Of a DNA stretch of 50,999 nucleotides, positions 1-50,999 are shown piece after piece. A program made the translations under genes and the position numbers. The stretch lies in the NCBI RefSeq assembly GCF_947494025.1, contig NZ_CANLTQ010000021.1:1-50999 (forward strand). Reading direction: 5' to 3'. Position 1 is the stretch's first letter; each line of letters starts with the position of its first letter. The notes under the pieces were generated by a model that was not told where the DNA came from, searched no databases, and saw only the letters and a program-made list of their open reading frames with translations. The DNA is from an uncultured Jannaschia sp. (GTDB lineage Bacteria > Pseudomonadota > Alphaproteobacteria > Rhodobacterales > Rhodobacteraceae).

Positions 1-156
1 CGCGCGAACATGCGCAATCCGCGTGGCCGCTCCCAAAATAAACCGGGAGCTGGGAAATGCATAAGACAAGAGGGGACCAGCAGATGCAGCGGGCCGCCGC
101 TCCCCCGGCAGGGGAGTTGCACGGCCAGCGTCTTCTGCCGTCGACACAGCGTCGAG

Positions 157-204
157 ACCGAGGAGGATCGGCGAGCCTTCCTGTGGAAGGATCGCCCGAC
201 GAAG
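157..204. repeat. Palindromic insertion C inside the IS5 relic
   Basis: Extra 48-bp segment between the codons for VP and STLCRRQ of the transposase. Arms at 170-181 and 185-196 pair with one mismatch around the loop TGT. The net insertion is 42 bp, so the reading frame is kept. A degraded version occurs in copy 2 at about 20010-20054. Confidence 0.5.
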
Positions 205-293
205 GGCACCGGCCAATGGAGTCCTGCCAGCTTCAGAAGGCTCGTGACCAAGCCTGTCGTCTGACGAAGCGGCAGGCCGAACAGGACCTTGAT

Positions 294-334
294 CCCTTTC
301 GGGACATCACTGCGTGATGCCCTATCGGACAGTG
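294..334. repeat. Palindromic insertion B inside the IS5 relic
   Basis: 41-bp extra segment between the transposase QACLT and KVLFG blocks. The core is CATCAC-TGC-GTGATG (305-319), extended by GGG (301-303) and CCC (320-322) with one bulged base. It aligns with insertion A at 28 of 41 positions. A decayed equivalent is in copy 2 at about 19882-19920. Confidence 0.55.
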
Positions 335-429
335 GTCAGGCAGGCCTGGCTCGCGGCGTCGCTGTAGACCAGCTGGCCGCCGCGCTTGCCTGATGGCCTG
401 GCGTGCCAAGGCGTTGACGGATCGAACCA

Positions 430-470
430 ACCTCTCGCGACATTGCTGCGCAATGCACTGCCGGTCAGCA
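430..470. repeat. Palindromic insertion A inside the IS5 relic
   Basis: 41-bp extra segment splitting the transposase GSLTV and WFDP blocks. The core is CATTGC-TGC-GCAATG (441-455), with the same TGC loop and similar flanks as insertion B. The stem differs from B at two pairs, both with compensating changes. Confidence 0.55.
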
Positions 471-831
471 GACGGTAAGCGACCCACGCTCTCGCAGCGA
501 CGCGTTGTAGATAGACCAGTTCAGGGTGCGGTAGCGGGTCGGGGCAGGCCTGGACATGCCGTCCAGCTATGGTGCCGGAGTCGCGATGTGAACCCCAACA
601 GACTTCGTACAACAACGCCAGGTTCGGCCGTAACCTTGGTCAGATTGTTAGACGCGGGATATCAGCGGCGTTCGGAGCATTGCAGCGAAACGGCTGGACA
701 GTCTTCCGTAGATTAGGTCTTTCGACACCCTGACAGGAGCGTAGCTCCGCTTCGCAGCACGGCCGGGCGGAAGCATCTTACCTCGCACCCGGCGCTGGCC
801 CGTCTTCGTCGCGATGACGAATTCTGCAACG

Positions 832-1926
832 TCAGAGGGTGTCGCCGCGCCGTCCTGCCCGTTTCGGTCCGCCAGCGGCGCGGTCGGCCATGACGGCGCC
901 GCGCGCGCCCATCGGCCTCTCGGCGCCGGTCGTCGTGTCGGCGGCGGTCTCGTGCTCGAGCTCGGAGTTCAGCTCTGCCCCGGTCACGACGACGATCGTG
1001 CTGATCCAGATCCAGGTCATGAAGCCGATCGCAGCGCCGAGCGAGCCATAGGTCGCGTCGTAGGAGCCGAAATTCGCGGCGTACCACGAGAACAGTCCGG
1101 AGAAGGCGAGCCAGAGTACCGCCGCGATCCCGCTGCCCCAGCTCACCCATCGCCATTCGGGTGGCTCCCGCGCCGGCCCGTAACGGTAGAGGAGCGCGAT
1201 CAGCCCGGTCACCACCACGAGGAGGAGAGGCCAGCGCAACCAGTTCACCAGCGACTCGAGCTGCGCGCCGAACGCCATATTCTGCAAGATCGCCGGCACC
1301 GCGAGCACCGCGCCCATGGCCACGATCACGAAGACGAGCCCGCCCAGCGTGAAGGCGAGCGAGGTCAACGTCAGCCGTACGAAGCCGCGCGTCTCGTGTT
1401 CCTCGTAGGCGATGTTGAGCGCCTCGAAGATCGACTTCACCCCGGCATTGGCCGACCAGAGCGAGGTGCCGAGCCCCGCAGCGAACGCGAGCCCCAACCC
1501 GGCCGAGCCCTGCGCGGCCAGGGACTCGAGCTGACCGCTGATGATTTCCATCGCGCCGCCGGGCAGGACGCCCTCGAGCGCCGTGATGTGCCCCTCGATC
1601 GTCGCGGGATCGGCGAAGAGCCCGTAGATCGAGACCAGCGCGGCGAGCGCCGGGAACAGGGCGAGCAGCGCGTAGAAGGTCACGCCCGCGGCCACCAGCA
1701 TGACGTGGTCGTTGGTGATCTCCGCGTAGGTCCGCTTGAGCACGTCCATCCAGCCGCGCCGCGGCAGCTCCGACGGAGCCTCGGCGTGGTGCGGCGACCG
1801 AGCATCGCCCCGCGCGGCGGCGTCGTGTTCATGGTCGCGGCGCCGCTGGCGCATCGCGTTGAGCCCGCCCGCGACCGCGAGCATGGCAAAGGCCTTCAGG
1901 CCACGGGATTTGGATGTTGTGCGCAT
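832..1926 (-). CDS. YihY/BrkB family inner-membrane protein
   Basis: 364-residue polytopic membrane protein. The family-typical block VAAGVTFYALLALFPALAAL begins about residue 79 and is followed by several hydrophobic segments, including one near LAFAAGLGTSLWSANAGVKS. The last membrane part reads YGSLGAAIGFMTWIWISTIV. This is the YihY/UPF0761 (formerly RNase BN/BrkB) fold. Its substrate or activity is not established, and the old RNase BN name is a misassignment in the literature. The first ~60 residues are basic and low-complexity, and the C-terminal ~40 are rich in Gly/Arg/Ala. It stands alone: the pqq cluster upstream ends at 2054, leaving a 127-bp gap. The first ATG was used; an internal start around residue 25 is possible. 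Confidence 0.85.
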   Translation of the reverse strand: MRTTSKSRGLKAFAMLAVAGGLNAMRQRRRDHEHDAAARGDARSPHHAEAPSELPRRGWMDVLKRTYAEITNDHVMLVAAGVTFYALLALFPALAALVSIYGLFADPATIEGHITALEGVLPGGAMEIISGQLESLAAQGSAGLGLAFAAGLGTSLWSANAGVKSIFEALNIAYEEHETRGFVRLTLTSLAFTLGGLVFVIVAMGAVLAVPAILQNMAFGAQLESLVNWLRWPLLLVVVTGLIALLYRYGPAREPPEWRWVSWGSGIAAVLWLAFSGLFSWYAANFGSYDATYGSLGAAIGFMTWIWISTIVVVTGAELNSELEHETAADTTTGAERPMGARGAVMADRAAGGPKRAGRRGDTL

Positions 1927-1991
1927 GATCTCTGCAACGCTTCACGATCCCGAGCGTTCCGCCGGGATCGCAGGTTTTGACCGGTTGGTGT

Positions 1992-2020
1992 GACAGGCGC
2001 ATCGCGCGGGGGCGCCTGTC
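1992..2020 (-). terminator. Hairpin downstream of pqqE, possible transcript end
   Basis: GACAGGCGC (1992-2000) and GCGCCTGTC (2012-2020) form a perfect 9-bp stem with an 11-nt loop, 34 bp beyond the pqqE stop. There is no clear T-run on the minus side, so an intrinsic terminator is not proven. Confidence 0.35.
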
Positions 2021-2053
2021 GCCGCTTTTACGATCCGGTTCGACGCCTTGTGT

Positions 2054-3175
2054 TCAATCCGCGGGTTCGGTGACCTGCCTGTGCGGCATTGCGCGGTAGA
2101 CGAGGTCGGCTTCGGCGGCGGCATGTGCGTCGGCCTGCCGGGTGAGCGCCGCGCGGTGGGGTGACTTGATGCAGACGGGGTCGGTCGCATCCGGATCGCC
2201 CACGATCGCCATCGCCTGACAGCGGCAGCCGCCGAAATCCACCCGCTTGCGCTCGCAGGAGGCGCAGGGCTCCTGCATCCAGCCGGTGCCGCGATAGGCC
2301 TCGAACGCACCGCCGTGATACCACGTCTGCGCCAGCGTCGTGTCGCGGACGTTGTCGAAGACCAGATGCGGGATCGAGGCGGCGGCGTGGCAGGGCATGA
2401 CCTGTCCGTCGGGCGCCACCACGAGGCCGGTGGAGCCCCAGCCGCCCATGCAGCGCTTGGGATAGTTCGAATGGTAGTCGGCGGGCACGTAGTCGATGAC
2501 GAGGACGCCCTTCAGCCGCGCGCGGGCTTCGGCCACGATGGCGTCGGCCTCGCGCGCCTGCTCCCGGGTGGGCATCATGGCGTCGCGGTTCCGGAGCGCC
2601 CAGCCGTGGAACTGCACGGTGGCGACCTCGATCCGGCGGGCGCCCATCTCGACCGCCATCTCTATGGCACGGGGAAGCTGATGCAGGTTCTGGCGGTGGA
2701 GGACCGCGTTCAGGGTCAGCGGGAAGCCGATCTCCCCGATCCATTCAGCGACCTTCATCTTGCGGTCGAATCCGCCGCGATAGCCGCCGATCCTGTCGGC
2801 CATCTCCGCCGTGGTGCCCTGCAGCGAAAGCTGGATGTGGTCGAGCCCGGCCTCGTCGAGGGCATGGAGGCGGCGTGCCGTCAGGCCGATGCCGGAGGTG
2901 ATGAGATTGGTGTAGAGACCGGCCTCCCGCGCCGCCGTGATCAGCGGTTCGAGGTCGCGGCGGGACGCGGGCTCGCCGCCGGAAAGGTGGAGCTGCAACA
3001 CGCCGAGATCGGCGGCCTGCCGGAACACGTCGACCCAGGCCTCGGTGTCGAGCTCGTTTTCCTGCCGCGCCAGCTCCAAGGGGTTGGAGCAATAGGGGCA
3101 GGAGAGGGGGCAGCGATGCGTGAGCTCCGCCAGCATGGCGATGGGCGGGCGGACGGTCGCGGGATCGGCGGTCAT
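2054..3175 (-). CDS. pqqE: PqqA peptide cyclase PqqE (radical SAM)
   Basis: 373 residues, normal family length. It forms the C-C bond between Glu and Tyr of the PqqA peptide, the first chemical step of PQQ synthesis, using S-adenosylmethionine and a 4Fe-4S cluster. The radical-SAM cysteines are C22, C26 and C29 in CPLSCPYC. The SPASM-type auxiliary-cluster cysteines follow in the C-terminal half, in CMGGWGSTG, VMPCHA, CASCERKR and GGCRCQAM, with a last Cys in DPVC. The ATG at 3175 overlaps the pqqD stop by 4 bp, indicating translational coupling. PqqD, encoded just upstream, is the known chaperone that presents PqqA to this enzyme. It is the last gene of the pqqABCDE unit. Confidence 0.97.
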   Translation of the reverse strand: MTADPATVRPPIAMLAELTHRCPLSCPYCSNPLELARQENELDTEAWVDVFRQAADLGVLQLHLSGGEPASRRDLEPLITAAREAGLYTNLITSGIGLTARRLHALDEAGLDHIQLSLQGTTAEMADRIGGYRGGFDRKMKVAEWIGEIGFPLTLNAVLHRQNLHQLPRAIEMAVEMGARRIEVATVQFHGWALRNRDAMMPTREQAREADAIVAEARARLKGVLVIDYVPADYHSNYPKRCMGGWGSTGLVVAPDGQVMPCHAAASIPHLVFDNVRDTTLAQTWYHGGAFEAYRGTGWMQEPCASCERKRVDFGGCRCQAMAIVGDPDATDPVCIKSPHRAALTRQADAHAAAEADLVYRAMPHRQVTEPAD

Positions 3176-3450
3176 GGGTGAACCTCCAGAAAACGTCGAT
3201 CGCGAAGCGCGCGGAGGAAGCCCGAGGCGTCCGAGGCGATCTGCGCGGGGCTGGCATCGTATCGGGCGGCGAGCGCCGCGGTGATCTCGCCGAAGGAGCG
3301 GATGCCGTCGATCTCCGAAAGGACGGCATGGCCCACCATGTCGAGCGACACGGCGCGCTCGGGCGCGAGGAGGACCCAGGCGTCGCGGACCCGGTCGCGG
3401 TGGAGTCGGACCCCGCGGGGCAAATAGGGGATCTGGCCGGGTTCCATCAC
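3172..3450 (-). CDS. pqqD: PqqD peptide chaperone
   Basis: 92 residues. PqqD is a small winged-helix RiPP-recognition protein that binds the PqqA precursor and delivers it to PqqE. The N-terminal PYLPRGVRLHRDRVRDAW and the following LLAPERAVSLD block are characteristic, as is the C-terminal helix region with FLRALRDRRFLEV. It overlaps pqqC (stop at 3447) and pqqE (start at 3175) by 4 bp each. It is a separate protein here, not fused to PqqC as in some methylotrophs. Confidence 0.96.
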   Translation of the reverse strand: MMEPGQIPYLPRGVRLHRDRVRDAWVLLAPERAVSLDMVGHAVLSEIDGIRSFGEITAALAARYDASPAQIASDASGFLRALRDRRFLEVHP

Positions 3451-4196
3451 GCGGCCTGCCGGTTCAGGAGGCCCTCGCCCGGCTGCCAGCCGCCCGGCGG
3501 GATGCGGGCCGGCTCCACATAGGCGGCGTGGAGGGCGTCGAGCTGTGACCAGAGCACGTCGGTCTTGAACACCAGCGCGGCGGCGGCGGCGTCCTGCTTT
3601 TCCTGCGTGTCCGCATGGTCGAGAACCCAGCCCAGACCGAAGGCCACGTCCTTCGGCGCCTCCTTCAACCGGTTCTGGAAGTAGGAAAGCGAGCTGTCAT
3701 CGGCGAAATCGTAGTTCTGCAGCAGGCCGGCAATGCGGTCCTTGTGGATCTTGGGCGCGAAGAGTTCGGTCAGGGAGGCGGCGACGGCCTCCAGAAGCGT
3801 CTTCTCGCGCACGAAGCGCACATAGGCGTCCACGGCGAACTTCGTGGCGGGCAGCACGCCACGGGTGGAGGCCACGTAGTCGGGGTCGAGCCCCACCGCT
3901 TCGGCCAGACGCAGCCAGCGGCGGATGCCGCCCTCGTTGGTGTCGGTGCCGTCGTGATCCTCGATCCGCGAGCGCCAGCGGCGACGCAACCCGGGATCCT
4001 CCACGCGAGACATGAAGGCCGCGTCCTTCATGGGGATGGAATGCTGGTAGTAATAGCGGTTGATAACCCAGGCGCGGACCTGATCCGGGGTGCAGCCGCC
4101 GCCGTGCAGAAGCGTGTGGAACGGGTGGCGGTCATGGTAGCGGTCCGCCCCGATCTGTCGCAGCCGGGCCTCGAACGCGTCGCGGGAAGGGGTCAT
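3447..4196 (-). CDS. pqqC: Pyrroloquinoline-quinone synthase PqqC
   Basis: 249 residues with start ATG at 4196, which overlaps the pqqB stop by 4 bp. The open frame continues upstream, but the extension is Arg-rich shadow sequence of pqqB. PqqC is a cofactor-less oxidase that performs the last step, ring closure and eight-electron oxidation of AHQQ to PQQ. Family blocks are present: HPFHTLLHGGGCTPDQ near the start, WVINRYYYQHSIPMKD, EDHDG and FAPKIHKDRI. The hydrophobic/aromatic C-terminal helix bundle ends with PPGGWQPGEG. Confidence 0.96.
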   Translation of the reverse strand: MTPSRDAFEARLRQIGADRYHDRHPFHTLLHGGGCTPDQVRAWVINRYYYQHSIPMKDAAFMSRVEDPGLRRRWRSRIEDHDGTDTNEGGIRRWLRLAEAVGLDPDYVASTRGVLPATKFAVDAYVRFVREKTLLEAVAASLTELFAPKIHKDRIAGLLQNYDFADDSSLSYFQNRLKEAPKDVAFGLGWVLDHADTQEKQDAAAAALVFKTDVLWSQLDALHAAYVEPARIPPGGWQPGEGLLNRQAA

Positions 4197-5089
4197 GGCA
4201 CGATCTCCATTCCGTCCCGTCCGATGGTCCAGCCGGCGGCCTCGGCCTCCCGGCGTTCCGCGCTGTCGGGGCGCAGGACGGGGTTGGTATTGTTCATGTG
4301 GACGAAGACGCGGGTGCCGACGTCCATTCCCTCGAACGCGGCGATGGATCCGTCGGGGCCGCTCATCGACATGTGTCCCATGCGCTTGCCGGTCTTTTGC
4401 CCAAGCCCTGCGCGCACCATCTCGTCGTCCCGCCAAAGGGTGCCGTCGAAGAATACGAGGTCGGCGCCGCGGAGCCTGGCGCGAAGATCGTCCGTCATGG
4501 TCGCGCAGCCGGGGACGTAGAAAGCGTCGCGTCCCCCGGCGCGCAGATGGACGCCCACGGTCTGCTCACCGATCAGGTCCGTCTCCACCGTCTCGCCCTC
4601 CATGTAGAGCGGTACCTTGCCGGGCACCGGGAACAGCGTCGCCTCGAGTCCGGCCGCCAGCTCGAACGGCGTCTCCAGCGCGATGTCCGTCCGCGTCACG
4701 ACCGTCGGGTTCAGCGCATCGAAGACCGGGTTGGTCCGGAGCACGGCATGGATGCCGGACGTGGCGAACAGGGTGAAGCCCTGCATCTCCCGTAGCACCA
4801 GAAGGCCCGCCACATGGTCGATGTCCCCGTTGGTGACGAGAACGGAGCGGAGCGGCACGTCGCGAAGGCCGGTCGGATGCAGCGCGGGCGTGTCCGCCAG
4901 CTGTTGTCGGATGTCGGGCGAGGCGTTCAGGATCGCCCAGTTCGTCCCGTCGGCGCTAACGGCCAGCGACGATTGCGTTTGAGCCGGAATGCGCCCCGCG
5001 CGGGCCAGCCGGCAATTCTCGCAGCCGCAGTTCCATTGCGGCAGACCGCCTCCGGCGGCCGCCCCCAATATGCGCGCGCGGAGCGTCAT
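4193..5089 (-). CDS. pqqB: PqqB, metallo-beta-lactamase-fold PQQ biosynthesis protein
   Basis: 298 residues, standard length. It begins with the diagnostic block ILGAAAGGGLPQWNCGCENC, which carries the zinc-binding cysteines of this subfamily. It continues with NASPDIRQQL and TNGDIDHVAGLLVLRE, the degenerate metallo-beta-lactamase metal motif. PqqB is thought to hydroxylate the Tyr of the Glu-Tyr intermediate. The stop overlaps the pqqC start, and there are 21 bp between the pqqA stop and this ATG. Confidence 0.96.
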   Translation of the reverse strand: MTLRARILGAAAGGGLPQWNCGCENCRLARAGRIPAQTQSSLAVSADGTNWAILNASPDIRQQLADTPALHPTGLRDVPLRSVLVTNGDIDHVAGLLVLREMQGFTLFATSGIHAVLRTNPVFDALNPTVVTRTDIALETPFELAAGLEATLFPVPGKVPLYMEGETVETDLIGEQTVGVHLRAGGRDAFYVPGCATMTDDLRARLRGADLVFFDGTLWRDDEMVRAGLGQKTGKRMGHMSMSGPDGSIAAFEGMDVGTRVFVHMNNTNPVLRPDSAERREAEAAGWTIGRDGMEIVP

Positions 5090-5110
5090 GTCCCTCCGCG
5101 CGCCTCCGGC

Positions 5111-5206
5111 TCAGAACAGGATCGGACCTTCGTCGCCGTCCGGGCCGTACATGTTGATTTCCATTCCGCACTCGATCTCGCGGATGATGGGCTTGGTCCA
5201 CGCCAT
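5111..5206 (-). CDS. pqqA: PqqA precursor peptide
   Basis: 31-residue ribosomal precursor of PQQ, too short for ordinary gene calls. It starts MAWTKPIIREIE and contains the invariant EINMY segment, with Glu16 and Tyr20 being the residues that become PQQ. The C-terminus is GPILF. A strong Shine-Dalgarno (GGAGGAAAC) sits about 5 nt before the ATG. It is first in the pqqABCDE transcript, with a promoter about 50 bp upstream. No PQQ-dependent dehydrogenase and no pqqF-type protease is present in this window. Confidence 0.97.
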   Translation of the reverse strand: MAWTKPIIREIECGMEINMYGPDGDEGPILF

Positions 5207-5254
5207 AGTCGTTTCCTCCACTCATGGCCCCGCCGGACCCGGCAGGGTTCCGGT

Positions 5255-5283
5255 AATATGACTGTCGATGGGGGGCGATTCAA
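5255..5283 (-). promoter_or_regulatory. Candidate sigma-70 promoter of pqqABCDE
   Basis: On the minus strand, a -35 TTGAAT (5278-5283) and -10 CATATT (5255-5260) are separated by exactly 17 bp. This predicts a start near 5248 and a leader of about 40 nt before pqqA. Confidence 0.5.
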
Positions 5284-5285
5284 AG

Positions 5286-5321
5286 GGTATCGGGCCTGCC
5301 GGACTAAATCTTTGGTATCGG
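5286..5321. promoter_or_regulatory. Direct repeat GGTATCGG upstream of the pqqA -35
   Basis: The 8-mer GGTATCGG occurs at 5286-5293 and 5314-5321, 28 bp apart, immediately upstream of the predicted -35. The placement suits an activator, but no regulator is encoded next to it. Confidence 0.35.
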
Positions 5322-5365
5322 TCCCGGGCCCGTCCGGCGCCACATACGGCCGAACCGCCGCGCCC

Positions 5366-6424
5366 CTACCGATCATCCGGCTGGCCTTCCAGTGCGGCGG
5401 CGATGGTGGTTCGCGCCTCGGCGAGATCGTCGTCGCGCAGCTCGGGCGGGTCGAACGGGGTCGGGCTGTGGCAGAGCACCGCTTCCACCGGGTAATGGTC
5501 GGAGCCGAAGCCGGGCAGGACCTCCATCGACAGGACGCTGAGGCCGCGCTGGTGCAGGACCTGATCGAGCGGCCAGGACATCCACCACGAATGCGCATCG
5601 TAGGACGGCATGAACCCCAGCGATTCCCGCGGGTCGATGAATCCGCCGATCCGCTGCATCCGCTCGATGGTCCGCTCCCACGGGACCGCGTTCAGATCTC
5701 CGGCCAGGAGGACGGGGCTTTCGGCCTCGCGCGCCTCAAGGGCTGCCCACATGAGCTCCGCGTCGCGGCCGGTGGAGGATTGGTCGGGATGCGGCGGGCG
5801 GGGGTGAATGCCGAAGACGCGGACGGTGTCGCCGGAGGGCAGCTCCACCGTCGCGAAGATGGCTGGCGCATCCTGCTCCACGGGGTAGACCGCCGCCGTC
5901 TCCCGCAGCGGGAGGCGGGAGCGCAGGTGCATGCCGAAATAGCTGCCGGTGATCTCCGAGACTTCGTTGGGCCAGCCGTCGGCGAGGTTGGCGAGCTCCG
6001 CCTCCCACCATTCGTTGGTCTCCAGCGCGAGGAGCAGGTCAGGCTCCCGTGCCCGTACCATTTCGAGGAGCGCACCGGACTCGCGGTTCCCGAGCTTCAC
6101 GTTGGCGACGAGAATGGAGATACGGTCCTCGGGCGAACAGGACTCGGCCACGCCGTCCTGCGTCGGCAGGTAGGGAGCGATCTTCACGGCATTGTAGGCG
6201 ATCGCCGCGAGCACCAACGCGCCGAGCCCGAGCCGCAGCCTGCGGCTGACCGGGACGCTGACGGCGAGAGTCCCGAGGAGGAGGATCAGCGCGATCAGGT
6301 ATTGCAGGCGCGGGAAGTCCGTCATCCGCACCCACCATGCATTCGTCTCGATCAGCGCGAGGAAGCTCACGCCGACGAGGAAGAGGGTCGCCCCGCAGAG
6401 CGCCAGTTTCAGGATCGTTCGCAT
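5366..6424 (-). CDS. Endonuclease/exonuclease/phosphatase-family protein with N-terminal membrane segments
   Basis: 352 residues. The first ~85 residues contain three hydrophobic segments, and the remainder is an EEP (DNase I-like) domain. The signature blocks are ILVANVKLGN, LLLALETNEWW, LLAGDLNAVPW and GFGSDHYPVEA, carrying the Asn, Glu, Asp/Asn and final Asp-His residues used for Mg-dependent phosphodiester hydrolysis in this fold. The likely topology is membrane-anchored with the catalytic domain outside the cytoplasm. The real substrate (DNA, phospholipid or sugar phosphate) cannot be told. It lies 160 bp upstream of pqqA in the same direction but is separated from it by the pqq promoter. 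Confidence 0.85.
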   Translation of the reverse strand: MRTILKLALCGATLFLVGVSFLALIETNAWWVRMTDFPRLQYLIALILLLGTLAVSVPVSRRLRLGLGALVLAAIAYNAVKIAPYLPTQDGVAESCSPEDRISILVANVKLGNRESGALLEMVRAREPDLLLALETNEWWEAELANLADGWPNEVSEITGSYFGMHLRSRLPLRETAAVYPVEQDAPAIFATVELPSGDTVRVFGIHPRPPHPDQSSTGRDAELMWAALEAREAESPVLLAGDLNAVPWERTIERMQRIGGFIDPRESLGFMPSYDAHSWWMSWPLDQVLHQRGLSVLSMEVLPGFGSDHYPVEAVLCHSPTPFDPPELRDDDLAEARTTIAAALEGQPDDR

Positions 6425-6458
6425 CGTCGGCTTTCCTGTCGGAGATCGGGGGCGGGCG

Positions 6459-7361
6459 TCAGAACCGTCCGACCGGGATCTTGAGGTAGTGATGCCCGTC
6501 CGCCTCCGCCTCCGGCAGGCGCCCCCCGCGCAGGTTGATCTGCAGCGCGGCCAGCATCCGGTTCGGGAGGGGCAGGGCGGCGTCCCGCGCCTCGCGCGTG
6601 GCGACGAAGTCCGCGCGCGACGTTCCGGCGCGGACGTGCTTGTTCTGCTCCAGGTGCTCGGCCACGCTCGCCTCCCAGGCGGGTTCGTCGCGGCCCTCGG
6701 CGCCGTAATCGTGGCCGACGAAAAGCCGCGTCGCGGGCGGACGGCGCAGGATCGACTGGAGCGAATCCCAGAGCTCGGCCGCGGAGCCGCCGGGGAAGTC
6801 GGCGCGGGACGAGCCCATGTCCGGCATCATCAGCGTATCGTGCACGAAGGAGGCGTCGCCCGCATGGAAGGCGATCGAGCCCAGCGTATGCCCGGGCGTA
6901 AGCTCCACCTCCACGGTCAGATCGCCCAGCGTGAACGTGTCGCCATCCGCGAAAAGCCGGTCGAAGTCCCGCTCGGGGTCGAGCTCGTCGGCGAGGTTGT
7001 AGAGTTCCCGCCAGAGCACGGCGATGTCGCGGACCTTCGCGCCGATCGCGTTCGGCGCGCCCGTGCGCGCCTTCAGCAGCGCCGACGCCATCACGTGGTC
7101 GGCATGGGGATGGGTGTCGAGGATCCATGCGGCCTCCAGCCCCTCGCGCGCGCAAAGCCCGAGCACCCGGTCCATCGCGGTCGTGTCGAAGCGGAAGCTC
7201 TTCGGGTCGAACCCCCAGACCACGTCGATAAGCGCGGCCTTCTTCGTCGTCGGGCAGGCGCAGACATACTGGATCGAGCCCGTATCCGGCTCGTAGCAGC
7301 CCCAGACGTCGGGGCTTCCCGGTCCGGTCGAAGGTGAATGGCGGATGTCGGCGTCGGTCAT
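6459..7361 (-). CDS. Persulfide dioxygenase-like MBL-fold hydrolase
   Basis: 300 residues. The metal motif DTHPHADHVMAS is near residue 97, and further metal ligands are in TPGHTLGS, FVHDTLMMPD and FVGHDYG. This pattern matches ETHE1/Blh-type persulfide dioxygenases, which oxidise glutathione persulfide to sulfite and protect against sulfide. The gene follows two YeeE/YedE-type sulfur-transport subunits with only 3 bp between, the arrangement known from BigR-controlled sulfide-detoxification operons. No BigR-like repressor gene is seen here. A glyoxalase II-like role is the alternative, but the context argues for sulfur. Confidence 0.85.
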   Translation of the reverse strand: MTDADIRHSPSTGPGSPDVWGCYEPDTGSIQYVCACPTTKKAALIDVVWGFDPKSFRFDTTAMDRVLGLCAREGLEAAWILDTHPHADHVMASALLKARTGAPNAIGAKVRDIAVLWRELYNLADELDPERDFDRLFADGDTFTLGDLTVEVELTPGHTLGSIAFHAGDASFVHDTLMMPDMGSSRADFPGGSAAELWDSLQSILRRPPATRLFVGHDYGAEGRDEPAWEASVAEHLEQNKHVRAGTSRADFVATREARDAALPLPNRMLAALQINLRGGRLPEAEADGHHYLKIPVGRF

Positions 7362-7364
7362 GGT

Positions 7365-7793
7365 TCAGGTTCCCTGCATCAGCGGCCCGGCCTTCGCAAG
7401 CCGGCCGAGCCAGATCCCCACGAGCATCGCCGGCACGAAGACGAGCGTGCCCGGCGCCGCCATCGGCAGCGCCGTCCAGGCGGGTCCGGGGCAGAAGCCG
7501 CCGATCCCCCAGCCGATCCCAAACAGCGCCGCGCCGGCAAGGAGCGGTCGGTCGATGTCGCGCCGCGTCGGCAGATCGAAGGACGGCATCAACACCGGGC
7601 GCGACCGCCGCCAGGCCAGACGGTAGCCCAGAAAGGCCGTCACCGTCGCGCCGCCCATCACGATGGCGAGACTCGGATCCCACGCGCCGGCCACGTCGAG
7701 GAAGTTGAGAACCTTCGCGGGGTTGGCCATGCCCGAAAGCAGAAGCCCGATCCCGAAGAGGAGCCCGGCCGCGAACCCCGCCGCCGCCCGCAT
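7365..7793 (-). CDS. YeeE/YedE-type sulfur transporter subunit, C-terminal half (DUF6691/PmpB-like)
   Basis: 142 residues. The start ATG at 7793 overlaps the stop of the upstream gene by 1 bp (TGATG). A longer in-frame extension is the shadow of that gene. There are about four membrane segments. The diagnostic blocks are LLSGMANPAKVLNFLDV and IGGFCPGPAWTAL, which includes the conserved Cys of the family. It pairs with the 7793-8227 product to make a full transporter-like unit for thiosulfate or other sulfane-sulfur compounds, inferred from the family and from the persulfide dioxygenase downstream. Confidence 0.85.
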   Translation of the reverse strand: MRAAAGFAAGLLFGIGLLLSGMANPAKVLNFLDVAGAWDPSLAIVMGGATVTAFLGYRLAWRRSRPVLMPSFDLPTRRDIDRPLLAGAALFGIGWGIGGFCPGPAWTALPMAAPGTLVFVPAMLVGIWLGRLAKAGPLMQGT

Positions 7794-8227
7794 CACGCGC
7801 CCCCCGCATGGCGCAGGACGTAGACCGTGAGCGCGGCGAAAGCCATGAACGTCGCCACCGCGGCGAGCGAGCGCCCCGAAAGCCGCGCCAGACCGCAGAC
7901 GCCGTGCCCCGAGGTGCAACCCGAACCGAGCGAGGTGCCGATCCCGACCAGCAGCCCGGACACGGCCATCCACGGAAGGTCGCCGCTCACGACCTGTGCC
8001 GGAAAGCCGCCGGCGACGAGCGCCCAAAGAAGCGGCGCGGCGAGGAGGCCGCCGATGAAGGCAACGCGCCAATCCCGGTCAGGCCCCGCGACGGTGCCGG
8101 CGGTGATCCCGAGAATCCCGGTGATCCGCCCCAGCGCGGCCATCACGAACACGGCGGAAAGCCCGATCAGGATTCCTCCGGCGAGGGAGGCCCAGGGCGT
8201 GAAGTCGGTCGGCACGATGGGCGGCAT
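7793..8227 (-). CDS. YeeE/YedE-type sulfur transporter subunit, N-terminal half (PmpA-like)
   Basis: 144 residues, all membrane, with the family signature GSGCTSGHGVCGLARLSGRSL near residue 103 carrying the conserved cysteines. It is the first gene of a three-gene unit with the DUF6691 partner and the persulfide dioxygenase. In larger YeeE proteins both halves are one chain; here they are split and translationally coupled. Confidence 0.87.
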   Translation of the reverse strand: MPPIVPTDFTPWASLAGGILIGLSAVFVMAALGRITGILGITAGTVAGPDRDWRVAFIGGLLAAPLLWALVAGGFPAQVVSGDLPWMAVSGLLVGIGTSLGSGCTSGHGVCGLARLSGRSLAAVATFMAFAALTVYVLRHAGGA

Positions 8228-8328
8228 CTGATCCTCTCGGCTGGCGGCGCGCAGGAACGGTCGACGGGAGTCCTCGACCTCTCGATGCTTTACTCGGCGA
8301 CCCGGGCCGCCTAGTCAAACCTCATCGG

Positions 8329-8402
8329 GGGCCCATAGCTCAGCTGGATAGAGCAGCCGACTTCTAATCGGCAGGTCGAGGGTTCGAATCCTTCTGGGCC
8401 CG
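8329..8402 (+). tRNA. tRNA-Arg (anticodon TCT)
   Basis: The 74-nt cloverleaf folds fully. The acceptor is GGGCCCA (8329-8335) with TGGGCCC (8395-8401), the D arm is GCTC/GAGC, and the anticodon arm is GCCGA-CTTCTAA-TCGGC with anticodon TCT. The T arm has TTCGAAT in the loop and one G-T pair, and the discriminator is G8402. CCA is not encoded. Its 3' end is the attachment site of the element that follows and remains intact after insertion. Confidence 0.95.
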
Positions 8403-8403
8403 C
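8390..8403 (+). repeat. attL core: 14-bp direct repeat inside tRNA-Arg
   Basis: CCTTCTGGGCCCGC covers part of the T arm and the 3' acceptor strand of the tRNA. An identical copy is at 18233-18246. The sequence beyond the repeat differs on both sides of both copies. Confidence 0.9.
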
Positions 8404-8424
8404 TTACCATTTTCATTTGTCCTT

Positions 8425-9528
8425 CTATTTCAGGTTCTTGGGGGATATTTTGGCGAACCTTTCGGGGTGGTTCGCCAAGGTCTGTGCCGGTTTTGTCCCG
8501 GCGAGGGCCTTCATCGCCTGCTCTCCGCCGAGGCGACGGTCGGCCTTGTCGATGTACGGTTGGACCTCGGAAATGGTCTTGTGCCCTGTCACGGCGATTA
8601 TCTGCGGGCCGCTTAGGCCCAGCTCCGCCATGCGCCTGGCAATGCCCTTGCGGAGGCCGTGCGAGGCACAGTCGGGCAGATCGGCGGCATCGCACCACTT
8701 TCGCATCTCCTTTCCGAGCCCGCCGGGCGAGCGTGACGCCCCCTGGCGAGTCTGAAGGAACGTGAAGGCATCCGAGGGGCAGGCGTCGAGGACCGGCACC
8801 AAGTCCGGGTGCAACGGTATGTCGATGACGATACCCGTGCGCTTCACGGTCTTTCCGCGTCGGTAGATCAGGCGGTGGCCGCGGATGTTCCCCCAGCCCA
8901 GGGCGCAAGCGTCCTTCCGGCTGGCCCCCGTGTAGAGCATCAGCATCATGGCGCGGTGTGCGAGGGTGCCGGGTGCGTGAACGTCGAGGAAGCGGACAAT
9001 CTCGCCTTCGTCCCACGTGTGGAAGCCCCCTTGGGGCAGCTCGTACATCTTCACGCCTCGCGCCGGGTTCGTCTCAATCCATTCAAGGTCGAGCGCGTGG
9101 TCGAGGAGCTGGCGAAGGCGCTTCAGCCGGTTGTTCGCGGCGGCGGGCGTCTCGGCCTTTTCCGCCATCAATGCCTTGACGTGCCGGCGCTTCAGGCCGG
9201 CGATCCGCTTCCGACCGTGTTCGACGCGCATGGCCTCGATCACGCCGCGATAACTCCGCCTGGTGGTGTCGCCCAGGCCAAGCCACTCCTTTGACTGGTA
9301 GTAGGACGCCACCAGAGCGTCGAAGGACAGGGGGACTGTCCGTTCCGCACCGATCAGCCCGCGCGTCTTCTCGCCCTGCATGGCCGCCTCGTAACGCGCT
9401 GCAAAGTCGTCGGACCCGTAGTCCTTCCCCAGCTCGGCACTGAAGCCACCCTTGCGGAAGCGCCAGCGGCGCGTGCCGTGGCGATCCGTGTAGGGGGTAG
9501 CCCCCGGGAACTGGCGGCGGCGCTTCAT
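8425..9528 (-). CDS. int: Tyrosine recombinase / phage-type integrase
   Basis: 367 residues. Residues ~1-60 are the arm-binding type N-terminus, ~70-160 the SAM-like core-binding domain, and ~175-340 the catalytic domain. Visible catalytic residues are an Arg in YTGASRKD (R204), HGLR (H290, R293), TGHK (H316) and the nucleophile in QPYID (Y325). The first Arg stands one place later than in the common TGxR motif, a variant I believe occurs in alphaproteobacterial phage integrases. The gene ends 22 bp from attL, the normal position for an integrase acting on that tRNA. It starts 2 bp after the 56-aa gene and therefore sits at the end of the capsid operon. Confidence 0.95.
   Translation of the reverse strand: MKRRRQFPGATPYTDRHGTRRWRFRKGGFSAELGKDYGSDDFAARYEAAMQGEKTRGLIGAERTVPLSFDALVASYYQSKEWLGLGDTTRRSYRGVIEAMRVEHGRKRIAGLKRRHVKALMAEKAETPAAANNRLKRLRQLLDHALDLEWIETNPARGVKMYELPQGGFHTWDEGEIVRFLDVHAPGTLAHRAMMLMLYTGASRKDACALGWGNIRGHRLIYRRGKTVKRTGIVIDIPLHPDLVPVLDACPSDAFTFLQTRQGASRSPGGLGKEMRKWCDAADLPDCASHGLRKGIARRMAELGLSGPQIIAVTGHKTISEVQPYIDKADRRLGGEQAMKALAGTKPAQTLANHPERFAKISPKNLK
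8450..8478. promoter_or_regulatory. Inverted pair of TTGGCGAACC sites beside attL
   Basis: TTGGCGAACC (8450-8459) and its exact inverse GGTTCGCCAA (8469-8478), with a 9-bp spacer, lie inside the 3' end of int about 47-75 bp from the attL core. The same 10-mer occurs twice near attR. They are candidate arm-type sites for integrase or sites for an excision factor. Confidence 0.6.
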
Positions 9529-9530
9529 GG

Positions 9531-9701
9531 TCAGTCCCAGTCGCTCGGGCCGCTCTCGGTCGCGGTGCTGTTGATCGTGTAGATGCGGATAGTGCCATCG
9601 GGCAGCACGTCGGTTCGTGTGATCGGGGTATCCGCGTCCCGAAAGGCTTTCAGGACGCGAGCAAGCGCGGCTTGGGTGGGGCTCGCCTTACGATTGGCCA
9701 T
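9531..9701 (-). CDS. Small uncharacterised protein preceding the integrase (56 aa)
   Basis: Starts MANRKASPTQAALARVLKAF and ends in an acidic tail (SDWD). The middle, VLPDGTIRIYTI, looks like a short beta hairpin after an N-terminal helix. The ATG at 9701 overlaps the portal stop (9688) by 14 bp, and the stop is 2 bp before the int start. Position next to int suggests an excisionase or recombination-directionality factor, but no such motif is recognisable. Small proteins of this layout (basic helix then DGTI) are, to my knowledge, frequent beside integrases in Rhodobacterales elements. Confidence 0.7.
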   Translation of the reverse strand: MANRKASPTQAALARVLKAFRDADTPITRTDVLPDGTIRIYTINSTATESGPSDWD

Positions 9702-10917
9702 CGTTCGACCCCTCCTGCTCGCCCTGGCGCGTCATGTTCAGCGGCGACAGGTACTCGTCGCCGCCCTCGATTTTGCGCATGTTCTCAAGCCGCCGGATTT
9801 CGTTGGGCGACATCCACCCCCACTCACGAGCAATCCGGTAGGCCTCGAAACGGGCCTTCTGGTCGCCTCGCAGGAGGCCTAGGAGGTCGTGCTCCACGAA
9901 GTACCGCCTACGGCCCTCAGCGGTCAGCAGGGCGGCCGTCATGGCCTGCTCGATGCGTCGGGCCATCGGGGCGAGGCATCGTTGCACAAGCGCCCGGCTT
10001 TCGCCGTCGACGTTCGAATAGGTCGCGTTGTCGGTGATACCGACGACGGTCGGCGGGACGCTGAAAATCCGCGCCACGTCCATGTTCGTGAGCTTCCGGC
10101 TTTCCAGGAACTCGGCATCCTTTGCAGGCGGTGACATGGTTTTGAAGTCGGCCCCGCCGTCCATCAAGATCAGGCCAGACCCGTCGTCCTCGGTCTCGAT
10201 CTTCTGACGCCACGAGTCGAGCAAGCGGTCTCGAAGCTCCGGCGACATGGTGTGCGGCGTCGACAGGACGCCCCTTGAACGGAAGGCCCTGGTCGTCTGT
10301 TTGGCGGTTTGCTCCTGTTGGGTGAGGGCAAGCGCGAAGGTCTCGCGGCTGTGCTGGATCGGGGACACGCCCATCACTCCGTCGCGGTCGAGCCGGTAGC
10401 GCAGGTGCAGGATTTCTTCCTGCACGTGGGTCCGCGATGCGCCGCTGCGCGCGGGCGACACGCGGTAGCGCAGCCGCCCCGATTCCAGCCGCTCCACTCC
10501 GACCAAGCGCGGGTGCAGCGGGTGCAGGGCGTCGACTTGGCCGCGCCCGTTCCACTCGATCCGCGCGAAGGCGTTTCCGTGCGTGAGGAGCGACACCACA
10601 AGGAACTCCCGCCCTTCAAAGGCCGTCATCGTCTCGTTGAACCTGTCGTGAAGGACCTCGTGCAGCGGATGCCCCGTCGCCAGCTCGCGGCCACCGTCTT
10701 CCGTCCGCGCGTAAAGGTTGAGCGGCATGGCGGCGAGGTTCTGCGAGATGACGCTCATGCAGGCGTTCGCGACCGCAAGGCTCGACGCCCGGTCGGCGTC
10801 CACGAAAGTCCCGCCCGTGCTGCGCTGGCCCAAGAAGGTGGTCAGCGACGGGTCGGACAGGCCAACGGTCATGTCCCGACGATGCTCGCGGCCGAAAAGG
10901 CGGGATAGAAAGCTCAC
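9688..10917 (-). CDS. HK97-family phage portal protein
   Basis: 409 residues. The portal forms the dodecameric ring at one capsid vertex, through which DNA is packaged and to which neck/tail attaches. Recognisable blocks are AVANACMSVISQNLAAMPL near residue 49, HPLHEVLHDRFN, EGREFLVVSLLTHGNAFARI, ILHLRY and VARIFSVPPTVVGI. The C-terminal part holds WGWMSPNEIRRLENM and GGDEYLSPLNM. Length is normal for the family. The ATG at 10917 overlaps the protease stop by 4 bp. It is encoded after the capsid and protease genes, the reverse of the usual phage order. Confidence 0.95.
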   Translation of the reverse strand: MSFLSRLFGREHRRDMTVGLSDPSLTTFLGQRSTGGTFVDADRASSLAVANACMSVISQNLAAMPLNLYARTEDGGRELATGHPLHEVLHDRFNETMTAFEGREFLVVSLLTHGNAFARIEWNGRGQVDALHPLHPRLVGVERLESGRLRYRVSPARSGASRTHVQEEILHLRYRLDRDGVMGVSPIQHSRETFALALTQQEQTAKQTTRAFRSRGVLSTPHTMSPELRDRLLDSWRQKIETEDDGSGLILMDGGADFKTMSPPAKDAEFLESRKLTNMDVARIFSVPPTVVGITDNATYSNVDGESRALVQRCLAPMARRIEQAMTAALLTAEGRRRYFVEHDLLGLLRGDQKARFEAYRIAREWGWMSPNEIRRLENMRKIEGGDEYLSPLNMTRQGEQEGSNDGQS

Positions 10918-11450
10918 CGGGTCAGCTCCAAGATCTGAAGAACGCGCGCCGCGTGGGCGAGGCCGGGGGGCAGGGGCTTCGCCTGGGACCGGGCCGTGAC
11001 GACGGTCGAGGCATAGGCCGGGAAGGCGGCGACGACGGACACCTCGAAGAGGTCGACCGCGCGCAGCTCGCGGCGATCGCCGTCGCGGGCTTCGTCGCGG
11101 GCCGTGAACCCAAAGCTCATGCCGCCCAGGTCGCCACGCTCGGCCAGTGCCAGCACGTCGCGGCCCGCCTGGGTGTCAGGTACGTCGAGGTCGAACGCGA
11201 GCCCCCTCGTGTCTTCGGACAGGCGCAGCGTCCCGGAACGGGTGCGGGCGAGGACGCGGGCGGCATCGTGGTCGACCAGGGCGAGAATGTCGGGGTTCGC
11301 CGTCAGGGTCGCCCGGAACGCGCCGGGGGCGATGGTCTCCACGACACCGCCCCCGATCCTGGCTTCCGCGCCGAAGACCGCCGCGTAGCCTTCGAGGCGG
11401 CGGCCCTTGGCGCGCAGCTCGTCGGTCAGGAAGCGGCGCTCGACGGCCAT
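10914..11450 (-). CDS. HK97-family prohead protease
   Basis: 178 residues. The start ATG at 11450 overlaps the capsid stop by 1 bp (TGATG). Upstream in-frame sequence is capsid shadow and was left out. Family blocks are LEGYAAVFGAEA, VETIAPGAFRATL, LVDHDAARVLART and GLAFDLDVPDT. GGMSFGF (around residue 111) is next to the region carrying the serine-type active site of U35-like proteases. It cleaves the capsid N-terminal scaffold segment during head maturation. The length is normal, and no fusion to the capsid gene is present. Confidence 0.93.
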   Translation of the reverse strand: MAVERRFLTDELRAKGRRLEGYAAVFGAEARIGGGVVETIAPGAFRATLTANPDILALVDHDAARVLARTRSGTLRLSEDTRGLAFDLDVPDTQAGRDVLALAERGDLGGMSFGFTARDEARDGDRRELRAVDLFEVSVVAAFPAYASTVVTARSQAKPLPPGLAHAARVLQILELTR

Positions 11451-12697
11451 CAGGACACCGCCGCCCACCGGAACCCTTCCGGGTGCCGAACGGCCACGTC
11501 GCAATCGAGGAAGGCATGGATCAGCGCGCCGCCCTTCGACGCCACGTCGGCGTGATAGGGGTTCACAAGAATGTCGATGCCCGACCAATAGCCCAGGTAC
11601 AAGCTCGCCCATTCTCCATAGACCAGCGCATCGGCGTCGAGCGCAGCTCCTATGTTGCCGGGAACTTGGGTGGAGGTCTCGACGCGCTCGCCGTGGAACT
11701 GTTCCGCCGTGGTGATCACGTGCCCGTCCGTGTCGCGCACCTTCCGTGCCTTCGCCATAAGCGAGGGGTTCGTCAGGAACGCGCGGGTGCCTGTCACGTC
11801 GTCGGTTTCGAGCGCCGCGATCAGGTCGGCCGTCAGGTCGGACAGGAGTTGCGCCCCCGCGATGCCGGGCAGCTCTGCCACATTCGAGTCGGCAAGGATG
11901 CCGGTCGGTTCGTTCGCTCCACCGCCCCGGATTGCCGCCGCGTCGAGACGTTGCGACAGGAGATAGGCGAGGTCCGCGCGCAGGATCGGTTCCAACGCCG
12001 CGCTGGACTGAAGAAGCATCTTCCGCGATACCTCGTATTCCGCCGCGACGGTCTTCGGGTCCATCCGTGTCTTCTTGAACTTCGGGTCCGAACGGGGCGC
12101 GTCGGTATGCTCCGCGATCCACCCGGCCGTGCCGGACTCTGTAAGGCGGGGCAGGTCAAGGTTTCCGGTCAGGCCGCGCAGCACGGTCGCGCCAAGGCCC
12201 TCGATCCGCAAGGCGGCACGGCGGCGATCCGTCATGGCGGCGAGGTCGGTTGCGATCAGGTTGCTGCCCGGCCCCGCGCCCGGCGTCGTCGTCTTGAGGA
12301 CGCGCGACTCGCCGCCGAGAATGACCTCGGTCGGGATCATCACGCCACGGACCTCGCCCCGGTCGCGGGACAGCTCCTGGTGCCATTCGGATTCCATCCC
12401 GGTCAGGACGCCGGAACGGCTTTCGGATAGCGCCTTCGCTACGCTGTAGCCTTCCAGACCCCGGCGCTCGACGCTTCCGGTGACGGTATCGGCGCGCCCT
12501 TCAAGGCGTTCGAATTCGGCCAGGCGCTCGGCATCGGTCAGTCGACGGTTCAATCCTTCGACCTCGCCCGTCAGAGCGTCAAAGCGAGTCCGCTCCTCGC
12601 CCGACAGGTCTCGGTTTTCGGTCTCGGCCTTGGTCGAGATGGTCTTGAGCTCCGCGATCTTCGCGGCCCGCTTTTCCTTGATTTCCTGCGTCTTCAT
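11450..12697 (-). CDS. HK97-fold major capsid protein
   Basis: 415 residues. The first ~75 residues are charged and coiled-coil-like (KEKRAAKIAEL, EGLNRRLTDAERLAEFERL), the expected cleavable delta/scaffold domain. After it come HK97 blocks such as VMIPTEVI, GLTGNLDLPRL, AGWIAEHTDAPRSDPKF, YEVSRKMLLQSSAALEP, ANEPTGIL, VYGEWASLYLGYWSGIDILV and AFLDCDVAVRHPEGF. It makes the icosahedral shell. The start overlaps the 74-aa gene by 4 bp. A full-length, undamaged capsid gene in such a small element is the main argument for a capsid-forming satellite. Confidence 0.96.
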   Translation of the reverse strand: MKTQEIKEKRAAKIAELKTISTKAETENRDLSGEERTRFDALTGEVEGLNRRLTDAERLAEFERLEGRADTVTGSVERRGLEGYSVAKALSESRSGVLTGMESEWHQELSRDRGEVRGVMIPTEVILGGESRVLKTTTPGAGPGSNLIATDLAAMTDRRRAALRIEGLGATVLRGLTGNLDLPRLTESGTAGWIAEHTDAPRSDPKFKKTRMDPKTVAAEYEVSRKMLLQSSAALEPILRADLAYLLSQRLDAAAIRGGGANEPTGILADSNVAELPGIAGAQLLSDLTADLIAALETDDVTGTRAFLTNPSLMAKARKVRDTDGHVITTAEQFHGERVETSTQVPGNIGAALDADALVYGEWASLYLGYWSGIDILVNPYHADVASKGGALIHAFLDCDVAVRHPEGFRWAAVS

Positions 12698-12918
12698 TGT
12701 CTGTCCATCTCCGGGATCATGCCGTCATCGCGACGGGGGGCTAAGGGTCCATCAGGCCGGAAACCGGCACGGGGCCATGCCGCATCTCTGCGGGAAACTT
12801 GTGCGAGCAACGCTCGGATCGCGGGCAGCTTGGTGCGAAAGGCGCGTTCCTGTCGGGCGGCTTCGCGCTCCGCCGCGTCGATCAGCGCGTTGAACTCGAA
12901 GCGTTCGGCGGGACTCAT
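12694..12918 (-). CDS. Small uncharacterised protein upstream of capsid (74 aa)
   Basis: Starts MSPAERFEFNALIDAAEREA and is strongly helical and charged over its first ~40 residues (AEREAARQERAF), followed by a Pro/Arg-rich tail. It overlaps the capsid start (12697) by 4 bp and the preceding 46-aa gene by 4 bp, so it is translated in register with capsid assembly genes. Scaffold-like or neck roles are possible from position and helix content but are not supported by any motif. Confidence 0.65.
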   Translation of the reverse strand: MSPAERFEFNALIDAAEREAARQERAFRTKLPAIRALLAQVSRRDAAWPRAGFRPDGPLAPRRDDGMIPEMDRQ

Positions 12919-13055
12919 GCTGCCCTCGCCTGAAAGGGGGTGCGGGGTCGGCCGTCGTCTGCGGCTGCGGATAGCCGCGCGAACCTCGCCCCAACGATCC
13001 GACCAGCCGACCCCGCAAGGATCGTCGCCGTAAGCAAGGGCAAGGCGATCTTCAT
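12915..13055 (-). CDS. Very small protein with N-terminal hydrophobic segment (46 aa)
   Basis: Starts MKIALPLLTATILAGSAGRI, resembling a short signal/anchor helix, then RFARLSAAADDGRPRTPFQARAA. The ATG at 13055 overlaps the previous stop by 4 bp and its stop overlaps the next start by 4 bp. The in-frame upstream extension belongs to the 13052-13705 gene. Function unknown; a membrane peptide with a lysis or exclusion role would be speculation. Confidence 0.55.
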   Translation of the reverse strand: MKIALPLLTATILAGSAGRIVGARFARLSAAADDGRPRTPFQARAA

Positions 13056-13705
13056 TCGTCCGTGTCCTCCTCGGACACTTCCCCGGCGCGCATGGGCGAG
13101 CCACTGAAATCCCACACGACGGACTCGGCAATCTCGGCAATGGCCGATCCCTGAATCCTCAACACGGTCGAAAGCGGGCCGGTCTCTTTGCGGAGAACGT
13201 CGATGATGCGGCGTCGATGAACCACGTCATCGGCGTCCCAGGGATCGTCGCTCATCGGGGCGAAGACCTCCTCGGAACCGTCGACATACTTGATCGTGAT
13301 CGACTTTGCCCCGGCGTCGAACCGAAGCTCCGCGATCTTCGCGGCCTCGTCGGGATCGCTGACGATCTGCGCGAGACGTTTCTCCGCGGGCGGCTTAACC
13401 CCTGCGGACGGCCAATCCTCTATCGGCATGGAACCACCGTTCCGAGTCAGACCGTGAAGAAGGTAAAGACCCTCATGCGGTGTAAAAGCGGAGCTGTTGA
13501 ACCCGTATCCCGTCACAAGTTTCGCGACGAATGAAGGCTTGGCGGTCCAGATTTTTCGCCCCACGCTCTTGGGCAGCCATCCCGTTCCGTCCGCGTCTTC
13601 CTGTTGCAAGCTCCGGTACACTTGCTGAAGGTCCGACCAGCCAAGGCCGAGGGCCGTGGCGGTCTTCTTGGCTGCGTCGAGCAGCGAATCGTTCTTATGG
13701 GTCAT
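13052..13705 (-). CDS. Uncharacterised element protein, 217 aa
   Basis: Start chosen at ATG 13705 (MTHKNDSLLDAAKKTATALG); an in-frame ATG at 13732 and a TTG at 13762 are alternatives, and none has a strong Shine-Dalgarno. The N-terminal 70 residues contain helices (LGLGWSDLQQVYRSLQQ) ending in WLPKSVGRKIWTAKPSFVAK. The middle has KSITIKYVDGSEEVFAPMSD, a short beta region, and the end is very acidic (EVSEEDTDE). It is the second gene of the leftward capsid operon and overlaps the next gene by 4 bp. No family recognised. An acidic C-terminus is common in head-assembly or DNA-mimic proteins, but this is only a hint. Confidence 0.65.
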   Translation of the reverse strand: MTHKNDSLLDAAKKTATALGLGWSDLQQVYRSLQQEDADGTGWLPKSVGRKIWTAKPSFVAKLVTGYGFNSSAFTPHEGLYLLHGLTRNGGSMPIEDWPSAGVKPPAEKRLAQIVSDPDEAAKIAELRFDAGAKSITIKYVDGSEEVFAPMSDDPWDADDVVHRRRIIDVLRKETGPLSTVLRIQGSAIAEIAESVVWDFSGSPMRAGEVSEEDTDE

Positions 13706-13772
13706 GCTGGCATCCGATCTTTTTGCCACCATGACCCGTGTGATTGCGGTTTGCAATCCCAAACACCAATGA

Positions 13773-14207
13773 CTAGACGAGCCGCCGGGGCAAACCGTCG
13801 AGCCCCGTGATGGAACGCCAGACCGCGATCATCATTCGGAAGTCACCTTCTTCGAGCTCCTCGCGCCACGCATCGCTTCCCACGGTCGACACCGGCCCCG
13901 ACTCGCGCCACTGGACCCAAAGAAGCGCGAGGATGCCCTCACGGGTCTTCGGGCGGTGTATCTCCATCTGGGCGAGGATCGCGTACTGGCGGGAGCCCAG
14001 CTCGCGCGACCAGCGGGTCTCTTCGTCCATGGTCAGATGGCCATTGGGGGTATTCCATTCCTCATGGATGGCAAGCCAGGCGTGATAGAGCGCCATGAAG
14101 CGTTCGTCGCCGGTCGGCGTCGCGTTCGCCGCAAGGGGCAGGGCGGCAGGAACCGCCAGGGCGGGAAGGGTGGCGCAAACGGCGCGACGGGTCATGTGAT
14201 GGGTCAT
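13773..14207 (-). CDS. Uncharacterised element protein with twin-arginine-like N-terminus, 144 aa
   Basis: Start ATG at 14207 (MTHHMTRRAVCATLPALAV); a second ATG is at 14195. The open frame runs to 14705, but the added 166 residues have no protein-like composition and cross a low-GC regulatory stretch. Residues 5-33 look like a signal sequence (TRR, hydrophobic core, NATPTGDE). The mature part is Trp-rich: FMALYHAWLAIHEEW, ETRWSRELGSRQYAILAQM and LWVQWRESGP. This type of protein recurs, to my recollection, in Rhodobacterales prophages near head genes, with no known role. It is the first gene of the leftward operon. Confidence 0.65.
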   Translation of the reverse strand: MTHHMTRRAVCATLPALAVPAALPLAANATPTGDERFMALYHAWLAIHEEWNTPNGHLTMDEETRWSRELGSRQYAILAQMEIHRPKTREGILALLWVQWRESGPVSTVGSDAWREELEEGDFRMMIAVWRSITGLDGLPRRLV

Positions 14208-14586
14208 CTTCGGTCTCACAGATAGACGGCTTTCGAAGGCCGTTGCCCGGGGCGGCCGGGCGCCGGGGCGTTCGAAACGTGCTGTGAGACACGCGAGCCG
14301 ATTTCCCCCAAGGGGTCTTGTATGACGGCTCCGCCCCGACATACTCTGTCGGAGATGCAGCGGCCGCCAAGCCGCTCGTCGTTTAGACCGCCCTTCCAGA
14401 ACGGAAGGAACCTCGCCAAAGGTCATGCGGTCGATCACAGTCCGGGTTTCGACGCCCACCGGCACCATGCCCGTCACCACGACGCCGATCAAGCCCCTTC
14501 CAGGGGCCTGTAGGCGTCCGACGGCAATCTGGGCTCTTCGATACAGCAGCAAAATCAACCCGGACAACCGCTTACGCGACGGGTTC

Positions 14587-14614
14587 TTGCAAAGTTCTTT
14601 ATATCCGTTAATAG
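14587..14614 (+). promoter_or_regulatory. Candidate rightward promoter in the element control region
   Basis: A -35-like TTGCAA (14587-14592) and -10-like TAATAG (14609-14614) are 16 bp apart in an AT-rich patch. The predicted start falls within the large inverted repeat that follows. Confidence 0.4.
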
Positions 14615-14617
14615 GAA

Positions 14618-14647
14618 AACCGCAGGGTGTTGACGCACCCTGCGGTT
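14618..14647. promoter_or_regulatory. Perfect inverted repeat, 12-bp arms, 6-nt centre
   Basis: AACCGCAGGGTG (14618-14629), centre TTGACG, and CACCCTGCGGTT (14636-14647). It lies directly after the rightward -10 candidate, the position of an operator. On the minus strand it is followed by TTTTCCT, so it could alternatively stop leftward transcripts coming from the terminase side. Confidence 0.6.
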
Positions 14648-14759
14648 GAAGCAACCCGCCGTTAGCTGGCGGATGATTTGTGAATTCACTCATGTGCAAT
14701 CGCATGAGGGGAATCTGAGGTCAAGCGTCCAGCTGACGGCTCCACAATAGGAGCCTTCA

Positions 14760-14963
14760 ATGGCTTACGACGACGACTACTCAAGAAAGCCTAGCTATCG
14801 CCTAACCTACTCTGATGCCCTCGTAATTTGGGGTCGGTACAGGAAAGGTGAGTTTCAAAACCGGATCGCTGCTGACTTCGATGTGAACCCGGCACGGGTC
14901 AACGAGGTGCTGAAGGGTAAGCGCTTCCCCGGTAGCGAAGACGCGGCAGGCCGAATGACCTGA
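14760..14963 (+). CDS. Small HTH regulator-like protein (67 aa)
   Basis: The only rightward gene in the element. It starts MAYDDDYSRKPSYRLTYSDA. Residues ~18-52 form a clear helix-turn-helix: DALVIWGRYRKGEFQNR, then IAADFDVNPARVNEVLKGKRF. AGGAG(C) precedes the ATG by about 8 nt. A terminator follows immediately, so it is a single-gene transcript. Being solitary, divergent and between the two leftward operons, it is the best candidate for the element's repressor or switch. A small-terminase-like role (those proteins also carry HTH) is an alternative, since no small terminase is otherwise found. Confidence 0.8.
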   Translation: MAYDDDYSRKPSYRLTYSDALVIWGRYRKGEFQNRIAADFDVNPARVNEVLKGKRFPGSEDAAGRMT

Positions 14964-14969
14964 AGAGGA

Positions 14970-14994
14970 GGGGCGGCCTAAGCCGCCCCTTTTT
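14970..14994 (+). terminator. Intrinsic terminator after the HTH gene
   Basis: GGGGCGGC (14970-14977), loop CTAA, GCCGCCCC (14982-14989), then TTTTT (14990-14994). It is 7 bp past the HTH gene stop. Confidence 0.9.
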
Positions 14995-15022
14995 CCGAGT
15001 ACTTTGCCAAGCCCAACCGGGC

Positions 15023-16690
15023 CTATTCCATCAGCTCCGCCAGCCACGCGGGGATTTCCTCCGCCTCTTCGCGGTCGACTGCTGCCAGCGCCATCGCCAG
15101 CGCCACCAGGCCGTCAATCCGGCCGCTGCTCTTGTTCTTTGCCAGCTTGCGGTTCCCCGCCGGGTCCATCTCCACCACGGCGTTCGAGGCGCAGAATTGC
15201 AGCACCGGGTTCCCGCCGTGCCGCAGGCGCGCCTCCGCAACCAGGCGCTCCATCTTGTCGAGGGCAGGGGCCATGTCCCGGAAGCCCTGGCCGAACGGCT
15301 CGATGGGCGGCTCCGCCCCGATCCGGCCAAGTTCGCGCTTCAGATCCTCGATCCGCCACCGGTCGTAAGCGATGCGTTGCACGTCGTAAGTCTCGCAGGC
15401 CTCCGCGATGGTCTCCGCGATCACGCCCGGGTCGACCACCGCGCCCGGAATGAGCGTCAGCAGGCCCTGCCGTGCCCAGAGGTCATAGGGTACCCGGTCC
15501 TGGTCGGATTTATCCTCGATGCCCTGTGCAGGCAGAAAGAAGCGCGGCAACACGTCGAAGCCCCCGGCGTCGTCGGGGAAGACGAAGACCAGGGCCGTCA
15601 GGTCGCGCGACTGCGACAGGTCGAGCCCGCCCCAGCACTTCCGCCCTTCCAGCGCCGCGAAGTCGACCGCCCCGCCGTTCGCCGTCCACTCGGCCTTGGC
15701 GATGAAGCGGACATGCGCTTCGACGCGCTGGTTCAAGATCAGGTTTCGGAACGACTGCTCGGCGGCGGGCATCCGCTTCGCCTGGGACGCGAGGCGGCGC
15801 ACGTCGCCCAGGGACCGGAAGTCGCCGAGGGCAGGGTTCGCTTTGTGCCAAGTCGCCTCGGACCAAGGATCATCGTCCTCGTCCGCGCCGTAGAAGGTCA
15901 GATGGAACGACGGGTCTTCGACCTCGCCCGCCTCGATCTTCAGGCCGTAGTCCACCAGCTCGGACATCACCGCCGTATCGTTGGCCGCCTGGGTGCTGAT
16001 AACGCAAAGCAACGGATTGTCCCGCGCGCCCATAGCGGTGTCGAGGGCGTCGTATAGGTCGCGCTTGGGGGCGGTGCCCAGCTCGTCGTAGATGGTGAAT
16101 GACGGCGAAAGGCCCTGTTTGGTCGAAGCGTCGGCCGACAGCGCGGCGAAGATCGAGCCCTTGCCGTGCCCGGTCGTCACTTCGATCCGCTTGCTATGGC
16201 GAATGACGTTCACGCGCGCGTCCAACTCGACATGCGCGTCGAGGATCGCGACCATCTCCGAGAAGGTCTTACCGCTTTGGGCCTTGTCGTTCGCGGCCGC
16301 ATAGACCTCGCCCCGACCCTCCGCCTCCGGTCCCAGCAGGTGGCACAGGCCCAGACCGGCGACGAGCTGCGTCTTCCCGTTCTTCCGGGCCATCGACAGG
16401 ACCGCTGTGCGCACCGGGCGGAAGCCCGCGTCGTCCGTCGCGTAGATCGCCTCGAGGAAGTCGCGCTGCCAAGGCCGGACCTTCAGCTTTGTCCCGGCGA
16501 GCGAGCCCTGGGTGATCGGCAGGTCCTCGAGGAAGGCCACCACGCGATCGACACGGGACAGACCGGGTTCGTCCCACGGTAGGACGGCCCGGCCAGACGA
16601 ATGGACCGTCTCGGCCGGGCCGAAAAGGTCCGCAGGGCGCTCGTAGGCGAGCGCGATCCGCGGCTTCGCTCCCGGTCCTCTAAGTCCCAT
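15023..16690 (-). CDS. terL: Phage terminase large subunit (HK97/lambda-like)
   Basis: 555 residues, full length. The N-terminus, MGLRGPGAKPR, is typical. The ATPase has a Walker A-like block MARKNGKTQLV (~100-110) and Walker B with catalytic Glu in FTIYDELGTA (D202-E203). The nuclease domain has GGLDLSQSRDLTAL (D357), followed by YDRWRIEDLKREL and the final metal-ligand region SSGRIDGLVALAMAL. It packages DNA into the prohead and cuts it. The HNH gene lies 71 bp upstream, an arrangement commonly required for HK97-type packaging. No small terminase gene is adjacent. Confidence 0.96.
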   Translation of the reverse strand: MGLRGPGAKPRIALAYERPADLFGPAETVHSSGRAVLPWDEPGLSRVDRVVAFLEDLPITQGSLAGTKLKVRPWQRDFLEAIYATDDAGFRPVRTAVLSMARKNGKTQLVAGLGLCHLLGPEAEGRGEVYAAANDKAQSGKTFSEMVAILDAHVELDARVNVIRHSKRIEVTTGHGKGSIFAALSADASTKQGLSPSFTIYDELGTAPKRDLYDALDTAMGARDNPLLCVISTQAANDTAVMSELVDYGLKIEAGEVEDPSFHLTFYGADEDDDPWSEATWHKANPALGDFRSLGDVRRLASQAKRMPAAEQSFRNLILNQRVEAHVRFIAKAEWTANGGAVDFAALEGRKCWGGLDLSQSRDLTALVFVFPDDAGGFDVLPRFFLPAQGIEDKSDQDRVPYDLWARQGLLTLIPGAVVDPGVIAETIAEACETYDVQRIAYDRWRIEDLKRELGRIGAEPPIEPFGQGFRDMAPALDKMERLVAEARLRHGGNPVLQFCASNAVVEMDPAGNRKLAKNKSSGRIDGLVALAMALAAVDREEAEEIPAWLAELME

Positions 16691-16761
16691 AAAATCAGTA
16701 CCCTAACTAAGTGTGCGCGCTTGGTGGGTGTCGGTCTCCAGCTCGGCAGTCTCCCGTGATC

Positions 16762-17085
16762 TCATGGCCCCCCACCCCACCAGCCGTCGCTGGGGTCGAC
16801 GGGGTTGCCGTCCGCGCCGCAGCCTTTGAAGCGACGGCCCGTCGCGTTGCCGCGCGCCCTGTCAAAGCTCGCGGTTTTCTCGTCGTGGCAGCGCTTGCAC
16901 AGGGACATCAGCCCGGCCAGTTCGGGGAACGCAGGCCCGCCCTGGCGGATCGGGGTGATATGGTCCACGACGGTCGCCTCAACAAGCCTGCCCCGACGCT
17001 CGCAGATGAAGCACAGGGGGCACGCGGCCAGCTTGACCAGTCGGAGCCGCTTCCAGTTGGAAGTGCAATACGGCCACGCTGCCAT
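16762..17085 (-). CDS. HNH endonuclease
   Basis: 107 residues. Zinc-ribbon cysteines are in CPLCFICERRG and LCKRCHDEK, and the HNH core reads VVDHITPIRQGG ... LMSLCKRCHDEKT. Phage HNH proteins of this size and position assist terminase cleavage. The ATG at 17085 overlaps the stop of the 56-aa gene by 1 bp. Confidence 0.93.
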   Translation of the reverse strand: MAAWPYCTSNWKRLRLVKLAACPLCFICERRGRLVEATVVDHITPIRQGGPAFPELAGLMSLCKRCHDEKTASFDRARGNATGRRFKGCGADGNPVDPSDGWWGGGP

Positions 17086-17255
17086 CAGGCAACCTTCCGG
17101 GCAAGGCGGGCCAGCTCGTGGGCAATCTCCGACTTTTCCTCGTGGAACCGGTGCGGGTTCCGATGATCGGGCGACAGGCGGCGCAGGCGGCTTGCCAGCT
17201 CGGCCAGCAGGTCGGACGGACGCTCGACGGGCGCGGGGCGTTCATTGCGCTGCAT
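17085..17255 (-). CDS. Small uncharacterised protein between HTH and HNH genes (56 aa)
   Basis: Starts MQRNERPAPVERPSDLLAEL. It is helical throughout, with repeated Leu/Arg/Glu (ELASRLRRLSPDHRNPHRF, then EKSEIAHELARLARKVA). The ATG at 17255 overlaps the upstream stop (17242) by 14 bp, and the stop overlaps the HNH start by 1 bp. Its position just before HNH-TerL is where a small terminase would be expected, but it is far shorter than known TerS proteins and has no HTH. Confidence 0.65.
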   Translation of the reverse strand: MQRNERPAPVERPSDLLAELASRLRRLSPDHRNPHRFHEEKSEIAHELARLARKVA

Positions 17256-17991
17256 GTCGGCTCGCCTCCCCATCGAGCACCGCCGCGAAGAACGCTCGCG
17301 CCTCCGCTCGGCCTGCCGCGCACGTTGGCGGCGCTTTGGTCGGAAGGGCGAAGAAGACGGTATCGCCCTTCTTCGCCTTCCGACCCAGCGGCGTGTTGCA
17401 GAGCTTCGGTAAGCCTTCGTCAGCAAGCCAAGCGGCCCAGCGGTTCAGCGAGCCGAAGTCCGTCGAAGGCACGATGCGCGGACCGTGCGTGATCGAGCCG
17501 AGGAAGCGGTGATCGCGGTAGCGGATGGGGATCGGGTCGGGTGCGTCGCTCGCGCGCGCGCTTTGGTGACTCTTTGGTTCTTTATTATAGGGGGTGACAC
17601 GGTTGTCACCTTTTGGCGTCACGGTTGTCACCGCTGGCTCGTCTTTCGGACGGGCGTAAGACGACAGATTTGTCACCCTTGGACGGCCGGTTTCCGTCGC
17701 CAAAGTGGCGGGCATCTTGCACCTGAACTCGGACTTTCGACTCTTGCCGCGCGCTCGATGGACCTCGATCCATCCGCCCGCTTCCAGCTCGCGGATCGCC
17801 CGCTGGACGGAGCGTTCGGACTTCCCGACGTCGAGCGCGATATCCTCAATCGTGTGGCTACAGCATGGCGAGTCTCGGTCCGACAGATCGTCACAGAACG
17901 CTGCCGCGAGAACCTTCGCGGCGTCCGACAGGTCGCGGGACTTGCGAAGGGCGCGCTTCCAATCCCAGCGGTCGCGGTTCCAGTTATCCAT
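17242..17991 (-). CDS. Winged-helix/HTH protein, possible replication or regulatory protein of the element
   Basis: 249 residues. Residues ~15-85 form an HTH domain (KVLAAAFCDDLSD, TIEDIALDVGKSERSVQRAI, RELEAGGWIEVHRARG) like those of phage replication initiators. The middle (~95-150) is polar, with TVTPKGDNRVTPYNKEP. The C-terminal ~80 residues contain SLNRWAAWLADEGLPKLCN and GDTVFFALPT. It heads the terL operon and overlaps the 71-aa gene by 8 bp. No primase or helicase motif is present, so a DNA-binding initiator or activator is likelier than an enzyme. Confidence 0.75.
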   Translation of the reverse strand: MDNWNRDRWDWKRALRKSRDLSDAAKVLAAAFCDDLSDRDSPCCSHTIEDIALDVGKSERSVQRAIRELEAGGWIEVHRARGKSRKSEFRCKMPATLATETGRPRVTNLSSYARPKDEPAVTTVTPKGDNRVTPYNKEPKSHQSARASDAPDPIPIRYRDHRFLGSITHGPRIVPSTDFGSLNRWAAWLADEGLPKLCNTPLGRKAKKGDTVFFALPTKAPPTCAAGRAEARAFFAAVLDGEASRHAAQ

Positions 17992-18199
17992 GACGCACCT
18001 CGCCAGCCCGGACGGGTTGCGAAAGGCGCGCGGCGGGGCTATCGTCTCGCTCGATCAGCCCGTCAAAGCTATCACGTTGGACGCCGCTCTCGATTGCAGT
18101 CGAGGCGGCGTTTTCCGTTGTTGCGGAGCGTTCAAGCCGGTTCGCCAAGCTCGGGATTTCGTCAATGGTATCAAAGGGGGCTTCGACGCGGTTCGCCAA
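17984..18199 (-). CDS. Possible small gene at the right end of the element (71 aa, TTG start)
   Basis: The frame is open from a TTG at 18199 to 17984, overlapping the next gene by 8 bp as in the rest of the operon. The product would start LANRVEAPFDTIDEIPSLANR and is acidic and polar. Two GGTTCGCCAA sites fall in it, both read as LANR. With no ATG/GTG and no visible Shine-Dalgarno, it may instead be the DNA-binding region flanking attR. Confidence 0.35.
   Translation of the reverse strand: MANRVEAPFDTIDEIPSLANRLERSATTENAASTAIESGVQRDSFDGLIERDDSPAARLSQPVRAGEVRHG
18139..18199. promoter_or_regulatory. Direct pair of GGTTCGCCAA sites beside attR
   Basis: GGTTCGCCAA at 18139-18148 and 18190-18199, same orientation and 51 bp apart, 34-94 bp inside the attR core. 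The shared word extends to CGGTTCGCCAAG. Identical words flank attL at 8450-8478. Confidence 0.6.
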
Positions 18200-18232
18200 G
18201 CCAAGCCTTTGATCCGTCGCGATGTATTCTTG

Positions 18233-18246
18233 CCTTCTGGGCCCGC
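18233..18246 (+). repeat. attR core: second copy of the 14-bp repeat
   Basis: CCTTCTGGGCCCGC, identical to the tRNA-Arg 3' end at 8390-8403. It marks the right boundary of the element, 57 bp before the stop of the desaturase gene that would be the chromosomal neighbour of the tRNA. Confidence 0.88.
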
Positions 18247-18303
18247 GCCTTCCCCATTTGCCGGTTCGCGCCGCGGGCGGATTCCGCGATTGGCGTTGCC
18301 TGC

Positions 18304-19320
18304 CTAGGCGAGCGCGTCGTCCAGAGACACGAGGCGACGGCGGTCCTCATCCCAAAGCTTCAGGCGGACGCAGCGCAGGCTTTCGACCAGCGTCAGCCGC
18401 TGTGCCCCGTCGAGACCGGGATGGTCGCGCAATACGGCGGGAAGACGATAGAACGGGATCCGGCTGTTGAGGTGATGCACATGATGCAGTCCGATATTGG
18501 CCGTCAGCCAGTGAAGCGGCGCCGGAAGGTCGTAATGCGAGCTGCCATGCAACGCCACTTCGTGCAGGTCCCAGTCCGGCTCGTGTTCATAGAGCGTCTC
18601 CTCGAACTGGTGCTGGACGTAGAACAGCCACACGCCCACCGTCGCGGCGAACAGGGTCGTCGGAAGAAACAGCAGGAGGACCGGCTCGAGACCGCCGAAG
18701 GCGATGATGAGCCCAAGGACGATTGCCACGGCGAGATTCGTGCCCATCGCGCTTACCCAGTAGCGGGCGCCAGCCCCCATCAGCCCCAGGGGCAAGCGGT
18801 TCTCGAAGAGGAACACCCATGCCGGCGCAAGGCCAAAAAGAACGATCGGATGCCGGTAAAGCCGATAGCGCAGGCGACCGAGCGGGGACTGCGCCCGATA
18901 CTCGGCCGCCGTCATCGTGTAGACCTCGCCCGGGCCTCGCCGGTCGAGATTGCCCGCCGCCCCGTGATGCGCCGCGTGGATGCGACGCCAGACATCGTAG
19001 GGCGTCACCGTCAGCACCCCGAGCGCACGGCCGACCCAGTCGCCCAGGGTCTTGTTGCGGAACAGGGAACCGTGCCCGCAATCATGCTGGATCACGAAGA
19101 TCCGCACGAGGAACGCGCCGTTGAGGAGCGCGATGGCCACGGCAAGCCATGGGCTCACGGAGATGGCCCACCAGCCCAGGGCCCACAGCAGCAGGAACGG
19201 TCCGAGCGTTACCGCGATCTCTATCAGGCTGCGGCGATCGGAGGGCTCGCGGTAGCGCGCCAGGATGGGAACCCAGCGCCGCGCTTCCGCGGCGGCAACG
19301 CTGTCAGGTGAGGTGGTCAT
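18304..19320 (-). CDS. Fatty acid desaturase, membrane di-iron type
   Basis: 338 residues from ATG 19320 (MTTSPDSVAAAEARRW), preceded by GGAGA at a suitable distance. An upstream in-frame start adds 25 unlikely residues. The three histidine boxes are complete: HDCGHGS (~residue 82), HAAHHG (~118) and HHVHHLN (~279). Hydrophobic pairs lie around 35-75 and 160-220, as in FadS-type desaturases of phosphatidyl-linked acyl chains. Function: O2-dependent double-bond insertion in membrane lipids, with electrons from a ferredoxin or cytochrome not encoded here. The exact regio-specificity is unknown. Confidence 0.92.
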   Translation of the reverse strand: MTTSPDSVAAAEARRWVPILARYREPSDRRSLIEIAVTLGPFLLLWALGWWAISVSPWLAVAIALLNGAFLVRIFVIQHDCGHGSLFRNKTLGDWVGRALGVLTVTPYDVWRRIHAAHHGAAGNLDRRGPGEVYTMTAAEYRAQSPLGRLRYRLYRHPIVLFGLAPAWVFLFENRLPLGLMGAGARYWVSAMGTNLAVAIVLGLIIAFGGLEPVLLLFLPTTLFAATVGVWLFYVQHQFEETLYEHEPDWDLHEVALHGSSHYDLPAPLHWLTANIGLHHVHHLNSRIPFYRLPAVLRDHPGLDGAQRLTLVESLRCVRLKLWDEDRRRLVSLDDALA

Positions 19321-19750
19321 TGAATGGGTCTCCGGCGGGGCCCCAAGGCTGCGGGGCCTGAAGCGCGGTAAGTAAAGGCAGATTGGCTGGCGCATGGACG
19401 GTCGTGCGCATTTCGGGCCTCATCGATCTAGATACCGTCCATCCGGAACGCATCAGCGACGCAAGGCCGAATCGGCAAGAGCAAGGTAACGTTGCCGTGG
19501 ATTGGTACCCCTCGCTCCCGGCGGACGCATTGCGCACAGCTTGCAGATATACAAGCGTTTCCTGCGACGCTCACCTGCATATTGTCGAATAGCTTCGAAG
19601 ATATGGCTCGAATACTCCGGCTGACATTTGTACGTGCCGTCCGGCGCAACATAGAGGTCGCGCTTCGATATTCTACTGCGGCCGGCGACCTTGTTGCCCA
19701 GAGCCTGCCTTGGGTTCCCTTAGCGGGTCGAGCGGCGGAGCCGGGTGGCC
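19321..19750. other. Intergenic stretch without recognisable gene
   Basis: 430 bp between the desaturase start and the second IS5 relic. Open frames are short and compositionally shadow-like. No repeat or RNA structure was noted. Confidence 0.5.
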
Positions 19751-20284
19751 TGTCCAGGCCTGGTCCGACCCGCGCCGGCACCCTGAACGGGTCCGCCATC
19801 GACGCCTTGGCACGCGGTGCCTTCGGATCCGCGCGGCGGCCAACCGATATACGACGCCGCCGCCGGTCAGGCGTGTCTGAGCACTGCCCGGCAGGGCCTC
19901 CCACGACGATGTCCGAAGGGATCGAGGTGCTGTTCGGATCGCCGCTGCGGCGGACCACCGGCGTCGTCGCCAGCCGACCGAGGCTCGCGGGGCTCGACCG
20001 GCCGGTGCCCTTCGTCGGACGATCCTTCCGGAAGGCTCGCCGATCCTCCTCGGTCCCGAGGCTGTGCCGGCGGCGGAAGACCCTGGCGGTTCGACTGCCC
20101 CGCCGGGGTGGCGGCAAAGCTGCTCGGCCATGAGCTCACCGCACGAGACTTCGACAGACAAACCGCCAAACATCAGACCCGCATCGTCATCCTCAACCGC
20201 GGCATCCCCGTCACGGAACCCGTCGGCTGACCCCCACGGGGGAAAGGGGAAGCTCGGCCTTCAGGCGTTTCGTGCAACAGGGCC
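19751..20284 (+). pseudogene. Decayed IS5-family transposase relic (copy 2), internally deleted
   Basis: The plus strand shows the same transposase as copy 1, in shifting frames: PTRAGTLN, RGGQPIYDAAAGQACL, EGIEVLFGSPLRRTTG, LAGLDRPVP and LCRRRKTLAV. After an internal deletion of the DDE region comes the true C-terminus, KLLGHELTARDFDRQ followed by ILNRGIPVTEPVG and a stop at 20230. A terminal-repeat-like end (GTGCAACAGGGCC) is at 20272-20284. Upstream sequence from 19751 (TGTCCAGGCCTG) also matches copy 1. Both copies carry the same extra palindromic segments B and C (here ~19882-19920 and ~20010-20054), so they descend from one already-interrupted ancestor. Confidence 0.8.
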
Positions 20285-20343
20285 GCGACCGGGTCACAAA
20301 ACATTCCCGGTCGCGTTATCGGCGATGGCCCTTCGTCTCGGCG

Positions 20344-21192
20344 TCAGTCCTCGCGGATCACGTGGACCGAGCGTTGCGGGAAGGGGATCTCGATGTCGGC
20401 GGCGTCGAGGGCCTGCTTCACCTCGCGGTTCATGTCCTTCCAGTAGCCGAAGAACTCGAGTCGCGGCACCCAGGCGCGAACGAGGAAGTCGACGCTGGAG
20501 GCATTGAGCGCGTCGACCTTGATGGTCGGCTCGGTGTCAGAGAGGAAGCGCGGATCGGCGGTGATCGTCTCGCGGATCACCTCCTCCACCCGGCCCAGAT
20601 CGGCGCCGTAGCCCACGCCGAAGATCCATTCCGCCTGCCGCGTGTCGTAGGCGGAGTAGTTGGTGATCGTATTTCCCCAGACCTCGGAGTTCGGGATGAT
20701 GATCTGGTAGTTGCCGATGCTGGCGAGTTCGGTGAAGTTCAGGTTGATCGCCTTCACCGTCCCGCTCTCGCCGTTGATCGTCACGTAATCGCCGACCTTG
20801 AGCGGCCGGAAGAAGATCAGCATCACGCCCGCCGCCACGTTCGACAGCGTCCCCTGCAACGCCAGGCCGATGGCGAGGCCGGCGGCACCGATGACCGCGA
20901 CGAGCGAGGTCGTCTGGATGCCGAAGGTGTTGAGCACGATCAGGAAGCACAGGCCCAGGATCGCGTAGCGCGCGAGGTTGGCGAGGAAGTCGAACAGCGT
21001 ATCGTCGAGGCGCGCATGGCGCTTCGACAGCGCCTCGATCCGGCGGGCGACCCAACCGGAGATCATGAACCCCGCAAGGATCACGAGAATCGCGGAAAGC
21101 AAGCTGCCGAACACCGCCACGAGGAATTCGAGCGACACGAAGTCGTCCAGTCTGCGCCCGTTGTAGATCTCGGTCGTCAGCAGGTCTTCCAT
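20344..21192 (-). CDS. Small-conductance mechanosensitive channel (MscS family)
   Basis: 282 residues. Three transmembrane segments lie in the first ~125 residues. The pore helix is GAAGLAIGLALQGTLSNVAAG, with the Gly/Ala packing pattern of TM3. The beta domain follows with FRPLKVGDYVTINGESGTV and IIIPNSEVWGNTITNYS. It opens under membrane tension to release solutes during hypo-osmotic shock. The length is that of E. coli MscS, with no extra domains. It lies 7 bp upstream in coordinates from the pterin dehydratase end, and the two read in the same direction. Confidence 0.94.
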   Translation of the reverse strand: MEDLLTTEIYNGRRLDDFVSLEFLVAVFGSLLSAILVILAGFMISGWVARRIEALSKRHARLDDTLFDFLANLARYAILGLCFLIVLNTFGIQTTSLVAVIGAAGLAIGLALQGTLSNVAAGVMLIFFRPLKVGDYVTINGESGTVKAINLNFTELASIGNYQIIIPNSEVWGNTITNYSAYDTRQAEWIFGVGYGADLGRVEEVIRETITADPRFLSDTEPTIKVDALNASSVDFLVRAWVPRLEFFGYWKDMNREVKQALDAADIEIPFPQRSVHVIRED

Positions 21193-21199
21193 GGTCGCC

Positions 21200-21442
21200 T
21201 CAGCTCAGGTCGTCGATGCGACGTGCGAGGTCGGTGTCCCGCTGCGTCAAGCCACCTGCATCATGCGAGGTCAGCCGGATGTCCACCCGGTTCCAGCGGT
21301 TGGACCAGTCCGGATGATGGTTCGCCGCCTCCGCGAGCAGGGCCACGCGCGACATGAAGGCCCAAGCCTCGGAGAAGTCGCGGAACTTGAAGCTGCGTTC
21401 GATGCCGCCGTCGCGCTCGGTCCAGCTGTCGGGAACGGTCAT
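21200..21442 (-). CDS. phhB: 4a-hydroxytetrahydrobiopterin dehydratase (PCD/DCoH)
   Basis: 80 residues, at the short end of the family. The core motif [20 protein letters not shown] contains the catalytic histidines (HH and the later H in [10 protein letters not shown]). It recycles the carbinolamine pterin formed by aromatic amino-acid hydroxylases; no such hydroxylase is in the window. The ATG at 21442 overlaps the upstream gene stop by 4 bp, and it precedes MscS closely. Confidence 0.93.
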
Positions 21443-22650
21443 TCCTGCTCCTCCATCTCGACGCGCCGGAACGGGCCGAACGCGGTCAGAACCTCGATAT
21501 CCTCCTCGACCGCGCGCGCCTCCGCCTCGAGGAACTGCGCCACGGCGCGGCGGAACCCCTCGTTCGGGATGTAGTGCAGGCTGTGGCAGGTCACCGGCAG
21601 GTAGCCGCGCGCGAGTTTGTGCTCGCCCTGCGCGCCCGCCTCGACCCGGCCCAGCCCGCGGGCGATGGCGTGGTCGATGGCCTGATAGTAGCAGACCTCG
21701 AAATGCAGCATCGGATGATGCTCCACCGCGCCCCAGTAGCGCCCGTACAGCGTGTCGCGCCCGATGAAGTTGAGCGCCCCCGCCACCGCGCGCCCGTCAC
21801 GCTCGGCCAACACCAGAAGCACGTCGTCGCGCATCGTTTCCTGCACCGCGTCGAAGAAGGCGCGGGTCAGGTAGGGGCGGCCCCATTTGCGCGCGCCCGT
21901 GTCTTGGTAGAAGCGCCAGAACGCATCCCAGTGCTCCGGCCGGATCGCGTCGCCGGTATAAGCGCGGATCGTGCCGCCGAACTCCTGCGCGACCTTGCGC
22001 TCCCGGCGGATGGTTTTGCGCTTGCGGCTCGACAGCGCGGCGAGGAAATCCTCGAAGCTGCCGTAGCCGTCGTTGACCCAGTGGAATTGCTGGCTCGACC
22101 GGGGCATCAGGCCCATCGCCGCGCCGGCCTCGCGCTCGGCCTCGGTGCAGAAGGTGACGTGGAGGGAGGAGAGGTCGTTGCTCTCCGTCACGCTGACCGC
22201 GCCTTGCACCAGCGCGGAGACGCCCACTTCCTCGAAGCCCGGGCGGACGAGGAAGCGCCGCCCGGTGGCGGGGGTGAAGGGCACGGCGATCTGCAGCTTC
22301 GGGTAGTAATCGCCGCCTGCACGCTCCCAGGCATGGGCCCAGTTGTGGTCGAAGATGTATTCGCCCTGGCTGTGACCCTTCGCGTAGAGCGGCGCGCAGG
22401 CGATGGCCTCGCCCCCGGCCCGCGCGATCAGGTATTGCGGTTGCCAGCCGGAGCGTGCTCCGACACTCCCGCTCGTCTCCAGCGCGTGAAGGAAGCGGTG
22501 GGTCGTGAACGGATCGTTCGGCGGCCCGCCATCGGCAGCTTCGGGGCAGGCGCAGGCGTCCCAGGTCGCGGCGTCGAGGCCCGACAGGCTCGGCAGGACG
22601 CTGATCTCGATCTCGGTGGTGTCGCGGTCGGGGGTGATGCGCTCATTCAT
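21439..22650 (-). CDS. FemAB/GNAT-like acyltransferase (DUF482, peptidogalycan biosynthesis-type)
   Basis: 403 residues. Recognisable blocks are [21 protein letters not shown] near residue 84, [18 protein letters not shown] around 216, [20 protein letters not shown] around 310 and [15 protein letters not shown]. This double-GNAT architecture resembles Fem transferases that add amino acids to cell-wall precursors, but members in Gram-negatives are uncharacterised. It overlaps the pterin dehydratase start by 4 bp and the GDPD stop by 8 bp, so it is part of a ridA-GDPD-this-phhB-mscS chain. Confidence 0.85.
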
Positions 22651-23428
22651 GGGGGACAGGTGGGGCCGCCTCCGGCTCGGGCAAGTAGCCCTCGAAAGTC
22701 ACGTTGTCGGCAATCCGCCGCACCTCCGCCTCTTGCGCGGGGGAGCGGATGGTCCAGCACAGGACCGGCAGGCCGGCGGCCTTGATCTCGGCGATCCGGG
22801 GCATGTCGAGCGCCTCGGCCTCGTGGCTCACGAAGCTCGCGCCGACGCGGTCGAGGTCGGGCATGCGGGCGAGGCGCTCGCGCGTCGCCGGCGACAGGTC
22901 CGGCCAGTCCCGGGCGTGAAAGGCGGAGGTGACGAGGCCGCGCGGCAGGTGAGGCGCCTGTGCTTTGAACCACGCCACGGAATGGGGGTTGAACGACATC
23001 ACCGCCACCGCGCCCGCATAGCCGTCGAGCGTGGCGATCACGGCCCGCTCCAACGAGCCGACATTCGGCCCCATGTCGCCGTCCCGGTCCTTGATCTCGA
23101 TGAGCAGCGGCACGCGCCCCGCCACGTGGTCGAGCACCTCCGCCAGCCGCGGAACGCATTCCGTCCCGCCGCGCAGGGGCAGGCGGGACAACGCCTCGGC
23201 CGGAAGGCTGTCGATCGTCCCGGTCGCGCCGGTCAGGCGGTCGAGCCGATCGTCGTGGAACGCCATCGCCACGCCGTCGGCGGAGGGCTGCACGTCGAGC
23301 TCGATCGCGTAGCCCCGCGCCATGGCCGCTCCGAACGCGGCCATGGAGTTCTCGGGCCGGCCCGCGTTCCGGTCGTGCAGGCCCCGGTGGGCGATGGGTG
23401 CGGACAGAAACGCCTGCGGCAGCGTCAT
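22643..23428 (-). CDS. Glycerophosphodiester phosphodiesterase
   Basis: 261 residues, a TIM barrel of the GDPD family. Catalytic blocks are IAHRGLHDRNAGRPENSMAA (His13-type, Arg, Glu), AIELDVQPSADGVAMAFHDD (metal-binding Glu/Asp and second His), and LLIEIKDRDG. There is no signal peptide, so it is probably cytosolic, hydrolysing glycerophosphodiesters to glycerol-3-phosphate and alcohol. It overlaps ridA by 4 bp and the acyltransferase gene by 8 bp. Confidence 0.93.
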   Translation of the reverse strand: MTLPQAFLSAPIAHRGLHDRNAGRPENSMAAFGAAMARGYAIELDVQPSADGVAMAFHDDRLDRLTGATGTIDSLPAEALSRLPLRGGTECVPRLAEVLDHVAGRVPLLIEIKDRDGDMGPNVGSLERAVIATLDGYAGAVAVMSFNPHSVAWFKAQAPHLPRGLVTSAFHARDWPDLSPATRERLARMPDLDRVGASFVSHEAEALDMPRIAEIKAAGLPVLCWTIRSPAQEAEVRRIADNVTFEGYLPEPEAAPPVPHE

Positions 23429-23880
23429 TTCAGCCGGAAGATGCCTTCGATCTCGACCGCGACGCCGAAGGGCAGGTTGGCGCCCACGGCAGAGCGGGAA
23501 TGCCGTCCGGCCTCGCCCAGCGCCTCCACGAGGAAATCGGATGCGCCGTTCACGACCTTGGGCATGTCGCCGAATTCCGGCGTGCAGTTCACGAACCCGG
23601 TCAGCTTCACGACACGGTCGAGCCGGTCGATGTCGCCGTCGCAGGCCGCGCGGACCTGCGCGAGCAGCGAGATGGCGCAGGCGCGCGCCGCGGCGGCACC
23701 GTCCTCGACGCTCATGTCATGGCCCAGCCGCCCCTTGATCAGGCCGTCCGGCCCGTTCGAGACCTGTCCCGAAACGAAGAGCAGGTCGCCCGAGCGCACG
23801 CTCGGCACATAGTTCGCGGCGGGCGCGGGCGCGTCCGGCAGGGTGATGCCCATCCGGGACAGGTTTTCGGCGATCGACAT
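23425..23880 (-). CDS. RidA family protein (YjgF/YER057c/UK114)
   Basis: 151 residues, the longer subgroup of the family. Blocks are PAANYVPSVRSGDLLFVSGQVS, VVKLTGFVNCTPEFGDMPKVV and a C-terminal segment RSAVGANLPFGVAVEIEGIF. The Arg after GRHS that anchors the substrate carboxylate is present (HSRSAVG). Members deaminate reactive enamine/imine intermediates. This subgroup's substrate is not fixed. It is the first gene of the chain to mscS. Confidence 0.9.
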   Translation of the reverse strand: MSIAENLSRMGITLPDAPAPAANYVPSVRSGDLLFVSGQVSNGPDGLIKGRLGHDMSVEDGAAAARACAISLLAQVRAACDGDIDRLDRVVKLTGFVNCTPEFGDMPKVVNGASDFLVEALGEAGRHSRSAVGANLPFGVAVEIEGIFRLK

Positions 23881-23955
23881 GGGGTAAGGCCTCCGGTTCG
23901 TGTCCGGACCTTGCTGCCATGCCCGCCCGCCGGTGCCAAGGCGGGCGATCCCGAC

Positions 23956-25332
23956 CTATTCGCGGAACGCGCGGGTGAAGTAATCCGTCAGCGGCTTGGT
24001 CAGGTAGGCGAGCGGCGTGCGGTCGTCGGTCCGCAGGAACGCCTCGACCGGCATGCCGGGCAGCATGTTCTGGCCCTCGAGCCGGTCCACCTCACCCTCG
24101 TTGAGCAGGATCTCGGCCTGGTAGTAGGTCTGGCCGGTCGCCTCGTCGGTGAACGCGTCGGGCGAGACGCGCGCGATCTCCCCGAAGAGTTCGGGCGTCG
24201 TGCGCGCGTCGAAGGTCGGCAGGCGAAGCGTCGCCGGCTGTCCGGGATAGACCGTGTCGATATGGATCGGATCGACGCGCGTCTGGATCACCAGCGGCTG
24301 GTCCTGCGGAACGATGTAGAGCACGGGTTCGGCGGCGCGGATGACCGCGCGGTTGGCGAAGACCTGCATGTCGTAGACGACGCCCGCGACGGGCGCGGTC
24401 ACGTCGAGGCGGCCCATCCGGCCGGTGATGGCACGGTACTGCTCGGCCAGTTCCAGCTCCCGGAAGCGCAGGTCGCGAAGTTCGGAAATGGCTTCCTCCC
24501 GCGCACGGTTGCGCAGGTTCAGGATCTGCAGGTCGATCTCGGTCGCCCGGCCCTCGAGTTCGGCCACGGTGGCGGTGAATTCGCCGACCTGGCCCAAAAG
24601 CCCCGCCTCGTCGCGCTGAAGGGCGAGCACGCGCGGGGCCTGCGCCAGACCACGGTCGAGCAGGCTCTGCTGTGCGCCCATCTCCTCGCGGATGAAGGTC
24701 AGCTGCTGGTCGAGCGCGTCGGACTGCGCGCCGATTCCGTCGACCTGAGAGGCGATCTGGTCCTTGCGCCGTTCGAGCTGGTCGACCTCCCGGGCGCGGG
24801 ATTCGCGCCGGGCGTCGAACAGGTTGCGCTGCCCCTCGAGCATGTCGGTCACGTCCGCCGAATCGGAGCGCATCAGCTCCTCCGGGAACGTGATCTCGTC
24901 GGCATCGTCGCGCTCGGCGGCCAGGCGGGCGGAGCGGGCGGCAATCTCCTGCAGCTGGCCGCGGAGGATCTCGGCCTCCGAGCGCAGGTCCGTCGGATCG
25001 AAGCGGATCAGCGTCTCGCCCGCCTCCACCTCGTCGCCCTCGCGCACGAGGATCTCGGTCACGACGCCGCCGTCGGGGTGCTGCACGACCTGCCGGTTGC
25101 TCTCCACCGCCACACGGCCGGAGGAGATGATCGCGCCGGAAATGTTGGCGAGCACGGCCCAGGAGCCGAAACCGCCGACGAGGAGCGCGAGGCCGACCAG
25201 CCCGATCAGGATCGGTTTGCGCGCCGACCAGCCGCGGCCTTGGGCGGGCGACGCGGCGGGCCCGGCCGTCTTGGCGGGAACCTTGGCGGTGCGGGCCTTG
25301 CCGGGAAGGGAGGAGTTGGTCTGCTTGTTCAT
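23956..25332 (-). CDS. Type I secretion membrane-fusion protein (HlyD family)
   Basis: 458 residues. A cytoplasmic basic/Ala-rich tail is followed by one transmembrane helix (~residues 40-62) and the lipoyl-like half [21 protein letters not shown] long coiled coil runs ~115-315 ([16 protein letters not shown]). The second lipoyl half and beta-barrel carry [35 protein letters not shown] and [12 protein letters not shown]. It bridges the inner-membrane ABC exporter and an outer-membrane TolC, which is not in the window. The ATG at 25332 overlaps the ABC stop by 4 bp. Confidence 0.94.
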
Positions 25333-27074
25333 GTCACGCCTCCGGGTGCGGGGTCACGCGTGATTTCGGAATGGTTGCGGACCATCTTCTTGAGAACCTC
25401 CTCGCGGGGACCGAAGGCGACGCGGGCGCCGCCCTCGAGCATCAGCAGGGTGTCGCATTCCTGGATCGCCGCCGGCCGGTGCGCGATGATGATGACCGAG
25501 CGGCCCTCCTCCTTCATCGTGCGGATCGCCTGATTGAGCGCCTGCGTGCCGAGATTGTCGAGGTTCGAATTGGGTTCGTCGAGGACGAGGATCACCGGGC
25601 CGCCGAACATCGCGCGGGCGAGGCCGATCCGCTGAATCTGTCCGCCGGACAGTCGCCCGCCCACGGCGGACACCCGGGTGTCGTAGCCCTGCGGCTGCTC
25701 GAGGATCATCTCGTGGGCGGCGGCCTTCTTCGCGGCATCGACGATCTTGGCGGGATCCGCGTCTTCCTGCAGGCGGGCGATGTTCTCGGCGATGGTGCCG
25801 TCGAACAGCGTCACCGTTTGCGGCAGGTAGCCGATGTAGGAACCGAGCACGTCCGGATCGTACTGGTCGAGCGTCGCGCTGTCGAGGCGCAGGCGGCCGC
25901 CGGCGGGCATCCAGGCCCCCGTCACCGCCTTGGCGAGCGAGGTCTTGCCGGCGCCCGACGGGCCGATCACGCCCATCGCGTGGCCGGGCTTCAGCACGAA
26001 GGACACCGCGCGGAGCGAGGCCTGCTGCGCGCCCGGCGGCACGATGGTGACGTTCTCGGCCACCAGAAGCGCCTGAGGCCGCGGCAGCGGCGTCCGCTCC
26101 GCGTCCGGGGGGACCTGGTCCAGAAGGTTCACGACGGCGGTGCGGCCGCGCGTCGCAGCGACCACGAGCTGCCACTGGCCGATCACCATCTCGATCGGCG
26201 CGAGCGCGCGGCCGAGAAGGATCGAACCCGCGATCATCGCGCCGGCCGTGAGCTCGTTCTGAAGCACGAGCCAGGCCCCGAGACCCAGCATCGCCGATTG
26301 CAGGAACAGCCGCAGCGTCTTGGTCGTGACCGTGTAGAAGCCCGAGCGGTCCGAAAAGGACATCGACTGCGCCAGCGAAACGCTGCGCGCCTTCATCCAG
26401 CGCGCGAAGGCCGCGCCGCGCATGCCAAGCGACTGCACGAGCTCCGCCTCGTCGGCGAGCTGCTGCGCCGTCACCTCGGACTGCGCGGCGGCCTGGTTGG
26501 CCTGCGCCATCGGTCCGGAGGTCGTCCACTGGTTGAGAAGCGCGATACAGATGAGGATTGTCCCGCCGCCCACGGCGAGAAGGCCGAGGAACGGGTGGAA
26601 GATGAAGATCGCGGCGATGAAGAAGGGCGTCCAGGGCACGTCGAAGAGCGCAAGGAAGACGGGCGAGGACAGGAGCCGCTGCACCGCCTCCACGTCGCGC
26701 AGGGGGTTGCGCCCGCCCGCGCCGCCGGGCGTGGCGGCCGCGCGGCGAAGATGCGCGGAGAAGACCCGCCCGTCGAGCGCCGACTGGAACCGCGCGCCGA
26801 CCCGCGCCATCACGCGTCCGCGCGCGTGGTCGAGCACGCCCATCATCAGGAACAGGAAAGTGACGAGCACCGAGAGCGCGATCAGCGTCTCCTCCGAGCG
26901 CGAGCCCAGCACGCGATCGTAGACCTGCAGCATGTAGAGCGGGCCGGTCAGCATCAGCATGTTCACGAAAACCGAGAAGACGAAGGCCATCGTGAGAAGG
27001 CCGTTCATCCGACTGCGCACCTGCGCCACCTCCTGCTTGCCGGAGGGTCGATTCATGGGGCGGGGAAGTCTCAT
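25329..27074 (-). CDS. Type I secretion ABC transporter, fused permease/ATPase (PrtD type)
   Basis: 581 residues. The six-helix membrane domain (~20-310) includes [18 protein letters not shown], characteristic of this subgroup, which lacks an N-terminal C39 peptidase. The ATPase has Walker [15 protein letters not shown] (~372), signature [15 protein letters not shown] (~475), Walker [11 protein letters not shown] and a switch His in IIIAHRP. It exports an unprocessed C-terminal-signal (RTX-type) substrate with the HlyD partner. No RTX or repeat protein gene lies beside it. The first ATG was used; an ATG six codons later is possible. Confidence 0.94.
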
Positions 27075-27153
27075 GTCGCGGAGCTGGCCTCTTGGATGCG
27101 TCCGCGTGGCATACAGAACATGAAGATTGCGTCAATCACGACGCGATCACGTC

Positions 27154-29301
27154 TCAATTCCGGCGGAAAATCCCCCCCAGCACATCCATCAACACGCGCT
27201 CGGCGATGTTGGGTTCGTCCTCACGCGGCTGTTGGGGGGCGATCTCGCGCTCGGCGACGCGCGGAGCGGTGCGCGTTTCGCGGGCCGGGTCGATCATCGG
27301 CAGCGGCGTGACCGGCAGGCCCTCGTGCACCCGCGCCATGGTCTCGCGCCAGATCTCGGCCGGCAGGCCGCCGCCCGTCACGCCGGTGAGCGGCGTGTTG
27401 TCGTCGTAGCCCATCCAGACGCCGGCCACGTAGTCGCCGGTGAAGCCCACGAACCAGGCGTCGCGCGCCGCCTGCGTGGTGCCGGTCTTGCCGGCGGCGG
27501 GACGCCCGCCCGGCAATTGCGCGCGCGTGCCGGTGCCGCGCTCGATCACCTGGGACATCATGTAGACGAGCTGCCGCGCGGCGCCGTCGGTGATGACCCG
27601 CTCGCCCAGCCCGCCGTCGTGGTCGAGAAGCGCCCGGTCGTCCCCCCGGAGCGCCAGCGACGACAGGCCGTAGGGCGTGACGCTCGTCCCGCCGTTCAGG
27701 ATACCGGCATAGGCGCCCGTCATCTCCAGAAGCGTGCTTTCCGACACGCCGAGCGCGAGCGCGGGTCCCTCCGCCAGGTCGCTCTCGATGCCGAATTGCT
27801 GCGCCACGTTGCGCACAACGTCGCGGCCCACATTCTCCGACAGGCGTACGGTCGCGGCATTAAGCGATTGTGCCAGCGCGTCGGTCAGCGTCACCTCGCC
27901 GTAGAACCGGTCGGTGTAGTTGCTGGGCGAGTAGATGCCCGAGCCCGGCACGTCGATGGCGAGTTCCGAGTCGAGGACGAGCGAGTCGAACCGCCAGCCG
28001 AGGTCGAGCGCGGCGGCGTAGACGAAGGGCTTGAAGCTCGATCCGGTCTGCCGGACGGCCTGGACCGCGCGGTTGAACTGGCCGCCGCCGCGCGTGTTGC
28101 GGCCGCCCACCATCGCGCGCACCGCGCCGTCCGCCGACATCACCACGATCCCCGCTTGCGCCTCCGAACCGGCGCTGACCTTGGTCTCGAACACCTCCCG
28201 CAGCGCGCTTTCGGCGGCCTTCTGGATGCGCTGGTCCAGCGTGGTGCGCACGATCACGTCCTCGGTCGTGTCTCCGGTCAGGAAGTCCGGCCCGTCCGAC
28301 ATGACCCAATCGGCGAAGTAGCCGCCGGTATCCTCACGCGCGGCGGGCGACAGCGTCGCGGGGGCGGCCATCGCGGCGGCGTAGTCGGTGTCGCTCAGCA
28401 TGCCCTGATCGCGCATCAGCGTGAGCACGGTCTTCGCGCGGTCCTGCGCGCGTTCGAGATTGCTCGTGGGCGCGTAGTAGCTCGGCGCGGGCAGGAGGCC
28501 CGACAGCATCGCCGCCTCCTGCGGGTTCAGGTTCGCGACCGGCTTGCCGAAGTACCGCTGACTCGCGGCCGCGAAGCCGCGCGCGCCCGCGCCGAGATAG
28601 GCGCGGTTCAGATAGATCGACAGGATCTCCGCCTTGGTGAACTTCATCTCCAGCGCGAAGGCATAGGGGATCTCCTTGACCTTCCGCCAGACCGATCCGG
28701 CCCGGCAATCCGCCTCGAACGCCGCTTCGGAGATGCCGGTCGAGGGGTCCCAGTCGGTCCCGAGGCAGAGGAGCTTCGCGACCTGCTGCGTGATCGTGGA
28801 GCCGCCGGAGCCGGAAAACGGCGAGCGCCCGGCCTGCACGTTGTTGCGCATCGCGCCGAGGATGCCGCGCGGGCTGACGCCCAGATGGCTGTAGAAGCGC
28901 TTGTCCTCGGAGGCCACCACCGCGTTCTCGAGATGCGGCGACACGCCGTCGGCCGTGACGAGGCCCCCGAAATTGTCGCCCCGCCAGGCAAAGGTCCGTC
29001 CATCCCGGTCCTGCAGCGTGACCGAGCCGCGCGCCCGCCCGTCCGAGAGCGACGCCATGTCGGGCAGGCCCGCGTAGTTGTACAACGTCGCCGCGACGAG
29101 GATCACCGCGACCGCCGCCGCGCCGCGCCAGGCCACGGCCCAGAGGATGCGCACGGCCAGGCGGAGCGGCCACAGGAACCAGCCGCCGAGCCCGCGACGG
29201 CGCGGCACGGCCCTGCGCAGGGTCTTCGCCCTGGCCTTCGCCCGGGGGGCGGACGCACGCCGCTTGTCGGCCACCAGCCGCGTCTTCGTAGGTCTTGCCA
29301 T
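27154..29301 (-). CDS. Class A penicillin-binding protein (PBP1A family, transglycosylase/transpeptidase)
   Basis: 715 residues. The N-terminus is a very basic tail followed by a membrane anchor (~50-75). The GT51 glycosyltransferase domain carries the catalytic Glu in ENAVVASEDKRFYSHLGV and GGSTITQQVAKLL. The transpeptidase has SxxK in TGSSFKPFVYAAA, SxN in QSLNAATVRLSE and KTG in AGKTGTTQAARDAWFVG. It polymerises and cross-links peptidoglycan in the periplasm. It lies upstream of the secretion ABC gene with 79 bp between and is probably independent. The C-terminal ~50 residues are a low-complexity acidic/Arg tail. Confidence 0.94.
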   Translation of the reverse strand: MARPTKTRLVADKRRASAPRAKARAKTLRRAVPRRRGLGGWFLWPLRLAVRILWAVAWRGAAAVAVILVAATLYNYAGLPDMASLSDGRARGSVTLQDRDGRTFAWRGDNFGGLVTADGVSPHLENAVVASEDKRFYSHLGVSPRGILGAMRNNVQAGRSPFSGSGGSTITQQVAKLLCLGTDWDPSTGISEAAFEADCRAGSVWRKVKEIPYAFALEMKFTKAEILSIYLNRAYLGAGARGFAAASQRYFGKPVANLNPQEAAMLSGLLPAPSYYAPTSNLERAQDRAKTVLTLMRDQGMLSDTDYAAAMAAPATLSPAAREDTGGYFADWVMSDGPDFLTGDTTEDVIVRTTLDQRIQKAAESALREVFETKVSAGSEAQAGIVVMSADGAVRAMVGGRNTRGGGQFNRAVQAVRQTGSSFKPFVYAAALDLGWRFDSLVLDSELAIDVPGSGIYSPSNYTDRFYGEVTLTDALAQSLNAATVRLSENVGRDVVRNVAQQFGIESDLAEGPALALGVSESTLLEMTGAYAGILNGGTSVTPYGLSSLALRGDDRALLDHDGGLGERVITDGAARQLVYMMSQVIERGTGTRAQLPGGRPAAGKTGTTQAARDAWFVGFTGDYVAGVWMGYDDNTPLTGVTGGGLPAEIWRETMARVHEGLPVTPLPMIDPARETRTAPRVAEREIAPQQPREDEPNIAERVLMDVLGGIFRRN

Positions 29302-29566
29302 GACTGCCCGTCCCGTCCTGGGATGTTTTGGCCGGCACGATAAGCGCTGCCGGCTCGCTTGTGGACCCCCGCCCGCGGAAAGCGCCGCCTAGGTCCCGTT
29401 TCATGTGCCGCTCATTTTACGAGCAATCTCTGCACATCGGGCAGCATACGCGGCAGGAGCGTTTTCCAACCCTGCGGAAAGCCTCGCTGCCGGCGCCCTT
29501 CCGGTAGTGTCACAAGGCGAAGCCCGGCATTGGAAGATCAAAGACCGCTACCATGAGGAAAATCCG

Positions 29567-29905
29567 ATGAAACTGATTATTGCTGCGATCAAGCCGTTCA
29601 AGCTCGAGGAGGTGCGCGAGGCGCTCACCGCACTCGGCGTGCGCGGCATGATGGTGACGGAGATCAAGGGCTTCGGCAGCCAGTCGGGGCATACCGAGAT
29701 TTATCGCGGCGCCGAATACGCGGTGAACCTCGTGTCGAAGGTCAAGCTCGAGGTCGTGGTGCCCGCCGCCATGGCCGACCGTGTCGTCGAAACGATCGCC
29801 GCAGCCGCCAGGACCGGCAAGATCGGCGACGGCAAGATCTTCGTGCTCGACGTTCAGGAGGCCGTCCGGGTCCGCACCGGCGAACGCAACGACGACGCGA
29901 TCTAA
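29567..29905 (+). CDS. glnK: P-II nitrogen regulatory protein
   Basis: 112 residues from ATG 29567, preceded by GAGGAA; an upstream in-frame start would add 54 unlikely residues. The N-terminus is MKLIIAAIKPFKLEEV. The T-loop GHTEIYRGAEY contains Tyr51, the uridylylation site. The ATP/2-oxoglutarate-binding C-terminal block is KIGDGKIFVLDV. It senses nitrogen status and normally blocks the AmtB ammonium channel. The downstream sequence is a ruined amtB, so the gene is called glnK by context, and its usual partner is missing at this locus. Confidence 0.92.
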   Translation: MKLIIAAIKPFKLEEVREALTALGVRGMMVTEIKGFGSQSGHTEIYRGAEYAVNLVSKVKLEVVVPAAMADRVVETIAAAARTGKIGDGKIFVLDVQEAVRVRTGERNDDAI

Positions 29906-30016
29906 TCGACGAGGGGGCGGAGCGGACGAAATCGCACGACATTCCCGTCCAAGGGGACCGCGCTCGCCGTACGCCGGGTCGCTTGCTTCGCATAGGAGGC
30001 GACGGAGGTCGTTGAG

Positions 30017-30410
30017 GTGACGCTGCGCTTCGACGGGATCGGCCCCTGCATCAGGACGGCGGAGCTGTTCCTCATCGGCGGCCTCTTTGTGTGTATAGCG
30101 ATGGGATTGGCCATGCTGAAGGCCGGGCTCGTCCGCTGCGGGAACGTGACGAAGCGGCTGACGAAGAACGCCGCGCTCCTCCCGGTTGCGGCGATCATGG
30201 TTCGGCTCATGGGCCTTAACCTGATCTATCCGGGCAATGGCTGGATCGCGCGACCGGCTATCTCGGGCCGCTCTTTTCGTTCAGCTCGCGTGAGCCGGTG
30301 GGCCATGCCGCGGCGAATACCGATCTGGCGACGTGTCGGTCGCTTCCGACTTCTCCTTCCGGAGTTCGCGCGAAACCGACCTCTTCCCTCAAGGCCGTAT
30401 CGTTCCGGGG
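30017..30410 (+). pseudogene. amtB: Truncated, frameshifted ammonium transporter gene (amtB remnant)
   Basis: Starting 111 bp after glnK, the plus strand encodes a recognisable Amt N-terminal region: FLIGGLFVCIAMGLAMLKAG, LVRCGNVTKRLTKNAALL and LIYPGNGWI. After a frameshift near 30250 it continues as GYLGPLFSFSSREPVG. After a second near 30340 it continues as VSVASDFSFR, matching the order in Rhodobacterales Amt proteins (GYL...EPVG...SDFFFQ). Nothing of the remaining ~300 residues exists, and sequence beyond ~30410 is the trxA terminator and trxA. Conserved Glu/Ala positions of the first helices are already substituted. It is a decaying pseudogene. Confidence 0.8.
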
Positions 30411-30413
30411 CCG

Positions 30414-30453
30414 CGAAAGAAAAGGAGGCGGAGTTCCGGCGAACCCCGCCTCC
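30414..30453 (-). terminator. Intrinsic terminator after trxA
   Basis: On the minus strand, GGAGGCGG (30453-30446) pairs with CCGCCTCC (30431-30424) and is followed by CTTTTCTTTC. It lies 26 bp past the trxA stop and closes the long regB-to-trxA unit. Confidence 0.75.
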
Positions 30454-30478
30454 TTCACGTCTCGTCCACGGGCTGCCC

Positions 30479-30799
30479 TCAGGCGGCGCTCTCGATCCAG
30501 TCCTTCAGCGCGGCCTTGGGCGCGGCGCCGATCTTCTGGTCCACGGCCTCGCCGCCCTTGAACAGGAACAGCGCCGGGATGCCGCGGACGCCCATCTGCG
30601 CGGGGCTCTGCGGGTTTTCGTCCACGTTGACCTTCACGATCTTCACGCGGCCCTCGTACTCGGTCGAGAGCTCTTCGAGCGCCGGGCCGATCTGCTTGCA
30701 GGGACCGCACCATTCGGCCCAGAAATCGACGACGACGGGGATGTCGGACTGCTTGACGACCTCGTCGAAGGTGGCGTCGGTGGCGGCGATGGTGGCCAT
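30479..30799 (-). CDS. trxA: Thioredoxin
   Basis: 106 residues from ATG 30799 ([15 protein letters not shown]), preceded by AGGAG. A start 12 codons further upstream lacks support. The active site is WAEWCGPCK (C31, C34), and the cis-Pro block is [15 protein letters not shown]. It is a cytosolic disulfide reductase. It lies 42 bp after addA, collinear with the whole upstream unit. Confidence 0.96.
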
Positions 30800-30841
30800 G
30801 GGGAACTCCTGTCGTTTTGCGTCGAACGCGAGCACTCGAAG

Positions 30842-33800
30842 CTAGGTACCCGGCCCGACCGGGTCAATGGCCGGCGGCAGCGCCGCGATCACCGCCTCCG
30901 GCACCTCCATCAGGGCAGGGCCCTTGGTCCAGAGGATGGCGAGCGTGACGGCCCGGCCGGGCCAGATCGTCGCCGCCGCCTCGCCATAGGCCGCGAGCTG
31001 GCGCAGCAGACCCTCGGGGATCCGCTCCGGCGTCGCGGGCAGCGTCGCATTGGTCTTGAAATCGACCACCGTGACCCGGTCCGGCGCGACGAGAAGACGG
31101 TCCATCGTACCCACGATCGCCGGTCGCGTCGCCGTCGCCGGCAGGGCGAAGGGCACCTCGGCCAGCGTGCCGGGCGCGAAGACGGAGGCGAGCTCCGGGG
31201 CATCCAGTACGGCCAGCGCCTCGTCGATCTGCGCCTCCGGGTCGAAACCGGGCGGCAGGTCGGCGTGGGCGGCGAGGATCGCCGGGGCGCGGGCCCGCCG
31301 TTCGGCGGCGGGAAGGCCGGGCAGATGCTCCAGCAGCGCATGGACGGCCGTCCCGAGCCGCATTGCGCGTTCCGTGTCGAGGCCGCTTTCCCCGGGCAGG
31401 GCCTTCGCCCCGGGCAGCTGCGAGGGGGCGATGCGGCCGATCGCGCGTTCGGGCTTCGGGGCGGCCCGTCCGAGCCAGTCGGGCGTCTCGGCCCGCACGG
31501 GCGCGTGGATCGGCAGCGCCTCGGCCGCGGACCAGTCGCCCTGCTCGAGCCGCAGCCCCCGGCCGCAGGCGAAGTCGTGCGCCTCCGCGCCGCGCGCCGT
31601 CATGCCCGCCTCGACCGCCCGGAACCAGCTCGCCTCCGGCGTTTCCCCGACCTCGCCCGCCGCCGCGACGATCAGCCAGCTTTCCGCCCGCGTCAGCGCG
31701 ACGTAGAGCAGGCGGTCGCGCTCCGCGCGGGTGGCGGCCACGGCGCGTTCGTTCGCCTCGTGCATCGCGGGCGACCAGTTCGCCTTGACCGGCATCCAGA
31801 CCGGCACGCCCCCCGGCAGCCGCTCCACGCCCGAAAGCGTGCGCGCCTTGCGCGTCGCGGTCTCCGGCAGGATGACGACCGGCGCCTCCAGCCCCTTCGC
31901 GCCGTGCACCGTCATCACCCGGATCGAGCCCTGGCCGCCCTGACGCTTCAGCTCCACGGCGGCGGCCTCGATCCAGCACAGGAACCCGGTCAGGCTCGGC
32001 ACCTCCAGCTGCTCGTAGTCCAGCGCCTGCCGCAGAAGCGCGTCGATCGCCTCCGCCCGTTCCGTGCCGAGCCGCGCCAGCAGGCGGCGGCGTCCGTCAT
32101 GGCGGATCAGGATGCGCTGGAGAAGTTCGTAGGGCCGCTCGTAGCCGGACGCGCCCAGAAGGTCGGATAGCATCGTCTCCGCCTCCCGATCGATCCCCGT
32201 CGCGCGGAGCCGCGGCCAGAGACGGCCGCCCTCCCGCCCGTGCGCCAGCGTGAAGAGACCGGCCTCGTCCAGATTGCCCAGCGGCGAGCGCAGCACGGTG
32301 GCGAGCGATAGGTCGTCCTCGGGCAGGGCCACCCATTTCAGGAGCGCGATCAGGTCGCGCACGGCCAGATCCTCGGTGACCACGAGCCGGTCGGCCCCCG
32401 CGAGGTCGAGGTCGCGCCGTTTGCAGGCCCGGATCAGATGGTGGAACAACGTGTTCCGTCGCTGCACCAGGACGAGGATGTCGCCCGCCTCGACCGGACG
32501 CCGCGCGGCGCCGCGCCCGACCGGCACGCGCTCCGCGATCATCGTCGCGATCCCCTCGGCCACCCGCTCGGCCAGCACGACCTCCGCGTCGTTGGGCGCG
32601 GGGCGGTCGATGGGCTCGAACCATTCGCGGTCGGCGCGGTCCTCCGTCTGCTTGGGGATCACGGGCCACAGATCGACGCGGCCCGGCATGTCGGGGTGGA
32701 AGGCAATGTGCCGGGGCGCCTCGCCCAGACCCCCGCCCTCGGCGAAGACCGCGTCCACGAGGTCGAGGATGACGGGCGATGAGCGGAACGAGAAGAGGAG
32801 CGCGTGATCCTTGAACGGCACGCCGCCCGGCGGATGCATGTCCGCGAAGGTGCTGCGGATACGTCCATAGGCGTCGAGATCGGCGCCTTGGAAGGCATAG
32901 ATCGACTGCTTGCGGTCGCCGACCACGAAGATGGTGCGGTGCGCGTCCGGCCGCGCGCCCTGACCCGCGCCGAACTCGGCGGCAAGTCGGGTGATCACCT
33001 CCCATTGATCGGGCGAGGTGTCCTGCGCCTCGTCCACAAGGATATGGTCGATCCCGCCGTCGAGCTTGAAGAGCACCCATTGCGCCATCGAGGAGGTCGA
33101 GAGCAGGTGCCGCGCGCGGGCGATCTGGTCGTCGAAGTCCAGCCAGCCGCGCGCCGCCTTTTCCGCCGCGACCCGCGCGATGAAGGCGGGCGCGAAGGCG
33201 TGGAGCGCCTCGGTCTGCGTCAGCGCCTCCAGCGCGGCGATGCGTGCCACGCCGTCCGCGATGCGCGCGGCGAGTTCGCAGTAGATCTCGACAAGCTCCC
33301 CGTGCTCGCCCTCCTTCACAGCCTTCGGCCACTTGCCGGTGGAGCGGGGGGCGCCCGTGCCCGTCAGGCACGCGCCGCGGAGCAGTTCGAACCGGTCCCG
33401 CGATGCGCTGTCGAGGGCGCTGTCGAACACCTCGACGATCCCGGCCAGAGATTTGCCGGGGGCCGTGCGCGCGCCGTCGAGGAAATCGACCATAAGCTCG
33501 CGCGTCGAGGGGCCGGCGATCTCGGCCAGGATGTCCTCGGCGCAAAGGTCGGCGATGCCGAGCGCGGGGCGCAGCGCCTCGACCGGCATGGCGGCGAACC
33601 GGGACCCGAGCCGGGCGACCGCGGCAAGAAAGGCCGCCGGCTCGGTGTCCGAAAGACGGCGGGCGATTCCGTCGACGAGGGGCTGCGTCTCCGGGTCGGC
33701 CGCCATCGCGTCGAACACCTCCGCATGGAGGCGCGCGGCGGCGATCTCGTCCATCTCCGCGAAGTTCGGCGACACGCCCGCCTCGAGCGGGAAGCGCCGC

Positions 33801-34207
33801 AGGAGCGAGGCGCAGAAGGCATGGATCGTCTGGATTTTCAGCCCGCCCGGCGTCTCGATGGCGCGGGCGAAGAGCGTGCGCGCGTGGCGCAGCCGCTCGG
33901 GCGAGATCGTCCCCCGCGCCGCGCCGAGCTTGGTGATCGCCGCGCGGAGCTCGTCGTCGGGCAGCATCGCCCAGCCCGACAGCCGTTTGAACAGGCGGTT
34001 CTGCATCTCGCCCGCCGCGGCCTTGGTGTAGGTGAGACAGAGGATGCGCTCGGGCGACGTTCCCTCGAGCAGGAGCCAGGCGACGCGGTCGGTCAGGACC
34101 CGCGTCTTGCCGGATCCCGCGTTGGCGGCCAGCCAGACCGAGCCCGACGGGTCGGCGGCGGCGATCTGCGCGGCGCTGGCCGGGTCGGGGCGCACGATAC
34201 GGGTCAC
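30842..34207 (-). CDS. addA: AddA, helicase-nuclease subunit for double-strand break repair
   Basis: 1121 residues with a GTG start at 34207 that overlaps the addB stop by 4 bp; the ATG further upstream lies inside addB. It is a UvrD-type helicase with Walker A WLAANAGSGKTRVL (~27), motif Ia-like CLTYTKAAAGEM, and Walker B LVDEAQDTSPDQWEV. Later motifs include VVGDRKQSIYAFQGAD and VMTVHGAKGLEAPVV. The C-terminal RecB-type nuclease carries DFKTN (~1060) followed by QLAAYGEA. With AddB it resects broken ends for RecA. Length and motif set are complete. Confidence 0.95.
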   Translation of the reverse strand: MTRIVRPDPASAAQIAAADPSGSVWLAANAGSGKTRVLTDRVAWLLLEGTSPERILCLTYTKAAAGEMQNRLFKRLSGWAMLPDDELRAAITKLGAARGTISPERLRHARTLFARAIETPGGLKIQTIHAFCASLLRRFPLEAGVSPNFAEMDEIAAARLHAEVFDAMAADPETQPLVDGIARRLSDTEPAAFLAAVARLGSRFAAMPVEALRPALGIADLCAEDILAEIAGPSTRELMVDFLDGARTAPGKSLAGIVEVFDSALDSASRDRFELLRGACLTGTGAPRSTGKWPKAVKEGEHGELVEIYCELAARIADGVARIAALEALTQTEALHAFAPAFIARVAAEKAARGWLDFDDQIARARHLLSTSSMAQWVLFKLDGGIDHILVDEAQDTSPDQWEVITRLAAEFGAGQGARPDAHRTIFVVGDRKQSIYAFQGADLDAYGRIRSTFADMHPPGGVPFKDHALLFSFRSSPVILDLVDAVFAEGGGLGEAPRHIAFHPDMPGRVDLWPVIPKQTEDRADREWFEPIDRPAPNDAEVVLAERVAEGIATMIAERVPVGRGAARRPVEAGDILVLVQRRNTLFHHLIRACKRRDLDLAGADRLVVTEDLAVRDLIALLKWVALPEDDLSLATVLRSPLGNLDEAGLFTLAHGREGGRLWPRLRATGIDREAETMLSDLLGASGYERPYELLQRILIRHDGRRRLLARLGTERAEAIDALLRQALDYEQLEVPSLTGFLCWIEAAAVELKRQGGQGSIRVMTVHGAKGLEAPVVILPETATRKARTLSGVERLPGGVPVWMPVKANWSPAMHEANERAVAATRAERDRLLYVALTRAESWLIVAAAGEVGETPEASWFRAVEAGMTARGAEAHDFACGRGLRLEQGDWSAAEALPIHAPVRAETPDWLGRAAPKPERAIGRIAPSQLPGAKALPGESGLDTERAMRLGTAVHALLEHLPGLPAAERRARAPAILAAHADLPPGFDPEAQIDEALAVLDAPELASVFAPGTLAEVPFALPATATRPAIVGTMDRLLVAPDRVTVVDFKTNATLPATPERIPEGLLRQLAAYGEAAATIWPGRAVTLAILWTKGPALMEVPEAVIAALPPAIDPVGPGT

Positions 34208-37146
34208 GGCCGGCCCACCGCGATCACCGTCGCGGGCTGCGTGTCGTCCCATTCGCCGTAGCGGGCAAGGTGGTCGTAATCCCCGTCATAGGCCAGCAGA
34301 TCCGGCGCGAGCCGCGCGATGAAGGGCGTGCCGGACGCGTAGCCCTGCATCAGGCGGACGAGCTGGTCGCGGGTCGCGTCGATGATGTCCGCATCGAGGG
34401 CCGCCGGCGCGACCTCGCCGTAGGCGTTGCCGACGCGCAGATAGGCGGCCTCCTCGACCGGCAGATCGGGCACGCCCTCGAAGGCGCCGTCGGCCACCAT
34501 CATCGCCTCGAGCAGAAGCTGCTTGGCATAGGCGTTCTGCTGCTTAGGGGAAGGCGGCGTGCCGGTCTTGTAGTCGAAGATCGCCACCGCCCCGTCGCGC
34601 AGGTCGATCCGGTCAGCCCGTGCCGTCAGGGTGAACCCCGCCCCCTCGAACCGGCGCCGGCCCTTTCCCTCCACGAGGAGGGGCGTGCCGAGCGCGCGAC
34701 GCATCGTCTCCGCTTCGAGGAAGGCCGGAATGACGCGCTCGAGCTTGCCGAGCCAGATTCGACGCATGGCGGGCCAAGGCGCCGTTTCCTCCAGCGTCGT
34801 CTCGAAGGCGCGGCGGAGCATCCCGGCGGCGTCCGGCGGCAGGACGTCGCCCGAGGCTCGGCGGGTGAAGCGTTCCATCGCGTCGTGCACGGCCGAGCCG
34901 CGCAGGGCGGCGTCCGGCCCCTGACGCAGCGCGGGCATCGGGCGCAGGCGCAGCATGTCGCGCGCATAGATATGGTAGGGGTCGCGGATCAGCGTCTCGA
35001 CCGCGGTGACGGAGATACGGTCGAGGCGCACCCCCGCGGGAAGCTTCGGCGCGGGCCGCGGCGCCGGCGCGGTCGGAAGGCCCGACGATTCGTCGAGCAG
35101 CGTCGCGACGCGGAGCCAATGCGCGCCACGCGCCCGCATCCCTTCGAGCGCGTCCCGCCCCTCCGCGCCGATCCCGCCGAGCAGGCCCACGATCCGGTTG
35201 AGCCAGCGCGAGGGAACGGTCTCCGTTTCCGCCGTGCGCGCGGCGCGGCTGAGCCAGATTTCGGGCGCGGCGGCGGCCTGCTGGAAGTCGTGCGCCGACA
35301 GGCCGACCGTCCGCTCCGGCGGGCGCAGGCCGCAGGAGCGGCGCATCGCGCGGTTGAGCCACGGGTCGGGGCCTGGCTGAGCGGGCCACACGTCCTCGTT
35401 CAGCCCGCCGAGGATCACGAGACCGGCATGGCGCACCCGTGCCTCGAGCGCCCCCCAGATCATGATCCGGTCGGACGTGCCGTAGGTGTCGCGCACTTCC
35501 TCGCCGGACAGCATGGTCTGCAGGATACGGGCGAATTCCTGCGCCGGAACCGGATCGTCGCCCCGTTCGGCGGCCCCGGCCTGCAGCTGCTCGATCACGC
35601 GGAGCGCAGCCTGCCCGGCAGGCCCCTCCCAGATCGCGTCGGCCGAACCGCCGGTGCCCCGCGCGGTGCGCTCCACGAGGGACAGGTGGTCTCGCGCATG
35701 CTCGGCCAGCGGCGCCATTCGCGGCTGCGCGAGAAGGTCGTCGACGAGGCCGCAAAGCCACTGGCTCCAGGCCCCGTCCGTCTCCGGCGTGCTCGGATCC
35801 TCGCACCAGACCTCGATCGCGTCGCGTGTCGGGAAGGGCAGAGGATCGTGGCGCAGCAGCGCGACCTCCAGCAGCCGTGCCTGCCGGAGGTGGCCGGCCC
35901 GGTCGCCGCCGGCCTGCGTGAGCGGGTGGTTGAGGAGGATCGCCAGCGCTTCCGCCTCCACCGGCCGTCCGCGCATCCCCGCGAGATGCAGCAGCAACCG
36001 CCCCGGCGCGGTCTGGTTGAGCGGCTGGCCCGCGGATTCGTCGGGCAAGATGTCCCAGCGCTCGAGCTGGGCGCGCACCTCCCGTGCGAGCGTCCGATCC
36101 GGCGTGATGAGCGCGGCCCGCTTGTTCTGTGCCAGCGCGTCGCGGAGGCCGCAGGCGATGGCGGCGGCCTCTGCCCCCGGGGACGGCGCGGTCAGAAGCG
36201 TGATGTCGCGGCAGGCGCCGGCGACATCGGCGAGCTCCGGCCCCTCGGCGAGCCAGGCATCGGTCGCGGGCGCGGGGCGCAGCGCCAGCGAGACGAGCGC
36301 GTTGCGCGCGGGCACGGCCGGTTGCGCGTTGTTGTCCCAGCGGCGGATCGCGCCCCGTGGCACGTCCAGCATCTCGAGAAGCGCGGCGTGCCGGTATTGC
36401 GGGTGGTCGTGATGCGCCGCGCCGGGCGCGAGGTCCGCCCAGGCGTCGTGCGGCATGTCGGCGTCGAGCCCCGGCAGGACGACGACCCCCCGCGGCAATG
36501 CGAGCACCTCCCGGATCAGCCGCCGCGTCGGCGCGCGCGAGGCGGTGGAGCCTGCGACGATGATCGGGTCGGCGGGCGGCGCGGCGGCCCATAGGGCGCA
36601 GAGCCGATCGAGGCCGCGAATCTGCGCGCCCACGGGCGTGAGCTCGGCGATGCGCTCGAGCCAGTCCGTCGCGATGCGCAGGAATTCGAGATTGCGCTGC
36701 CAATGCTCCGACAGGTCGCCCGTTTCCATGCAGTCGAGCGCATCGGGCAGCATCTCCTCCTCCTGCATCTCCGAGAGCAGGGTCTCGAGGCCGCAGGCGA
36801 GGTCGAAGGCGGCGGCGCGCGGCGACAGGTCGGGCCGGACCCGCAGGAGGTTCTCGACCAGTTGCGTCAGCCGCAGGCGGATGGCCAGCTTGGAGACGCT
36901 CGCGACCGGCATGTCCCCCGGGGGCAGCAGCGGCGCGAAATCGGTGACGAGGCCGATCCGGGGCAGGAGCGTCGCCCCGTCCTCCATGAGCGCGGCCTCC
37001 AGCCGGCGGGCCATGCGCGAGGTGTTGACCAGCACGGTGGCGCGCGCCAGCGCTTCGGGCGGCTCATCCGACAGGCGCGCGCGCAGACCGCGGGCGAGGG
37101 CGACGCTGAAATCGACGCCGAGGGGCTCGTAATAGAGGCCGTGCAT
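34204..37146 (-). CDS. addB: AddB, second subunit of the AddAB helicase-nuclease
   Basis: 980 residues, alphaproteobacterial AddB type. The N-terminus, MHGLYYEPLGVDFSVALARG, shows no intact Walker A, as expected for the non-translocating helicase-like subunit. Family blocks are IMIWGALEARVRHAGLVILG, LNEDVWPAQPGPDPWLNRAM and SRWLNRIVGL. The C-terminal nuclease carries RADRIDLRDGAVAIFDYKTG and AKQLLLEAMM. The ATG overlaps the murU stop by 1 bp, and the stop overlaps the addA GTG by 4 bp. Confidence 0.95.
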   Translation of the reverse strand: MHGLYYEPLGVDFSVALARGLRARLSDEPPEALARATVLVNTSRMARRLEAALMEDGATLLPRIGLVTDFAPLLPPGDMPVASVSKLAIRLRLTQLVENLLRVRPDLSPRAAAFDLACGLETLLSEMQEEEMLPDALDCMETGDLSEHWQRNLEFLRIATDWLERIAELTPVGAQIRGLDRLCALWAAAPPADPIIVAGSTASRAPTRRLIREVLALPRGVVVLPGLDADMPHDAWADLAPGAAHHDHPQYRHAALLEMLDVPRGAIRRWDNNAQPAVPARNALVSLALRPAPATDAWLAEGPELADVAGACRDITLLTAPSPGAEAAAIACGLRDALAQNKRAALITPDRTLAREVRAQLERWDILPDESAGQPLNQTAPGRLLLHLAGMRGRPVEAEALAILLNHPLTQAGGDRAGHLRQARLLEVALLRHDPLPFPTRDAIEVWCEDPSTPETDGAWSQWLCGLVDDLLAQPRMAPLAEHARDHLSLVERTARGTGGSADAIWEGPAGQAALRVIEQLQAGAAERGDDPVPAQEFARILQTMLSGEEVRDTYGTSDRIMIWGALEARVRHAGLVILGGLNEDVWPAQPGPDPWLNRAMRRSCGLRPPERTVGLSAHDFQQAAAAPEIWLSRAARTAETETVPSRWLNRIVGLLGGIGAEGRDALEGMRARGAHWLRVATLLDESSGLPTAPAPRPAPKLPAGVRLDRISVTAVETLIRDPYHIYARDMLRLRPMPALRQGPDAALRGSAVHDAMERFTRRASGDVLPPDAAGMLRRAFETTLEETAPWPAMRRIWLGKLERVIPAFLEAETMRRALGTPLLVEGKGRRRFEGAGFTLTARADRIDLRDGAVAIFDYKTGTPPSPKQQNAYAKQLLLEAMMVADGAFEGVPDLPVEEAAYLRVGNAYGEVAPAALDADIIDATRDQLVRLMQGYASGTPFIARLAPDLLAYDGDYDHLARYGEWDDTQPATVIAVGRP

Positions 37147-37817
37147 CAGACCTGCGCCGCCAGCATGGCCTCCGCCGCGGCAATCCCGTCCGGCGTCCCG
37201 ACATCGGCCCAGCGTCCCCGATGCAGCACGCCGTGCAGGCGCCCCCGGGCGGCCATGTCGAACCAGAGGTCGCGCAGGGAGAAGACCTCGCGCGGCGCGT
37301 CGGCCAGTTCATCCGTCTTCATGAGTCCCGCCCCCGTATAGGCGTGCCCGTCCGGGTCGCGCAGGAGAGACCCGTCCGTCCGCATCCGAAAACTGCCCCT
37401 CACCGGTCCCACGGCGCGGGACAGGGGCACGAGGAGGAGGAGTCCGTCCATCCGCTCGGGCGCCCAGGCGGCTGCGAGGGTGGCAAAGGCGGTCGGTCCC
37501 GTCCAGACGGCATCGGCGTTCATGGTAAATACTGGGCCGGTGCCCAGATACGGCAGCGCGTTTCGGAGCCCGCCGCCGGTGTCGAGGAGCCTCGGCGTCT
37601 CGTGCAGGACGGTGACGTCCTGCGAGGCGAGGTGATCGATGAGCTTGTCGGCGTGATGGTGGGCGTTGACGACCACCGGCCGGGCGCCCGCGACCTGTTC
37701 GAGCGCATGATCGACGAGCGCACGCCCCGCCACCTCGACCAGACCCTTCGGCCGGTCGTCGGTGAGCGGCCGCATCCGCGTGCCGAGCCCGGCGGCGAAG
37801 ACCATCGCGCCGATCAT
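37146..37817 (-). CDS. murU: MurU-like sugar-1-phosphate nucleotidyltransferase
   Basis: 223 residues from ATG 37817; the longer open frame is shadow of the kinase gene. The nucleotide-binding block FAAGLGTRMRPLTDDRPKGL is at the N-terminus. Further motifs are VVNAHHHADKLIDHL, LLDTGGGLRNALPYLG and the metal-binding NADAVW. With the AmgK-like kinase next door it matches the peptidoglycan recycling route converting MurNAc-1-phosphate to UDP-MurNAc, which bypasses fosfomycin-sensitive synthesis. That role is known for the pair in Pseudomonas and inferred here from synteny. Confidence 0.88.
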   Translation of the reverse strand: MIGAMVFAAGLGTRMRPLTDDRPKGLVEVAGRALVDHALEQVAGARPVVVNAHHHADKLIDHLASQDVTVLHETPRLLDTGGGLRNALPYLGTGPVFTMNADAVWTGPTAFATLAAAWAPERMDGLLLLVPLSRAVGPVRGSFRMRTDGSLLRDPDGHAYTGAGLMKTDELADAPREVFSLRDLWFDMAARGRLHGVLHRGRWADVGTPDGIAAAEAMLAAQV

Positions 37818-38836
37818 TCGGCCCCCGCGTGGTCGCGGCCCTGGAACGTCCCCGCCCGGGCCTCGACATCGGCGAGCCAGCGCGCGTCCGGCTCCGGCAG
37901 CACACCGTTCAGGACAGCTCGGACCGGGGCGAGCGCGGGATGGCGCAGCTCCCGCTGCAATGCGGTCCAGGTGGGCGGAATGAAGCGCAGGTAGGACGTG
38001 CGCCCCGAATGGAGGCAGAGCCGGGTGAACACGCGTCCGATGATCCGGAGCGAGCGCTGCACCGAGCAAACCGCGACCCGCGTGGCAGTCGTGGCCGCGT
38101 CGGCGCCGCTCGCCTCGAGATAAGCGCGTGTCGCCGCCTCGACGGCCCCTGGGGAAACGGCCCGGCGGGGATCGTGGAGGAGGGAGGCGAGGTCGTATTC
38201 GGCCGGTCCCCGCATCGCGTCCTGGAAGTCGAGCACGCCGATCCGGGCCGTGCCCGTCCGTCCGGGCAACCAGAGCAGGTTTTCGGCGTGGTAGTCGCGA
38301 TGCACGAAGACCTGGCGTCCGGTCAGGTGCCGCGCGATCACCTCCGCCATCGCGTCGCGGACGTCCTTTTTCCGGGCTCGTGCCGCGGGCGCGTACCAGT
38401 CCACCACGGTCGCGGCGAGGTCGGGCATCTGGTCGGGATAGGAGGGCCGGTCCGGCGGCTCGGGGCGGTGCAACCCGACCAGAAGCCGCGCCGCCTCGGC
38501 GTAGAGGTCCGCCTCCGTGTCGGGGTACCGCGCCGCGCGCCGGACGAGCAGGTCGTCGCCCAGATCCTCCAGCAGGAGGAACCCGGCTCCGGCATCCTCG
38601 GCCAGGATCGCCGGCGCCGAGGTGCCGTGCCGGGCCAGCCATCGGGCGATCTCCACGAACGGACGTACGTCTTCTCCGGTGCCCGGTGGCGCGTCCATCA
38701 GGATCGCCCCCCCGCTGTCCCGACGGAGCCGGACGTAGCGCCGCAGCGAGGCATCGCCGGCGAGCGGCATGCGGGTCGCCTCGCTCCATCCCGCACTTCG
38801 CAGGAACGCCGACGTTTCCGTCTCGCGATCCGTCAT
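37814..38836 (-). CDS. amgK: AmgK-like anomeric sugar kinase (aminoglycoside phosphotransferase fold)
   Basis: 340 residues from ATG 38836 (MTDRETETSAFLRSAGW). The APH-type kinase has N-lobe LAGDASLRRYVRLRRDSGGA, hinge FLLLEDLGDDLL, catalytic VFVHRDYHAENLLWL (Asp in the HxDxxxxN pattern) and metal-binding VLDFQDAMRGP. It phosphorylates MurNAc/GlcNAc at C1 in peptidoglycan recycling. It overlaps tsaE and murU by 4 bp each. Synteny with murU supports the name; a generic phosphotransferase is the fallback. Confidence 0.86.
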   Translation of the reverse strand: MTDRETETSAFLRSAGWSEATRMPLAGDASLRRYVRLRRDSGGAILMDAPPGTGEDVRPFVEIARWLARHGTSAPAILAEDAGAGFLLLEDLGDDLLVRRAARYPDTEADLYAEAARLLVGLHRPEPPDRPSYPDQMPDLAATVVDWYAPAARARKKDVRDAMAEVIARHLTGRQVFVHRDYHAENLLWLPGRTGTARIGVLDFQDAMRGPAEYDLASLLHDPRRAVSPGAVEAATRAYLEASGADAATTATRVAVCSVQRSLRIIGRVFTRLCLHSGRTSYLRFIPPTWTALQRELRHPALAPVRAVLNGVLPEPDARWLADVEARAGTFQGRDHAGAE

Positions 38837-39321
38837 GTCGTTGCCTCGAATGCGGGCGCGAGCCGCGCGGCCATCGCGGACGGCGCGTCGACCGTGATGC
38901 GCCGCATGTCCCCGTCGCCCGCCGTGAAGGTCAGCGTCGCGGCACGGGGCGGACGGTCCCGCCCCAGCCGGTCGGGCCATTCGACGAGGCAGAGCGCCTC
39001 GCGGAAGGCCTCGTCTAGCCCGAGCTCGAGCACCTCGGCCGGGTCGGACAAGCGATAAAGATCGGCATGCCAGGTCTGGAACGACCCGGTCTCGTAGGTC
39101 TGCACGAGGGTAAAGGTCGGGGAGGGCACGTCTTCCGGCGACAGGCCGGCCCGCGCCCGAAGGGCGCCGATCAAGGCACGGGCAAGAGTCGTTTTGCCCG
39201 CGCCGACCGCGCCATCGAGCAGGAGCACGTCGCCCGGCCCCAGGCATGGGGCAAGCCGGGCCGCAAAGGCTTCGGTCGCTTCCGGCGCGGGAAGGGTCAG
39301 GGCGAACGGCTCGGTCGGCAT
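38833..39321 (-). CDS. tsaE: TsaE, ATPase of tRNA t6A modification
   Basis: 162 residues. Walker A is LLDGAVGAGKTTLARAL (~36-52). The family block SPTFTLVQTYETGSF is followed by the strongly conserved HADLYRLSDPAEVLELGLDE and the Trp in LVEWPDRLG. It drives the TsaB-TsaD-TsaE complex that adds threonylcarbamoyl to A37 of ANN-decoding tRNAs. It overlaps amgK by 4 bp and sits 44 bp after the PAS gene. Confidence 0.95.
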   Translation of the reverse strand: MPTEPFALTLPAPEATEAFAARLAPCLGPGDVLLLDGAVGAGKTTLARALIGALRARAGLSPEDVPSPTFTLVQTYETGSFQTWHADLYRLSDPAEVLELGLDEAFREALCLVEWPDRLGRDRPPRAATLTFTAGDGDMRRITVDAPSAMAARLAPAFEATT

Positions 39322-39365
39322 CGGCGGACGTTAGCCATGCCGGTCGCGCGCGTGCAAGAGGCGGG

Positions 39366-40967
39366 TCAGGCCAGCAGAGCGTGGCGTGCCTGCGCAGGGC
39401 TTAACGTCGCGGGACCGCTTCCCTCGATGCCGTGAAAGGTCACCGAGAAGCGGCGCTTCTGCATCGGCTTCACGGCCCTCTCGACCTCCCGTCCGTCGCG
39501 CAGGTCGAGCACCACCGACCATTCGGCGCGCACGCCGCGCGCACGCGCCTCGCTCCGCAGATCGGCCCATGCCGCGTTCGGCGCCGTGCCGGCGGACCAG
39601 AGCCGGATGCAGCGCTCGAGCGTGTCGGGCAGCTCTCCGGATTCGTCGTCCAGCCACAGCGACTTCGCCGCGGCGTTCGCGAGCAGAAGGCTGCCGCCCG
39701 TGTCGAAGATGGTCATGGCGGAACTCATATCCTCGAATAGCCCGAGCAGCACGTTCTGCCGGTCGCGATCCGTGCGCGCGGTGGCCAGATCGCTGGTCAT
39801 GTCCTCGAGCATGAGCGTGATCGCGCCGTCGCCCTGCGACCGGCCCGTCAACCGATAGGCCGCGTTTCCGGGCATCGTCCATGTTTCCGCGAAGGTCACG
39901 GATTTTTCCGCTTGCCCGAGCTTCGTTATCGCATCGCGCCAGGCCTTGTAGTCCCGTGGTTCCGGCATCCGGCCCGAATCGCGAAGCGTGTCGAGGAACT
40001 CCTCGAGCCTCGGGCGCCGGGACAGCCACGCTCCGTCGAGCCCGGTCATGTCCAGCAGCGCCGGGTTGAACACGGCGAGATGCCCGTTCCGATCGAAGAT
40101 TGCGATGCCGGTCGGCAGGAAGCCGAGGCTCGTGGTCAGGGTCGAGATGAAGCCGCGCAGCGATTCCTCCGCCTTGATGACGACGTCGAGGGACAACGCA
40201 TGCATCAGGCGCAGCTTGTTGTCGGCGACCGACGGGGACGTGACCTCGAACCAGTGCTCGTGGCCGGCGCCATCGCGCACCTTGCGGCGCGTCCGGACGG
40301 GCCCCAGGCCGTCGTCCTCCGCGAAGAGCGGGTGCAACGGCCAGCCATGCGCTGCGTCGGAGCCGACGAAGCGCTTCACGACCGCGATATAGGCGGCGTT
40401 GCACCACACGATCCGGCCTTCGGCATCGACGGCCCAGCTCAGGACGGGGCTCGTCTCGTTGGCGCGCGAGAGCATCGCGATCTCGTCCTCCATCGCCTGC
40501 AGGCTGGACAGGTCGATGCGAACGGCGCTCCGCTGCTCGCCGGCGGCCGATACCGTGACACGCAGGTCGAGGCCGTCGCGGCAGCCGAGGATCACCACTT
40601 CGTCCGGGCCGAAGGTTCCGGTCAGCTTGAACGGTCGCCCCGTCTCGTCGAGCGTTCGCAGCGCCGCCGACGCGTCCCTGTGGATGTCGCTGAGCGAGTC
40701 GCGGAGGTCGTTCCACGCCGTCAGGTTGTCGATCGGGGAGGGCAACAGGAACGAGACGTTGTCCGAGTGTTCCGTCAGGTATCCGTTGCGGAACTGGAAG
40801 ACACGCGGTTCGGAAAGTATTTCCGCAGTCGGAGCATGCTGTTGCGCGCGGGGGCGGGGGCCGAGGAAGAGGACGGCGATCAAGGCTGCGATGCCGGAGG
40901 CGAGTCCGACGAAGAATGGCATGGCGGCCGATAACATCGCGAGCATGGCGACCTCTCTAGGATTCAT
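39366..40967 (-). CDS. Membrane-anchored multi-PAS protein
   Basis: 533 residues from ATG 40967 (MNPREVAMLAMLSAAMPFF). An N-terminal hydrophobic helix (~10-36) is followed by successive PAS-like modules: ~60-135, ~165-260 (ETSPVLSWAVDAEGRIVWCN), ~290-400 (LPTGIAIFDRNGHLAVFNPA) and ~425-525 (SAMTIFDTGGSLLLANAA). No histidine-kinase H-box or ATPase, GGDEF or EAL motif exists, so it is a sensor without output domain. It lies 58 bp after regB in the same direction, suggesting a partner for RegB or another kinase; that is inference. Confidence 0.82.
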   Translation of the reverse strand: MNPREVAMLAMLSAAMPFFVGLASGIAALIAVLFLGPRPRAQQHAPTAEILSEPRVFQFRNGYLTEHSDNVSFLLPSPIDNLTAWNDLRDSLSDIHRDASAALRTLDETGRPFKLTGTFGPDEVVILGCRDGLDLRVTVSAAGEQRSAVRIDLSSLQAMEDEIAMLSRANETSPVLSWAVDAEGRIVWCNAAYIAVVKRFVGSDAAHGWPLHPLFAEDDGLGPVRTRRKVRDGAGHEHWFEVTSPSVADNKLRLMHALSLDVVIKAEESLRGFISTLTTSLGFLPTGIAIFDRNGHLAVFNPALLDMTGLDGAWLSRRPRLEEFLDTLRDSGRMPEPRDYKAWRDAITKLGQAEKSVTFAETWTMPGNAAYRLTGRSQGDGAITLMLEDMTSDLATARTDRDRQNVLLGLFEDMSSAMTIFDTGGSLLLANAAAKSLWLDDESGELPDTLERCIRLWSAGTAPNAAWADLRSEARARGVRAEWSVVLDLRDGREVERAVKPMQKRRFSVTFHGIEGSGPATLSPAQARHALLA

Positions 40968-41025
40968 CGCAGAGTGTCGCAGTATCGTTAAGTTGGCCTT
41001 AACGTCGTCATATGGCTCCGTCGTC

Positions 41026-42390
41026 TCAGGGGGTGATCGGTACGTTTTCGCCGAGCGATCCCGTTCCGGGTGCCGAGATCGCGGCGCGGGGCCAGGCCAC
41101 CTCGGCGATCGCCCCCCCGCGCGTGCGCGGTCGGTGTCGGCCGGATTGCGATCCGTTGCGGAAATCGATGCTTGCGCCCGTCCGCTCGAGGAGCGTCTTC
41201 GCAATGAAAAGGCCGAGTCCCATGCCGTCGTAGCCCTGACGCCGCCGCGTCCGGACGAAGGGGCTGCCGAGTCGGTGGAGCACATCCGCCGGGTAGCCGG
41301 GCCCGTCATCGAGGATGCGCACGACGATCTCGCCTTCGGACCATCGCAGGTCGATCCAGACCTCGCTCGTGGCGAAGTCGACGGCATTCTGGATCAGGTT
41401 GCGCAGGCCGTGGATGATCTCGGGCGACCGGCGCACGAAGGGATGCCGGGAGATGCCGCCATCGAGCGAGGCGAGGTCGTAGTGGATCGTCGTGCCGCGC
41501 CCCTCGTGCGGTTCGGCCGCCTCGCGCAGGACGGCCTCGAGCGGGGCTGCCCGGAGATGCTGGTCCGATTTTCCGGCCCGGCCCATCGACCGCAGGATGT
41601 CGCGGCACCGGTCTGCCTGCTCCCCGATCAGCTTCACGTCGTCGAGCAGGTCGGGATTGTCCTGCAATTCCTCAGTGAGTTCCGAGGAGACGAGCTTGAT
41701 CGTGGCGAGCGGCGTGCCGAGCTCGTGTGCGGTGGCGGCGACGACGCCGCCCAGATCGTGGAGCTTCTGCTCACGTGCCAGCGCCGTCTGCGTCGCGAAG
41801 AGCGCGTCGGACATGCGCTGCGTCTCGCGCCGCAGGCGGAAGGCGAAGCTCGACAGGAACAACATGCCGAACAGGATGGCGAGCCAGAATCCGAGCATCT
41901 GAAGGTCGGACAGAAGGAGCGTCGTCCCGTCCGCGAGGCGGAGCGGCAGGTGATGCAGGGCGAGCAGGCTGACCAGGCCGGCAGCGAGCGCCGCGTGGAG
42001 CAGGGTGGAGCGGAGCGACAGCGCGGTGGCCGAGATCGTCACCGGGGCGAGAATGAGAAGTGCGAACGGATTGTGCAGCCCACCGGTGAGGAACAGGAGC
42101 GCGCCGAGCTGGACGAGATCGAAGGCGATGATCCCGAACGCCGCGCGTTCGGTAAGGCGCGCGGTGGCCGGATAGGCGACCATGGTGAGAAGGTTCGCGA
42201 CCATGCCGGCGCCGATCACCAGCAAGCACAGGCCGAGCTCCAGCGACAGTGCCAGAGCCACCCCGACCACGATCACCGCGACGGCCTGACCGAGCAGCGC
42301 CAGCCAGCGAAGGTTCACCAAGGTCACGATCCGCACGCGGGGGCCGGACGTCTCGGGTGGCAGCAGGGTTCGCGTCGTCTGGGTCGGCAT
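41026..42390 (-). CDS. regB: Redox-sensing histidine kinase RegB/PrrB
   Basis: 454 residues from ATG 42390 (MPTQTTRTLLPPETSG); longer starts run into regA antisense. There are six membrane helices (~25-185) with the ubiquinone-site heptapeptide GGLHNPF (~103). The H-box is ATAHELGTPLATIK (H222). The redox-active cysteine sits 40 residues later in ADRCRDIL (C262), the same spacing as H225-C265 of Rhodobacter RegB. ATPase boxes are NLIQNAVDFA, ILDDGPGYP and GMGLGLFIAKTLLERTGA. It controls photosynthesis, respiration and fixation regulons through RegA, which is divergent 79 bp away. Confidence 0.95.
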   Translation of the reverse strand: MPTQTTRTLLPPETSGPRVRIVTLVNLRWLALLGQAVAVIVVGVALALSLELGLCLLVIGAGMVANLLTMVAYPATARLTERAAFGIIAFDLVQLGALLFLTGGLHNPFALLILAPVTISATALSLRSTLLHAALAAGLVSLLALHHLPLRLADGTTLLLSDLQMLGFWLAILFGMLFLSSFAFRLRRETQRMSDALFATQTALAREQKLHDLGGVVAATAHELGTPLATIKLVSSELTEELQDNPDLLDDVKLIGEQADRCRDILRSMGRAGKSDQHLRAAPLEAVLREAAEPHEGRGTTIHYDLASLDGGISRHPFVRRSPEIIHGLRNLIQNAVDFATSEVWIDLRWSEGEIVVRILDDGPGYPADVLHRLGSPFVRTRRRQGYDGMGLGLFIAKTLLERTGASIDFRNGSQSGRHRPRTRGGAIAEVAWPRAAISAPGTGSLGENVPITP

Positions 42391-42469
42391 TCGGGGGCGT
42401 CTCCGCGCATTTGACGGGACAGGGTGGCGACTTATGTTCATCCAGGCAAGCATGACCCGGAGAGCGTGG

Positions 42470-43021
42470 ATGTTGGATAACGAAGTCGAAATCGGATCCG
42501 ATCCTTCCCTTCTCCTCGTCGACGACGACGAGGCGTTCCTGCGGCGGCTGGAGCGCGCGATGCAGAAGCGCGGGTTCGCCGTCGAAGGCGCGCAATCGGT
42601 CGCGGAGGGCATCGCGAAGGCCACGGCGCGACCCCCGGCCTATGCGGTGATCGACCTTCGTTTGCAGGACGGCAATGGCCTCGACGTGGTGGAACGCCTG
42701 CGCGAGAAGCGCCCGGATGCGCGGATCGTGGTGCTGACCGGCTACGGTGCGATCGCGACCGCGGTGGCCGCGGTCAAGATCGGGGCGACCGACTACCTGT
42801 CGAAGCCCGCCGACGCCAACGACATCACCACGGCGCTGCTGAACCGCGAGGAGCGACTACCGCCGCCGCCGGAGAATCCGATGTCGGCCGACCGGGTCCG
42901 CTGGGAGCACATCCAGCGGGTCTTCGAGCTTTGCGACCGCAACGTGTCCGAGACGGCGCGACGGCTCAGCATGCATCGGCGCACGTTGCAGCGGATCCTC
43001 GCGAAACGCTCTCCGCGTTGA
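42470..43021 (+). CDS. regA: Response regulator RegA/PrrA/ActR
   Basis: 183 residues from ATG 42470 (MLDNEVEIGSDPSLLLVDDD), preceded by GGAGAG; an ATG 12 codons upstream is less likely. The receiver has the acidic pocket VDDDE, phospho-Asp D62 in VIDLRLQDGNG and Lys in DYLSKPADAND. The four-proline linker PPPPENPMSADRVRW and Fis-type HTH NVSETARRLSMHRRTLQRIL are hallmarks of RegA. In Rhodobacter the divergent operon is senC(prrC)-regA; here no senC lies between the pair. The regA stop overlaps a downstream TTG start. Confidence 0.96.
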   Translation: MLDNEVEIGSDPSLLLVDDDEAFLRRLERAMQKRGFAVEGAQSVAEGIAKATARPPAYAVIDLRLQDGNGLDVVERLREKRPDARIVVLTGYGAIATAVAAVKIGATDYLSKPADANDITTALLNREERLPPPPENPMSADRVRWEHIQRVFELCDRNVSETARRLSMHRRTLQRILAKRSPR

Positions 43022-43350
43022 AGGGAACCTGGGTCCCGCTCGCGCTGTCGCTGACCGCGTGTCAGGCTTCGCTCGCCCCTGATCCGCCCGAGCGCGGGCT
43101 CCTGCTCGTTCCCGGACCGAACGGGCTCGACGTCGTCGGATCGGGCGGGCTCGAGATCGGGTTCGGGCGGGACCGGTCCGGCGTGCTCGAAAGCGTCGCG
43201 CGTGTCGAGGGGCGGGAGTCGCGGCCGGCGGCCTGCGGTTCGGGACGGGAAGCCTACGCGACGCGGGGGGGTCTGCGCCTCGTATTCGAGGGCGACACCT
43301 TCGTGGGCTGGGAAGGCCCGCAAGGCGCGGCCGGACGCGGCTGCGGCTGA
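43018..43350 (+). CDS. Putative lipoprotein, 110 aa, TTG start
   Basis: The frame opens with TTG at 43018, overlapping the regA stop (TTGA). It encodes LKGTWVPLALSLTACQ, a short lipoprotein signal with lipobox LTAC. The mature part includes LLVPGPNGLDVVGSGGLEIG, GRDRSGVLESVARVEG and FVGWEGPQG. A small family with a GLEIGFGR-type block and ending near FxGW occurs in Rhodobacterales, as far as I recall, without known function. The atypical start and overlap imply translation coupled to regA. Confidence is limited by the TTG. Confidence 0.55.
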   Translation: MKGTWVPLALSLTACQASLAPDPPERGLLLVPGPNGLDVVGSGGLEIGFGRDRSGVLESVARVEGRESRPAACGSGREAYATRGGLRLVFEGDTFVGWEGPQGAAGRGCG

Positions 43351-43352
43351 GG

Positions 43353-43790
43353 TCACAGTCGGTAGAACAGGATCGTCTGGTCGGTCGCGGACGTCCTATG
43401 GCCCGGCCGTTCCTCGAACCCTCGTGACCTGTAATAGATGAACGCGCCGCCATTCGCGGCCGGAAGCCGCGCTTCGATCCAGCGGAACCCCCGGTTCCGC
43501 GCAGCCTCGAGGGTCGCTTGAAAGAGGGACGAGCCGATCGCCAGATCGTTCCGTCCGGTCGGAACGAAGGTGGCGATCTCGCAGGTGTCCGGTCGTGATG
43601 CCGCCCGCCCGGCCCACTGGAAGCCTACGATCTCGGTTCCGATTTCGGCCAAGAACCACAGATCCCCCTCCGCGAGCCAGTTGCGCAGGTACGGCGCGAC
43701 GGACAGGGCGGGGCGGGCGAGGCGTTCCACGATGGCCGCCATCGCGCCCGCATCGAAGGGTCGGGCCGGCCGGGTTTCGATGCGGATCAC
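43353..43790 (-). CDS. GNAT family N-acetyltransferase
   Basis: 145 residues. GNAT pattern: MIRIETRPARPFDAGAMAAI at the N-terminus, GFQWAGRA (beta4), EIATFVPTGRNDLAIGSSLF as acetyl-CoA loop with a Q/R-x-x-G-x-G/A variant, then RWIEARLP and YYRSRGFEERP. Substrate unknown. It converges with the regA-lipoprotein pair (3 bp between stop codons) and is 6 bp from the HD gene, probably co-transcribed with it. Confidence 0.85.
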   Translation of the reverse strand: MIRIETRPARPFDAGAMAAIVERLARPALSVAPYLRNWLAEGDLWFLAEIGTEIVGFQWAGRAASRPDTCEIATFVPTGRNDLAIGSSLFQATLEAARNRGFRWIEARLPAANGGAFIYYRSRGFEERPGHRTSATDQTILFYRL

Positions 43791-43796
43791 GCGCGC

Positions 43797-44393
43797 TCAG
43801 ACGTCCCGCGCGGACATCAGCTCGCGGTGCCGCGCGAGAAAGGCGGCCCGGACCGTCGCCGGGGGACGGAGGGTCAGGTCGAGGCCGTCGAGAAGGCCGG
43901 CCGCGGGCCGACCGAAGAAGCGGTTCGCCTCCGCCGTCGAGAAGCCGGCGATCCGCGTCGCCTCCAGCCAGGCGGAAAGACGGTCCGCGCGTTTGATCTG
44001 CCGCTTCAGCGCCTCCGGCGTCTTTGCCCGCAGGCCGAAGCGGAGATTGATCGCCGTCTGGAGGCGTTCGTCCAGTTCCCCGTAGGACGGCCCGACCGCC
44101 GCCTTGACCGGCGAGATCATGTCCCCGATCACGTATTCGGGCGCGTCGTGCAGCAGCGCGGCGAGCCGCGCGGCGGGCGGTGCAGCCGGATCGAGACGAC
44201 CCAGCAGATGCTCGACCAGCAGCGAATGCTCGGCCACGGAATAGGGCCAGTCGCCGTGCGTCTGTCCGTTCCAGCGTGCCACGAAGGCGAGGCCGTGGGC
44301 GATATCCTCGATCTCGATGTCCACCGGGGTGGGGTCCAGCAGGTCCAGCCTGCGGCCCGAAAGCATCCGTTGCCATGCGCGCGCCTGCCTCAT
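43797..44393 (-). CDS. HD-domain phosphohydrolase (YfbR-like)
   Basis: 198 residues from ATG 44393 ([20 protein letters not shown]); a longer frame to 44483 has no support. HD metal residues are in [12 protein letters not shown] (His), [15 protein letters not shown] (His-Asp) and a distal Asp in [10 protein letters not shown]. Family members include 5'-nucleotidases acting on dNMPs. It is divergent from ahcY, with 127 bp between the starts. Confidence 0.85.
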
Positions 44394-44520
44394 GCCGGTT
44401 GTCCTAGCGGGCCGGCGCGACGATGCAAGCCGCACGGACCCGCGCCGTTGTGCGGGCAGGTGGCGGCTGCTAGAGCGCCGCAACGGGCTTCGGCCGGATA
44501 CACGATCAGGAGATGCCGGA

Positions 44521-45918
44521 ATGAAGGACTACGTCGTCAGGGACATTTCGCTCGCGGCCTACGGGCGCAAGGAACTGGACGTCGCCGAAACGGAGATGCC
44601 GGGCCTGATGGCGCTTCGTGAGGAATACGGCGAGAGGCAGCCCTTGAAGGGCGCGCGGATCGCCGGCTCGCTGCACATGACGATCCAGACCGCCGTCCTG
44701 ATCGAGACGCTGGTCGCGCTCGGGGCCGAAGTGCGCTGGGCGTCCTGCAACATCTTCTCCACCCAGGACCACGCGGCGGCGGCCATCGCCGAGGGCGGCA
44801 CTCCGGTCTTTGCGGTCAAGGGCGAGACGCTGGAGGAATACTGGGACTACGCCGACCGCATCTTCTTCTTCGGCGGCGAGGACGGCACCGCGAACATGAT
44901 CCTCGACGACGGGGGCGACGCGACGATGTACATCCTCCTTGGCGCCCGGGCGGAGGCGGGCGAGACCGACATCCTCGATCTGCCGACCTCGGACGAGGAG
45001 ACGGCGCTCTTCGCGCAGATCCGCAGGCGGCTCGAGGCGTCGCCCGGCTGGTTCACGAAGCAGCGCGACGCGATCCGTGGTGTTTCGGAGGAGACGACGA
45101 CGGGCGTCCATCGCCTCTACGACCTGCACAAGCGCGGTCTGCTGCCGTTTCCGGCGATCAACGTCAACGACAGCGTCACCAAGTCGAAGTTCGACAACAA
45201 GTACGGCTGCAAGGAATCGCTGGTGGATGGCATCCGCCGCGCGACCGACACGATGATGGCGGGCAAGGTCGCCGTCGTTTGCGGCTACGGCGACGTGGGC
45301 AAGGGCTCCGCCGCGTCCCTGCGCGGCGCCGGCGCGCGCGTGAAGGTGACGGAGGTCGACCCGATCTGCGCGCTGCAGGCGGCGATGGACGGGTTCGAGG
45401 TCGTCGTTCTCGAGGACGTGGTCGACAGCGCCGACATCTTCATCACCACGACCGGCAATCGCGACGTCATCCGCATCGAGCACATGCGCGAGATGAAGAA
45501 CATGGCGATCGTCGGGAACATCGGCCATTTCGACAACGAGATCCAGGTCGCCAACCTCAAGAACCACAAGTGGACGAACATCAAGGATCAGGTGGACATG
45601 ATCGAGATGCCTTCGGGCAACCGTATCATCCTCCTGTCCGAGGGGCGTCTTCTGAATCTCGGCAACGCCACCGGCCATCCGTCCTTCGTGATGAGCGCGT
45701 CCTTCACCAATCAGGTCCTGGCGCAGATCGAGCTCTGGACGAAGGGCGGGGACTACGCGCCGGGCGTCTACATCCTGCCCAAGCATCTCGACGAGAAGGT
45801 GGCGCGGCTGCATCTCGGACGGGTCGGCGTGAAGCTGACCGAGCTTCGCAAGGAGCAGGCCGACTATATCGGCGTGACCGTGGACGGCCCGTTCAAGCCC
45901 GAACACTATCGCTACTGA
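44521..45918 (+). CDS. ahcY: Adenosylhomocysteinase
   Basis: 465 residues from ATG 44521, preceded by AGGAG (GATCAGGAGATG region). It is an NAD-dependent enzyme cleaving S-adenosylhomocysteine to homocysteine and adenosine, in the methyl cycle. Motifs are [51 protein letters not shown] and the Rossmann [10 protein letters not shown]. The ~40-residue insertion after [15 protein letters not shown] is typical of bacterial/plant forms, and the C-terminus ends PEHYRY. In R. capsulatus ahcY is close to regA, and the same neighbourhood is seen here with two genes between. Confidence 0.97.
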
Positions 45919-46005
45919 GCGGCGCGAGGGCTTTCGCTGTATCGGACGCGTGCCGGTGAACATTCGGCGCCGGTATCCGGCGACGGAACGGAAAAAGGGA
46001 CGAGG

Positions 46006-46347
46006 ATGAGCAAGCGCGACGAATTGATCGGGCATTACGCCCACGAGATCCGGGGCAAGCTGGGCGACGAGCCCGACATGGATCTCCTGCGCAAGGTGAC
46101 GATCGGGTGCGGCCCCTCCATCTACAGCCGCGACAGCGCCACCGTCGCGACGAGCCAGCCGAAGGAGATGGAGGCCGTCAAGAACAACTTCCTCATCCGC
46201 AAGCTGGGCCTGTCGGACGGCCCGAAGCTGGACGAGGGGATCAATGCGGCGATCGAGAAGTACGGGCGTTCGAACACGACGAAGTACCGCGCCGTTTTCT
46301 ACTATCTCCTTGTGAAGCATTTCGGAAAGGAAAGCGTCTACGGATGA
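46006..46347 (+). CDS. DUF2853 family protein
   Basis: 113 residues, a small helical family of unknown function. Recognisable blocks are DMDLLRKVTIGCGPSIYSRD, VATSQPKEMEAVKNNFLIRKL and YRAVFYYLLVKHFGKES. ACGAGG precedes the ATG. It is 87 bp after ahcY and ends in a strong terminator, so it is either the last gene of an ahcY transcript or a single gene. Confidence 0.88.
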   Translation: MSKRDELIGHYAHEIRGKLGDEPDMDLLRKVTIGCGPSIYSRDSATVATSQPKEMEAVKNNFLIRKLGLSDGPKLDEGINAAIEKYGRSNTTKYRAVFYYLLVKHFGKESVYG

Positions 46348-46363
46348 CGCGGACAGACCGGGG

Positions 46364-46389
46364 AAAAAGGCGCCTTCGGGCGCCTTTTT
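46364..46389 (+). terminator. Intrinsic terminator after the DUF2853 gene
   Basis: AAAAAGGCGCC (46364-46374), loop TTCG, GGCGCCTTTTT (46379-46389). It is a near-ideal bidirectional terminator and isolates clpB from upstream transcription. Confidence 0.95.
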
Positions 46390-46405
46390 CGTGTCCGCCC
46401 AAGGG

Positions 46406-46433
46406 TTGCATATAAGCAACAGGCCGCCCATCT
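46406..46433 (+). promoter_or_regulatory. Candidate heat-shock (RpoH) promoter of clpB
   Basis: TTGCAT (46406-46411) and CCCATCT (46427-46433) with a 15-bp spacer resemble the sigma-32 pattern. It is placed just after the terminator and about 75 bp before clpB. The -35 match is partial. Confidence 0.35.
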
Positions 46434-46510
46434 GCGGATCCGTAGGCCCATCGAGGGACCGTGCCGATCCGGGCGGTCCGAATGCCGGGCGCTTGAGAGG
46501 AGACGGGTAC

Positions 46511-49126
<2,616 letters not shown>

Positions 49127-49144
49127 TCACGTCTCGCCTTGCGG

Positions 49145-49170
49145 GGGGCGGCCGGCCGGCCGCCCCTTTT
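49145..49170 (+). terminator. Intrinsic terminator after clpB
   Basis: GGGGCGGCC (49145-49153), loop GGCC, GGCCGCCCC (49158-49166), then TTTT. It is 18 bp past the clpB stop. Confidence 0.85.
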
Positions 49171-49392
49171 CGCTAGGGACGAATTCGTCGCCATTGACGT
49201 TCCGGTGAGGGACGCTTGCGATGCGGGAGGAGGCCGGGCACGGTGCTGGTGGCGTAGGCGGTGACGAACGCGGAAGGTTGAGTGGCGCCGTATGGAGTGG
49301 AACCGGACGCCGGGTGATGCGCGTCTGTTTCGTGACCGAGCTGAAGCGGAACGGGGCGCGCCTCAATCCGATGAACCAGACGAGGAACCGAG

Positions 49393-50289
49393 ATGTTCAA
49401 GCCCGACCTGACCCGTGCCGACGTAACACCGGAAGGTGTCTGGCTGAACCGCAGGAAGCTGATCGCTGCGCTCGGCGCGGGATCGATCGCCGGGGGGCTC
49501 GGGTTTCAGGCCGCCGCACAGGAGGCGCTGGAGCCGAACAGCTGGGAGCAGATCACCAATTACAACAACTTCTACGAGTTCGGCCTCGACAAGGAGGATC
49601 CGGCGCAAAATGCCGGCGACATGTCCGTCGATCCCTGGCGCGTGACCGTGGACGGCCTGGTCGATAATCCGGGCGATTATGCGCTCGAGGAGCTGATCGG
49701 CGACATCCCGTCGGAGGAGCGGATCTACCGGTTCCGCTGCGTCGAAGGCTGGTCGATGGTCATTCCGTGGAACGGATTCGAGTTGAACAGGCTACTTGCG
49801 AAGGTCGGCGTTCGGCCGGACGCGAAATACATCGCTTTCGAGACGGCCGTGCTGCCCGACGTCATGGAAGGCGTGCAGTTCCCGGTCCTCGACTGGCCCT
49901 ATACCGAAGGGCTGCGATTGGACGAAGCCATGCATCCCCTCACGATCATGGCGACCGGGATCTACGGGCGGCAGATCCCGAACCAGAATGGCGCGCCCAT
50001 GCGTCTGGTGGTGCCGTGGAAATACGGCTTCAAGAGCATCAAGTCGATTGTGCGGATCAGCCTCGTCGCGGAACAGCCGGTCAACACGTGGCAGAAATCG
50101 GCGCCGAGCGAATACGGGTTCTATGCCAACGTGAATCCGGAGGTCGATCACCCGCGATGGTCGCAGGCGACGGAACGCGTGATCGGCGCGGGATTCTTCG
50201 GTGGCCGCGTCGATACTCTCCCGTTCAACGGCTATGCGGACGAGGTCGCTTCGCTTTACGAGGGCTTGGACCTCCGGGAGAACTTCTGA
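49393..50289 (+). CDS. msrP: MsrP, periplasmic protein-methionine-sulfoxide reductase (molybdopterin)
   Basis: 298 residues. The twin-arginine signal [13 protein letters not shown] (R20-R21) ends near FQAAAQ. The molybdenum-ligating Cys is C116 in [15 protein letters not shown]. Other cofactor blocks are [40 protein letters not shown] and [14 protein letters not shown]. It repairs oxidised methionine in envelope proteins, with electrons from the membrane haem protein MsrQ encoded 5 bp downstream. Confidence 0.96.
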
Positions 50290-50293
50290 CGCT

Positions 50294-50908
50294 TTGAACG
50301 CGATTACCGCATACGGTCCCCGCATTTCGGGGTTGGCGCGGCGGGTTCCTTCCTGGATCGTCTATGCGCTCGGTTGCATCCCGGGCCTGCTGCTCCTGCA
50401 AAGGGGCATGGCGGGACAGCTCGGGATCGACCCGGTCGAAACGCTCGAGCACGAGTTCGGTATGCTGGCGTTCCAGTTCCTTCTCGGATCCCTGACGATC
50501 ACTCCGATTCTCCGGTTTGCCAGGATCAACCTGCTGAAGTTCCGGCGGGCTCTTGGATTGCTGTCGTTCGGATATCTCGTGCTGCATCTGCTGGTCTGGT
50601 TGCTTCTGGATCAGCAGTTGAGGCTGGAACTGATTGCGGAGGAGCTTTCGAAGCGACGCTATCTCATCATCGGGCTGCTGGCTTTCCTGTTGCTCGTTCC
50701 GCTGGCGGTGACGTCATGGTCGGGCGCGGTCCGCCGCATGGGGGCGAAGAATTGGGTGCGGCTGCACAGGTCGGTCTACATCGCGACCATCCTCGGGGGA
50801 GTGCATTACATCATGCAGGAGAAGGTATGGGCGACCGAGCCGCTCATCTACCTCGGCGCGGCGATCTTGCTCGTGGGAATCAGGGCGTTCTGGCTTCGCG
50901 CCTGGTAG
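50294..50908 (+). CDS. msrQ: MsrQ, haem b membrane partner of MsrP
   Basis: 204 residues from a TTG at 50294 (LNAITAYGPRISGLARRV). The open frame starts at 50201, but that part overlaps msrP and reads as shadow. The TTG is 5 bp after the msrP stop and gives the normal family length. There are five to six membrane helices with haem-ligand candidates in ETLEHEFGMLAF, LVLHLLVWLLL and LHRSVYIATILGGVHYIMQ. It passes electrons from the quinone pool or a flavin reductase to MsrP. Confidence 0.9.
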   Translation: MNAITAYGPRISGLARRVPSWIVYALGCIPGLLLLQRGMAGQLGIDPVETLEHEFGMLAFQFLLGSLTITPILRFARINLLKFRRALGLLSFGYLVLHLLVWLLLDQQLRLELIAEELSKRRYLIIGLLAFLLLVPLAVTSWSGAVRRMGAKNWVRLHRSVYIATILGGVHYIMQEKVWATEPLIYLGAAILLVGIRAFWLRAW

Positions 50909-50999
50909 CCTGATCAGGCGTTCGTCGGTTCCACGAAATGTTTGCCACGATCGCGCGTCCTGTTCCGGTACAAACTTGCGCGGGAGGTTCGGTCTGTGG

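Follow-up and report, generated by a model that had tools for sequence, protein, structure and literature searches.

A putative capsid-forming phage satellite in a tRNA-Arg gene of an uncultured Jannaschia sp. and its compact relatives in Alphaproteobacteria

The accessible text of several papers describes cf-PICIs as phage satellites that carry genes for their own heads and packaging and no tail genes (PMC10690885, PMC10803314, PMC13230959, PMC10448857). In the available parts of these sources their average size is 14 kb and Alphaproteobacteria are absent from the main host list (PMC10803314), and they are called widely distributed across Bacteria (PMC10690885). The 50,999-nucleotide stretch of DNA analyzed here (the window) holds a 9.84-kb integrated element with head and packaging genes and no recognized tail gene, which raises the question of whether this is such a satellite, a relative of one, or what is left of a tailed prophage. 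We consider it probable (about 0.82) that the element is an integrated, cf-PICI-like, capsid-forming phage satellite that borrows helper tails.

The element, its boundaries, and its genes

The element (8390..18246) is bounded by 14-bp repeats of the 3′ end of a tRNA-Arg(TCT) gene (8329–8403). This att repeat, proposed in an earlier note on the same DNA, holds up: CCTTCTGGGCCCGC has two exact matches in the whole window, at 8390–8403 and 18233–18246, and none in any of 100 shuffles, while the 14 bp found exceed the maximum of 12 bp in 30 shuffles of the flank. The features, in order, are as follows.

8390..8403, plus strand: att repeat, tRNA-side copy (3′ end of tRNA-Arg), exact 14-bp repeat
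8425..9528, minus: tyrosine integrase (PF00589, 1.2e-12; phrog_1, 1.3e-33)
9531..9701, minus: 56-aa ORF, no assigned function (cluster in 11/23 elements; no Pfam match)
9688..10917, minus: portal protein, 409 aa (PF04860, 8e-95; cluster in 23/23 elements)
10914..11468, minus: HK97-type prohead protease, 184 aa (PF04586, 1e-40; 23/23 elements)
11450..12697, minus: major capsid protein, HK97 family, 415 aa (PF05065, 2.9e-29; satellite capsid group, SH-aLRT 99)
12694..12918, minus: 74-aa ORF, no assigned function (ORF caller; no Pfam match)
13052..13732, minus: 226-aa ORF on the upstream side of the head genes (unmatched in Pfam and PHROGs)
13773..14195, minus: 140-aa ORF, no assigned function (tblastn matches of ~30% in L034, L042, L050, and L113)
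14760..14963, plus: 67-aa divergent ORF (ORF caller; no significant Pfam match)
15023..16690, minus: large terminase TerL, HK97 type, 555 aa (PF20441, 1.3e-39; PF03354, 9e-21; phrog_9, 1.5e-142)
16705..16778, minus: conserved DNA site, proposed cos (G-tract, approximately ATCACSRGA, ACCG at 16735–16732, N20, CTTAGTT at 16711–16705)
16762..17085, minus: HNH endonuclease (PF01844, 1.3e-8; phrog_2323, 4.7e-28; 23/23 elements)
17085..17273, minus: 62-aa ORF upstream of HNH (cluster in 9/23 elements; no significant Pfam match)
17242..17991, minus: O-like replication initiator with winged-helix N-terminus, 249 aa (phrog_270, 8e-12; phrog_391; phrog_678; Pfam HTH_36)
17984..18199, minus: 71-aa ORF, no assigned function (ORF caller; no Pfam match)
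18233..18246, plus: att repeat, distal copy, exact 14-bp repeat, above shuffled flank

Pfam confirms each of the integrase, portal, protease, capsid, TerL, and HNH genes named earlier, with frames open and lengths usual among the related elements. The O-like initiator is an addition to that gene list. The middle segment (13052–14963) gave no significant Pfam match; within it, the 226-aa ORF is a suspected regulator, judged from position alone (its AlphaFold2 model was poor, pLDDT 48, and was set aside), and the 67-aa divergent ORF is, by eye, a possible HTH repressor. PADLOC families compared with eight window ORFs gave weak matches only, to the HTH part of the replication protein.

Set against the traits used to recognize cf-PICIs, the window element has an integrase with att sites, a capsid with prohead protease and portal, and a TerL with HNH endonuclease. 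Neither Pfam (14 of 14 called genes of the element) nor PHROGs (10 of its ORFs compared) detected a tail or lysis family, in agreement with the earlier reading of the 9.84 kb, and the absence of tail genes by Pfam extends to the 159 non-core ORFs of 22 relatives, among which no tail, lysis, or TerS family appeared. Other cf-PICI traits were not found in this copy. No TerS Pfam family occurs in the element’s 14 genes, though a diverged TerS may be present; the HNH protein does match phrog_4581, named terminase small subunit, with its HNH part (2.5e-8, ranking below several HNH families). No window gene matches the AlpA-type families PF05930 or PF12728 (1 and 3 of the 159 relative ORFs do, respectively), and in place of a primase-type Pri-Rep the window has its O-like initiator, primase/helicase families being present in some relatives. 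As for the head–tail connector, the window element has no significant match to a family adaptor HMM derived from the 15 adaptor-bearing elements—15 of 23 by this HMM, with phrog_40 in 15 ORFs (among the best 25 PHROGs families listed for the relatives) and PF05135 in 14. This copy has neither an adaptor nor a TerS family by Pfam, so it may be unable to complete its heads by itself.

A recurrent gene set and the prophage-remnant alternative

A search of related genomes for the same gene set between repeats, as the earlier note had proposed, found it in 22 repeat-bounded loci of 9.5–12.2 kb each. These loci (22 of the 36 top loci) and the window element form a set of 23, of which 22 measure 9.5–11.2 kb. 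The relatives come from many alphaproteobacterial hosts—those closest to the window element from Roseobacteraceae and Paracoccaceae—and integration sites lie in several different tRNA genes. HNH, TerL, capsid, protease, and portal are kept in all 23. Repeats of 14–51 bp were found in 15 of 17 loci tested, as against at most 14 bp in shuffles of the same flanks; for L055 the second-ranked repeat was used because it is the same as that of L049. The 14 loci left out are L039, L046, L056, L058–L061, L063, L065, L111, and L112, which are partial, truncated, or different; the tmRNA-linked L042 and L050, where the att search gave no repeat above shuffles; and L051, where it gave no convincing one. 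At a wider scale, TerL matches occur in 62 of 295 family genomes, with surroundings followed in G263 and G294.

These data bear directly on the main alternative, namely that a tailed HK97-type prophage lost its tail and lysis genes and that the element is its defective remnant. All head genes are indeed HK97-type, and damaged genes do occur in relatives (an integrase split in two ORFs in L034, a short portal in L040, a TerL in L059 that falls into two overlapping pieces, and an interrupted TerL in G075). A tailed prophage in a Rhodospirillales MAG (L056) moreover shares the HNH–site–TerL module, with 58% identity in TerL, and carries a tape measure and head closure. Yet the same state recurs in 23 of 23 elements across many hosts and sites, which disfavors a prophage deletion product, and the relatives’ head genes are under purifying selection (across nine relative pairs, the window not among them, TerL, capsid, protease, and portal gave dN/dS values of 0.02–0.29). 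Gene order also differs: HK97 (NC_002167) has the same head and terminase families, but it is a 39.7-kb tailed phage arranged TerS–TerL–portal–protease–capsid, whereas the window element runs capsid–protease–portal. The earlier note, which had named a defective prophage as the main alternative, took as refuting its satellite reading a case in which close relatives have the same genes inside a larger tailed prophage at the same site; no such case was found, and L056, the tailed relative seen, has a different capsid and portal (22–30% identity). We regard a remnant as very unlikely.

The satellite reading is consistent with the capsid tree, in which 46 satellite capsids and L005 group together (SH-aLRT 99) and the seven tailed-phage capsids tried fall outside. 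Among the matches listed, the best phage identities were 42.6% for TerL, 33.3% for capsid, and 38.5% for portal. Viral contig L117 was considered as a possible larger prophage and rejected as such, its eight upstream ORFs having primase, helicase, and AAA/SMC-like families and no tail family.

Alignment of empty sites, also suggested earlier, succeeded in part. For the L049 element the site is precise and contiguous in G372 (91%) and G377 (82%); the window’s own tRNA-Arg site is only half matched, in G306, which has the left flank and tRNA with no element and a different right flank. Of 20 genomes from the window’s genus, one carries the element.

A conserved DNA site at the HNH/TerL junction

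New in the present analysis is that the junction between HNH and TerL holds a DNA site, conserved across reading frames, that may be cos. A motif-only scan of viral contigs matched 15, of which 11 carry the motif at an HNH/TerL junction; a second motif pattern matched one contig, outside the family. Near its DNA ends HK97 has a G-tract and ACCG at a spacing similar to that of the family site, a likeness that is only suggestive: HK97 scores low on the family profile, its best place lies elsewhere once the ACCG columns are masked, and pieces of the unrelated phages VP882 and Mica outscore it. Folded as single-stranded DNA, the site is unremarkable (z −0.83). The module of TerL, HNH, and site is also present in the tailed prophage L056.

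Helpers, tails, and the place among known satellites

From gene content we infer that the element would depend on a helper and borrow its tails. Growth of a tailed helper phage would derepress the island, which would excise at the tRNA-Arg repeat and replicate from its own initiator into concatemers; HNH and TerL would cut these at the element’s own cos, and small self-made heads would each be filled with one 9.84-kb unit. Tails and lysis would come from the helper, as probably would the head–tail adaptor and small terminase.

Tails could also come, besides from phages, from the host’s gene transfer agent (GTA). The only other PF04860 locus of the window genome belongs to a cluster of RcGTA type, in which genes for a tape measure, a baseplate hub, and a megatron are present; among the 15 hosts tested, all of them alphaproteobacterial isolates, 13 have a GTA megatron gene; and in 8 of 16 hosts, the window’s included, the sole other PF04860 portal lies 7–12 kb from the megatron gene on the same contig. 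Against this, GTAs are common in these host groups, hosts G339 and G340 have no megatron gene, and other hosts hold further portals, so that we think completion of heads with GTA tails highly improbable.

A further reading dispenses with phage tails, making the element either an autonomous virus that has no tail or a viriform, its capsid having been domesticated. It would suit the lack of a recognized tail gene and of a helper prophage in the host genome by the three families tried (no second PF04860 portal apart from that of the GTA, no PF05136 portal, no PF10145 tape measure). The head–tail adaptor kept in 15 of 23 elements is hard to explain without tails, however, and sporadic presence in the genus, along with many insertion sites, argues against domestication; we give this reading hardly any weight.

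A satellite being favored, there remains its name and descent, a question that overlaps with the satellite reading, so that the odds of the two do not add up. Full membership of the cf-PICI family in another host class is possible, if doubtful. It would fit the shared functional plan (PMC10690885, PMC13230959) and the wide distribution given to cf-PICIs in the accessible text (PMC10690885), as well as a cf-PICI-like Luteimonas locus (L069) that lies near tRNA-Ala, has integrase, capsid–protease–portal–HNH–TerL, and a gene for head completion, and whose capsid groups with satellites L062 and L064. Compared with cf-PICIs as the available sources describe them, the window element is alike in its integrase, capsid, protease, portal, TerL, HNH, lack of tail genes, and small island form, and differs in being ~10 kb rather than 14 kb on average and in having, in this copy, an O-like initiator and no recognized TerS, AlpA, Pri-Rep (primase family), or adaptor. 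Of the two names that the earlier note had offered for its satellite, “related undescribed lineage” suits the gene content more closely than “cf-PICI” does, because TerS, AlpA, and, in the window copy, the connector were not found. The description “unusually small” stands against the 14-kb cf-PICI average in the accessible part of PMC10803314, but not within the element’s own family, where its size is normal. Among the listed titles and opening lines of abstracts from open papers, none named such satellites for Alphaproteobacteria, which says little. The Streptomyces phage satellites MulchRoom and MiniFlayer, in the available text of PMC10690885, likewise have their own capsid, portal, and terminase, but unlike the window element they have TerS, a scaffolding protein, and direct terminal repeats; their helpers are virulent Streptomyces phages.

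The data and model presented here suggest a lineage of ~10-kb capsid-making satellites that is apparently widespread in Alphaproteobacteria, outside the main cf-PICI host list as given in the accessible part of PMC10803314. Its minimal gene set and proposed cos open a test of the least that a satellite needs for its own head, and how packaging is achieved with no obvious small terminase becomes testable. A one-unit genome of 9.5–11 kb would predict an unusually small HK97-type head.

Anatomy of the window element

The window is contig C21 of a 4.39-Mb genome in 215 contigs, and the final 14 bases of its tRNA-Arg(TCT) gene are repeated once in it, at 18233-18246 (matches in 0 of 100 shuffles). 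The features, with genes in order of transcription, are as follows.

8329-8403: tRNA-Arg(TCT) gene
Minus strand, start: 71-aa ORF, O-like replication initiator, 62-aa ORF, HNH, TerL
16705-16778: conserved site at the HNH/TerL junction
Middle region, after TerL: ORFs of 140, 226 and 74 aa, plus a divergent 67-aa ORF (plus strand)
Minus strand, end: capsid, protease, portal, 56-aa ORF, integrase adjoining the tRNA

Pfam families for tail, lysis, TerS and AlpA proteins were all absent from the 14 of 14 called genes searched. A PHROGs search of 10 ORFs identified the replication initiator as O-like (families 270, 391 and 678) and matched the HNH protein, over its HNH part, to a family named terminase small subunit as well. 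In its anatomy the element agrees with the cf-PICI plan given in PMC10690885, PMC10803314, PMC13230959 and PMC10448857.

A family of compact relatives with no recognised tail genes

Scanning genome contigs with TerL yielded 142 candidate stretches, 106 of which encode relatives (80 kept). With the window's proteins, tblastn recovered a common layout, HNH-TerL-(1-3 kb)-capsid-protease-portal, then usually integrase and tRNA, in Roseobacteraceae, Paracoccaceae, Rhizobiaceae, Stappiaceae, Methylobacteriaceae, Caulobacteraceae and others. Of 17 loci, 15 had repeats of 14-51 bp at the tRNA end, where 30 shuffles per flank gave 14 at most; loci lacking an adjoining tRNA were bounded by a general repeat search, a weaker method. 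The 23 bounded elements, the window's included and 14 of the 36 top loci excluded, span 9,526-12,155 bp; clusters for HNH, TerL, capsid, protease and portal each occur in 23/23, and the integrase cluster in 20/23. Satellites L062 and L064 depart from the common order, with capsid directly after TerL, and damage among the 23 includes an integrase split over two ORFs (L034) and a 221-aa portal (L040). Viral contigs supplied at least 80 loci, at least 23 of them (L113-L135, some identical to elements from genome contigs) with the same five core genes. Upstream of the satellite in L117 lies a 1013-aa AAA/SMC-like gene (5213-8254), possibly a defence gene. In Pararhizobium mangrovi (L051, 10001-21620), about 2 kb separate the satellite portal from a GTA-type one, which the profile matches at its two ends only, inside a 310-aa frame; the megatron gene follows after another 8 kb.

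Among 159 ORFs from the 22 relatives (core genes and main integrase cluster excluded), complete Pfam lists of 25 and 24 families held no tail, lysis or TerS family. They did hold head-tail adaptor PF05135 (14 members) and head completion PF05521 (2), besides replication, regulator, toxin-antitoxin and transposase families; PHROGs results cover the best 25 of 72 and best 25 of 62 families. An HMM built from 15 adaptors found nothing significant in the remaining 8 elements, including the window's.

Across nine close relative pairs, dN/dS was 0.02-0.29 for TerL, capsid, protease and portal (33/36 values <0.15) and 0.05-0.35 for HNH, with some pairs near synonymous saturation and the window in none. 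The relatives' elements, judged by their sequences, are not decaying. A capsid tree, a quick build with long branches, placed 46 satellite capsids and L005 in a single group (SH-aLRT 99), outside which fell HK97, VP882, Mica, phi39:1, S-LBS1, Javan630 and ECO1230-10, together with satellites L062, L064 and L066. The TerL tree gathers 41 satellites into one starred group; a second group joins 8 satellites to L056, L111 and the unclassified L060, so exchange of TerL with tailed phages has probably taken place. Among the matches listed, the best deposited phages reach 42.6% (TerL), 33.3% (capsid) and 38.5% (portal); no deposited phage record reaches 60% for any of the three.

L056 (about 5547-21226, approximate borders) is a compact tailed prophage in a Rhodospirillales MAG. 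Like the satellites it has the HNH-site-TerL module, but its capsid and portal are its own, and it also encodes head closure and a tape measure of 865 aa; L111 resembles it by tblastn. L069 (1852-12320, Luteimonas aquatica) resembles a cf-PICI: beside tRNA-Ala it carries an integrase, the series capsid-protease-portal-HNH-TerL and a gene for head completion, and a candidate 14-bp repeat would give a 10.2-kb element.

A putative cos site at the HNH/TerL junction

The HNH/TerL junction carries a DNA pattern of fixed spacing: a G-tract, loosely ATCACSRGA, ACCG, 20 bases and CTTAGTT. When its second half is defined strictly, it occurs there in 54/68 loci, among them 20/23 elements and also L056 and L152, and once elsewhere in 2.1 Mb, both strands counted; many of these loci had served to derive the pattern. 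This strict form is missing at the junction in L005, L038, L060, L064, L066, L067, L068, L069, L079, L101, L111, L135, L141 and L149. Relative to the longest open frame upstream, the pattern has no constant phase and can fall on either side of the stop, so it is not a protein motif.

As a held-out test, a motif-only scan of viral contigs returned 15 contigs: in 11 a family member's HNH and TerL genes flank the motif (2 known beforehand; L241 shows HNH and TerL only), and 4 have no family genes nearby; a second motif pattern returned one contig, not a family member. In HK97 (~9 kb scanned), the family profile's best place lies 12 bases from the DNA end. The score there is negative, relies on the ACCG columns and falls below those of pieces from two unrelated phages, VP882 and Mica. 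We regard the junction site as a likely, putative cos.

Mobility, host and helper

For the Labrenzia element L049, the joined flanks run unbroken in genomes G372 (91%, 1-560 of 560) and G377 (82%, 1-546), and these alignments mark a precise empty site; in the other 38 genomes (own excluded) the left part alone matches, ending at 215-330. For L048, the tRNA side is kept in 26 genomes, with both flanks contiguous in 0/26. The window's element occurs in 1/20 genomes of the genus. The one further hit there at the E 1e-60 level, a 34% TerL, comes from G306, where the left flank and tRNA are present without the element and the right flank differs from the window's. More widely, 62/295 genomes of the GTDB family hold some TerL match, with capsid-protease-portal order confirmed in G263 and G294 only. 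At G075:C1:2616395-2616994, a fragment of TerL, with 81% identity to the window's copy across 200 residues, has an internal stop and a second piece close by, reading as the remnant of a close relative.

An RcGTA-type gene transfer agent cluster lies at G000:C7:84500-104000 (L227) in the window's genome. PF04860 portals in that genome are limited to the element's and the GTA's, and neither a PF05136 portal nor a PF10145 tape measure, the family used for the tail search, was found. The boldest reading, that satellites can finish their heads with tails of the host GTA, strikes us as very improbable. As a cf-PICI-like satellite, the element would excise, be packaged in units at cos, form small heads and borrow tails, and its helper need not reside in the host genome.
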